From assembly GCF_001945525.1 (NCBI RefSeq), contig NZ_MPJW01000186.1, positions 1 to 39,173 of the forward strand: a DNA stretch of 39,173 nucleotides, read 5' to 3'. The notes under the pieces are model-generated. The model did no database searches. It was given only the letters and a program-made list of their open reading frames with translations, and was not told the origin of the DNA. This document shows positions 1 through 39,173 of the stretch, one piece after another. Made by a program: the position numbers and the translations under genes. Each line of letters begins with the position of its first letter. The stretch's first letter is position 1. Source of the DNA: Ileibacterium valens. Lineage in GTDB: Bacteria; Bacillota_I; Bacilli_A; Erysipelotrichales; Erysipelotrichaceae.

Positions 1-66
1 AGGCGGAAATCTTCCGTTTCCGACTTTCCTGAGAGGAAAGCTGGAGCACAGAGAAGATTTCCGCCT
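1..66. repeat. Nested inverted repeat at the window edge
   Basis: A perfect 13-bp inverted repeat (AGGCGGAAATCTT at 1-13, its complement at 54-66) encloses a second hairpin, CTTTCC-TGAGA-GGAAAG at 24-40. No T run follows on the plus strand, so it is not an obvious intrinsic terminator in that direction. It could be a terminator for a gene to the left, a structured RNA cut by the window edge, or a dispersed intergenic repeat. The remaining bases to 318 hold one terminator (124-162) and nothing else that I recognise. Confidence 0.5.
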
Positions 67-123
67 TTGATGGTATTCAGGGATAACCGGGAATAAAAGC
101 CCGTGCAAATTTCAAAAGGTTAC

Positions 124-162
124 AAAAGAAACAGGCCTTTATTGAAAGTTCCTGTTTCTTTT
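124..162 (-). terminator. Hairpin terminator downstream of the P-type ATPase
   Basis: A perfect 12-bp inverted repeat, AAAAGAAACAGG (124-135) and CCTGTTTCTTTT (151-162), separated by 15 nt. A/T tracts at both stem bases make it able to work in either direction. It lies about 155 bp beyond the ATPase stop codon. Confidence 0.65.
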
Positions 163-318
163 GGACTCCTAAATATTCATTCTCTTTGGTTCATTCTGTT
201 GATATTCCAACCGTTTGGTTTATCCGGCAAACGGTAAGGGTGATCAGTTTTTGTCTTGCGAGGGATTCTTTCCCTTCTATAATCTTTTTTATTATCCTAT
301 TATCTTTTCTTTTCTGGT

Positions 319-2712
319 TTATCCCTTTTTCCAGCCTTCTCTGGTAAAGATCCGTGAATTAAGAACCTTTTTCCAGTTCAGCTTAAACAATCCTTTTAGA
401 ATCAGAGGAATTGCTATTCCCATTGCTGCCACATACAGATATTGAGGAAGTGTCAAAAAGACAACGGAATACAGTTTGGGCAAAAAAATCATTGCCAGAA
501 AGAAGGCGACCGTCATCGTTATGATCAGCGCTTTTCGCATCCAGGAAAGAGGCTGTGAAATATAGAAAAGGACCCACAATGCATTAAATCCAGCAGCCCA
601 TGTGCAGACTGTAGAGAACGTCTGGGCATCCATCCTTAACGGAGTCTGCAGCAAGGCAGTCAGAACCACCATGAAGATCACAGTTAAGGCTCCCGGAATG
701 GCTTTGGATAAAACATTCAGCAGGAAATTTCCGCTGACTCTGGCGTGATTGGGTTCTAATGTTAAAACAAATGAAGGAAGTCCAACCCCTAAAAATGAAA
801 CCAGTGTCAGCTGAATGGGTTCAAATGGGTATCTCGCCAGCCAGAACAATGTCAGCATCGAAAGTCCAAAGGAAAACAGAGTTTTGACCAGAAACAGGGA
901 AGCTGTTCTCTGGATATTATTGATGACTCTTCTTCCTTCAAGCAGAATCGAAGGCAAGGCATCAAACTGGTCCTTAAGCAGAATGACAGAAGCTACTGAT
1001 CTGGCAGCCTGGGTTCCGCTTCCCATGGCAATCGAACAATCCGCTTCCTTTAAGGCAAGCACATCATTGACGCCATCTCCGGTCATGGCCACTGTCTGAC
1101 CTTTTTCCTTCAGTGCCAAAACCATAGCTTTTTTCTGTTCTGGGGTCACTCGTCCAAATACATTGCATTCTTCCATTAATTCTGCAAGGCCCTGGTTTTC
1201 AGGATGACCTTTTGCCCATACAGCCATATCGACCGCCTTGCCACTTACACCCGCTCTTTTAGCCAAAGCCGCAACAGTTGTCGGTGCATCTCCGGAAATG
1301 ACTTTCAGGTTCACATCCTGAGATCGAAAATACTCAAGAATCCGCTTGGCATCGGGGCGAATTTCGTCTTCAATTACTATCAATGCAATCAGTTCATAGT
1401 TTCCTTTTTCAAGCTTCGTAAGTTTTGGACCTCTGGCAAGGACAAGAACCCGCTTTCCCTGGTCCGCATAGGAATTGATCTTTTTGGTCACTTCCGGATC
1501 TTGTTTTTCAAAAACAAAAGAGTAAGCCCCGGCAATCCAGGTCGTATCGCCAAAGACTGCTCCAGAAAACTTGGTCCGGCTCGAAAACGGAAAGATATTA
1601 TCCGCTTTGGAGCCATTTTTTATAGCTGGAGCATAGGCTCGAATCGCTTTTGCGGTAGCATTTTCATCATCAAGCGAATGGTATAAAAGACCAAGCGATT
1701 GTATGCATTGATCTTTATCCATATCTGACATGGGAATCAGATCATCCACCTTCATGTTTCCGGTTGTGATCGTTCCAGTTTTATCGAGACAAAGGGTAGA
1801 AACTCTGGCCAGCGTTTCAATGCAGTAGAGTTCCTGAACCAGCACCTCCTGCATCGCCAGTTTTGAGACAGATACAAATAAAGCCACACTGGTTAAGATG
1901 ACTAATCCTTCTGGAATCATTCCAATCATACTGGCTGAAGAGGACAAGACGGCCTGCTGCCAGGTGGTGTGGCTGAAAAAATACATCTTTACAAACAGCA
2001 GGATTCCGGTTGGAATCAGAAATAACGTACAGAAATGAATGATCTGATTGAGAGAATCGCGTAGCTGTGAAGGAAACCGGCGGCTTCTTTTCGCCTGCTG
2101 CATGATGGAGTACATAAAGGTACGTTCACCAACATTTTCAACCTGCATCATGCATTTCCCTGCAGTGACAAAGCTTCCGGAAGTGATTGGATCTCCAACG
2201 CTTTTATCAATATCATCCGATTCTCCGGTCAGTGCGGATTCATTGACCTGACAGGCTCCAGAGACAAGTACTCCATCGACTGGAACCTGATTGCCCTGTT
2301 CAAGGATCAGTAAATCATTTAATGCAATTTCATCAGAAGCAATCGTAACGATCTCTGAATCTCTTAAGACCTGAAAATGAGCCTGGGATATGATGGCCAG
2401 ACGGCTGAGGATTTTTCTTGAATGAAGTTCCTGCCACAAGCCAATGACTGTATTGGAAATCACAACCCCCATAAACATCAGGTTTCGATAGCTTCCGGTC
2501 AGAACAATAAAGAAAGCAATCACCACATTTAAAAAATTAAAGAAGGTAAAGACGTGTTCGCAGATGATCTTTCCTGTGGATTTCTGAGAAGAGTCTTCTG
2601 TGATGTTTTTTGGAGCATTTTCATATTCCTGTTTTGTCAGTCCGGTTTTAAGACTGGTTGGATTGGCTGGACTGTTTTGATCGGTTTTAATTTTTTGCAT
2701 CATAGTTTTCAT
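319..2712 (-). CDS. Cation-translocating P-type ATPase, CtpE-like (probable calcium exporter)
   Basis: A 797-residue integral membrane pump that uses ATP to move a cation across the cytoplasmic membrane. Visible landmarks are the actuator TGES (162-165), the M4 ion-site sequence PEGL (267-270), the phosphorylation loop DKTGTIT with Asp310, and the hinge TGDGVND (544-550). Helices occur in pairs before and after the actuator domain, with about six more after the hinge. There is no N-terminal CxxC metal-binding domain, which argues against a copper or cadmium pump. PEGL in M4 is typical of calcium pumps, and the surrounding sequence resembles mycobacterial CtpE, so Ca2+ export is the best guess; the ion is an inference. 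The first Met is used; no good Shine-Dalgarno is visible, and Met4 or Met5 are alternatives. A hairpin terminator after ispD suggests separate transcription. Confidence 0.85.
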   Translation of the reverse strand: MKTMMQKIKTDQNSPANPTSLKTGLTKQEYENAPKNITEDSSQKSTGKIICEHVFTFFNFLNVVIAFFIVLTGSYRNLMFMGVVISNTVIGLWQELHSRKILSRLAIISQAHFQVLRDSEIVTIASDEIALNDLLILEQGNQVPVDGVLVSGACQVNESALTGESDDIDKSVGDPITSGSFVTAGKCMMQVENVGERTFMYSIMQQAKRSRRFPSQLRDSLNQIIHFCTLFLIPTGILLFVKMYFFSHTTWQQAVLSSSASMIGMIPEGLVILTSVALFVSVSKLAMQEVLVQELYCIETLARVSTLCLDKTGTITTGNMKVDDLIPMSDMDKDQCIQSLGLLYHSLDDENATAKAIRAYAPAIKNGSKADNIFPFSSRTKFSGAVFGDTTWIAGAYSFVFEKQDPEVTKKINSYADQGKRVLVLARGPKLTKLEKGNYELIALIVIEDEIRPDAKRILEYFRSQDVNLKVISGDAPTTVAALAKRAGVSGKAVDMAVWAKGHPENQGLAELMEECNVFGRVTPEQKKAMVLALKEKGQTVAMTGDGVNDVLALKEADCSIAMGSGTQAARSVASVILLKDQFDALPSILLEGRRVINNIQRTASLFLVKTLFSFGLSMLTLFWLARYPFEPIQLTLVSFLGVGLPSFVLTLEPNHARVSGNFLLNVLSKAIPGALTVIFMVVLTALLQTPLRMDAQTFSTVCTWAAGFNALWVLFYISQPLSWMRKALIITMTVAFFLAMIFLPKLYSVVFLTLPQYLYVAAMGIAIPLILKGLFKLNWKKVLNSRIFTREGWKKG

Positions 2713-2895
2713 TGTAATCAGTTTTTTGGCGCCTTGGCATCAGATGACTTGCTCTGTAAGATTTCAGCCAAACCTGCGATCATTCCGGCTTTGTTTTTGA
2801 ACGTCTTATGTATTGCCTCTTTTCATCCTGTCGAATTCGAAACTTTTCTGCTTATCGTATGATCATATCTTCAGGTTCTGAGTACATGAAAAATA

Positions 2896-2923
2896 CAGGC
2901 AGATCCCGATGGGATTCCGCCTG
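2896..2923 (-). terminator. Terminator after ispD
   Basis: On the minus strand a hairpin (GGCGGAATCCC / GGGATCTGCC around an ATC loop) is followed by a short T-rich tail. It lies about 75 bp beyond the ispD stop. Between it and the ATPase the sequence is featureless apart from a TCAGAT triple repeat at about 2934-2951 and one small open frame discussed among the rejected items. Confidence 0.6.
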
Positions 2924-2997
2924 CATTAAATACTCAGATTCAGATTCAGATTCAAATTTTCTTTTTTTAAGTTTTCTCAGGATACTCAAAGAGCTGA

Positions 2998-3663
2998 TCA
3001 ATCCTGAACCAGGTGATCTAAATCATCCGGATTTGTGATTTTGGTATTGGAAGGATCTCCGATGACACAGGCCACCGGTACATGGGTAAAGCGTTCAACA
3101 AGCTGCGCATCATCCGTTCCTTCAATTCCGGTTTTCTGAGCCTCCAGATGCGCCTGCAAAATCAGATCGGTCATAAACGCCTGAGGAGTCTGGGCATGAT
3201 AAATCTGTTCTCGCGCTGGTGTCATGACAACATAGCCGCTTTCATCGACAATTTTTATCGTATCAATCGCCGGAGTCATCAAAAGCGCGGCTTTTTCAAA
3301 GTTCATCATATGCTTGAGTGCTTCCAGAGATTCCCGTTTTAAAAAAGGTCTGGCGCCGTCATGAATCATGACAACAGGCATCTTTACTTTCTGAAGTCCA
3401 TTAAAAACCGATTCCTGACGGGTATTTCCTCCCACGGTCCAGGAAAGCTTCGAATATTTTGAATAGTTTTTTTCAACATAATCCTTTTCATAAGAAGCGC
3501 AGACCCCAATGATCTGTTTGCAGTCAGGATCGGATTCAAAAAGTTCCAGCGAACGATCAAGAACCGTATGATTGGAATCAAGATGGTAAAAGACCTTATT
3601 GTAATCAAGATGGGTTCGGCTGCCTTTTCCGGCAGCCAGTATGATGGCAGAATATGCAGGCAT
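2998..3663 (-). CDS. ispD: 2-C-methyl-D-erythritol 4-phosphate cytidylyltransferase (IspD)
   Basis: Transfers CMP from CTP to methylerythritol phosphate, the third step of the non-mevalonate isoprenoid pathway, in the cytosol. The 221-residue product begins with a nucleotidyltransferase P-loop, AAGKGSR (10-16), and carries the family signatures GGNTRQESVFNGL, HDGARPF, QTPQAF, TDDAQLVE and NTKITNPDDL in the usual order. The start at 3663 is preferred over a more upstream in-frame Met (3696) because GGAGAG lies five bases before it and the residues encoded upstream are not family-like. The length fits IspD (about 225-235). The related cytidylyltransferase TarI/IspD2 (CDP-ribitol) is the main alternative, but no teichoic-acid genes are nearby. 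Confidence 0.88.
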   Translation of the reverse strand: MPAYSAIILAAGKGSRTHLDYNKVFYHLDSNHTVLDRSLELFESDPDCKQIIGVCASYEKDYVEKNYSKYSKLSWTVGGNTRQESVFNGLQKVKMPVVMIHDGARPFLKRESLEALKHMMNFEKAALLMTPAIDTIKIVDESGYVVMTPAREQIYHAQTPQAFMTDLILQAHLEAQKTGIEGTDDAQLVERFTHVPVACVIGDPSNTKITNPDDLDHLVQD

Positions 3664-3834
3664 AGTATCTCTCCGTCCTGCGATGAATCGCAGCATGCTT
3701 CTATCTCATCCTGAACTATGCAGAGGGCATAAGTCGTGATTCTGTTTCAATCATCAATCGGTCCGGATCTCTTTTATCCATCCGTTATTTAACGGTCAAT
3801 GCTGCAAAGAGCTCATTTTTTTTGCGGGAAGTAA

Positions 3835-4371
3835 TCACTGATGATGCCGTAAAACCATTCGTTCATAGATCCTTTTTAATCCGGCTCCATAACAGAGAAG
3901 GATACCGCAGACCGCTCCGATTACACCTTGCAGGATTTCAAAAGGCAATTTGGTCATCGCGTATTCAAATGTACTGTATACATAGATTTTACCAAGTGTA
4001 TACCCACCGACAAGAATGATTGTCCCTAAAGTGACGCCCAAAAGAGCTCCGTAAATCGGTTTGTTTTTGAAGGTATTGTGAGCACACCAGCTGATCACAT
4101 ACGCCTGCAGTCCATGAACAACCAGAGAAACAAACATCGGAGCAGGATAAAAGATCATATCTCCTAAAAAGCTTCCGATTCCGCCTACGAGCATGGCACT
4201 GACAGGATCGAGCAGCAGGGCGGCTGTAACGATGGAAATATCACAAAGATAAAGTTTTCCACCGGGTACTGGAACGCCAAAACTCGATAAGGCAATGGTC
4301 AAAGCCATGAAAAGAGCACAGGTCGTTATCCAGATGGGGGTATTCTTTCTAAGCAGTATTCTATTTTCCAT
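3835..4371 (-). CDS. ECF-type vitamin transporter, substrate-specific (S) component
   Basis: A 178-residue membrane protein with about six hydrophobic helices, acting as the substrate-binding subunit of an energy-coupling-factor transporter. The ATPases and EcfT would be supplied from elsewhere, since none is in the window. Family-like features are the PVPGGKLYL segment followed by a helix rich in small residues, and the GGIGSFLGDMIFYPAPMF segment resembling the GGxGSxLxDLxxGxxxY stretch of HmpT/ThiT/PanT-type S components. AAAGGAA lies just upstream of the ATG. It is transcribed away from a MocR/PdxR-like regulator; that arrangement is known for predicted B6 (PdxU-type) S components. A vitamin B6 precursor is therefore a reasonable substrate guess, but sequence alone does not settle it. 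Confidence 0.82.
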   Translation of the reverse strand: MENRILLRKNTPIWITTCALFMALTIALSSFGVPVPGGKLYLCDISIVTAALLLDPVSAMLVGGIGSFLGDMIFYPAPMFVSLVVHGLQAYVISWCAHNTFKNKPIYGALLGVTLGTIILVGGYTLGKIYVYSTFEYAMTKLPFEILQGVIGAVCGILLCYGAGLKRIYERMVLRHHQ

Positions 4372-4445
4372 AATGAATTCCTTTCAGCTATTCAGCTTCC
4401 ATTTCCATCAATCCGACAAAATAATTGAAAAAACTGTTTTTATGG

Positions 4446-4474
4446 ATTTTCTGAAAATTTATTTTCAGTATAAT
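4446..4474 (+). promoter_or_regulatory. Likely promoter and repeat in the ECF-S/MocR divergent region
   Basis: A perfect -10 hexamer TATAAT lies at 4469-4474 for the plus-strand regulator, with a poor -35. The motif ATTTTCWG occurs twice (4446-4453 and 4461-4468), the first copy forming TTTTCTGAAAA. MocR proteins commonly bind direct repeats, so this is a candidate operator. No clear Shine-Dalgarno precedes the regulator's ATG at 4527. Confidence 0.4.
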
Positions 4475-4526
4475 TTTTTTCTGGATATAAAAAAATAACC
4501 AAAAGCAGAAAGAATTATAAGACCAG

Positions 4527-5597
4527 ATGAAATCCTATATTTTAACCAAACCTCTATCCCGATCTCTTTATGAACAAATTCGCGAAGATATCATAACCAA
4601 AGAAATCGCTCCCCATACCAGGCTTCCTTCCAAACGTGAACTCGCTTCTCATTTAAAAGTTTCTCTGATCACTGTTGAACATGCTCTTGATCAGCTTGAA
4701 GCGGAGGGATATATCGAGGCAAGAACCAGGTCAGGAACCTATGTTCTTCCTCAGCCCTCCTATAAAAAGCAAAGTGAACCATTTGAAATCAAGTGGCTTG
4801 AAGAAGAGCCGGCTGCTCCGGTGTCCGACTTTCCAGGTTCGCTCTGGTACCGTACTTTGCGCCATGTCATTACCACTGAATCGGATCGGCTGCTGCAAAA
4901 ATCACCCTCTAAAGGATGTGCAAGACTGCGCAATGCCATCGCTGCCTATCTTTTTGAATCCAGAGGAATGAAAGTGCAGCCTTCTCAGGTTATCGTTTCA
5001 AGCGGAGCTGAAAGTCTTTATCAGATTGTTTTGAGAATGTTTGATTCCATCGAATCGATCGCGATTGAAGATCCATGCTACCAGCAGATTCCACGAATCT
5101 ATGCCGCTCACCATATCCATGTTCATCCTTTGCCAATTCTGGAAGATGGAATTGAATCAGAGGCATTGAATGGCTGCCAGGCCAATATTTTGCATGTCAC
5201 TCCTTTTTTAAGTGTGCCAAGCGGTTTTACCGCTTCGGCATCCAAGAGGCATGAATACCTTGAATGGGCTTATCGAAATAAAGCCTATATTCTTGAAGAT
5301 GATTACAACAGCGAATTCTTTCAGTCTGGTCCGCCGTTGCCCACTCTGTATTCGCTCGATCATAATCATCAGGTGATTTATATGAATACATTTTCCAAAT
5401 CGCTCTCTCCATCCTTAAGAGCTGGATATATGGTTCTTCCTGAACATCTGCTCGATCTGTACGAAGAAAAAGCTGGAATGTTCTCAAACACGGTCCCCCT
5501 TCTGGAGCAGTATACGCTTGCAGAGTTCATCTCAAATGGCAGCTTTGAAAGACTGCTCAGCCGCAAAAGAAGAAACCAGTCCCGTCCACTCAAATAA
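4527..5597 (+). CDS. MocR/PdxR-like transcription factor (GntR wHTH plus aminotransferase fold), C-terminally short
   Basis: Residues 1-75 form a GntR winged helix (SLYEQIREDI, LPSKRELASHLKVS, GYIEARTRSGTYV). Residues 95-356 match a fold-type I aminotransferase domain that would bind PLP: EDDYNSEF supplies the Asp contacting the pyridine nitrogen (258-259) and NTFSKSLSP supplies the Schiff-base Lys291. Known MocR proteins are about 450-490 residues. This one stops at 356, just after the FERLLSRKRR helix, so the small C-terminal subdomain (about 100 residues) is missing. The usual TPxHQxPTG loop reads TPFLSVPSG, losing His and Gln. No remnant of the missing part is visible in the 145 bp before the convergent uracil permease. 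It may be a truncated but functioning regulator of the divergent ECF-S gene, or decaying. Confidence 0.8.
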   Translation: MKSYILTKPLSRSLYEQIREDIITKEIAPHTRLPSKRELASHLKVSLITVEHALDQLEAEGYIEARTRSGTYVLPQPSYKKQSEPFEIKWLEEEPAAPVSDFPGSLWYRTLRHVITTESDRLLQKSPSKGCARLRNAIAAYLFESRGMKVQPSQVIVSSGAESLYQIVLRMFDSIESIAIEDPCYQQIPRIYAAHHIHVHPLPILEDGIESEALNGCQANILHVTPFLSVPSGFTASASKRHEYLEWAYRNKAYILEDDYNSEFFQSGPPLPTLYSLDHNHQVIYMNTFSKSLSPSLRAGYMVLPEHLLDLYEEKAGMFSNTVPLLEQYTLAEFISNGSFERLLSRKRRNQSRPLK

Positions 5598-5601
5598 AAA
5601 A

Positions 5602-5630
5602 GCGGCAGGATTCATCAGAAAATCTGCCGC
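5602..5630 (-). terminator. Terminator for the uracil permease
   Basis: GCGGCAG (5602-5608) pairs with CTGCCGC (5624-5630). Read on the minus strand the stem is followed by six T residues, an orthodox intrinsic terminator lying about 110 bp beyond the permease stop codon. It lies just after the MocR stop codon. Confidence 0.7.
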
Positions 5631-5633
5631 CAG

Positions 5634-5669
5634 CAGGAAACGAATCATTCTGTCTGTTTCCTGTTTTAT
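5634..5669 (+). terminator. Terminator for the MocR-like gene
   Basis: CAGGAAAC (5634-5641) and GTTTCCTG (5656-5663) form an 8-bp stem with a 14-nt loop, followed by TTTTATT on the plus strand. Confidence 0.65.
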
Positions 5670-5742
5670 TCAAAATGTAATCCAGATTCAGGATCAACGT
5701 TTCTGATCTGACTTGCTGGACTGTTTATATTCGTTTTTATGA

Positions 5743-7056
5743 TTATTTTTTATGCTCTGCTGCCACTTCCTCTGCCAGTTTGGCAAATTCATTCTGCGGT
5801 TCCCTGCTGGACTCATTGAGCAGGTTAAATTTGGCAAGGATATAAAACAGCAATGACATCAGCATACCAACCAGAGCTGCAAGAACCATACCTTTCAGGG
5901 TAATATCACCAATGGTCAGAGCGACTCCGGAAAGACCCGTCACAAAGACAACGGAAGTCAGAATCATATTGATGGTATTTCCATAATCCACCTTTTCATC
6001 AATCAGGATGCGCAGACCACTGACACCGATCATTCCATACAGAAGGAATGAGATTCCACCGATCACCGGATTTGGAATGGACTGGATCAGAGCGCAGAGC
6101 GGACCGATAAAGGCGCAAATTGCAGAAAGAACAGCAGCGCCTGCAATGACCTGAACCGAATAAACTCCAGTGAGCGCCATGACTCCGATGTTTTCACCAT
6201 AGGTCGTTGTAGGAACTGAACCCACCAGACCTGAGATCATGGTTGAGAAATTGTCAGCAAACATGGTACGGTCAAGTCCTGGATCCTTGATCAGATCCCT
6301 GCCAACAATCTGGCTGGTTACGATCTGATGACCAATGTGTTCTGAAGAGATGACCAGAATGACCGGAAGCATGGTCAGAATGGCATCCAGTCTGAATTCA
6401 GGGAAACGAAAGTCTGGAATCTGAACGATTGGAGCGTTCATAACCGGTGCAAAATCAACAGCACCCAGACAAACGGCTGTAATATATCCGCAGACTACCG
6501 CAATCAGAATCGGAATGATTCCAAAGAATTTTCGAAAGCATACATTTCCAATAATTGCGACACCAAGAGTCACCAGAAAGATGATGACATTGTTCATTGA
6601 GATGACTTCATCGAGAAGACCAGCCGTGCTCGCTGCAGAACCGGACAGTTCAAGACCGATCAGTGCGACAACCGGTCCCATCGCTGCAGGCGGTAAAATA
6701 ATGTCAATCCACTTGGTTCCAAACTGTTTAATGCAAAATGCGATAATACAGCCAATGGCACCGACAACAACAAATCCTCCAAGCGCAGCCTGATAGCCCC
6801 ACTTGTCCATAATGAGAAGGCCAGGACCTAAAAACGCAAAAGAACTTCCAAGATAAGCCGGAGCTTTCCCTTTTGTGATACAAATAAAAAGCAGAGTACC
6901 CACACCATTCATCAGCAATACGATGGCTGGGTTGATGCCAAACAGGAACGGTACTAATACAGTCGCTCCGAACATGGCAAACAGGTGCTGTAAAGACAGA
7001 GGCAGAAGCAGTCTGCCGGGAACTTTTTCTTCCACCTGGTAGATTTTTTTCGCCAT
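5743..7056 (-). CDS. uraA: Uracil permease (UraA/PyrP family, NCS2 nucleobase:cation symporter)
   Basis: Imports uracil across the cytoplasmic membrane with a coupled cation. The 437-residue length fits UraA (about 430). The SSFAFLGPG segment (71-79) corresponds to the substrate-site strand of TM3. The SSEHIGHQ and TTTYGENIG segments provide Glu239, His243 and Glu288, which line up, with a constant offset of two, with the E. coli UraA residues Glu241, His245 and Glu290 that bind uracil or protons. About 14 hydrophobic segments are visible. AGGGGG lies about 8-10 bases before the ATG. It is transcribed alone, with a terminator shared with the convergent MocR gene. No PyrR-type anti-antiterminator consensus was recognised in the 240-bp upstream region, although small hairpins exist there. 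Confidence 0.92.
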   Translation of the reverse strand: MAKKIYQVEEKVPGRLLLPLSLQHLFAMFGATVLVPFLFGINPAIVLLMNGVGTLLFICITKGKAPAYLGSSFAFLGPGLLIMDKWGYQAALGGFVVVGAIGCIIAFCIKQFGTKWIDIILPPAAMGPVVALIGLELSGSAASTAGLLDEVISMNNVIIFLVTLGVAIIGNVCFRKFFGIIPILIAVVCGYITAVCLGAVDFAPVMNAPIVQIPDFRFPEFRLDAILTMLPVILVISSEHIGHQIVTSQIVGRDLIKDPGLDRTMFADNFSTMISGLVGSVPTTTYGENIGVMALTGVYSVQVIAGAAVLSAICAFIGPLCALIQSIPNPVIGGISFLLYGMIGVSGLRILIDEKVDYGNTINMILTSVVFVTGLSGVALTIGDITLKGMVLAALVGMLMSLLFYILAKFNLLNESSREPQNEFAKLAEEVAAEHKK

Positions 7057-7207
7057 ATTGTTATAACCCCCTGATTCTTGATTCTAACACATGCAATGTC
7101 TGGTACAGATGGGTTAATCTGATTTATGTCATTTTGTCCTGAAGAATGCCCAGGAAATGTACGAACTTTTTCCATTGAAAAAGCCTTTCACAAAGTCCGA
7201 ACGGATC

Positions 7208-7236
7208 TTGAAACCTGCAGGATTCGTTCATAATAT
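7208..7236 (+). promoter_or_regulatory. Sigma-A promoter of the 7299 gene, inside an inverted repeat
   Basis: TTGAAA (7208-7213), a 17-bp spacer and TAATAT (7231-7236), nearly consensus. It lies between the arms of an imperfect inverted repeat (GAACGGATC at 7199-7207, GATTCGTTC at 7221-7229), which may be an operator for this promoter or a leader hairpin of the divergent uracil permease. The short motif AAGAGAA recurs at 7261, 7273 and 7282 in the 5' leader. Confidence 0.65.
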
Positions 7237-7298
7237 ATGAAAACATAAGCTAAAAGAATGAAGAGAACAACGAAGAGAATTAAGAGAATAAGGTCCAT

Positions 7299-8033
7299 AT
7301 GAAAGAACAGACGATCCTGAAACTTATTGAATCCAAAAAAGATCATCCCGATAAGGCGCTGCGCACTTTGATGTTTGCGCTGCTTGCTTCGCCTGTATTA
7401 TCTGCTTCCAGCACACTGGAGGCATCTGTTTTAAAGATTCTGAACCTGTCATTGGCAGACTACCATCAGAAGCTTCACCTTCAGCATGTCTGGTGGAATA
7501 CAAAACAGCTTAAAGTCGAGAATCTGATTGCGTCTTCTGAATGGATGAAAAACTTTCTGCAGCAAAACAGCCGCCTGCTTGCCTCCGGTTCAATCAGCAG
7601 GCAAAGCGCTCTGACGCTCTTAACGGACATGCTCAGCATGGCGCTGCAAAAAGCTAGCATCAATGATCTTAAAAATCACATGAAGACCAAAGAGACCGAG
7701 CGGCTTTTAAATGCTCTTGATGACCCTGCCGCTTTGAAAAATATAAATAAGGATATCTTCTATCCCCTTCGTCAGGCCGCTAAAAAGAAATTCTCTCTGT
7801 CTTCGGATGACTTCATTTTACGCACGGTCCTGGTTTCGGAAATTCTTGGAGACTATTTGCTTGAGCACTCAAAGGACCCCGCTTGTGCAAGATGCCAGAT
7901 TGCTTTAGACACCCTGCATGTTTTAGTGCGCTCCGATCTGGAAAATGTCTCTTTCTTTTTAAACGGGCAGCCTGAACAGGCCCTTAAAGAAGAAAGAAAA
8001 GATGAGCTTTCGCTGCGAATCATCCCGCGTTAG
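7299..8033 (+). CDS. Unrecognised helical cytosolic protein
   Basis: A 244-residue protein that I do not recognise. There is no signal peptide and no convincing membrane segment. It is Lys-, Leu- and Ala-rich and predicted to be mostly helical. The most family-like stretch is near residues 165-215 (SSDDFILRTVLVSEILGDYLLEHS, then CARCQIALDTLHVL), where a CxxC pair sits in a helix-rich context; the pair might bind metal, but this is a guess. The start is supported by AAGGT five bases upstream and by a near-consensus promoter about 60 bp further up. It is monocistronic, ending before a strong bidirectional hairpin at 8128-8160. Codon use resembles its neighbours, so the gene looks genuine rather than a chance frame. 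Confidence 0.7.
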   Translation: MKEQTILKLIESKKDHPDKALRTLMFALLASPVLSASSTLEASVLKILNLSLADYHQKLHLQHVWWNTKQLKVENLIASSEWMKNFLQQNSRLLASGSISRQSALTLLTDMLSMALQKASINDLKNHMKTKETERLLNALDDPAALKNINKDIFYPLRQAAKKKFSLSSDDFILRTVLVSEILGDYLLEHSKDPACARCQIALDTLHVLVRSDLENVSFFLNGQPEQALKEERKDELSLRIIPR

Positions 8034-8127
8034 TTTCGTCCTCCTATTCCCGGCCTATTGCCGTATTGCCTGCATTACAGGCACAGGAAATGTTTTCAGA
8101 ACTTCACCTCTTCAGAAAGAAAGCCAA

Positions 8128-8160
8128 AAAAGGTTTTCGCAGTGATGACGAAAACCTTTT
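8128..8160. terminator. Bidirectional terminator between the 7299 gene and the polymerase operon
   Basis: AAAAGGTTTTCG (8128-8139) and CGAAAACCTTTT (8149-8160) form a perfect 12-bp stem with a 9-nt loop, with T-rich tracts on both strands. It serves convergent genes ending at 8033 (plus) and 8232 (minus). Confidence 0.8.
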
Positions 8161-8231
8161 CCTTTTTGTTTGTTTGCTCTTTTTTTCGGGCTTTTTCTGT
8201 TTGCTTTTTCTGTTTATGGAGCAGGATCAAA

Positions 8232-8489
8232 TCATTCAAGCTGTTCGGGAAAATACATTTCCGATTCAAGAAACCAGCGGTTTCTTTCCCAGAAAAGACT
8301 TCGCTCACTTTGCCCGAAGCGGCATCGATAGCAGATTCCACAGCCCCCGGCTTTTGAATAGGTTTCCCTGACAGATATGACCTTATCCACACGAAATCTT
8401 CGATCACACCAGACGACCCAAAGCGGTTCGATCTGCCCATCCCTGAAGATCATCGTAGCCACATCGACATAGTATTTAAACACCTTCAC
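8232..8489 (-). CDS. Small conserved protein encoded downstream of the Y-family polymerase
   Basis: An 85-residue protein starting at GTG with an AAAGGGGG site about 10 bases upstream. The pattern is compact: a beta-rich start with a DG turn (FRDGQIEPLWVVW), then RFRVDKVISVR, then AGGCGICYRCRFG, then LFWERNRWFLE. From memory this matches short clostridial proteins with the pattern PLxIxWxDGRxYxIDxVxDxR...AGGxGxRYTCxIxG...LxxExxRWFVE that are often encoded next to DNA polymerase IV genes. Their function is unknown to me. It is probably co-transcribed with the polymerase 105 bp upstream, which suggests a role in the same damage-tolerance response. Competing frames on both strands here (for example 8096-8440) lack this conserved pattern. 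Confidence 0.7.
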   Translation of the reverse strand: MKVFKYYVDVATMIFRDGQIEPLWVVWCDRRFRVDKVISVRETYSKAGGCGICYRCRFGQSERSLFWERNRWFLESEMYFPEQLE

Positions 8490-8508
8490 CAGTAGTCTTC
8501 CCCCTTTG

Positions 8509-8557
8509 TGTCCTTTCCATTTGTCCTTTCCTTAATGTAATGTCCTTTCTGTCCTTT
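8509..8557 (-). repeat. Four AAAGGACA repeats between polymerase and small protein
   Basis: On the minus strand the octamer AAAGGACA occurs four times (plus-strand TGTCCTTT at 8509-8516, 8522-8529, 8541-8548 and 8550-8557). Each copy resembles a Shine-Dalgarno core. The spacing is irregular (13, 19 and 9 bases), so this is not a simple tandem array. Confidence 0.7.
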
Positions 8558-8594
8558 TTTGCAATCCGGGATTGCTCAGAACTCGTGCAGACAT

Positions 8595-9860
8595 CTACCT
8601 GGTTCGAATGGGTCCTTCAAGAGCAGCCACCGGATGAATCTGATGAAGTATTTCAAGAGGATCAAAATCCGTAATTTCAGCATCCACCTGTGAACTGGCA
8701 ATCCGGCAGCTCTGATATCCATACTGCTTACGAATTTCATAAAGCACATTTTCAAGAGAACGCTGTTTCTGTAAATCATCCGTTGAATGGAACAGATCAA
8801 GCTGCTCCGATTTCAAGGAATAACAAAGCCCGCTCACATTGACTCCGACTGAGCGCAGCGAAATTTCTTCAAGCCCCATTCGGTACACCAGACTCATCGC
8901 TGCAGCATGAATATCTCTGGCAAGATCGGTTGGCTGAGAAAGCTTCATCTGACATCCGCTGCCTTTTAAATTGGTTCCTCTAAGCCAGATGCTGATGACT
9001 CTTCCCTTCGCTTTTTCATTGCGAAGCCGAATCGCGCAGGATTCACACAGGACTCGAAATACCTCTTCAAGCTGACTCATGGAAACAATATCCTTGACGA
9101 CTGTCTTGGAATTTCCGATCGACTTGACCGGTCTCTGGTAGCCCACTTCATGAACCTGTGAATCGTCATAGCCATTGGCATACTGCCACAAAAGAATCCC
9201 CATCACACCAAAACGCCGCTTGAGCACATTGACATCCGCCATGGCAATCTGTCCAATCGTAAAGATGCCCATCTGCTTTAGTTTGGCCGCCGTTCTCGAT
9301 CCGACCATTAATAAGTCTGATGCATCCAATGGAAAAACCTTCTCTTCCCTTTCTTCTTCAGTAATCAGGGCAAAACCCTTATGCTTAAAAATATCGCTGG
9401 CCAGTTTTGCGTAAATTTTGTTATAGGAAATGCCCATGGATACTGTAATTCCATACGTCTGATACACCTCATCCTGAATCTTTTTAGCCAGTTCGATGCC
9501 ATCTCCAAATAAAAGCTGTGAATGCGTCAGATCCATCCAGGCTTCATCAAGGCCAAAGGATTCTACCCGATCGGTATATTTCCGATAAATATCCTTGATC
9601 TTCTCTGTATAGAACATATAACTGTCATAATCCGGATGAATGATTACAATTTCCGGACATTTGCGCTTGGCATCCCGTAATGATTCTCCTGTCTTTACTC
9701 CTGCCGCTTTTGCGAGATCGTTTTTAGCCAGAATGATTCCATGCCTCTTTTCTTCGCTTCCGCCAACCGCCATGGGGACGTTTCGAAGTTTTGGATTTCG
9801 CATCTCTTCGATCTGTGCGTAACAGTGGTTGATATCGCCGTGGACTATTATTCTATTCAT
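8595..9860 (-). CDS. dinB: Y-family DNA polymerase (DNA polymerase IV-like)
   Basis: A 421-residue translesion polymerase that copies damaged templates at low fidelity. Catalytic carboxylates are visible: Asp9 in HGDINHCYAQIE, and Asp105-Glu106 in SFGLDEAWMDLT. The sugar steric gate is Tyr14, in a CY pair rather than the FF of E. coli Pol IV, as seen in a clostridial subgroup. A helix-hairpin-helix region follows (VGSRTAAKLKQMGIFTIGQIA), then the little-finger domain. QLDLF at 353-357 matches the sliding-clamp binding motif. It is divergent from a LexA/CI-like repressor and followed by a small conserved gene, which suggests damage-inducible control. No Shine-Dalgarno is apparent before the ATG. 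UmuC/UvrX-type membership is the alternative assignment. Confidence 0.9.
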   Translation of the reverse strand: MNRIIVHGDINHCYAQIEEMRNPKLRNVPMAVGGSEEKRHGIILAKNDLAKAAGVKTGESLRDAKRKCPEIVIIHPDYDSYMFYTEKIKDIYRKYTDRVESFGLDEAWMDLTHSQLLFGDGIELAKKIQDEVYQTYGITVSMGISYNKIYAKLASDIFKHKGFALITEEEREEKVFPLDASDLLMVGSRTAAKLKQMGIFTIGQIAMADVNVLKRRFGVMGILLWQYANGYDDSQVHEVGYQRPVKSIGNSKTVVKDIVSMSQLEEVFRVLCESCAIRLRNEKAKGRVISIWLRGTNLKGSGCQMKLSQPTDLARDIHAAAMSLVYRMGLEEISLRSVGVNVSGLCYSLKSEQLDLFHSTDDLQKQRSLENVLYEIRKQYGYQSCRIASSQVDAEITDFDPLEILHQIHPVAALEGPIRTR

Positions 9861-9903
9861 GCATAAATGGTAATATCAGATATCTTTAATTGCAACATTA
9901 TTG

Positions 9904-9933
9904 CGTTATTTAACCACAAACCTTGGTTTAACG
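9904..9933. promoter_or_regulatory. Candidate operator between polymerase and repressor
   Basis: A compound palindrome: inner arms AAACC (9918-9922) and GGTTT (9925-9929) around TT, and outer arms CGTTA (9904-9908) and TAACG (9929-9933). It is central in the 127-bp divergent region, as expected for an operator controlling both genes. It matches neither the E. coli nor the Bacillus LexA box by eye. Confidence 0.5.
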
Positions 9934-9953
9934 AACTTTTCATGCAATCCGTC

Positions 9954-9981
9954 TTGATGATTACGCATAAAAATATAAAAT
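9954..9981 (+). promoter_or_regulatory. Probable promoter of the repressor gene, giving a near-leaderless transcript
   Basis: TTGATG (9954-9959), a 16-bp spacer and TAAAAT (9976-9981). An overlapping TATAAA is at 9974. Transcription would begin within a base or two of the ATG at 9988. No Shine-Dalgarno is present, which agrees with leaderless translation. Confidence 0.45.
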
Positions 9982-9987
9982 AGAATT

Positions 9988-10584
9988 ATGAATATAGCAG
10001 AAGTACTTACTCAGTTCAAGCGGCAGAACAACGTCAACAATGACTACATTGCAGACTACTGCGGCGTGACCAAATCCACCGTTTCACGGTGGTGCACCGG
10101 TAAATCGAAGAAGGTTCATCCAGAGACTCTTGAGAAAATCTCTCAGATGCTCAACATTGACCTTGAAGATATGACCCGTGTGAACGGACTGGCTTATGAA
10201 AAGCCGATCCTTGGAACCGTTAAAGCAGGCTATGGTCTGTTTGCAGAAGAAAACATGGAGGGATACGAAACGGTTTCTGAGTCCGATTTTCACAAGGGAG
10301 ACTACTTCCTTCGCGTAACCGGCAACTCGATGAAGGATGCCAACATCCACGATGGCGACCTTCTCTTTGTTAAATCCTGCACGGACATTCCAAGCGGATC
10401 CATCGGCGTATTTCTGATCAACCATGACGAAGTGACGGTCAAGACACTGATCAAGAAACCAAACTGCTGGGTTTTAATGGCTGCCAACCCGGATGTTGAA
10501 CCAAAGATCTTCACTCATGAAGAAATCGTAACAACTCCAGTTCAGATTATCGGTAAAGCCATCTATTCAAAAACAGAGCTTTAG
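9988..10584 (+). CDS. LexA/CI-like self-cleaving repressor (XRE HTH plus peptidase S24)
   Basis: A 198-residue DNA-binding repressor. Residues 1-60 are an XRE-type helix-turn-helix (NNDYIADYCGVTKSTVSRWCTG). Residues 73-195 are a LexA/UmuD-type peptidase: the predicted cleavage site is Ala80-Gly81 in GTVKAGYG, with catalytic Ser114 in TGNSMKDANI and Lys152 in DEVTVKTL. In this family RecA filaments stimulate autocleavage, and derepression follows DNA damage. The divergent Y-family polymerase is the obvious target. The XRE rather than LexA-type winged helix and the lack of prophage genes nearby suggest a dedicated local SOS-like switch or a domesticated phage repressor. No ribosome site is seen. 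A clean terminator follows at 10737. Confidence 0.88.
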   Translation: MNIAEVLTQFKRQNNVNNDYIADYCGVTKSTVSRWCTGKSKKVHPETLEKISQMLNIDLEDMTRVNGLAYEKPILGTVKAGYGLFAEENMEGYETVSESDFHKGDYFLRVTGNSMKDANIHDGDLLFVKSCTDIPSGSIGVFLINHDEVTVKTLIKKPNCWVLMAANPDVEPKIFTHEEIVTTPVQIIGKAIYSKTEL

Positions 10585-10736
10585 CGCCATCAAACAATCG
10601 AAAAGCAAAACAGGAAATTCAGAAACAGAATCTGACAACCAGAAGCAAAGTGGATTCATCCGGATTTTGTCTGACGCATTCGAATTTGCCTTAAAAGAAA
10701 GAAGTCTGTAAGCAATGCATAGTGAATCAGGATAAA

Positions 10737-10766
10737 AGCCGGAAGAAATTCCGGCTGTTTTTTTTT
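10737..10766 (+). terminator. Terminator after the LexA-like gene
   Basis: AGCCGGAA (10737-10744), a GAAA loop and TTCCGGCT (10749-10756), followed by G and nine T residues. A textbook intrinsic terminator. Confidence 0.9.
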
Positions 10767-10893
10767 ACATTTAATTTTCTGCGGCGGTTTCTGACGTGCT
10801 TTTTTGCGAATCAGACAGAAAAAAGAAGCAAACCGGCTTTTCCTTTCCTTCGTTAACAAACGATATTTTTCTGTTGTTTTTTGCTCTTTTTGT

Positions 10894-11087
10894 TGCCTGA
10901 TCCGCTTTTTTGAGAGTCATTTTTTCCTTTCAGGCATCAATCGGTAGTCTTCTGGTGGTTGCGCTTATACTTAGGAAGCTTTATCATGGCGAAATTACAA
11001 GGCTGTTTTTTACCCAAAATACCAGTTACAGTATAGGCAATGCCTTTTGCCGGCTGAAACCCTGCTTAAACCCCAGCCGGATGGCAT
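10894..11087 (+). promoter_or_regulatory. Structured leader upstream of nrdD
   Basis: The 10585-11189 gap holds the terminator at 10737 and then about 400 bp with no gene. Two structures stand out. TGCCTGA (10894-10900) can pair with TCAGGCA (10930-10936). Nearer the gene, a two-part hairpin has ATGCC (11040-11044) pairing with GGCAT (11083-11087) and CCGGCTG (11050-11056) pairing with CAGCCGG (11074-11080), around an asymmetric internal loop and a 17-nt loop AAACCCTGCTTAAACCC. No T run follows, so it is not a terminator. I saw no NrdR box and none of the conserved motifs of the cobalamin or THF riboswitches. It may be an RNA regulatory leader. Confidence 0.45.
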
Positions 11088-11189
11088 GAAATAAAACACT
11101 AAGATTCAAAAGATAAGAATCAGGAAATACCACAGAACCAATAACAAAAATTCAGAACCACATGAATATAAAAAATAGAAGGAGGAGAA

Positions 11190-13364
11190 ATGAAAGTCAT
11201 CAAACGAAGCGGTGAAGAAGTCATCTTCAATGTTTCTAAAATCGAAAACGCAATCCGTAAGGCCAATGCGGCAACAACCCACAATCAGCTGACCGAACAG
11301 CAGATTCTTGCAGTGGCTGAATCCGTTGCCCTCGAGTGTGAAAAGATGAACCGCGCCCCAAACGTAGAAGAAATTCAGGATATCGTCGAAGCCGATCTGA
11401 TGTCCTCAGGATTCTATGCTGTCGCAAAAAACTATATTACTTACCGTTATGAAAGAGCCCTGGTCCGTAAGGCAAACTCAACTGACAAACAGATCATGTC
11501 CCTGCTTGAAAGAAACAACGAAGAAGTAAAACAGGAAAATTCCAATAAGAATCCTCTTGTCAATTCCGTTCAGCGCGACTACATGGCTGGTGAAGTTTCC
11601 AAAGATATTACCCGGCGTTTTTTACTTCCGCATGACATTATGGAAGCTCACGACAACGGCATCATTCATTTCCATGATTCAGACTATTTTGCCCAGCACA
11701 TGCATAACTGCTGTCTGGTCAACCTCGAAGACATGCTCCAGAATGGAACAGTCATTTCTGAAACCATGATCGAAAGACCTCATAGTTTTTCGACCGCCTG
11801 CAATATTGCAACTCAGATTATTGCTCAGGTAGCAAGCTCTCAATATGGCGGGCAGTCGATCACCCTTTCTCATCTGGCTCCATTTGTACAGGTCTCCAGA
11901 GAAAAAGCGCGGGTTGAAGTTCGTGAAGAACTTGAAAGCCTCAATCTTCCGGCCGATGAAACGACTGTCAATGAAATCGCTGAAATGAGGGTACAAAAAG
12001 AAATCGAACGCGGTGTTCAGATCATTCAGTATCAGGTCATCACTCTGATGACAACCAATGGTCAGGCTCCATTCATTACGGTCTTCATGTACCTGAATGA
12101 AGTAGAAGACCCACAGACCCGTAAAGACCTGGCTTCCATTATTGAAGCGGTTCTCAAACAGAGAATTCTCGGGGTCAAAAATGAAGACGGAGTCTATATC
12201 ACTCCAGCTTTCCCAAAACTGATTTATGTTCTTGAGGAAAACAACATCCATGAAGGCAGCGAATACTACTATCTGACAAAACTGGCTGCAGAGTGTACCG
12301 CAAAGCGAATGGTTCCTGACTACATCTCCGAAAAGATGATGCTGGGTCTTAAAGTCGATAAGAACGGTGAAGGCCATTGCTATCCCTGCATGGGATGCCG
12401 TTCCTTCTTAACACCTTTTGTCAACCAAGAAGGCAAACCTCAGTATTACGGCCGTTTCAATCAGGGCGTTGTCACATTAAACCTCGTTGATGTGGCCTGC
12501 TCTTCTAAACAGGACGAAAAAGAATTCTGGCGGATTATGGACGAGCGTCTCGATCTGTGCTATCGCGCATTAATGTATCGTCACAACAGACTGCTTCATA
12601 CACCAAGCGATGTCGCTCCGATTCTCTGGCAAAACGGTGCCTTAGCCCGTCTTGAAAAGGGAGAACCAATCGACAAGCTGCTTTATGGCGGATATTCTAC
12701 AATTTCCCTGGGCTATGCTGGCCTTTGTGAAGCAGTTTACTACATGACTGGTGAATCCCATACTCATCCAGAAGGCAACGCTTTTGGAAAACGGATTATG
12801 GAATACCTCAATGCAGCCTGTGCCAAGTGGCGCGCTCAGACCAACATCGACTTCTCCTTATATGGAACGCCGATGGAATCCACGACCTATAAATTCGCTA
12901 AGAAACTGCAGGATCGTTTTGGAATCATTGAGCATGTTACTGACCGCAATTACATCACCAACTCGTACCATATTCATGTCACAGAACCAATCGATGCGTT
13001 CTCGAAACTGACTCTGGAATCACAGTTTCAGAAACTCTCTCCAGGTGGAGCCATTTCTTATGTAGAAGTTCCTGACATGCAAAACAACCTGCCAGCCGTT
13101 ATGGCTTTGCTTCAGCATATTTATGACAACATTATGTATGCCGAACTCAACACCAAATCCGACTACTGTCAGGAATGCGGCTATGAAGGCGAGATTCAGA
13201 TCGTTGAAGATGAAAATCACAAGCTGATCTGGCAGTGCCCTCATTGCGGCAATACCGATCAGGATAAGATGAACGTAGCCCGCCGTACCTGCGGATACAT
13301 CGGAACTCAGTTCTGGAACCAGGGCCGCACTCAGGAAATCAAAGAGCGTGTCATGCACCTGTAA
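11190..13364 (+). CDS. nrdD: Anaerobic ribonucleoside-triphosphate reductase (class III)
   Basis: Reduces ribonucleoside triphosphates to deoxy forms without oxygen, using a glycyl radical and formate. The 724-residue length is normal. Residues 1-90 are an ATP-cone allosteric domain (MKVIKRSGEEVIFN). The barrel contains HDSDYFAQHMHNCCLVNLEDML. The C-terminus has a zinc site (CQECGYEG and CPHCGNTD) and the radical loop RRTCGYIG with Gly702. GGAGGAG lies just before the ATG, giving strong translation. The activating radical-SAM enzyme NrdG, normally encoded next to nrdD, is not adjacent here: the next gene is a convergent GH32 hydrolase. NrdG must therefore lie elsewhere if the enzyme is active. 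It marks an anaerobic lifestyle. Confidence 0.96.
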   Translation: MKVIKRSGEEVIFNVSKIENAIRKANAATTHNQLTEQQILAVAESVALECEKMNRAPNVEEIQDIVEADLMSSGFYAVAKNYITYRYERALVRKANSTDKQIMSLLERNNEEVKQENSNKNPLVNSVQRDYMAGEVSKDITRRFLLPHDIMEAHDNGIIHFHDSDYFAQHMHNCCLVNLEDMLQNGTVISETMIERPHSFSTACNIATQIIAQVASSQYGGQSITLSHLAPFVQVSREKARVEVREELESLNLPADETTVNEIAEMRVQKEIERGVQIIQYQVITLMTTNGQAPFITVFMYLNEVEDPQTRKDLASIIEAVLKQRILGVKNEDGVYITPAFPKLIYVLEENNIHEGSEYYYLTKLAAECTAKRMVPDYISEKMMLGLKVDKNGEGHCYPCMGCRSFLTPFVNQEGKPQYYGRFNQGVVTLNLVDVACSSKQDEKEFWRIMDERLDLCYRALMYRHNRLLHTPSDVAPILWQNGALARLEKGEPIDKLLYGGYSTISLGYAGLCEAVYYMTGESHTHPEGNAFGKRIMEYLNAACAKWRAQTNIDFSLYGTPMESTTYKFAKKLQDRFGIIEHVTDRNYITNSYHIHVTEPIDAFSKLTLESQFQKLSPGGAISYVEVPDMQNNLPAVMALLQHIYDNIMYAELNTKSDYCQECGYEGEIQIVEDENHKLIWQCPHCGNTDQDKMNVARRTCGYIGTQFWNQGRTQEIKERVMHL

Positions 13365-13410
13365 CAGATGCCAGCTGCCTGTAATCTAACGCCATAACTA
13401 AATGACAAAA

Positions 13411-13445
13411 TGACTTCTCGAAACCGGGAAGTCACTTTTAGTTTT
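13411..13445 (+). terminator. Terminator after nrdD
   Basis: TGACTTCTCG (13411-13420), AAAC loop, CGGGAAGTCA (13425-13434), followed by CTTTTAGTTTT. Confidence 0.75.
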
Positions 13446-13465
13446 CTGATTTTTTAAAAAATACG

Positions 13466-13513
13466 AAAAGCGCCGCAGCCCGCCTGACAACATCCGGGTG
13501 CAGCGCTTTTTTT
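13466..13513. terminator. Bidirectional terminator between nrdD and the GH32 operon
   Basis: AAAAGCGC at 13466 and GCGCTTTT ending at 13510 close a long hairpin with further pairing inside (GCA/TGC, CCG/CGG). T runs flank both strands. It probably ends the minus-strand sugar operon. Confidence 0.75.
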
Positions 13514-13541
13514 GTGTTTTTCAATTGATCTAAAACTTAAG

Positions 13542-15086
13542 TTAACTCAGATCGTATTTGACGACATCTACCAGGCAGCGGCCATCACATTCAAAAGAAA
13601 TTCCTTCTTTATCCTGATCGGTATAGATCACAGTACTCATAGCCTGCTGTCCATCATTAACAAATACTTCAGCACTGAAACGATCCAGTAAAATTCTCAG
13701 TTTCAGCACTCCATCTTGTGCATGAACTTTCATCGTACGCTGATGAACATACGATCTTCTCGTTCCTGAATTCTGACGATTAACCATCACGGTCTGATTT
13801 TCTCTGTCAAATACAATTTCAGTATAGAAGCGATGATCTTGTGCAAAATACATCTTAAACTTCCGATAGGAATCTTCGCTCTGATCCGGATGTATCACCA
13901 GCTCTATATCTGCGATTCTGCCCTGAATTCCATCAAGAACGATTTTTTCATGATCAAGCAGAACTCCTTTATATTCCACTGGATCATGACGGTACTGCTC
14001 AATTTCACGCACCGGATTCTGGATCAGCCTGCCATTTTGAATCGATAATTCCCGAGGAACAGTCATCTGCGAGAACCAGCCCATCGTATTCTTCCGATGC
14101 CCAACCGTATCCCAGTTTTGCATCCAGGCCGTCATGATTCTTCGTCCATCTGGAGTCAGGAGGGTCTGAGGAGCATAAAAATCAATTCCATAATCAATTG
14201 AATGATTATTCTGTTCATGAAATGTCTGATCTTCCGGATCAATTTTTCCGATGACTGCCATAGTTCCATTTCCGGACGCATATTCCAGACCGGATGGATA
14301 CATATCCTGTGGGCTCATAATCAGAACATCTTTTCCATCCAGGCAAAACAGATCCGGACATTCCCACATCAGTCCATGTCTGCGGTTATTTTTCAGCAAA
14401 ACACTTTCAAACTTCCAATCGAGAGCATCTGGTGAGCTGAACAGTAGAATCTGCCCGCTTCCGTCAGCCGCACGATTAGCGATTACCGCCTTATAATGAC
14501 CATCCGTATCCCTGAAGATTTTTGGGTCCCGAAAGTCAACCGGACTGCCGCCTTCGGGTAAGTCAGAAGCGTTCAGAACGGGGTTGTTTTCATATTTCTG
14601 ATAGTTCAATCCGTCGCCAAACGCAATTGACTGAGTCTGTCTTTCGACAAGATTCCCCTCTGCATCCTTAATCTTTCCAACGCTTGTATACATCAGAATC
14701 TGTCTGCCATCATCAAGTGTTTCAGCACTGCCAGAAAAGCAGCCGCTTGCATCATATTCCTGGTCCGGAGCAAGCGCAGCTGGAAGGTGCTTCCAGCTCA
14801 GCAGATCGTCAGATACGGCATGGCCCCAGTGCATCGAATCCCAGACTGTTCCATATGGATTGTACTGGTAAAACAGATGAAACTGATTGTTATAATAGGA
14901 AAATCCATTCGGATCATTCATCCATCCAATATAGGGACTCAGATGAAAAGCCGGGCGGGCAAAAGGAGGAATTGCCCCACCATGCTTCTGTTCGTATTCA
15001 CGACAGCCTCTGAGAAAATCAGAAACTTCATCCGTCTGAATATCTACATGCTCTCTTTTCTTTTGATTCATATCGTTATCATACAT
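13542..15086 (-). CDS. GH32 beta-fructofuranosidase / sucrose-6-phosphate hydrolase
   Basis: Hydrolyses terminal beta-fructosyl bonds in sucrose, fructo-oligosaccharides or their phosphates. The 514-residue product shows the three GH32 signatures: WMNDPNG with nucleophile Asp58, FRDPK (185-189) with the transition-state Asp, and WECPD with acid/base Glu242. A five-blade propeller is followed by the C-terminal beta-sandwich. There is no signal peptide, so it is cytosolic. It is the last gene of an operon with an LplABC-type ABC importer, starting 18 bp after the binding lipoprotein. Because the importer is ABC rather than PTS, the cytosolic substrate is probably an unphosphorylated fructoside. 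The N-terminus is uncertain: Met1 or Met6, neither with a good ribosome site, which suggests translational coupling. Confidence 0.92.
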   Translation of the reverse strand: MYDNDMNQKKREHVDIQTDEVSDFLRGCREYEQKHGGAIPPFARPAFHLSPYIGWMNDPNGFSYYNNQFHLFYQYNPYGTVWDSMHWGHAVSDDLLSWKHLPAALAPDQEYDASGCFSGSAETLDDGRQILMYTSVGKIKDAEGNLVERQTQSIAFGDGLNYQKYENNPVLNASDLPEGGSPVDFRDPKIFRDTDGHYKAVIANRAADGSGQILLFSSPDALDWKFESVLLKNNRRHGLMWECPDLFCLDGKDVLIMSPQDMYPSGLEYASGNGTMAVIGKIDPEDQTFHEQNNHSIDYGIDFYAPQTLLTPDGRRIMTAWMQNWDTVGHRKNTMGWFSQMTVPRELSIQNGRLIQNPVREIEQYRHDPVEYKGVLLDHEKIVLDGIQGRIADIELVIHPDQSEDSYRKFKMYFAQDHRFYTEIVFDRENQTVMVNRQNSGTRRSYVHQRTMKVHAQDGVLKLRILLDRFSAEVFVNDGQQAMSTVIYTDQDKEGISFECDGRCLVDVVKYDLS

Positions 15087-15104
15087 ACTTTATTTCTGTT
15101 CTTT

Positions 15105-16859
15105 CTAAGAATTATTTTCTGATTCTTTGTTACTGCCTTTTTCAGAATGATCGCTCTTTCCTTCTTCAAGAGCATCTTCAGCTTCAATGACTTTTTCTTC
15201 ATCATAAAAGCTGTCCAGGTTTTTCTGGAAAATAGCCAGATATTCTTCAAGACCGTAGTCATTAAGTTTTTTGAGATATTCTTCCCAGTCCTTATCAGTT
15301 AAACCATCACGGATCCATTCTGATCGTTTCATGTTGGTATACTTTTCAATATCTGTCTGTAAAATAGCCAGTCTTTCAGAATCCTCCTGGGACATGAAGA
15401 CATTCGGATAGACATATTTTGCTTTCATATAAGGCGTGTAATAGTCTTCGATCCAGTCCAGACGATATTGAGCGTCTCCTGGAGTTGTTACATATTCCCC
15501 ATAATAGTCATCCAGAATAGCCAGTGGTCCTCCGACCGACTCTTTTTCCCGAACTTCAACTGGAGATTCATCTCCTAAATCTGCATGTTGAAGCATTGGT
15601 TCACCCTGTTCATTGACGCCCATTTCGAAGATATCAAAGTTATCATCTTCTCCATATGTTCCCCAGTTATTCTGAGGAGACTGCAGCGGCGCATACATCT
15701 GATCTAACCATGCTGCAACCAAAGCCGGGTTTTGTGCCTTTGCGGTAATGACAGTTCGTCCGCGGTCATATCCAGAAGTATATGAACCATTTTGCGGAGT
15801 CACAACCTGCTTATCTGCTTTTAAAGGAGGCAGTGGAACCCAATCCTGCAGATTATCAATATTTGCTACATCCCACGAGAAGCAGACTCCGTATCGTCCT
15901 GATTTCCCTTTGGCGACATAGTTGGCCCATTCCTGGGTAAATGCTTCATTATCAATCAGACCCTGTTCATACAGTTTATGCAGCCATTCAATTCCTTCAC
16001 GAAATCCGGGCTGTACTGCTGTACTGATTACCTGTTTATCATCAGTTACTGCAATGTGTCTTTTGTGATCGTTATCTCCATACCCTTCTCCAAAACCATT
16101 GGTCAGAATGGCTGGATCCTGATCACCATCATTAATAATCGCAGACATTGGAATAATGGATCCTTCAATATTAAATTCCTTCTGGAGTTTATCTGCGTTA
16201 TCCTTAAATGCAATCAGGACCTGTTCAAACTCTTCGACTGTTTCCGGAATTTCAAGACCCAGAAAATCCAGCCATTTTTTATTGATAAAGCTCATTCCGC
16301 TAATCGTCTGAATTGCGGTTTTGTTGGAGCCCAGCTGTTCAATCCAGGGAAGAGCCCAGATATGGCCATCCGGATCCGTACTCATGGCTTTATATTCGGG
16401 ATATTTCTCGAAAACCGCTTTCAGATTTGGCATATAGGCATCAATATAGTCTTCAAGCGGAATAATAACTCCCTGATCTGCATATCGAAGCAAATCATTA
16501 TCCGAGAAACCGGCAGAAAACACAAAGTCAGACATTTTTGCCGGATTGGACATTGCTAACTGAATTTTATCCGGCCACTGGTCACTCTGAATGGCTCTCC
16601 AGTTGACATGGACATTGGTATCTTCTTCAAGGCGTTTAAATATTGTCTTCTTATTCGGATCAGATTCTGTACTGGGTGGAAAACTGATCATTCCCTGAAT
16701 GCTTTTTTCCTCTTTTAAAGGAAAGCTCAATTCTGAAAGATCAACTTCCTGAAATGAACCATCTCGAAATACGGCTGCTGTATTGGCACATCCTGTTATT
16801 GATAGACCCAGACACAATGCTAGCAAAGGCAGCAGACTCTTTTTATAATTGATTTTCAT
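15105..16859 (-). CDS. Extracellular solute-binding lipoprotein of an LplA/YtcQ-type sugar ABC transporter
   Basis: Captures a carbohydrate outside the cell for the LplB/LplC permeases. With the start at 16859 the protein is 584 residues and begins with a typical lipoprotein signal: basic residues, a Leu-rich core and Cys24 in SITGC. The upstream in-frame extension to 17003 is rejected because it overlaps lplC and would bury the signal. The large size and the pattern of Trp- and Tyr-rich segments fit the LplA/YtcQ subgroup, about 500-580 residues. The C-terminal 40 residues are a highly charged, Ser/Glu/Lys-rich tail. It lies 43 bp after lplC and just before the GH32 gene, so a fructoside is the likely ligand. 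Confidence 0.9.
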   Translation of the reverse strand: MKINYKKSLLPLLALCLGLSITGCANTAAVFRDGSFQEVDLSELSFPLKEEKSIQGMISFPPSTESDPNKKTIFKRLEEDTNVHVNWRAIQSDQWPDKIQLAMSNPAKMSDFVFSAGFSDNDLLRYADQGVIIPLEDYIDAYMPNLKAVFEKYPEYKAMSTDPDGHIWALPWIEQLGSNKTAIQTISGMSFINKKWLDFLGLEIPETVEEFEQVLIAFKDNADKLQKEFNIEGSIIPMSAIINDGDQDPAILTNGFGEGYGDNDHKRHIAVTDDKQVISTAVQPGFREGIEWLHKLYEQGLIDNEAFTQEWANYVAKGKSGRYGVCFSWDVANIDNLQDWVPLPPLKADKQVVTPQNGSYTSGYDRGRTVITAKAQNPALVAAWLDQMYAPLQSPQNNWGTYGEDDNFDIFEMGVNEQGEPMLQHADLGDESPVEVREKESVGGPLAILDDYYGEYVTTPGDAQYRLDWIEDYYTPYMKAKYVYPNVFMSQEDSERLAILQTDIEKYTNMKRSEWIRDGLTDKDWEEYLKKLNDYGLEEYLAIFQKNLDSFYDEEKVIEAEDALEEGKSDHSEKGSNKESENNS

Positions 16860-16902
16860 TTTCTTTCTCTTTTCTCTATTCGTAAACTCAATCAGCCAGG
16901 AA

Positions 16903-17823
16903 TTAACCTTTGATTGAACCAGCCATAATTCCGGCGTCAAAATATTTCTGGAAGAATGGATACATGACAAGCAGCGGCAGACTCGAAATAACAATAGTTG
17001 CATATTTCAGAAGCTCTGCAAGCTGGGCTCTGGCCGCTGTGGACTGGATATCTGATACCATTCCGGCTTCTGGCTGGTTCTGAATCAGAATTGAACGAAG
17101 CACAAGCTGCAAAGGCTGCTTGGCTGCATCATCAATATAAATCAAAGCATCAAAATAGCTGTTCCACATGGCTACAAACTGCCATAAGGCCAGTACAGCA
17201 ATCACTGGAATACATACAGGCATCAAGACTTTGAAAAAATAAGTCACTTCATCGGCTCCATCCACTTCAGCCGCTTCTCTTAATTCATCTGGAATCCCCT
17301 GATAATACGTTCTGGCAATGATCATATTCCAGACACTGAATGCACCAGGCAATACCACAGCCCACATCGTATCGAGCAGACCTAAGTTGCTGACAACCAG
17401 ATACGTTGGAATGAGTCCTCCACCAAAAAACATGGTGATTAAAAACAAAACATTGAAGAAGCCTCGGCCTTTGAAATCTTTTCTGGACATTGGATAAGCA
17501 GCCAGTAGAGTGACAAAAACGGAGATGACCGTAAAGACGATGGAATAGATCACCGCATTCTTAAAGCCAACCCAGATCTGGGCGTTGGACATTACCCGTT
17601 CATAAGCTGTTAGAGTCCATTTTGAAAAATCAAAACTAATTCCATGATTCTGAAGGGTGATCGGATCAATGAAGGAAGCGATCACGATATAAGCCATTGG
17701 GATAATGATTGCAATGACAAACAGGAATAAAAGCACATAGGCAAAGATCAAAAATGCCTTATCTTCTGGTCTCTGTCTGGAAAACCAGGATTTACTTTTT
17801 CTTTGTCTTAAATTTGCTTCCAT
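16903..17823 (-). CDS. lplC: Sugar ABC transporter permease, LplC/YtcP (MalG-like)
   Basis: A 306-residue inner-membrane permease of the CUT1 family with six hydrophobic helices. The EAA loop that docks the ATPase reads ELREAAEVDGADEVTYFFKVLMP. The C-terminus AGSIKG is typical of the LplC/YtcP subgroup. It starts two bases after the lplB stop codon, with AAAGGGG nine bases upstream. No ATPase is encoded in the locus, as is usual for this family, which shares an MsmK/UgpC-type ATPase. Confidence 0.93.
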   Translation of the reverse strand: MEANLRQRKSKSWFSRQRPEDKAFLIFAYVLLFLFVIAIIIPMAYIVIASFIDPITLQNHGISFDFSKWTLTAYERVMSNAQIWVGFKNAVIYSIVFTVISVFVTLLAAYPMSRKDFKGRGFFNVLFLITMFFGGGLIPTYLVVSNLGLLDTMWAVVLPGAFSVWNMIIARTYYQGIPDELREAAEVDGADEVTYFFKVLMPVCIPVIAVLALWQFVAMWNSYFDALIYIDDAAKQPLQLVLRSILIQNQPEAGMVSDIQSTAARAQLAELLKYATIVISSLPLLVMYPFFQKYFDAGIMAGSIKG

Positions 17824-17825
17824 GA

Positions 17826-18775
17826 TTAGAGCCCCTTTCCTTCGTTCATTTTCTTAACAATCATATTGACTAAAACCAGTAAAATGACGTTGATTACCGT
17901 ATTGAATAGTCCAACCGCTGTTGAGAAACTGTAGTTTCCATTCAGAAGACCTTGCTGATAAACATAGGTCGAAATAATTTCAGAAGCTGGCAGGTTCAGG
18001 CTTGTCTGCAATGCCAGGGCTTTTTCAAAACCAACACTCATAATGTTTCCAGCCTGAAGGATGAACTGAATGATGACCATATCCTTGATAGCTGGCCATT
18101 CAACAACTCGAATCTGCTGAAAGATGTTCGCTCCATCCACAATTGCTGCTTCTCGTAATTCCTGAGATGCGTTGGATAATGCGGCAGTATACATAATTGA
18201 TGCCCAGCCAGCGCCCTGCCAGATTCCTGAAATAATATAGATTGGACGGAATGCCTCCGGTAAAGCCATGAAGTCGATGCTGGTGTGAAGCATCATATTG
18301 ACTGGTCCATTGACAGAAAGCAGCAAGCGGACAATACCGCATAAGACGATTACCGAGACAAAGTTTGGCATATAAAGAATCAGCTGTATTTTCTGTTTAA
18401 TCTTGGATGATCGAATCTGATTCAATAAAAAAGCCAGAATAATCGGAACTGGGAAGCTCCACAGTAATCCATAAACAGAAAGTTTCAGAGTATTGATCAG
18501 ATACTGCATGAAGTCGGGAGAAGATAAGAAGCGCTGGAAGTACTCCAGACCAACCACTCACTGCCGAGAATTCCTTTGATCGGGTTATAGTTTTCAAAAG
18601 CAATCAGAATACCACCCATTGGGACGTATTTGAAAATGATGGTCAGCAGTAAAGCGGGCAGCAGGAAGATGATATACAGCTGCCAGTGTTTCTTGAAGTA
18701 ATCCATAGTCTCACTGAACTTACCGACGGGTTTTTGACTCAGGGTCATTTGAGAAATTTCATTCTCAGAATTCAT
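17826..18775 (-). pseudogene. lplB: Sugar ABC transporter permease LplB, interrupted by a frameshift
   Basis: Two overlapping frames together make one MalF/LplB-type permease of about 315 residues. The N-terminal part (18775 to about 18557) encodes the first helix (YIIFLLPALLLTIIFKYVPMGG) and runs to GILGSEW. The next frame resumes with VGLEYFQRFLSSPDFMQYL and continues through the remaining helices to the EAA loop (ELREAAIVDGANIFQQIRVVEWP). The break is at about 18555-18558, where TGG precedes TTGGTCTGG; one extra G would restore SEWVGLEYF. It could be a real null mutation, a base-calling error, or a frameshifting site, though no clear slippery heptamer is seen. The rest of the operon is intact, which favours an error or a recent mutation. 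GAGGAGG precedes the start. Confidence 0.85.
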
Positions 18776-18794
18776 AATCAGGTTTCCTCCTCTT

Positions 18795-19121
18795 TTACGT
18801 TTGTAATTTGTTTTACATTTGTCTCGTCTAATTGGATTATGTCAAAGTTTGTCACATAGCGCAATCGCTTACATAATTTTCTTCTAAATTTTTACATCTT
18901 TTATCTCATTTCTTCTTTGTTTCCTTCAAATAATCGCATTGAGATTGAAAAACATACAGCAGGCATGATCCGGAACCAGTCAAAATTTTTACATTTATCC
19001 AAATCTGTCTACTTTACCCTTTTTCTTTTACAAATAAATAAGCAAAGTTCTTTGCTTTTACATTTTCATTGGACAAATCCATTTCAAACCGATAGGATGA
19101 ATTCAGATGTTACAAATGTAA
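18795..19121. promoter_or_regulatory. Array of TTAC-N4-GTAA-type motifs in the divergent sugar-locus region
   Basis: The 390-bp gap between lplB and the LacI-type gene contains two full copies of TTAC-N4-GTAA (18795-18806, centre GTTT; 19110-19121, centre AAAT). Partial copies TTACATTTGTC (18813), TTACATCTT (18892), TTACATTTAT (18989), TTACAAATAAA (19028) and TTACATTTTC (19058) lie nearby. The same core, ACAAATGTAAAA, precedes both divergent genes in the same orientation relative to each. These are candidate operators for the LacI-type regulator. A perfect AGCAAAG-TT-CTTTGCT hairpin sits at 19041-19056. Confidence 0.5.
18836..18874 (-). promoter_or_regulatory. Promoter and cre-like site of the lplB-lplC-lplA-GH32 operon
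   Basis: Read on the minus strand: -35 TTGCGC (complement at 18859-18864), 17-bp spacer, -10 CATAAT (complement at 18836-18841). Overlapping the -35 is ATGTAAGCGATTGCG (complement at 18860-18874), which fits the CcpA cre consensus except at its last base. Carbon catabolite repression is therefore likely. Confidence 0.55.
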
Positions 19122-19165
19122 AAGCCGAGCTGTAAATCCAGTTACCTTCAAGGAGGAATTTATTC

Positions 19166-20248
19166 GTGCCAAACCGCATTACTACCCAGGATATAGCTGA
19201 TGCTTTGGGGGTATCCAGAAATACGGTATCCAAAGCCATTAATAATTCTGGAATTCTATCCGAAGCTACCAGACAAAAAGTCATCGAAAAAGCCAAAGAG
19301 ATGGGATACCGTCAGTTTTCCTGGATCACAACTTCAAGTCCGAACATTCGCACTTCTGAAACCCATGAAAAAAAAGCCGGACTTCAGGAGAAGAAAATTA
19401 TTCTTCTGAGTTCCTGCTTTCTGAACGATTCTCATTTTTCGTCCCCCCTGCTTGATAAATTCAAGTCCGAGATTGCAAAAGCCGGCTATACGATGCAGCT
19501 GGAGCTTCTGTCTGATGAAGACATCAAGAATAAAACCCTGCCCATCCAATTTAATCGAGACCAGGTGGCTGGAATTATCTGTTTTGAAATCTTTGATCCT
19601 GAATACGCCTATATGTTATGCGATCAGAACATTCCAATATTGTTTGTCGATACACCAGTACTTTCTCCTGCTAAACCCTTAAATGCGGATCGCCTGTACA
19701 TGGAAAATCAGACTGGACTTGGAGCTATTATTCAATCACTGGTCAACAAGGGAAAAAAGACCTTTGGCTTTGTCGGAGAGATCCATCATTGCCAGTCCTT
19801 TATGGAGCGTTATCTGACATTCAGAAACACCCTTGAACTGGCAGGTTATCCGGCTGATCTTCAATATTCCCTAACCGCTCACCATTCGGATCCATCCCGC
19901 CGCAGCGGCGTAGATTATCGAGTCTATCTATCTGAGCAGATTGAAAAAATGAATCAGCTGCCGGAAGTTTTCATCTGTGCAAATGACTTTGTCGCTTTCG
20001 ATCTGATCAATGTTTTGCATTCACGAGGTTATTGTGTTCCCGGTGATGTTCTGGTTGCCGGATTTGATGATTCACCAGAATCTAAACTGATTTCTCCCAA
20101 TCTGACTTCCGTACACATTCATACACAGATTATGGGATTTTCAGCAGCCGATCTGATTCTTAGCCGAATCGATAATCCATTCTTAAATTACAGAACGGTT
20201 TATACAGAAACCACCCCGGTCTGGAGAGAATCTACAGATACTGATTAG
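19166..20248 (+). CDS. LacI-family transcriptional regulator of the fructoside locus
   Basis: A 360-residue regulator starting at GTG, with AAGGAGGA eight bases upstream. Residues 1-50 are the LacI helix-turn-helix (TTQDIADALGVSRNTVSKAINNSGILSEATRQKVIEKAKEMGY). Its recognition helix, SRNTVSKAIN, differs from the usual STVSRVLN. A periplasmic-binding-protein-like effector domain follows (about 75-345) with the usual PEVFICANDFVAFDLINVLHSRGYCVPGDVLVAGFDDSPES motif. It is divergent from the ABC-GH32 operon and probably cotranscribed with yesL. The likely effector is a sugar taken up by the system. Confidence 0.92.
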   Translation: MPNRITTQDIADALGVSRNTVSKAINNSGILSEATRQKVIEKAKEMGYRQFSWITTSSPNIRTSETHEKKAGLQEKKIILLSSCFLNDSHFSSPLLDKFKSEIAKAGYTMQLELLSDEDIKNKTLPIQFNRDQVAGIICFEIFDPEYAYMLCDQNIPILFVDTPVLSPAKPLNADRLYMENQTGLGAIIQSLVNKGKKTFGFVGEIHHCQSFMERYLTFRNTLELAGYPADLQYSLTAHHSDPSRRSGVDYRVYLSEQIEKMNQLPEVFICANDFVAFDLINVLHSRGYCVPGDVLVAGFDDSPESKLISPNLTSVHIHTQIMGFSAADLILSRIDNPFLNYRTVYTETTPVWRESTDTD

Positions 20249-20347
20249 CCCCAATAAGAAAACATCAAATATGCATCCTGATTCTGCATAAAGAAGAATC
20301 GGAACAAATTCGAAAAAAAATCCAATTTCATCGAGAGGAGAATGATT

Positions 20348-21016
20348 ATGAACGCCCTATTTAATTTAGAAAACCCTGTATTTGCCTGGATTGAAAAAGC
20401 AGTTGAGAGTGCTTATCTGAATATTCTCTGGTTTTTCTGTTCACTGCCGATTTTTACAATCGGTGCTTCAACCACCGCCTTATTTACCGTCCTGCTGAAG
20501 ATGAGCCGAGACGAAGAATCAAATATCACCAAAATGTTCTTTGCCGCTTTTAAAAGCAACTTCAAACAGAGTACACAGGCCTGGCTGATCATGCTTACTG
20601 TCTTGGTTATTCTGGTCTTAGATGGATATGTCACTTATCATTTACAGCCAGAAAGCATCTTCTGGACGATGATTTCCTCATTTCTGATCGTTACCGCTGC
20701 ATTATGGCTGTTTGTCATGGTCTATCTGTTTCCTTTGATGGCATATTTTGAAAACAGTCTGCTGCAGACATTTAAAAATTCGATTGTCGTATCCTTGCGC
20801 TACCTGCTTTGCACTCTGCTTGTGCTGGCGATTCATGCTCTGATGCTCTACATCACTGTATTTCTTTTCACTCCAGCGATTGTATTTGGCTTTGGGTTTG
20901 CTTCATTCATGTCCTGCTATCTGTTAAGGAATGTATTTGAAGCCATCAAAACTGGTGATCTTGCATTCAGTCAGTACAGAAAATCAACAGAGAAAATAAA
21001 TGAACAGAAACAATAA
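20348..21016 (+). CDS. YesL-family membrane protein (DUF624)
   Basis: A 222-residue protein with about five hydrophobic helices. The start FNLENPVFAWIEKAVESAYLNILWFFCSLPIFTIGASTTAL is the hallmark of YesL/DUF624 proteins, which are regularly encoded with LplABC-type importers in Firmicutes. Their role is not established; a helper in uptake or sensing is assumed. The ATG at 20348 is preferred over the one at 20342 because GAGGAG ends at 20340, leaving seven bases rather than one. The gene lies 99 bp after the LacI-type gene and overlaps the next gene by 17 bp. Confidence 0.85.
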   Translation: MNALFNLENPVFAWIEKAVESAYLNILWFFCSLPIFTIGASTTALFTVLLKMSRDEESNITKMFFAAFKSNFKQSTQAWLIMLTVLVILVLDGYVTYHLQPESIFWTMISSFLIVTAALWLFVMVYLFPLMAYFENSLLQTFKNSIVVSLRYLLCTLLVLAIHALMLYITVFLFTPAIVFGFGFASFMSCYLLRNVFEAIKTGDLAFSQYRKSTEKINEQKQ

Positions 21017-21752
21017 AGAAACCTTCAAACAGCTGAGTTTTTCTAAAAAGCCGCAGTATATATGGGACTATTACAAACTTCCAATTCTTGTATCCGTCTT
21101 TGTTCTGTTCATGAGCGGTTCAATTTGTGCAAAGAACATGAGCTCTAAAAAGACAGCTTATACGGTGGCTTTAGCTAACGTAGCTTCTATATCAGAACTT
21201 CTGAATACGTCAGATGAAGCATTTCTTGAACAGCTGCAGCTGAATCCTGATGATTATCAGATTCGAATTTTAGAAGGCATCTATCTGACAGATGATCCAA
21301 AAGATACCCAGGCAGAATATGCCTGGTCTTCTCGAATCAAACTCTCCGCTTTAATCGAAAAGCAGGAACTCGATGCCATACTGATGAACAAACAGGCCTT
21401 TGATATTCTTTCAGCTGGCGGATTTTTAATGAATCTTGAGGAATTTCTTTTAAACCAGGATTCTGAACTATATGAATCATTAGCTGATCTGCTAGCAGAA
21501 AATCGGGAAATCACCAATCTCAATTCACCCGATCTGCTATCAGGTGAGCTTGAGAATCAGATTGATCCTGCCAATTATGAATTCATTGAGTATCCAATGG
21601 CAGTTAACATTTCAAGCACCCCACTTCTTGAGAATTTAGACCTGAGTGGTGATATTTATCTTGGCTTGATCCAAAATTCAAAAAATCTGGAGAACTCTCT
21701 TGCTTACCTGAAGCTATGGACAGAAAAGTTCGATAAATCCATGAACAATTAA
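21000..21752 (+). CDS. Membrane-anchored protein paired with YesL, function unknown
   Basis: A 250-residue protein with a short cytoplasmic N-terminus (SKKPQYIWDYYKLP), one membrane helix at about 28-46 (LPILVSVFVLFMSGSICA) and a roughly 200-residue outer domain. The WDYYK entry to the helix is something I associate with proteins encoded after YesL in other Firmicutes, but I cannot name the family. The outer part contains segments such as LDAILMNKQAFDILSAGGFLMNLEEFL that recall the hinge regions of solute-binding proteins; this is only a suggestion. It overlaps yesL by 17 bp, so translation is probably coupled. A terminator follows at 21793. Confidence 0.75.
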   Translation: MNRNNKETFKQLSFSKKPQYIWDYYKLPILVSVFVLFMSGSICAKNMSSKKTAYTVALANVASISELLNTSDEAFLEQLQLNPDDYQIRILEGIYLTDDPKDTQAEYAWSSRIKLSALIEKQELDAILMNKQAFDILSAGGFLMNLEEFLLNQDSELYESLADLLAENREITNLNSPDLLSGELENQIDPANYEFIEYPMAVNISSTPLLENLDLSGDIYLGLIQNSKNLENSLAYLKLWTEKFDKSMNN

Positions 21753-21792
21753 CAACAGAAGCTCAACTTTCAAAATCAGATCACCAACCTTT

Positions 21793-21819
21793 AAAGCCAT
21801 CAAATCGATGGCTTTTTAT
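21793..21819 (+). terminator. Terminator after the LacI-YesL-21000 operon
   Basis: AAAGCCATC (21793-21801) and GATGGCTTT (21807-21815) with a 5-nt loop, followed by a T-rich tail. Confidence 0.85.
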
Positions 21820-21868
21820 CATTTACATTTACGGAAATCTGAAGTATAAATTCGACTGAAGTATTTGC

Positions 21869-21897
21869 TTTACTCCTTGAATTCGATTCCTTATATA
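21869..21897 (+). promoter_or_regulatory. Possible promoter of the small GNAT gene
   Basis: TTTACT (21869-21874), 17-bp spacer, TATATA (21892-21897); a moderate match, about 50 bp before the start codon. Confidence 0.4.
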
Positions 21898-21949
21898 CTT
21901 TAAACAAGACGATCAGAAAAAAGATCCAATAGAATGAAAGGAATCCATG

Positions 21950-22195
21950 ATGATTGAATATCGATTCGAACCAGAGATGAACCGTTCAGCTGCCTATGCA
22001 GATAATGAACTGATTGGCATCTGCGAATACGTTAACCAGGATGGAAAATGGCTGATTACTCATACAGAAGTCAATCCTGAATTTGGCGGCCAGGGCATTG
22101 CCAGAAAGCTTGTTCTTATGATCGCTAAGAATGCAGCAGAGTCAGGTATTGAAGTTGTTCCAATCTGTTCATATGCTGTAAAAGTTCTTGGTTAA
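21950..22195 (+). CDS. Small GNAT-like N-acetyltransferase (YjdJ type)
   Basis: An 81-residue single-domain protein of the short acetyltransferase group. Diagnostic sequences are WLITHTEVNPEFGGQGIARKLV, which is the acetyl-CoA binding turn (GGQGIA), and the closing VVPICSYAVKVL. Members are normally 80-95 residues and often end in a KHPEY-like tail, which is absent here, so the C-terminus is slightly short. The substrate is unknown. The second ATG (21950) is preferred over 21947 for its better spacing from AAAGGA. Monocistronic, with a hairpin terminator behind it. Confidence 0.82.
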   Translation: MIEYRFEPEMNRSAAYADNELIGICEYVNQDGKWLITHTEVNPEFGGQGIARKLVLMIAKNAAESGIEVVPICSYAVKVLG

Positions 22196-22215
22196 GAAAC
22201 CATATTTTCATTCAA

Positions 22216-22246
22216 AAAGCCGGGCAAACTGTCCGGCTTTGATTTT
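22216..22246 (+). terminator. Terminator after the GNAT gene
   Basis: AAAGCCGG (22216-22223) and CCGGCTTT (22233-22240), 9-nt loop, then a GATTTTG tail. Confidence 0.7.
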
Positions 22247-22332
22247 GTATCCGATTTAATCCGTAATCTGTATTTTTCAGATCTACATGCTTTGTCTGGG
22301 TATTTCTAACTTTTGTTTCCAATCTTTATTAT

Positions 22333-23181
22333 CTAATCCAAAAAGGCATTTTCCGGTACACTTATGATTTCATTTTCTGATGGATGCTGATCCATCAGGT
22401 CTGCATAAAAACCTTTATCCAGATTGCCTGAAGGATAGATTTCACCTTTTTTGTCATCACCAGAGACGGTAGACCAGCGAATAATCGTTCCCTCTGAATT
22501 GCATTCAATACGTAACGGCAAGCCTTGTGAAAAGATCATTCCTGTCTTTTTAAATTCGGAAGATGAAAGCCGTTCTTTGAGCTCTTGCCGATCGGTTATT
22601 GTCCACAGAATAATTGTTAAAGGATCTTCGATCTGTTCATCTGTTTCTTTCCAGACTATAAAATAGTCAGGGAATTTTTCAATCATTGCAAAGCCATCAT
22701 CTCCAACGGCTTCCAGAATCGGCTGCTCCATCACTACCATCTTATCTCCATCAACTTCTGGTTTACGAGTTACAAATTCTGCTGTTTGATACGAGCCATC
22801 TTCATTCATATTCAAGGAAATCAGTTCCTGCTCATTGTCCTTAAAGCGCTTAATCGTAATCACAGTCGGAATACTATCGAGATAGTTAAAGCGCTCGTCT
22901 ATGCAATACGTCCATCCATCCTGTTCAAAAACTAAAGTTTTCAGATGGTTAGCTCCAGAGTAGCGATCAACCACGAAGCCGGTTTCCTGATAGGTATTCA
23001 CCGTACTGGCACTGGCCTGTCTTAATAAGTCATAAAGCAGTTTTCCATTTGGTTCTTCCTGATTATGATCAGGTGTGCTTCCAAGCAGAACAGAATAAGG
23101 TTCAATCTGATCTGTCTGATGAGCTGAGCATCCACAAAGAATCATTGCAAAGACGCACGAAACCCACATCAATTTTTTCAT
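22333..23181 (-). CDS. Predicted lipoprotein of unknown function
   Basis: A 282-residue exported protein. Residues 1-18 are a lipoprotein signal (MKKLMW, hydrophobic core, LCGC with Cys18). The mature part is acidic and looks beta-rich, with repeated strand-turn patterns (QDGWTYCIDERFNYLDSIPTVITIKRF; FPDYFIVWKETDEQ). I do not recognise the family. GGGGGG lies just upstream of the ATG. The divergent region to the oxidoreductase is very AT-rich. No partner gene is obvious: both neighbours are transcribed in the opposite direction. Confidence 0.75.
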   Translation of the reverse strand: MKKLMWVSCVFAMILCGCSAHQTDQIEPYSVLLGSTPDHNQEEPNGKLLYDLLRQASASTVNTYQETGFVVDRYSGANHLKTLVFEQDGWTYCIDERFNYLDSIPTVITIKRFKDNEQELISLNMNEDGSYQTAEFVTRKPEVDGDKMVVMEQPILEAVGDDGFAMIEKFPDYFIVWKETDEQIEDPLTIILWTITDRQELKERLSSSEFKKTGMIFSQGLPLRIECNSEGTIIRWSTVSGDDKKGEIYPSGNLDKGFYADLMDQHPSENEIISVPENAFLD

Positions 23182-23340
23182 AATCCCCCCAAAGTAATAT
23201 TGTTTATTTGTTGTTTTAATTTTAATATTAATATATTTATTAGCATGAGTAAAATCGAACTTTATACATTACAAAGCACTTTCTGTCTCGAAACAAAGTT
23301 AATCCGTATAAAATGAAAATCAGAAAGCAGCGGAAAATCT

Positions 23341-24403
23341 ATGAACCGAAAAATAGGTATTGACTTTATTGGAAATGGAAAAAGCGCCAACCGCTACCAT
23401 ATTCCTTATGTATTGTGCCTTCAAGATAAATTTGAAATCAAAAAAAATCTATGAACGCCATCTCGGACGTTCAAGCTGGGAGAGAATCGAAGGAGTTTCT
23501 TATATCTACGATTTAAATGACTTCCTTAATGATCCGGAGATTAAACTGATCGTCATCAGCACTCCTCTGAGTTCCCATTATGAATATGCAAAGAAAGTTC
23601 TTGAAGCTGGCAAGAATTGTCTGGTTGAAAAACCCTTTACTGAAACCACGGCTGAAGCGATTCAACTTTTTAAACTAGCCGAAGAAAAAGATCTGCGTCT
23701 TGAAGCCTGTCAGAATCGCCGCTTCGACAGCGACTTTCTGACAGCCGTCAAAATGACCGAAAGCGGAAAACTCGGTGAAGTTTTTGAAATCGAATCCAAC
23801 TACGATTACTACCGCCCGGAAGTACCAGAAAATATTGAAAAATTCTCTCGTACTACTTCCTTCTTATATGCTCATTGCCACAGCATCGATCAGATCATCG
23901 GCTATTTTGACAAACCGGAAAAGATTCACTGTGATCTGCACCAGTTAATGGGCGAAGGGAGAATGAACGATTATTTTGATGTCGATATGTACTATCCTTC
24001 AAGAAATCTGAAAGTAGCCATTCGTTCAAGCTATTTTATGAACAAGCTCAGAGACAGTTTAAGAGTTTATGGAAAGAACGGAACCTCCATTAAAGAGAAG
24101 GAAGATCAGCAGGAAAAGGATATTAAACGCTTCTATCTGCCAAAAGGTCATCCAGATTTTGGATTAGACAAGCCGGAAGACTATGGAACGCTTTATACAC
24201 TCAACGACAAAGGTGAAACTGTAGAAGAGAAGATCGAAACTGTTCCTGGAAACTACGCCAGATTCTATGAAGCGCTTTACGAAACATTAGTGAATAGTAA
24301 ACCTCCAGTGGTTAAACCAGAAGAAACCATTGAATTAATGGAACTGATAGAAAATGCGGTTGCTTCCATGGATTCATCCTGCTACAGCAGATTACCCATG
24401 TAA
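23341..24403 (+). pseudogene. Gfo/Idh/MocA-family oxidoreductase, frameshifted at an A8 run and clipped at the C-terminus
   Basis: An NAD(P)-dependent sugar or inositol dehydrogenase-like protein. Translation from ATG 23341 gives the Rossmann start (IGIDFIGNGKSANRYHIPYVL) but ends at a TGA just after eight A residues (23440-23447). The frame that skips one A continues with IYERHLGRSSWERIEGVSYIYDL, the LVEKPFTETTAEA motif with the expected EKP, ACQNRRFDSDF, and YDYYRPEVPENIEKFS, all characteristic of the family. Either one A is extra (mutation or sequencing error) or slippage at A8 makes some full product. The last residues (SSCYSRLPM) look foreign, and the same bases are the broken end of the convergent amylase, so a deletion probably joined the two genes. 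Confidence 0.85.
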
Positions 24404-25365
24404 CGACATTTGGATCCGCATTCGATATCGCGTAGTCCGATAAAGATCCCGGATTTAGATTCTTCAGCAAAATTGCGTAGCGGATCTTTTCGCCATAATT
24501 GCTTGCGGTTGTGGCTCCGATGGCATCGATATAATCGACCAGTCGATCCTTGCCGCCCTGCAAAACTTCGTCATAGGAAATTGAATATTTCTGTCCTTAA
24601 GAAAATTCATCGTGTTTGTCCAGAAATTATTTTCCATCTCTTTTGATTCCACTGGATCATCTTCTAAAGCGATGTGTTTAGCGGTATCAAATCGAAATCC
24701 ATCCGCTCCTGCATCAATCGCATCTTTCAGAAAATTAAAAAAGTACTCCTGAAAGCCGGAATTTTCAGTATTCACATCCGGCAGTCCACCCATTTTATAG
24801 GTCGTCAATTGAAGACGATCAGAAAAATTATTCATGTCATAAGCCGAATTCTGATGATAAAGACTGTCGAGCGAATCACCAGCCGCTGCAATCAGATTTT
24901 CTGAAACGGCATCTGTTTCATGGTTGTATGGTTTTGCGCCACATCGACAATAATCGAAATTCCATACTGGTTGGCCTCATCACAGAGCTTTTGAAATTCT
25001 TCGAGAGCTCCTAACTGATAATTTCCGATCTTCCAATCGACCGGCTGATAATGGTAATACCATTTTCCATCTCCATAAAGATCCATTCCCCCATCTTCCC
25101 CATCAAAAACTTTATTAATGGGAGAAGTCTGAATGGAACGAAATCCACCGGTTGCAATCATGGGTAAAGACTGCCGAATCGTATTGAAGTCCCAGGAAAA
25201 AGCATGAAATATGGCGCCGTCTTTTATTGGTATCTGGCCTTCACTTTGTTTATCATTGATTTGTTGCTGCGTTTCTTCTTCAATCGAATCTTTATCCTGA
25301 ACCATGCAGCCTTAGCCGATCAGACTCAGACAAAGCAAACCGGTTAGAATGCGTGCACGTTTCAT
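24392..25365 (-). pseudogene. GH13 alpha-amylase lipoprotein, inactivated
   Basis: A degraded extracellular starch hydrolase. The start at 25365 has GGAGG upstream and encodes a lipoprotein signal (MKRARILTGLLCLSLIG), but codon 18 is TAA (25312-25314), immediately before GGC TGC, which would have been the lipobox Gly-Cys. The frame then gives IFHAFSWDFNTI, QTSPIN and IIVDVAQNHTT. A frameshift near 24920 leads to ETDAVSENLIAAAGDSLDSLYHQ and GADGFRFDTAKHIAL (catalytic Asp). A second frameshift near 24571 leads to YDEVLQGG (acid/base Glu) and on to NADPNVVTWV. Homology stops there at about 24392, where the sequence becomes the antisense of the oxidoreductase. The third catalytic Asp and the C-terminal domain are lost. 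Confidence 0.9.
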
Positions 25366-25583
25366 AAAACCTCCATAAAAGTCATCCTGAATCCATCAGA
25401 AACCCGTTCAGGAATCGAATCAGTTTCTGTTTTTGGAAGATATCACAGGTCTGAAAAAATGATCCAGAAAACAGATTCTGTCTGATCTATATGAGGATAT
25501 CTTATCCAGAATCAACTGCACTTTTGATCAATGAAGAAAATTCAGACAAACAAAAACTCTTTTTATACGAAAGGATTTAAAAT

Positions 25584-26453
25584 ATGACGAATCGACAAAA
25601 AGGAATGCTGTGTATTGTACTGAGCGCTCTTTCCTTTGCACTGATGAACGTTTTTGTAAGACTCGCCGGGGATCTTCCTTCACCGGAAAAAAGCCTGTTT
25701 CGAAATCTGATTGCGGTGATGGCTGCCGGATTTGTTCTGATGAAAAACCATCAGAATCTTCATTATCCTAAAGCAGCCTGGCTCAATCTGATTCTTCGTT
25801 CCGCTTTTGGTACCTTAGGAATTCTCTGCAACTTCTATGCGGTGGATCATCTTTTATTAGCGGATGCTTCAGCGATTCAGAAGCTGGTTCCCTTTATCAC
25901 CATTGTGGTCAGTGTCTTTTTACTTAAGGAAAAGCCAACCCGGCTTCAGGTGATATTAGTCATCCTGGCTTTTTCCTGTTCCCTACTGATCATCAAACCA
26001 AGCTTTTCAAATGCTGATCTGGGTGCAAGTCTGGTTCAGGTTGTCGGGGCGATCGGAGCTGGAACAGCCTATGTCTATGTTCGAAAACTGACCTTGCAGG
26101 GAGTTGATAAATCGAAAATCATCTTCTTCTTTTCTGCCTTTTCCCTGCTGGCTTTTATTCCGCTGACCATGCTCGATTTCAAAATGCCAACACTGACTCA
26201 GCTTGTATGTCTGATCATGGCTGGAATCATGGCTACATTTGGGCAATATTCTGTTACTTACGCTTACAGCTTTGCTCCAGCCTCTCAGATTTCAATCTGT
26301 GACTATACGCAAATTATATTTTCGGCAATCTTGGGCTTCTTCTTTTTCGGTCAAGTTGCAGACTGGATGTCCTGGTTGGGTTACGCTGCTTTAATTGCCT
26401 TAGCCTTCATCAATTACCTGGCTGGTCTTAAAAAGACAAAGCTTTCCTCTTAG
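25584..26453 (+). CDS. DMT-superfamily (EamA) transporter
   Basis: A 289-residue membrane protein with ten predicted helices arranged as two EamA repeats (about 5-135 and 145-280). The first repeat ends with the typical ADASAIQKLVPFITIVVSVFLLKEKPTRLQ and the second with the equivalent ASQISICDYTQIIFSAILGFFFFGQ. EamA proteins export or import small metabolites such as amino acids or sugars; the substrate cannot be read from sequence. AAAGGA lies nine bases before the ATG. The 218 bp upstream contain no recognisable riboswitch. Monocistronic; a strong hairpin follows. Confidence 0.9.
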   Translation: MTNRQKGMLCIVLSALSFALMNVFVRLAGDLPSPEKSLFRNLIAVMAAGFVLMKNHQNLHYPKAAWLNLILRSAFGTLGILCNFYAVDHLLLADASAIQKLVPFITIVVSVFLLKEKPTRLQVILVILAFSCSLLIIKPSFSNADLGASLVQVVGAIGAGTAYVYVRKLTLQGVDKSKIIFFFSAFSLLAFIPLTMLDFKMPTLTQLVCLIMAGIMATFGQYSVTYAYSFAPASQISICDYTQIIFSAILGFFFFGQVADWMSWLGYAALIALAFINYLAGLKKTKLSS

Positions 26454-26510
26454 TCAAGTTATAAAATTTTCCAATTGAAAATTCTCTTATAAACAGCTCT
26501 GAACCAGCAC

Positions 26511-26555
26511 AAAAAGTCCCTGAATTCTGAATGAACAGAATGCCAGGGACTTTTT
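26511..26555. terminator. Bidirectional terminator between the DMT gene and the feo operon
   Basis: AAAAAGTCCCTG (26511-26522) and CAGGGACTTTTT (26544-26555) form a perfect 12-bp stem. ATTCTG/CAGAAT (26524-26529, 26536-26541) adds an inner helix. Both strands carry T tracts. Confidence 0.9.
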
Positions 26556-26603
26556 GTATTGTCATCAAATTGATACTTAGCTGCTATTTTGCGTAAAACG
26601 CAA

Positions 26604-26801
26604 TCAACGGCAGCAGCAATTTCCTTCTGAATCAGATGGGTTATTTTTTTTGCGTTTAAAAGATTTAAAACCGTTTTGACCAGAACAGGATCCATTGCAT
26701 GTGCCGCATGAACAGCAGGTTTTACGTTGTTGAATGGAGCGAACAGCAAGAACCAGCAAAATCAGAACGCCGGTCAGGATTACTATATCCGTTAGATTCA
26801 T
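26604..26801 (-). CDS. FeoB-associated Cys-rich membrane protein
   Basis: A 65-residue protein with one N-terminal membrane helix (IVILTGVLILLVLAV) followed by a Cys-rich tail: CCSCGTCNGSCSG near residues 29-41 and a terminal NCCCR. This is the signature of the small proteins encoded after feoB in many Firmicutes. The role is unproven; an iron-handling or FeoC-like function is suggested. It lies 80 bp after feoB and is probably the last gene of the operon. Confidence 0.85.
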   Translation of the reverse strand: MNLTDIVILTGVLILLVLAVRSIQQRKTCCSCGTCNGSCSGQNGFKSFKRKKNNPSDSEGNCCCR

Positions 26802-26881
26802 TCAATTTACCTCCATTTTTTAAAGATGAAATTTCTTAGTTCCTGTAAAAGAACAAAAAACGGATTTTGAGTTTGATCTAT

Positions 26882-29026
26882 TTAAGCTCCTGCTTCTACG
26901 AGGTTTTTAGAAGCAGTTTTCCGATCCGTATATGGTTTAACCATTCGAGCAATATAAATAATCAGAATCACAACAGCAATCATCGTCCAGATTCCAAATG
27001 TTCCATAGAATAGCAGACTTCCAAGCTGATAAACGATAAGAGCCATGGACCATGCAAAGAACATCTGCCATCCAAGAGCCATCCAGGACCACTTTGATGA
27101 ATTCATCTCTTTAAACAAAGTAGAAACTGCGGCCAGACATGGAGCATCCAGCAGGTTAAACACAAGGAAAGAAAAAGCTGCCAGAAAATTTGGAAACATC
27201 ACCATAATGGCAGACCACAGTTCAGGAACTTCTCCTGTATCATCTGCTACGTTGACGAGCACTCCCATAGTAGATACAATCTGCTCTTTGGCGACAAATC
27301 CAGAAAGGGATGCGGCTGCGGCCTGCCAGTTCCCCCATCCCAAAGGAGCAAAAAGGAATGCAATTGAACTACCGATTTTTGCGAGTAAAGAATCCTGAAT
27401 ATCAACCATCTGCAGTCCCTGAGATGTGATTCCATAGGTGGATAAGAACCAGGTGACTACACAGCAGGCAAACAGAATCGTTCCAGCCTTTTTAATGAAA
27501 TGAAGACACCTTTCCCAGGTCTGTCTTAAAACATTCATCACTTTGGGCCAGTGATAAGACGGCAGCTCCATAATAAAAGGAGCGGTTTCTCCTGCAAACC
27601 AGCGAGTATGTCTTAATACCAGTGCGGAAATTATGATCGCAACAATTCCAAACATATACGTGGCCCAGGCAATCTGCCATGAAGCACTCACTCCTGAAAT
27701 CGCCCCAGCAATCATTGCGATAATAGGCAACTTAGCTGAGCAGGGCATGGAGGTGGTAACGATCATCGTCATACGGCGCTCTTTTTCATTTTCAATGGTA
27801 CGGGCAGCCATAATTCCGGGAATTCCGCAGCCAGTAGAGATCATAAACGAGATAAAAGATTTTCCGGAAAGTCCAAGCTTTCGAAAGATTCGATCCATGA
27901 TAAAAGCAATGCGGCTCATATAACCACAGTCTTCGAGAAACGAAAGACATAAAAACATCATTACCATTTGCGGCAGGAATCCAAATGGAGCTCCTAATCC
28001 TCCAATAATTCCATCAACAACTAATGAAATGACAGGTTCGCTGGCATGAACCGATTCAAAAAAGGAAGTCATCCCACCTTGCAGCCATTCACCAACGATC
28101 ACATCGTTGACAAAATCTGTAGCTGGCGTTCCAACCAGATTCAAGGACAAATAATAGACAACTGCCATTACTGCCATAAATATCGGAATCGCCAGGAAAC
28201 GATTGGTTACAATCCGGTCAATCTTATCGCTGATCGTCAAATGGAAACCTTTTTTCTTCTTATAAACATTTTGAAGATTTTTTTCGATAAAGCTGTATCT
28301 CTGGTCCGCAATAATCCCTTCAGGTTCATCATCAAATTTCTGTTCCAGCTCCTTCTGGACCTTTTCAAGATGGTTCAGCTGCTCTGAAGACAGATTTTGC
28401 CTTTCTAAAATATATTCATCATTTTCCAGAAGACGTATGGCTTTCCAGCGCTTAAATACCGGTTCAATAATCATCGATTCAATTTTCTTTATCGCTTCTT
28501 CAATCGCTGGATCAAATTGAACTCTGCAATTAACCGGTTGATGTAAGGCTGCTTTTAAGGCAGCTGCAGCAGCTTCTTTAGTTCCTTTGTTTTTAGAAGC
28601 GCTCATTTCGATCACAGGTATTCCTAAATTATTCGATAGAGCATCTACGTCAATTGTTTCATTTCGGTTCTCGATAACATCCATCATATTTAATGCGATA
28701 ACCATCGGAATACCCAGTTCAGCCAGCTGTGTGGATAGATAAAGATTTCTTTCCAGGTTAGAAGCATCCACAATATTCAGGATCACATCTGGGTGTTCCT
28801 GAATCAGGTAATTTCTTGCGATTCTCTCTTCAGGACTATAGGGGGAAAGCGAATAAACGCCAGGCAGATCCTGAACAATCACTTTTGGATTCTCTTTTAA
28901 TTTTCCCTCCTTTTTCTCTACGGTTACACCTGGCCAGTTTCCAACATATTGGTTGGAACCGGTCAATGCATTGAATAAAGTCGTTTTTCCACTGTTTGGA
29001 TTTCCAGCTAATGCAATTTTCATCAT
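26882..29026 (-). CDS. feoB: Ferrous iron transporter FeoB
   Basis: GTP-dependent Fe2+ importer of the cytoplasmic membrane, 714 residues. The N-terminal G domain shows G1 GNPNSGKTT (8-16), G3 DLPG (53-56) and G4 NMMD (113-116). A guanine-dissociation-inhibitor helical segment (about 170-270) precedes two Gate regions, including FISTGCGIPGIMAARTI with the conserved Cys, and the C-terminal helices. The start is the ATG at 29026 or the adjacent ATG at 29023; the latter is better spaced from AAGGA. It lies 17 bp after the second feoA. Confidence 0.96.
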   Translation of the reverse strand: MMKIALAGNPNSGKTTLFNALTGSNQYVGNWPGVTVEKKEGKLKENPKVIVQDLPGVYSLSPYSPEERIARNYLIQEHPDVILNIVDASNLERNLYLSTQLAELGIPMVIALNMMDVIENRNETIDVDALSNNLGIPVIEMSASKNKGTKEAAAAALKAALHQPVNCRVQFDPAIEEAIKKIESMIIEPVFKRWKAIRLLENDEYILERQNLSSEQLNHLEKVQKELEQKFDDEPEGIIADQRYSFIEKNLQNVYKKKKGFHLTISDKIDRIVTNRFLAIPIFMAVMAVVYYLSLNLVGTPATDFVNDVIVGEWLQGGMTSFFESVHASEPVISLVVDGIIGGLGAPFGFLPQMVMMFLCLSFLEDCGYMSRIAFIMDRIFRKLGLSGKSFISFMISTGCGIPGIMAARTIENEKERRMTMIVTTSMPCSAKLPIIAMIAGAISGVSASWQIAWATYMFGIVAIIISALVLRHTRWFAGETAPFIMELPSYHWPKVMNVLRQTWERCLHFIKKAGTILFACCVVTWFLSTYGITSQGLQMVDIQDSLLAKIGSSIAFLFAPLGWGNWQAAAASLSGFVAKEQIVSTMGVLVNVADDTGEVPELWSAIMVMFPNFLAAFSFLVFNLLDAPCLAAVSTLFKEMNSSKWSWMALGWQMFFAWSMALIVYQLGSLLFYGTFGIWTMIAVVILIIYIARMVKPYTDRKTASKNLVEAGA

Positions 29027-29043
29027 CTGTTCCTTATCCTTTC

Positions 29044-29277
29044 TCAGGCATTGATTGTTTCAACTTCAATAAGCTGACCTTCGTTTTTGCGAATGGTCAG
29101 TTCATATCCCCGAACATGAATTTCAACCGGATCTCCCAATGGGGCCGCTTTTCGAACCGAAAACTCTGTATTTCGGATCATTCCCATATCCATAATTCGT
29201 CGTTTTAAAGCTCCATTGCCATGAATCCGGAGAACTTTAGCATTGGTTCCCGGCTTAAGATCTTTCAGTGTCAGCAT
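29044..29277 (-). CDS. feoA: FeoA-type SH3-like iron-transport protein (second copy)
   Basis: A 77-residue FeoA domain protein (LKDLKPGTNAKVLRIHGNGALKRRIMDMGMIRNTEFSVRKAAPLGDPVEIHVRGYELTIRK), with the conserved RRxxDMGxxxG-like turn and the GDPVEIxVRGxxLxIR strand. It acts on the cytosolic side with FeoB. The start at 29277 is used because AGGAAAGGA lies six to eight bases upstream; a longer frame from 29295 would begin directly at the preceding gene's stop codon. This copy is the more canonical of the two FeoA proteins. Confidence 0.9.
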   Translation of the reverse strand: MLTLKDLKPGTNAKVLRIHGNGALKRRIMDMGMIRNTEFSVRKAAPLGDPVEIHVRGYELTIRKNEGQLIEVETINA

Positions 29278-29295
29278 TTTTATTCCTTTCCTCAT

Positions 29296-29517
29296 CTAGT
29301 CAGTAAGTTCAACTTCGATTCGCTTTGCCAGACGGCTATCCAGTGCCAATCGGCTTGAACGAATTTCAATAATCATATTTCTTCTACAAGACTGCAGAAC
29401 CCGCACAGGCGTTCTTTCAATCAGCCCCAGAGATCTAAGATGTTTCAAATCTTTATCCTGACCTCTGATTTTTGTAATCACACAGTTTTCGAGTGGTTTA
29501 ACAAAAATCAATGGCAT
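29296..29517 (-). CDS. FeoA-type protein (first copy, divergent)
   Basis: A 73-residue FeoA-like protein (PLIFVKPLENCVITKIRGQDKDLKHLRSLGLIERTPVRVLQSCRRNMIIEIRSSRLALDSRLAKRIEVEL). It has the LRSLGL turn and the terminal R-LALDxxLAxxI strand. It is shorter and more diverged than the downstream copy. GGAGG lies eight bases before the ATG at 29517; an upstream TTG (29532) is less likely. It is the first gene of feoA-feoA-feoB-Cys-rich. FeoB systems with two separate FeoA proteins are known in Firmicutes and may form a heteromeric regulator. Confidence 0.85.
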   Translation of the reverse strand: MPLIFVKPLENCVITKIRGQDKDLKHLRSLGLIERTPVRVLQSCRRNMIIEIRSSRLALDSRLAKRIEVELTD

Positions 29518-29543
29518 ATCCCTTACCTCCAAAGTTTGCGATA

Positions 29544-29676
29544 GCTAACTAATTCACAAACTGAGTTTACGACGACTAACTGCTAAATTCAAATGCATGT
29601 TTGCTTTAACTAACTCCTTTTGCATGCCCTGTTTAAAATTCATTCCACTTCCTTCAAATGTTTACTTAGGTAAACA
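29544..29676 (-). promoter_or_regulatory. Candidate metal-responsive control region of the feo operon
   Basis: Most of the 29533-29887 gap. It contains an 18-bp perfect-armed palindrome, TGTTTAC-TTAG-GTAAACA (29659-29676), and three CTAACT motifs (at 29545, 29576 and 29612) spaced about 31-36 bp apart. The sequences resemble DtxR/MntR-type boxes more than the Fur box. A DtxR-family iron repressor is the natural expectation for feo, but no regulator gene is in the window. Confidence 0.45.
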
Positions 29677-29789
29677 GTCCTTAAGTGGCATCTTCTGCTG
29701 AATAATCAACGTTCATTCCAATCTTGACTCACTTACTATCGCCAGATCTCATTCATAGTGGTGCATGGTTAGGCAGTGCAGGCAAAATG

Positions 29790-29821
29790 AAAAAAAGTCT
29801 TATCCATTTGATGGATAAGAC
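29790..29821 (-). terminator. Terminator after the 80-residue coiled-coil gene
   Basis: GTCTTATCCAT (29797-29807), TTG loop, ATGGATAAGAC (29811-29821). Read on the minus strand the stem is followed by six to seven T residues. Confidence 0.85.
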
Positions 29822-29887
29822 CGCCTGTATGACCTGATTTACCACAATATGTTCAATCAGAGCACGTTTGAATTTTTCAATCGTTTT

Positions 29888-30130
29888 TTAATTGCTCATT
29901 TCTGTACGAATTTTTTCGAGCATTTCTTCTTCACTGGCAATTTCTGTCTTTAGTTCTTCAGCCGCCTGGTTGGCATAGGCAACCACATTCGGCATTCCCT
30001 GAATCCGTTTTGCAACGTCATCTAATTGTTTGAGCATATTCTGTTTTTCCTTGATCGATGAGTTGATGACCTCGTATTTTTTTGCCAGATCTACAATTTC
30101 CCTTAATTTTGCATCCAGATTTTTGTCCAT
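29888..30130 (-). CDS. Small coiled-coil protein, function unknown
   Basis: An 80-residue, highly charged helical protein (Glu/Lys/Gln rich) with heptad-like spacing of Leu, Ile and Val through residues 5-45 and 55-78, interrupted by a short PNVVAYANQ segment. The layout recalls YlbF/YmcA-type small helical proteins, but the match is too weak to assign. GGAGAAG lies just before the ATG, and a good terminator follows, so it is probably a real single-gene transcript. The 263-bp gap up to rpoN shows nothing I recognise. Confidence 0.65.
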   Translation of the reverse strand: MDKNLDAKLREIVDLAKKYEVINSSIKEKQNMLKQLDDVAKRIQGMPNVVAYANQAAEELKTEIASEEEMLEKIRTEMSN

Positions 30131-30393
30131 ATCTGCTTCTCCTTTCCATTTCGATTGCTTACCTTAATTATCGAATGATTTTTACAGGCATTGTGGCGCT
30201 TTGACCAGAATTTACAGAATACATTTTTTTCTGAGTTGTGCTTACTGGTTAAAGATCCAAACTTCATTTTTCAGATGCCTTTTTAAATCGAATTAAAAGC
30301 TCAATTCGATCCTGGCTGGATAGAAACTGGTGATGGATGGATTTGATGAAAAAAGGGATAGGAGAAAATCTATTTTTGAAGCTGATCAGTCTT

Positions 30394-31665
30394 TTAATAT
30401 CTGTTGTTTTGATATTGCTTTTTTCTTTTCCTGGAACTGGGAATATTCATCTCTTTTCGATACTTTGCAATTGTACGTCTTGACGCAAACAATTCCATCT
30501 CCTCTAAAGAAACTGAAATTTCTTCATCAAGATAAGGTTCTTCTGGATTTTCCTGATCGATCAATAGCTTCATTGCCCGTACGACTGCAGATTTTGAAGT
30601 TCCCTGACGAGTCTGAGAATCAAAGAGCGAATAAAAAGAAATTACTTTTCCATCCATCTCATAATACTTATCTTTTAGTGTTCGTGCGATTGTTGAAACA
30701 TGAAGGCCTGTTCTTTCTGACAGATCGCGCAAGGTACAAGGATTCTTCTCGATGCCATACATCAGATGACTTTCCTGGATGGACATCAATTCATTAACCA
30801 CAATCATCAAAGTCTGATTCCTTTTATTGATGGAATCAATAAAAAAGTGTGCCTGCCTGAAATACTCCCTGAGTTCAGCTGATGTATCTTTTTGCTTTTC
30901 GAATAATTCAATCTCTGGCAGCGCGGCTGGCTGAATCTGCAGATGATCATCTTCAACTGTAACAATGACTTCTGGCAACCGGGAAACTGCCGGTGAAGTG
31001 TCATACTCAGAACATGGATAAGGATTGCATCTTCTGACCTGTTCAAACAGTTCGTGGACTCTTTCAATAGAAAGATCCATTCTTTTTGCGATTCCTTCAA
31101 AGTTCTGAACAATGATCAGATCCTGACAGTTTTCAATCATCCATGCAGCCTGATCAAGATTCTTCATGTGCAGCTGAATGGCTATCGCATTCATGTTTGA
31201 ACTTGCCGCCACTCCATAAGGTTCAAAACTTTGCACCAGGTGAAGGCCTTTTAAAAACAGCTCAAAATTCATATGCAGGTATTTTGAACCTTCGATTGGA
31301 TCTTCTGTATAAAAACCATGTTCATCAAGAGATTCGATGATATAGCGAGCTGCTTTTATTTCCGGACCATCTTTTTGAAGCCGAAGCTGAGAATCAAGTT
31401 CTTCCTTCAGGCTTTTCTTGCTTGTCTGATTATCCCAGAAGTTCTCGCTGAGCGAACCTTCTACTGATATATACGGATTACTATCTGCTATGTCCCGGAT
31501 CTGATCAAGCAGTTCAGCTTTTGACATGGACAGAACACGAAGGTATTCCCCATGTTTTGAATTGAAGTTTTGAAGCTGCTGCATTGATGGCTTCATCAAC
31601 AACGTATTTTTCATCATCTTCATTATACGAAAATCAATTCTATTTCCTACACATTCAAAAATCAT
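30394..31665 (-). CDS. rpoN: RNA polymerase sigma-54 factor (RpoN)
   Basis: Directs RNA polymerase to -24/-12 promoters and needs an AAA+ activator. The 423-residue protein has a Gln/Leu-rich region I (LLMKPSMQQLQNFNSKHGEYLRVLSMSKAELLDQI), a core-binding domain, the CBD segment FFIDSINKRNQTLMIVVNELMSIQ, a helix-turn-helix (TLRDLSERTGLHVSTIARTLKDKY), and the RpoN box ASRRTIAKYRKEMNIPSSRKRKK. It is slightly short for the family. The first ATG (31665) has GGATGAG upstream; Met15 or later are alternatives with no ribosome site. It is divergent, by 84 bp, from a LevR-type activator whose target promoter is also in the window, so it may be dedicated to this locus. Confidence 0.95.
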   Translation of the reverse strand: MIFECVGNRIDFRIMKMMKNTLLMKPSMQQLQNFNSKHGEYLRVLSMSKAELLDQIRDIADSNPYISVEGSLSENFWDNQTSKKSLKEELDSQLRLQKDGPEIKAARYIIESLDEHGFYTEDPIEGSKYLHMNFELFLKGLHLVQSFEPYGVAASSNMNAIAIQLHMKNLDQAAWMIENCQDLIIVQNFEGIAKRMDLSIERVHELFEQVRRCNPYPCSEYDTSPAVSRLPEVIVTVEDDHLQIQPAALPEIELFEKQKDTSAELREYFRQAHFFIDSINKRNQTLMIVVNELMSIQESHLMYGIEKNPCTLRDLSERTGLHVSTIARTLKDKYYEMDGKVISFYSLFDSQTRQGTSKSAVVRAMKLLIDQENPEEPYLDEEISVSLEEMELFASRRTIAKYRKEMNIPSSRKRKKQYQNNRY

Positions 31666-31690
31666 ATCTCATCCAATCTCAGATGTGGGA

Positions 31691-31717
31691 TAATTGAATA
31701 ATCTATAGATTCAATTA
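31691..31717. promoter_or_regulatory. Palindromes in the rpoN/levR divergent region
   Basis: TAATTGAAT (31691-31699) and ATTCAATTA (31709-31717) form a 9-bp inverted repeat. A perfect 12-bp palindrome, AATCTATAGATT (31700-31711), overlaps it. A likely operator shared by rpoN and the activator gene; no -24/-12 promoter is seen here. Confidence 0.45.
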
Positions 31718-31749
31718 AAAACAACCGCTCAGAAAAGGAATTTGAAATT

Positions 31750-34509
31750 ATGGAAGGTAAAATTATTTCCTATCTTAATGCCTGTATGAATCATGATGAC
31801 TTGCCGTTAACCAGTGCCGTTCGATGTGCCAAAGCTTTGAAGGCAAGCCGAGTTGATGTGACTGCATGCATGAATAAATTGGTTCAGTCCAATGATCTTG
31901 TTCGGATACTGAGCCGCCCCTATCTCTATGTTCCTGTTTCATGGTTATCTGAACATTATATTTATACTGATCAATCGGAGTTTGCTTCCGTATCGGAATT
32001 CATGCAACTGTTTGAAAAGCAGACAACCAATACTCAGGATCCATTTGATCAGCTGGTTGGAAATCATCATTCTCTGAAACCAATGATCTCGCAGCTGAAA
32101 GCTGCAATCTCCTACCCACCAGAAGGTTTGCCTATTCTTCTAAAAGGGCCTACGGGAACAGGAAAATCAAAAATGGCCGCTTTAGCCTATGACTGGGCTA
32201 AGCAGAAAGGTCTTCTAAAAGAAGGTGCTCAGTTTGTTCAGCTCAACTGCTCTGAGTACGCCAATAACCCAGAACTGTTAAATGCGAGTCTGTTTGGTTA
32301 TGTCAAAGGAGCCTTTACCGGAGCCGATAAGGATACCAGTGGTCTTGCTGCCTTAGCTGATGGTGGAATTTTGTTTCTCGATGAAGTTCATAATCTTTCT
32401 GCACAATCTCAGGAAAAGCTGTTCCATTTGATGGATCAGGGAATATACCACCAGATGGGTGACAACGAAAACACTCTTTATTCCCATTGCCGCATGATCT
32501 TTGCAACAACTGAAGATCCGGATCAGGTGCTGCTTCGAACGTTAATGCGGCGGATACCGATCGTGATTGAAATTCCTTCCTTAAAGGAAAGAGGAAGAAG
32601 GGAACGAATTGCCCTGATCGCTCGCCTGATTGAGCAGGAACAAAAACGGCTTAACCGTCCAATTCAGCTTTCCGGTTCGGTTTATGATCTTTTGCTCAAT
32701 GCAGAAGTTCCAGGCAATATCGGTGAATTAAAATCGATTATCCAGTTTTGCTGCGTAAATGCCTTTTTTGAAGCGGATTCACTGGTTCGAATCAATCTGC
32801 ACCATGTTCCTTATAAGCTGATTTCTCAGCGGTCAATTACTGAAGCTCATCACCAGAATGTCCTGGATTTTTATACGGTAGAACAGTTGATTCAGCTCTA
32901 TGACAAGGACCAGAAAGCAATTTTATTCAGTAATCAGCTGCTTGAATTGTTTCAGGAACGTAATGCTGCTTCACAAGACGTATCCGCTTCATTGATTTTG
33001 CAGATGCGTGTTTTATTAATGAAGCATCTGGATGAAAGAATCGAAGAATCCTCTGAATCCGAGCACTCCTATTGCTGGATGGCCCTCAACCAGGCTTTCA
33101 CTTACCTTCAGGGCAAATCTCAGGATTCCAGAGATCCAGCCAGGCTTCTGGCACTGGCCTGGTTGATTCAGGAAATCTGTTTTAATGACATTGAGTATCA
33201 GAACTGGTCAATCTGCCATGAAGACGAATGCCAGCTCATTCTTAATGAACTCGAAAAGACGTATTTTAAGACTTTTCGAAGTGCCCAGGAAATCTGCCTG
33301 TTTTTACAATCTGCAGTTGAACTTTATATCTATCCCATGGTCATTATCATCATTTTCCTGTTTCTGATTGATCCGATTGAACAGGATGTTTATAAAGGAA
33401 GAGCACTTCTGATTGCCGCGCATGGTTTCTCAACCGCCAGTTCAATTGCAGATGCAGCCAATCAGCTGCTTGGAGATACCGTATTTGATGCCATTGACAT
33501 GCCAATCACCAGTTCTGTTGATGATGTGATTGAAAAGGTTCAAACCTATGCAGGCCGGTTTCCTCATCTTGAAGAGCTGATTCTTCTTGTCGATATGGGC
33601 AGTCTTGAAAGCATTCTGGATGGACTGAATTCATTAGAATGCTCCATCGGGCTGATTGATCACGTCTCGACACCTGTCGCTTTAGAAATTGGAACTCTTG
33701 TAAGTCAAAGAGAAGAGCTTGAATCCATGCTCGACAAAGTTTGCAAGCTTTCCTGTTCAGGCTACCGGCTGCGTCCTTCAATGCGCAAAAAGCCTGCAAT
33801 TGTCTGCTGCTGCGCAAGCGGAATCGGTACCGCGCGGCGTCTTGAATCACTGATCCAGTCTTCATTGCCTTCGGATTGCGATATTCGAGTATTATCTGTG
33901 AGCTATCCGCATCTGCTGCAGGAAAAGAAATCTAGTTCAGTCTTTCAAAAATGGAATGTCGTCTGTCTGGTTGGCACCTTGAATCCAAACTTGAAAGATG
34001 TCACTTTTATCAGCGTTGAAGACCTGATCATTCGTGATCACTTTATCCTGCTTGAGTCCTGTCTGGAAGGACTGTTTACAAAAGAACAGTCGGCTGAATT
34101 CCAGAAAAAACTGCTCAAAAATTTCTCGTTATATAACCTGATGTCTGAGCTGACCGTCCTAAATCCTCAAAAGCTGCTTGAACAGATTACCCCCTGTGTT
34201 GAACAGCTCCAAAATGATCTAAAGATCACTTTAAGTTCAACAACATGCATCGGACTTTATGTCCACATTTCCTGTCTGATCGAAAGAATTGCATTCAATC
34301 AGACGGAGGCGAAAAACCAGAATCTGGATTTAAATCCAGATTTACCAGCAAATCCAGAGCTTCGTCGCTTTATCCGTCTTTGCCGGGAATGTTTCAGATC
34401 CATCGAATCGCAATATCGGGTACGGATTCCGGATTCAGAAATCGCCTATATTTATGAATACATTCGTCATGATTCTCAAAACGAGGATTCAGAAACCGCT
34501 GATTTTTAA
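31750..34509 (+). CDS. LevR-type sigma-54-dependent PTS regulator
   Basis: A 919-residue activator. An N-terminal winged-helix-like domain (1-70) precedes an AAA+ domain with Walker A GPTGTGKS (133-140), the sigma-54 contact loop GAFTGA (187-192) and Walker B LFLDEVH (208-214). Next comes a PRD-like region (about 430-545), then a mannose-EIIA-like domain with His558 in LIAAHGFSTAS, an EIIB-like domain with CCCASGIGTARRL near residue 690, and a C-terminal PRD2 containing GLYVHISCLIERI. Phosphorylation of these sites by the PTS would couple activity to substrate and carbon supply. It is close to LevR (about 935 residues) and the Salmonella GfrR/DgaR group. The target is the downstream PTS operon. 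Confidence 0.93.
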   Translation: MEGKIISYLNACMNHDDLPLTSAVRCAKALKASRVDVTACMNKLVQSNDLVRILSRPYLYVPVSWLSEHYIYTDQSEFASVSEFMQLFEKQTTNTQDPFDQLVGNHHSLKPMISQLKAAISYPPEGLPILLKGPTGTGKSKMAALAYDWAKQKGLLKEGAQFVQLNCSEYANNPELLNASLFGYVKGAFTGADKDTSGLAALADGGILFLDEVHNLSAQSQEKLFHLMDQGIYHQMGDNENTLYSHCRMIFATTEDPDQVLLRTLMRRIPIVIEIPSLKERGRRERIALIARLIEQEQKRLNRPIQLSGSVYDLLLNAEVPGNIGELKSIIQFCCVNAFFEADSLVRINLHHVPYKLISQRSITEAHHQNVLDFYTVEQLIQLYDKDQKAILFSNQLLELFQERNAASQDVSASLILQMRVLLMKHLDERIEESSESEHSYCWMALNQAFTYLQGKSQDSRDPARLLALAWLIQEICFNDIEYQNWSICHEDECQLILNELEKTYFKTFRSAQEICLFLQSAVELYIYPMVIIIIFLFLIDPIEQDVYKGRALLIAAHGFSTASSIADAANQLLGDTVFDAIDMPITSSVDDVIEKVQTYAGRFPHLEELILLVDMGSLESILDGLNSLECSIGLIDHVSTPVALEIGTLVSQREELESMLDKVCKLSCSGYRLRPSMRKKPAIVCCCASGIGTARRLESLIQSSLPSDCDIRVLSVSYPHLLQEKKSSSVFQKWNVVCLVGTLNPNLKDVTFISVEDLIIRDHFILLESCLEGLFTKEQSAEFQKKLLKNFSLYNLMSELTVLNPQKLLEQITPCVEQLQNDLKITLSSTTCIGLYVHISCLIERIAFNQTEAKNQNLDLNPDLPANPELRRFIRLCRECFRSIESQYRVRIPDSEIAYIYEYIRHDSQNEDSETADF
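34431..34499 (+). promoter_or_regulatory. Candidate activator-binding repeats upstream of the sigma-54 promoter
   Basis: GGATTCAGAAATCGC (34431-34445) and GGATTCAGAAACCGC (34485-34499) are 54 bp apart, about five helical turns, and lie about 75-140 bp upstream of the -24 element, an ideal place for enhancer sites. They fall within the end of the activator's coding region and both encode Asp-Ser-Glu, so coding coincidence is possible. Confidence 0.35.
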
Positions 34510-34526
34510 TCGGCGGCTTTTTTTGC
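34496..34526 (+). terminator. Terminator overlapping the activator stop codon
   Basis: CCGCTGATT and AATCGGCGG (one G-U pair) around the stop codon, then CTTTTTTT. It separates the activator transcript from the PTS operon. Confidence 0.7.
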
Positions 34527-34571
34527 GAAATTTTTCAAAAATTTTTTTAATTTTTTCTGATTCCCTCTCTG

Positions 34572-34587
34572 TGGCACGTTTTTTGCT
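34572..34587 (+). promoter_or_regulatory. Sigma-54 (-24/-12) promoter of the PTS operon
   Basis: TGGCACGTTTTTTGCT is an exact match to the sigma-54 consensus TGGCAC-N5-TTGCW, with GG at 34573-34574 and GC at 34585-34586. It lies directly between the LevR-type activator gene and EIIA, with rpoN also in the locus. Confidence 0.93.
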
Positions 34588-34677
34588 GAATAAAGGGTGT
34601 AAGGCAAAAAGAAATAAATCAAAACAGTAAAAACCTGAATATCAGAACCAAAGCCGAACATCAAAGAGAGGAGAGAC

Positions 34678-34728
34678 ATGAAGAGGAGAATCGAAGGTAG
34701 AAAACAATTCAAAGCTGCAGATCCATAA
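34678..34728 (+). CDS. Predicted 16-residue leader peptide
   Basis: ATG to TAA, encoding MKRRIEGRKQFKAADP, with a strong GAGAGGAGAG site immediately upstream, inside the leader made from the sigma-54 promoter. Six of 16 residues are Lys or Arg. It may act in translation-dependent control of the operon. Only the ribosome site and the position support it. Confidence 0.45.
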   Translation: MKRRIEGRKQFKAADP

Positions 34729-34770
34729 ATTCTTCAGACTTATTCAGAAAACAGGATCTGACCGATCAAA

Positions 34771-34854
34771 ATGATCAAAGCAATAAAAAGAAATGCCTTA
34801 ATTGAGTGTAGAAAAGAAAGGAATTTACAACAGACAAAGGAAAAGAATTTATGA
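34771..34854 (+). CDS. Predicted 27-residue small ORF overlapping the EIIA start
   Basis: Begins MIKAIKRNALIECRKERN and ends at a TGA that overlaps the EIIA start codon as ATGA, a classic translational-coupling layout. Eight of 27 residues are Lys or Arg. Its own ribosome site is weak (AGGA 14 bases upstream), so it could be a chance frame. Confidence 0.3.
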   Translation: MIKAIKRNALIECRKERNLQQTKEKNL

Positions 34855-35264
34855 CCGAAATCATTCTCGCATCTCATGGATCGTTATCCAAGGGACTGCT
34901 GAATACCTTGTCCATGATCGTTGGAAATCCCGGTGATCATGTACGAGCTTATTCGCTGAATCCAGGAGAAAATCCAAGGGACTTTCTGAACGAGCTTGAA
35001 CTTGAAGTCACTCGATCAGAAAACCAGTACATCATCATGACTGACATTCAAGGCGGCAGCGTTCATACCGCTCTTTCAGAACTGATCCAGTACCCAAATG
35101 TTGCGCTGTTTTCCGGAATGAACCTGCCAATGGCTCTGGAAGTCCTGACTCGTTCTCAAAACGGAATCGATGAATCTGAATTTGAATCACTGATTGATTC
35201 ATCACGAATGGGCATTGGATTGCTGCATCACACCCTCACCGCTTCAGCGGATGAAGAATTTTAG
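34851..35264 (+). CDS. PTS mannose/fructose-family EIIA
   Basis: A 137-residue cytosolic phosphocarrier that takes phosphate from HPr and passes it to EIIB. The active-site His9 is in ILASHGSLSKG. The MTDIQGGSVHTAL and GMNLPMALEVL stretches are standard for the mannose family. AGGA lies nine bases before the ATG. First structural gene of a five-gene operon, separated from EIIB by 11 bp. Confidence 0.92.
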   Translation: MTEIILASHGSLSKGLLNTLSMIVGNPGDHVRAYSLNPGENPRDFLNELELEVTRSENQYIIMTDIQGGSVHTALSELIQYPNVALFSGMNLPMALEVLTRSQNGIDESEFESLIDSSRMGIGLLHHTLTASADEEF

Positions 35265-35275
35265 GAGGATATCAA

Positions 35276-35746
35276 ATGATTACATTAACACGCGTTGATC
35301 ATCGTCTGCTTCATGGCCAGATCGCTTTTTCCTGGACCACTGACCGCAATGCCAACTGCATTTTAATCGCAAACGACGCAGTCATTAAAGACGATCTGCG
35401 GAAAACCTCATTGAAACTGGCTAAACCCGCCGGCTGCAAGCTGGTCATCAAAAGCCTTGATGATTCCATCAAAGCGATTAACAGCGGAGTCACCGATAAA
35501 TACCGTCTGCTGATTGTGGTTGAATCCATCGCTGATGCCAAAAAACTGATCGATGGATGTTCTTGTGTCAAATCATTAAATCTGGGAGGAACGAAAGCCG
35601 CTTCAAATACCCGACAGATTTCAAAAGCCATGAACATCACAGATCAGGATGCTGCAGATCTTAAAGAACTGATGAACAGAGGAGTTGAAGTTGAAATTCG
35701 AATGCTGCCTCAGGATAAGAAAATCGATGCAGCCAGTTTGATCTGA
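35276..35746 (+). CDS. PTS mannose/fructose-family EIIB
   Basis: A 156-residue cytosolic subunit that transfers phosphate from EIIA to the incoming sugar. RVDHRLLHGQ carries the phosphorylated His13. LNLGGTKA and the DLKELMNRGVEVEIRMLP end are family typical. AGGAGG precedes the start. Confidence 0.93.
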   Translation: MITLTRVDHRLLHGQIAFSWTTDRNANCILIANDAVIKDDLRKTSLKLAKPAGCKLVIKSLDDSIKAINSGVTDKYRLLIVVESIADAKKLIDGCSCVKSLNLGGTKAASNTRQISKAMNITDQDAADLKELMNRGVEVEIRMLPQDKKIDAASLI

Positions 35747-35797
35747 ACAACAAAATAAAAAGAATCAATTCATTCATTCTCAGAGAAAGGAAATCTT

Positions 35798-36574
35798 ATG
35801 ACAATCGTACATGCTCTGCTGCTAGGCGCTCTTGCATTTATTGGCAAACTCGATCTGGCAACGGGAACCTCAATGATCTCCCGCCCGATCGTATTAGGAC
35901 CTCTTGTTGGTCTGGTACTTGGCAATTTTGAAGCCGGAGTCAAAATTGGAGCCACACTGGAACTGGCTTTTCTTGGTCAGTACTCAGTTGGAGCCTACAT
36001 TCCACCTAATGTAATCGTTGGCGGAATTCTTGGTACCGCTTTTGCGATCACAACCGGAAAAGGAGCAGATATCGCATTCACAATGGCATTCCCAATCGCC
36101 ATGCTGATGCAGATTATCGATAACCTGTTATTTTCCATCGTACGCCCAATGCTCGCTAAGGTTGCAGACCGATATGCCGAGCAGGGAAATCCAGGAGGAA
36201 TCGATCGAATTCACTTTGCCTGTGGTCTGATTACCTGTACTGCTTTATTTATCGTAACCGCTGCTGGATACGCTTTAGGATCCGCTCACATCCAGGCTTT
36301 TGTCGATGCCATCCCCGAAGTTATTACAAAGGGACTGAGCATCGCCTGTGGAATTCTCCCAGCATTAGGATTTGCGATGCTTGCCCGAATGGTTATGAGT
36401 GGAAAAGTACTCCCATTCTTCTTTCTTGGATTTGCCGTTGCAGCCTATTTCGGACTGCCGATCGTTGCCATCGCAGTTCTTGGAGTATTGCTTGTAGCCA
36501 TTATGATGAACAACTATGGATTTGCTTCACCGCAGGCTGAAGCCATTGTGGAGGTAGAAGATGACGACTTCTAA
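35798..36574 (+). CDS. PTS mannose/fructose-family EIIC
   Basis: A 258-residue membrane channel subunit with about seven hydrophobic helices. KIGATLELAFLGQYSVGAYIPPNVIVGGILGTAFAI is the conserved EIIC-man core. GAAAGGAAA lies upstream of the ATG. The acidic tail (EVEDDDF) overlaps the EIID start by 14 bp. Confidence 0.94.
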   Translation: MTIVHALLLGALAFIGKLDLATGTSMISRPIVLGPLVGLVLGNFEAGVKIGATLELAFLGQYSVGAYIPPNVIVGGILGTAFAITTGKGADIAFTMAFPIAMLMQIIDNLLFSIVRPMLAKVADRYAEQGNPGGIDRIHFACGLITCTALFIVTAAGYALGSAHIQAFVDAIPEVITKGLSIACGILPALGFAMLARMVMSGKVLPFFFLGFAVAAYFGLPIVAIAVLGVLLVAIMMNNYGFASPQAEAIVEVEDDDF

Positions 36575-37382
36575 TAACAAGATCATTAACAAAAAAGATC
36601 TCAAAAAAATGTTCTGGCGTTCTCTTTCCATGGAATATTCCTGGCATTATGAACGTCAAATGCATATGGGTTTCTGCCATATGATCAACGATGGACTCAA
36701 AAAGATTTATAAGGATAAACCGGAAGAACTATCAAAAGCTCTGCAAAGACACATGGAATTTTTCAACATCACCGCTGCGTTGGCTCCATTTGTCGGCGGG
36801 ATTACCCTGGCGATGGAAGAGATGAATGCCAATGATCCAGATTTTGATACTTCAAGTATTAACTCTGTTAAAGCCGCATTGATGGGTCCTCTTTCTGGAA
36901 TTGGTGATTCGCTGCTTTTAGGAACCTTAAGAATTCTTGCCGTTGGAATTGGCGCTTCCCTTTCCATGCAGGGCAACCCGTTAGGACCAATTATCTTCCT
37001 GTTAGTATTCAATGTTCCCTGTTTTATCCTGCGCTGGTTCTGCTCTACAAAAGCCTATGAACTTGGAGCCAATTATCTCTCAAAGCTGCAGGCTTCTGGA
37101 ATGATGGAAAAATTCATGCTGGCAGCAGCTATCCTTGGAGCCATCGTAATCGGTGGTATGACCAAAGAGCTGGTCAGCATCAGCACTCCGCTTACATTAG
37201 GATCTGGTGAATCGGCTACAACGATTCAATCCATTCTTGATTCACTGCTTCCTGGAATGCTTGGTTTGTTTGCAACAGGAATCTATTACAAACTGCTTGA
37301 AAAGAAAGTAAACGTCATCTGGGTATTACTCGGAACTGCACTGATTGGAATTCTTGGGGCCTGGACTGGAATTCTTGGATAA
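36561..37382 (+). CDS. PTS mannose/fructose-family EIID
   Basis: A 273-residue membrane partner of EIIC. The WRSLSMEYSWHYERQMHMGFCHMINDGLKKIY start, the MEFFNITAALAPFVGGITLAMEE segment and the MGPLSGIGDSLLLGTLRILAVGIGASLSMQGNPLGPIIF signature are all typical of EIID. The start overlaps EIIC, so translation is probably coupled. About 250 bp follow before the next gene. Confidence 0.94.
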   Translation: MTTSNNKIINKKDLKKMFWRSLSMEYSWHYERQMHMGFCHMINDGLKKIYKDKPEELSKALQRHMEFFNITAALAPFVGGITLAMEEMNANDPDFDTSSINSVKAALMGPLSGIGDSLLLGTLRILAVGIGASLSMQGNPLGPIIFLLVFNVPCFILRWFCSTKAYELGANYLSKLQASGMMEKFMLAAAILGAIVIGGMTKELVSISTPLTLGSGESATTIQSILDSLLPGMLGLFATGIYYKLLEKKVNVIWVLLGTALIGILGAWTGILG

Positions 37383-37632
37383 AAATACAAAAAGATCAAA
37401 AATCTTAACTCTAAGCACTCTGATCCATATCAGAACAACTTTTATCAACTATAGCCAGAAGTTCGCAGCTTTCGGCACAGCTCTAACCTGTCTGGAGCAG
37501 GAATGTTCAAAAAAGAAATCATGATGCTAAGCGAAACCATGGATAGAATTTCCTGCTCCTCATTCTTTTTAAATCAACTGTTTCAAATACGAAACCAGAA
37601 TAAATCGATGAAAAATCAAAGGAGAAAAGAAA

Positions 37633-38646
37633 ATGTCTGAAGTAAAAACTATGCTGAATTTTGATGAGGAAAAAGTAAGATCCGATCACCAGAATGGAGT
37701 CGATCTGATCCCGGCTGCTGAAGCCATTGTAGATGAAATCTGCAATCAGGGATATTCCAATATTTTCCTGGTAGGAATCGGAGGAACTGTGTTTTACGCT
37801 GGCCAGATCAAACACACAATTCGTCAGCTTGGATGTACCTTACCAATCTATGTAGAAAACGCTGCTGACCTTCTCTATGAAGGAAATGCAAATCTGAATA
37901 AGGATTCTGTGATCGTTATCGCTTCGCTGTCTGGAAATACGATTGAAGTTGAACAGTTTATCGATAAAGCTCATGAAATTGGATGCCGTGTAATTGGATA
38001 TGTGGAAAAACTGAATACTCCATTGGCTGAAAAATCTGATTATCTTGTCAATACAGTCGGCGGTGAATACTACTGGTGGTATACAGTGGCTCTTCGATTC
38101 ATGAAAAATGCCGGGCAGTTTGATGACTATGATCAGCTGATGGAACAGATTAAGGCTTTGCCTGACAATGTCGTACAGATTTATAAGGATGCAGATGATC
38201 AGATGAAAGAATACGCTGAAAAATATTGCGATGAGCCAATCACCTATCTGATAGCTTCTGGAAACTTGGAAGACTGGGCCATGTGCTATGGAACCTGCAT
38301 CATGGAAGAAATGCAGTGGATGAAAACAAGACCTGTTTCTGGAGCTAACTTCTTCCATGGCACTCTTGAAGTCGTTGATCGCGATATTCCGGTTATGGTA
38401 ATCAAAGGTGAAGATCAGACTCGTCCACAGATGGATCGCGTTGAAAAATTCGTAAATAGAATCTCCAGAAAAGTTACAGTATTTGATACGAAAGATTTCG
38501 ATCTGATCGGTATCGATGACAAATTCCGCGGAATTCTCTCTCCAATCGTCATGCGTTCTGCATTTATGCGCTTAAACGTTCATTTAGAAGAAGCCAGAAA
38601 GCATCCGATCGATATCCGCCGTTATTACAAAGCTCTTGACTACTAA
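37633..38646 (+). CDS. SIS-domain sugar-phosphate deglycase (FrlB/GfrF/FraB type)
   Basis: A 337-residue cytosolic enzyme with two SIS domains. The first contains VGIGGTVFYAGQIKHTI and ASLSGNTIEVEQF, the phosphosugar site. The second contains MEEMQWMKTRPVSGANFFHGTLE, where Glu226 and His242 are 16 residues apart, the same spacing as the Glu/His pair I recall as catalytic in the fructose-asparagine deglycase FraB. Enzymes of this type split a 6-phosphorylated Amadori compound into an amino acid and a hexose 6-phosphate. Its position after a mannose-family PTS under a LevR-type activator parallels Salmonella gfrABCDEF (fructoselysine and glucoselysine). Glucosamine-6-phosphate synthase isomerase-like or AgaS-like activity is less likely. 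AGGAG lies eight bases upstream. Confidence 0.85.
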   Translation: MSEVKTMLNFDEEKVRSDHQNGVDLIPAAEAIVDEICNQGYSNIFLVGIGGTVFYAGQIKHTIRQLGCTLPIYVENAADLLYEGNANLNKDSVIVIASLSGNTIEVEQFIDKAHEIGCRVIGYVEKLNTPLAEKSDYLVNTVGGEYYWWYTVALRFMKNAGQFDDYDQLMEQIKALPDNVVQIYKDADDQMKEYAEKYCDEPITYLIASGNLEDWAMCYGTCIMEEMQWMKTRPVSGANFFHGTLEVVDRDIPVMVIKGEDQTRPQMDRVEKFVNRISRKVTVFDTKDFDLIGIDDKFRGILSPIVMRSAFMRLNVHLEEARKHPIDIRRYYKALDY

Positions 38647-38750
38647 GAAAAAATTTGCGCAGTAAAGCAAAACAGACAATCAATATACACTGATTCAACC
38701 GCACTCTAGTTTCAAAAGATCAAGGAATCATGAATCAGGCCAAAGCGTTA

Positions 38751-38807
38751 AAAGGGGCTGTTAAATTTCGACTGATTTTTCATCAGCGAGATTTACAGCT
38801 CCTTTTT
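38751..38807. terminator. Long hairpin at the IS end, also likely terminator of the PTS operon
   Basis: AAAGGGGCTGTTAAATTTCG (38751-38770) pairs with 38787-38805 with two G-U pairs and one bulge. CTGAT/ATCAG (38772-38776, 38782-38786) extends the stem. T tracts follow on both strands. The outer GGGGCTGT sequence resembles the ends of IS1182-type elements. Confidence 0.6.
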
Positions 38808-38918
38808 CTATGCTTTTTATCTGATTCAATCCTGTTTTATGATGTGTTTTTCCGCTCAAGTCAATTTTTGAACGCACTGAAAAGAGCCAAAACTCAAAAA
38901 GACTGTTTATAATCTTTT

Positions 38919-39173
38919 TCAGATTTCGCTTTTCTGCTCCTTTAATTTTCCATAACGTTCGAGTTCTGGGCAACTCATCCGATTTCTGTTGTTTAATTTT
39001 CTGATATTGTGTCCCATGGCCACAATAAGCACCTCAAATTTTACGTTTTCCAGTCCCCGGCGTCTCAATCGGCTGTATCTGTAGTTTTCTTTAAGATCTC
39101 CGAAGGTTCCTTCCGCCTGAATGCTCCGGCTGACCATAATCTCATGTCCTGCATCTGAAGACATGTTCTCCCG
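38919..39173 (-). CDS. IS1182-family DDE transposase, C-terminal fragment
   Basis: The frame is open to the window edge, so only the last 84 residues are seen. RSIQAEGTFGDLKENYRYSRLRRRGLENVKFEVLIVAMGHNIRKLNNR is the conserved C-terminal block of IS1182/IS5-like transposases, including the catalytic-region Glu in QAEGTFGDLK. The product cuts and joins the ends of its own element. It cannot be told here whether the gene is complete beyond the edge. Confidence 0.88.
   Translation of the reverse strand, partial: RENMSSDAGHEIMVSRSIQAEGTFGDLKENYRYSRLRRRGLENVKFEVLIVAMGHNIRKLNNRNRMSCPELERYGKLKEQKSEI

Follow-up and report, generated by a model that had tools for sequence, protein, structure and literature searches.

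The Erysipelotrichaceae locus described here is probably a self-contained catabolic cassette for an Amadori-type glycated amino acid (fructoselysine or a close relative), carrying its own sigma-54 and LevR-type activator and belonging to a wider inheritance of sigma-54 within such cassettes across the Erysipelotrichales. It spans ~8 kb of the window, the whole 39,173-nucleotide stretch of DNA analysed, and comprises rpoN on the minus strand, a divergent LevR-type activator gene, a −24/−12 promoter, the genes for the EIIA, EIIB, EIIC and EIID subunits of a phosphotransferase system (PTS) and one SIS-domain deglycase gene. All of these parts, which the first-pass annotation had placed together in 8 kb, are confirmed (Table 1). 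The gene order rpoN-levR-PTS-deglycase also occurs in Floccifex porci, Faecalibacillus faecis and Sharpea azabuensis. Genome-wide searches of the host, which is related to Floccifex porci and represented by a 98% complete genome, return a single copy each of RpoN, sigma-54 activator and deglycase, and sigma-54 in this organism therefore seems devoted to the glycated-amino-acid locus and to little else.

Table 1. Features of the locus, in window coordinates
Feature	Coordinates	Strand	Basis
rpoN (sigma-54)	30394–31665	−	PF04963 1.6e-31, PF04552 3.3e-32; sole RpoN in genome
Inverted repeat TAATTGAATAATCTATAGATTCAATTA, rpoN–levR intergenic region	31691–31717	.	Sole window match allowing up to 3 mismatches
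LevR/GfrR-type sigma-54 activator (AAA+ with GAFTGA, EIIA-man-like His558, EIIB-like Cys688, PRD2 His839)	31750–34509	+	Domain matches; sole sigma-54 activator in genome
Perfect 22-bp palindrome AATCTGGATTTAAATCCAGATT within levR 3′ end, 251 bp upstream of −24 element	34321–34342	.	Sole perfect 22-bp palindrome in window
levR intrinsic terminator, CCGCTGATTTTTAATCGGCGG then T run	34496–34530	+	Sequence and inverted repeat
−24/−12 promoter TGGCACGTTTTTTGCT	34572–34587	+	Exact consensus match; same element 3′ of levR in related loci
PTS EIIA, mannose family	34851–35264	+	PF03610 7.4e-15; 28% to Klebsiella GfrA
PTS EIIB	35276–35746	+	PF03830 9.7e-48; 59% to Klebsiella GfrB vs 29–30% to ManX/AgaV/AgaB
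PTS EIIC	35798–36574	+	PF03609 4.5e-69; 49% to GfrC vs 30–32% to AgaC/ManY; in Gfr clade
PTS EIID	36561–37382	+	PF03613 2.2e-99; 48% to GfrD vs 33–35% to AgaD/ManZ; in Gfr clade
250-nt spacer, missing in several relatives; stem GGAGCAGGAA/TTCCTGCTCC in fold	37383–37632	+	Fold z = −2.1
SIS-domain deglycase, 337 aa, clade adjoining GfrF	37633–38646	+	PDB 2a3n E = 1.6e-65; tree; sole deglycase in genome

The phosphotransferase system

The Gfr clade takes in the window EIIC (support 0.993) and EIID (support 0.967), and these trees, together with EIIB/C/D identities of 48–59%, bear out the earlier assignment of the PTS to the class found in Salmonella gfr and indicate a Gfr-type transporter, in which EIIA shows 28% identity to GfrA. 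Family-level annotation labels the same subunits mannose/sorbose/AgaW, as if the locus were an ordinary mannose, fructose or N-acetylgalactosamine PTS operon of the LevR/Aga kind with an AgaS- or GlmS-like SIS protein. Such an operon is highly improbable: in identity and in trees the subunits resemble Gfr proteins more than Man or Aga ones, and the SIS protein gives no usable match to AgaS and just 21% identity to GlmS.

The deglycase

The deglycase belongs to a clade of its own (support 0.995), which groups with the GfrF side of the FrlB/FraB/GfrF enzymes at moderate support (0.63) and lies apart from GfrE and from the AgaS outgroup. The first-pass description of an FrlB/GfrF-type enzyme therefore holds for its side of the tree but not for its identity: phylogeny places the protein with neither FrlB nor GfrF (34% identity to Klebsiella GfrF) and also separates it from AgaS, GlmS and GfrE. 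A grouping with AgaS or GlmS, named beforehand as evidence against an Amadori role, was looked for in the tree and not found. The enzyme keeps Glu226 and His242, which we take to be the general acid/base pair, Glu and His, of fructosamine-6-phosphate deglycases; Glu226 is common to FrlB, FraB-like and GfrF enzymes, whereas GfrE and AgaS differ. A conserved general acid and base are described for fructosamine-6-phosphate deglycases (PMC9609667).

Beyond loci of the rpoN type, 20 loci (L175–L194) carry a deglycase of this clade, accompanied by an FrlD-type kinase in ~17, an FrlR-type regulator in ~17 and an FrlB-clade enzyme in 16. The Lachnospiraceae members lie inside frl clusters, usually next to a canonical FrlB, and since they accompany a separate FrlB, the substrate of the window enzyme may differ from fructoselysine-6-phosphate. 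We know of no substrate assigned to this clade so far. That the deglycase acts on another glycated compound, glucoselysine-6-phosphate or a different glycated amino acid, and that the locus is not a fructoselysine pathway, is accordingly a possibility, if a rather doubtful one; it draws on the separation of the clade from GfrF and on this proximity to FrlB, as if a second substrate were handled there. Against it, the enzyme lies outside the glucoselysine clade of GfrE and has the Glu residue that is missing from GfrE. Moreover, the window PTS is sister to those of two loci, L123 and L135, that both have GfrF-type enzymes, which suggests that the deglycase replaced GfrF for the same import product. 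Amadori catabolism by the locus is well supported by comparative sequence analysis, with fructoselysine or a close relative as the probable substrate.

Sigma-54, its activator and the promoter

The locus sigma-54 contains both the core-binding and the DNA-binding domain and an RpoN box reading SRRTIAKYRK. Its true start is more likely position 31614 (residue 18) than position 31665; at residue 18 the ORF lines up with those of relatives. Region I is divergent and aligns end to end with relatives; its Pfam AID score of 17.5 bits lies below the cut-off of 23.8, so that the AID model misses this protein in a genome scan; 34 of 36 relatives match AID at E ≤ 0.01.

The activator has an AAA+ domain with Walker A (GPTGTGKS) and Walker B motifs and GAFTGA at residue 187, and shares 31% identity over 924 positions with Klebsiella GfrR. 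His558, Cys688 and His839 are invariant in an alignment of 43 LevR proteins and Klebsiella GfrR. The only further PF00158 match in the genome is a ClpC/ClpB-type ATPase and was rejected as a sigma-54 activator.

The promoter is the sole exact TGGCAC-N5-TTGCW match in the 39-kb window, in agreement with the exact −24/−12 element first reported. One exact match occurs elsewhere in the genome, at C110:48332, and was rejected as a second sigma-54 promoter, lying directly 3′ of rpoC with no plausible downstream gene. As base counting predicts ~2.6 exact matches genome-wide, the promoter call rests on position and relatives rather than on rarity. Specifically, the strict pattern stands directly 3′ of levR in 30 of 51 related loci and occurs 50 times in 1.02 Mb of cassette DNA, the reversed control giving 0 in both cases. 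Many unrelated sigma-54 targets, the other finding that would have spoken against a dedicated system, were not encountered: the genome scan returned no other activator and no other convincing −24/−12 promoter, which supports the earlier suggestion that the sigma factor mainly serves one pathway.

Two short elements are of regulatory interest. The inverted repeat between rpoN and levR is a possible operator, and the palindrome at the levR 3′ end is a candidate LevR enhancer site; none of 4000 shuffled versions of the 291-bp region contained a perfect 22-bp palindrome, and the next-best site in the genome carries 3 mismatches. A perfect palindrome upstream of the promoter was rejected as a general LevR site, as it stands out only in the window and G041 (L122), and weakly in L144; with the position not general in relatives, the palindrome stays a candidate.

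The promoter lies 263 bp upstream of the EIIA gene, compared with ~40 bp in relatives. The intervening leader (34588–34850) folds unremarkably (z = −0.8) and, a 25-bp match aside, is not repeated elsewhere in the genome, and the spacer preceding the deglycase gene gives no Rfam match and no similarity elsewhere. A common mobile element as the source of both segments was rejected because they have no common sequence. An Rfam search of the locus returned nothing credible.

Linkage of rpoN and levR across the Erysipelotrichales

The common view of sigma-54 is of a single factor that many activators share. In a family sample of 50 rpoN genes, with up to five copies per genome, 46 have a levR within 8 kb, 25 have one within 300 bp, and 32 are divergent from levR; ~10 further rpoN genes from other genomes of the order each lie within ~3 kb of an activator. 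Linkage of rpoN to an activator gene is therefore the rule in the order. The earlier view of rpoN as part of the locus stands in this respect, but the arrangement is not peculiar to it. A class-level sample is uninformative on linkage, since sigma-54 is nearly absent from it (2 of 130 genomes). A survey of 1,414 organisms reported sigma-54 and its activators as scarce in Erysipelotrichia, with Rhodobacter sphaeroides, at up to four rpoN, as the notable multi-copy case; its rpoN detection relied on three Pfam domains, one of them the AID that scores weakly in the window RpoN (PMC12316311). The open-access literature searched holds no published account of rpoN-activator cassettes of this kind.

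RpoN and LevR trees are correlated (Mantel r = 0.475, 0 of 999 permutations as high), and none of 2000 within-genome partner shuffles reaches the observed correlation; the window RpoN and LevR do not share a nearest neighbour across the two trees. The comparisons indicate that sigma-54 in the Erysipelotrichales is inherited as an operon-linked cassette with its activator. With nearly every rpoN adjoining its activator, this usually global factor behaves like a single-operon part.

Whether linkage also entails functional pairing is a separate matter. We propose tentatively, as a somewhat unlikely possibility, that sigma-54 here is a portable operon-encoded factor, with an rpoN in every LevR-PTS cassette, several cassettes to a cell, and each sigma-54/activator pair co-evolved to work mainly together. 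At a little under even, we judge that linkage is a mere by-product of horizontal transfer, sigma-54 being interchangeable and global in the cell with no special pairing. All cassette promoters have TGGCAYRN4TTGCT in common, so insulation between cassettes is not evident, and LevRs outnumber RpoNs in some genomes (four to two in G042), where strict one-to-one service fails. Counting against interchangeability, several rpoN copies are kept next to their own activators rather than one common copy, partner co-segregation inside genomes exceeds that in every one of the 2000 shuffles, and six rpoN genes have their own −24/−12 promoter within 160 bp upstream (control 0). In the host genome, with its single sigma-54 activator, sigma-54 cannot be global.

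Sigma-54 in this order acts like an adjunct to individual sugar operons and is gained, lost and duplicated when they are, which makes concrete the question of whether sigma-54 and an activator can specialise into insulated pairs. The locus also indicates that glycated amino acids are probably consumed by Erysipelotrichaceae in the gut.

Proposed mechanism

In the proposed scheme, the Gfr-type mannose-family PTS would import the Amadori compound and phosphorylate it at C6, and the SIS-domain deglycase would cleave the product, yielding the free amino acid and glucose-6-phosphate. As long as substrate keeps arriving, phosphate would go from the EII components to the sugar and not to PRD2 His839 of the activator (phospho-control of LevR-type activators is reviewed in PMC4987338). 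From a site upstream of the −24/−12 promoter, the relieved activator could then drive sigma-54 RNA polymerase to form the open complex there, with sigma-54 itself encoded by the divergent rpoN of the cassette and having no other activator in the genome. In the Erysipelotrichales generally, sigma-54 is inherited inside activator-PTS cassettes, of which a genome often has several, and not as a single global factor.

Comparison with known systems

The closest counterpart, gfrABCDEF with GfrR of Salmonella and Klebsiella, likewise combines a mannose-family PTS (the EIIB/C/D identities being those given above, 48–59%), a LevR-type activator, a −24/−12 promoter (52 bp upstream of gfrA in Klebsiella) and SIS deglycases, but it encodes both the GfrE and the GfrF deglycase and lacks a linked rpoN, whereas the window carries an rpoN and a single deglycase from a different clade. 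The seven-gene gfrABCDF operon of Faecalibacterium prausnitzii, also from gut Bacillota, resembles the window in its Gfr-type PTS and single deglycase without gfrE; the window deglycase, noted earlier as the only one of its locus, is also the only one in its genome, but a one-deglycase gfr system is not unique. The available portion of that account gives regulatory genes unlike those of the Salmonella operon and describes no rpoN (PMC12136445).

The frl operons of E. coli, B. subtilis and Lachnospiraceae share fructosamine-6-phosphate deglycase chemistry, and the window clade occurs in Lachnospiraceae frl clusters; they differ in using permease or ABC transporter uptake with an FrlD kinase, GntR-type regulation and no PTS. 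Bacillota LevR/ManR operons pair a LevR-type activator with a mannose-family PTS, Lactobacillus plantarum having a single sigma-54 activator, but act on another substrate, and the accessible part of the source describes no rpoN-activator gene linkage (PMC3162934). Finally, alphaproteobacteria like Rhodobacter sphaeroides, with up to four rpoN and divided labour (PMC12316311), resemble the Erysipelotrichales in having several sigma-54 genes, whereas in the Erysipelotrichales nearly every one of up to five copies adjoins a LevR-PTS operon.

Organization of the locus and its promoter

The window comprises the whole of contig C44 from a 2.74-Mb genome that is 98% complete, and the positions at which the first-pass annotation had placed seven genes and a promoter are confirmed (see table). 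rpoN and levR are divergently oriented. The true rpoN start probably lies 17 residues downstream of the annotated one, because relatives begin MK(Q/N) at residue 18; RpoN region I is divergent and scores below the Pfam cut-off. A -24/-12 element fully matching TGGCAC-N5-TTGCW is positioned 63 bp 3' of the levR stop, with an intrinsic terminator in between. Such an element is not rare in itself; the promoter call is credible because of its position and because 30 of 51 related loci carry a strict element immediately behind levR and none carries the reversed pattern there.

The leader between promoter and EIIA spans 263 nt, exceeding that of relatives by about 225 nt, and contains a possible 16-codon ORF (MKRRIEGRKQFKAADP) preceded by a good ribosome-binding site. 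The contig terminates within an 84-aa ORF that resembles the C-terminus of an IS1182-type transposase; in the Faecalibacillus locus L173, the N-terminus of a similar transposase adjoins rpoN.

Coordinates of features in the window and in related loci
Feature	Source	Positions	Strand
rpoN	window	30394-31665	-
levR	window	31750-34509	+
-24/-12 promoter	window	34572-34587	+
Leader	window	34588-34850	
Possible leader ORF	window	34679 (start)	
SIS-domain deglycase	window	37633-38646	+
Terminal 84-aa ORF	window	38919-39173	
Two genes between EIID and deglycase	L122	6946-8261	
Truncated deglycase	L169, Enterococcus faecium plasmid pK70-1a-A	2812-3372	
Tandem repeat	L173, Faecalibacillus faecis	7041-7445	
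LevR/RpoN group	L184, Caproiciproducens galactitolivorans	3463-9800	

Apparent dedication of sigma-54 and its proposed control

The check for other sigma-54 activators and promoters that accompanied the first-pass annotation, run genome-wide, returned no second activator and no other plausible promoter. The genome likewise encodes one RpoN and one deglycase of the window kind. A weak second activator match is a ClpC/ClpB-type ATPase and was rejected. Elsewhere in the genome a single exact -24/-12 match occurs, about the chance number; it lies directly behind rpoC with no plausible gene downstream and was dismissed as a promoter. Within the limits of the 2% missing sequence, sigma-54 in this genome serves one customer.

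LevR-type activators are inhibited through EII phosphorylation at the PRD2 histidine, and substrate flow relieves this inhibition (review, PMC4987338). The LevR residues expected for phospho-control, His558, Cys688 and His839, are invariant. EII would phosphorylate the PRD2 histidine of the window LevR and inhibit the activator, an inhibition that substrate flow would relieve. A candidate enhancer site is a perfect 22-bp palindrome, unique in the genome, 251 bp upstream of the promoter; at the equivalent position in relatives, a palindrome is not general.

Linkage of rpoN to its activator

RpoN is present in 35 of the 146 Erysipelotrichaceae genomes surveyed. Of 50 rpoN genes whose neighbourhoods were retrieved, 46 have a LevR-type gene no more than 8 kb away and 25 have one within 300 bp; the arrangement is divergent in 32. 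Of the four unlinked genes, two belong to a 66%-complete genome, one comes from a 79%-complete genome, where its contig is only 3 kb long, and the last belongs to a genome (G012) without a strong sigma-54 activator. Across the order, a strong activator occurs in 34 of 35 genomes with RpoN versus 6 of 161 without. About ten more rpoN genes from this survey again have an activator within about 3 kb, which in three is a shorter protein of about 640 aa, not LevR. Loci L155 (genome G069) and L158 (G090) encode strong sigma-54 activator domains (about 650-670 aa), with no RpoN detected in either genome.

Several genomes carry two rpoN copies and one (G128) carries five; the latter shows 6% contamination, but two of its copies share one 1.28-Mb contig. 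RpoN and LevR distances are correlated (Mantel r = 0.475, 0/999), with ancestry controlled solely by a within-genome shuffle, in which partner exchange reached the observed correlation in 0 of 2000 trials. The promoter motif common to the cassettes speaks against strong orthogonality between them. A strict -24/-12 site lies within 160 bp upstream of six rpoN genes (control 0), which suggests self-activation there, not in the window.

The tandem repeat in L173, with a unit of about 67 bp, lies upstream of the PTS operon, and its copies bear -24/-12 elements, several of them exact, forming a sigma-54 promoter array; locus L123 has three such elements in tandem. L184 groups LevR, a -24/-12 site, RpoN, and 90-aa and 552-aa ORFs with the sizes of HPr and EI, adjoining an frl-type ABC cluster.

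Deglycase, PTS and likely substrate

Window EIIB, EIIC and EIID are 59%, 49% and 48% identical to the Klebsiella Gfr subunits, and 29-35% identical to E. coli Man and Aga proteins. EIIC and EIID both fall in the Gfr clade (support 0.993 and 0.967), within a sub-clade shared with L123 and L135, two Erysipelotrichaceae loci that encode true GfrF-type deglycases.

A tree of 98 SIS proteins addressed the grouping with AgaS that the first-pass annotation had considered: the window deglycase stands apart from AgaS, GfrE and FrlB/FraB, on the GfrF side with support of only 0.63, and within its own clade of 29 (support 0.995). It retains Glu226 and His242; residue 226 is Thr in the GfrE reference and Leu in AgaS. 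Named clade members occupy two genomic settings. The rpoN-levR-EIIABCD-deglycase order of the window recurs in Floccifex porci, Faecalibacillus faecis and Sharpea azabuensis, where a HAD-type phosphatase is additionally encoded. In Lachnospiraceae, Enterocloster, Caproiciproducens and others, the gene resides in fructoselysine-type clusters with FrlD kinase, an FrlR-type regulator and often FrlC plus an ABC transporter; 16 of 20 such loci hold a second deglycase of the FrlB clade.

Because of this genomic context, glycated amino acids are the likely food of the pathway. The PTS sub-clade argues for fructoselysine as the substrate, and co-occurrence with FrlB argues for a substrate other than fructoselysine.

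In L122, the two additional genes, not observed in other loci, encode amidohydrolase-like and YjbQ-like proteins as judged by eye. The truncated window-type copy in L169 (73% identical) directly adjoins an IS1216 transposase gene, with a second SIS-PTS operon close by; one of the E. faecium plasmids with this fragment was typed as conjugative.

Comparison with known systems

LevR-type control of Gfr operons is already known, as are a gfr operon with one deglycase in Faecalibacterium prausnitzii (PMC12136445) and a sigma-54 genome with a single activator in L. plantarum (PMC3162934). Multiple rpoN paralogs are known in R. sphaeroides, and the same study describes sigma-54 and its activators as scarce in Erysipelotrichia (PMC12316311). 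No published description of rpoN as a recurring component of LevR-PTS cassettes was found in the open-access literature searched, an absence that is weak evidence because the search was restricted to that literature. The Klebsiella gfr operon, beside opgB and dnaTC, combines a LevR-type activator with gfrABCD, a 353-aa GfrE and a 337-aa GfrF, the two deglycases being assigned from gene position and because the second gene matches PDB 2a3n (Salmonella STM4540). Its -24/-12 site lies 52 bp upstream of gfrA.
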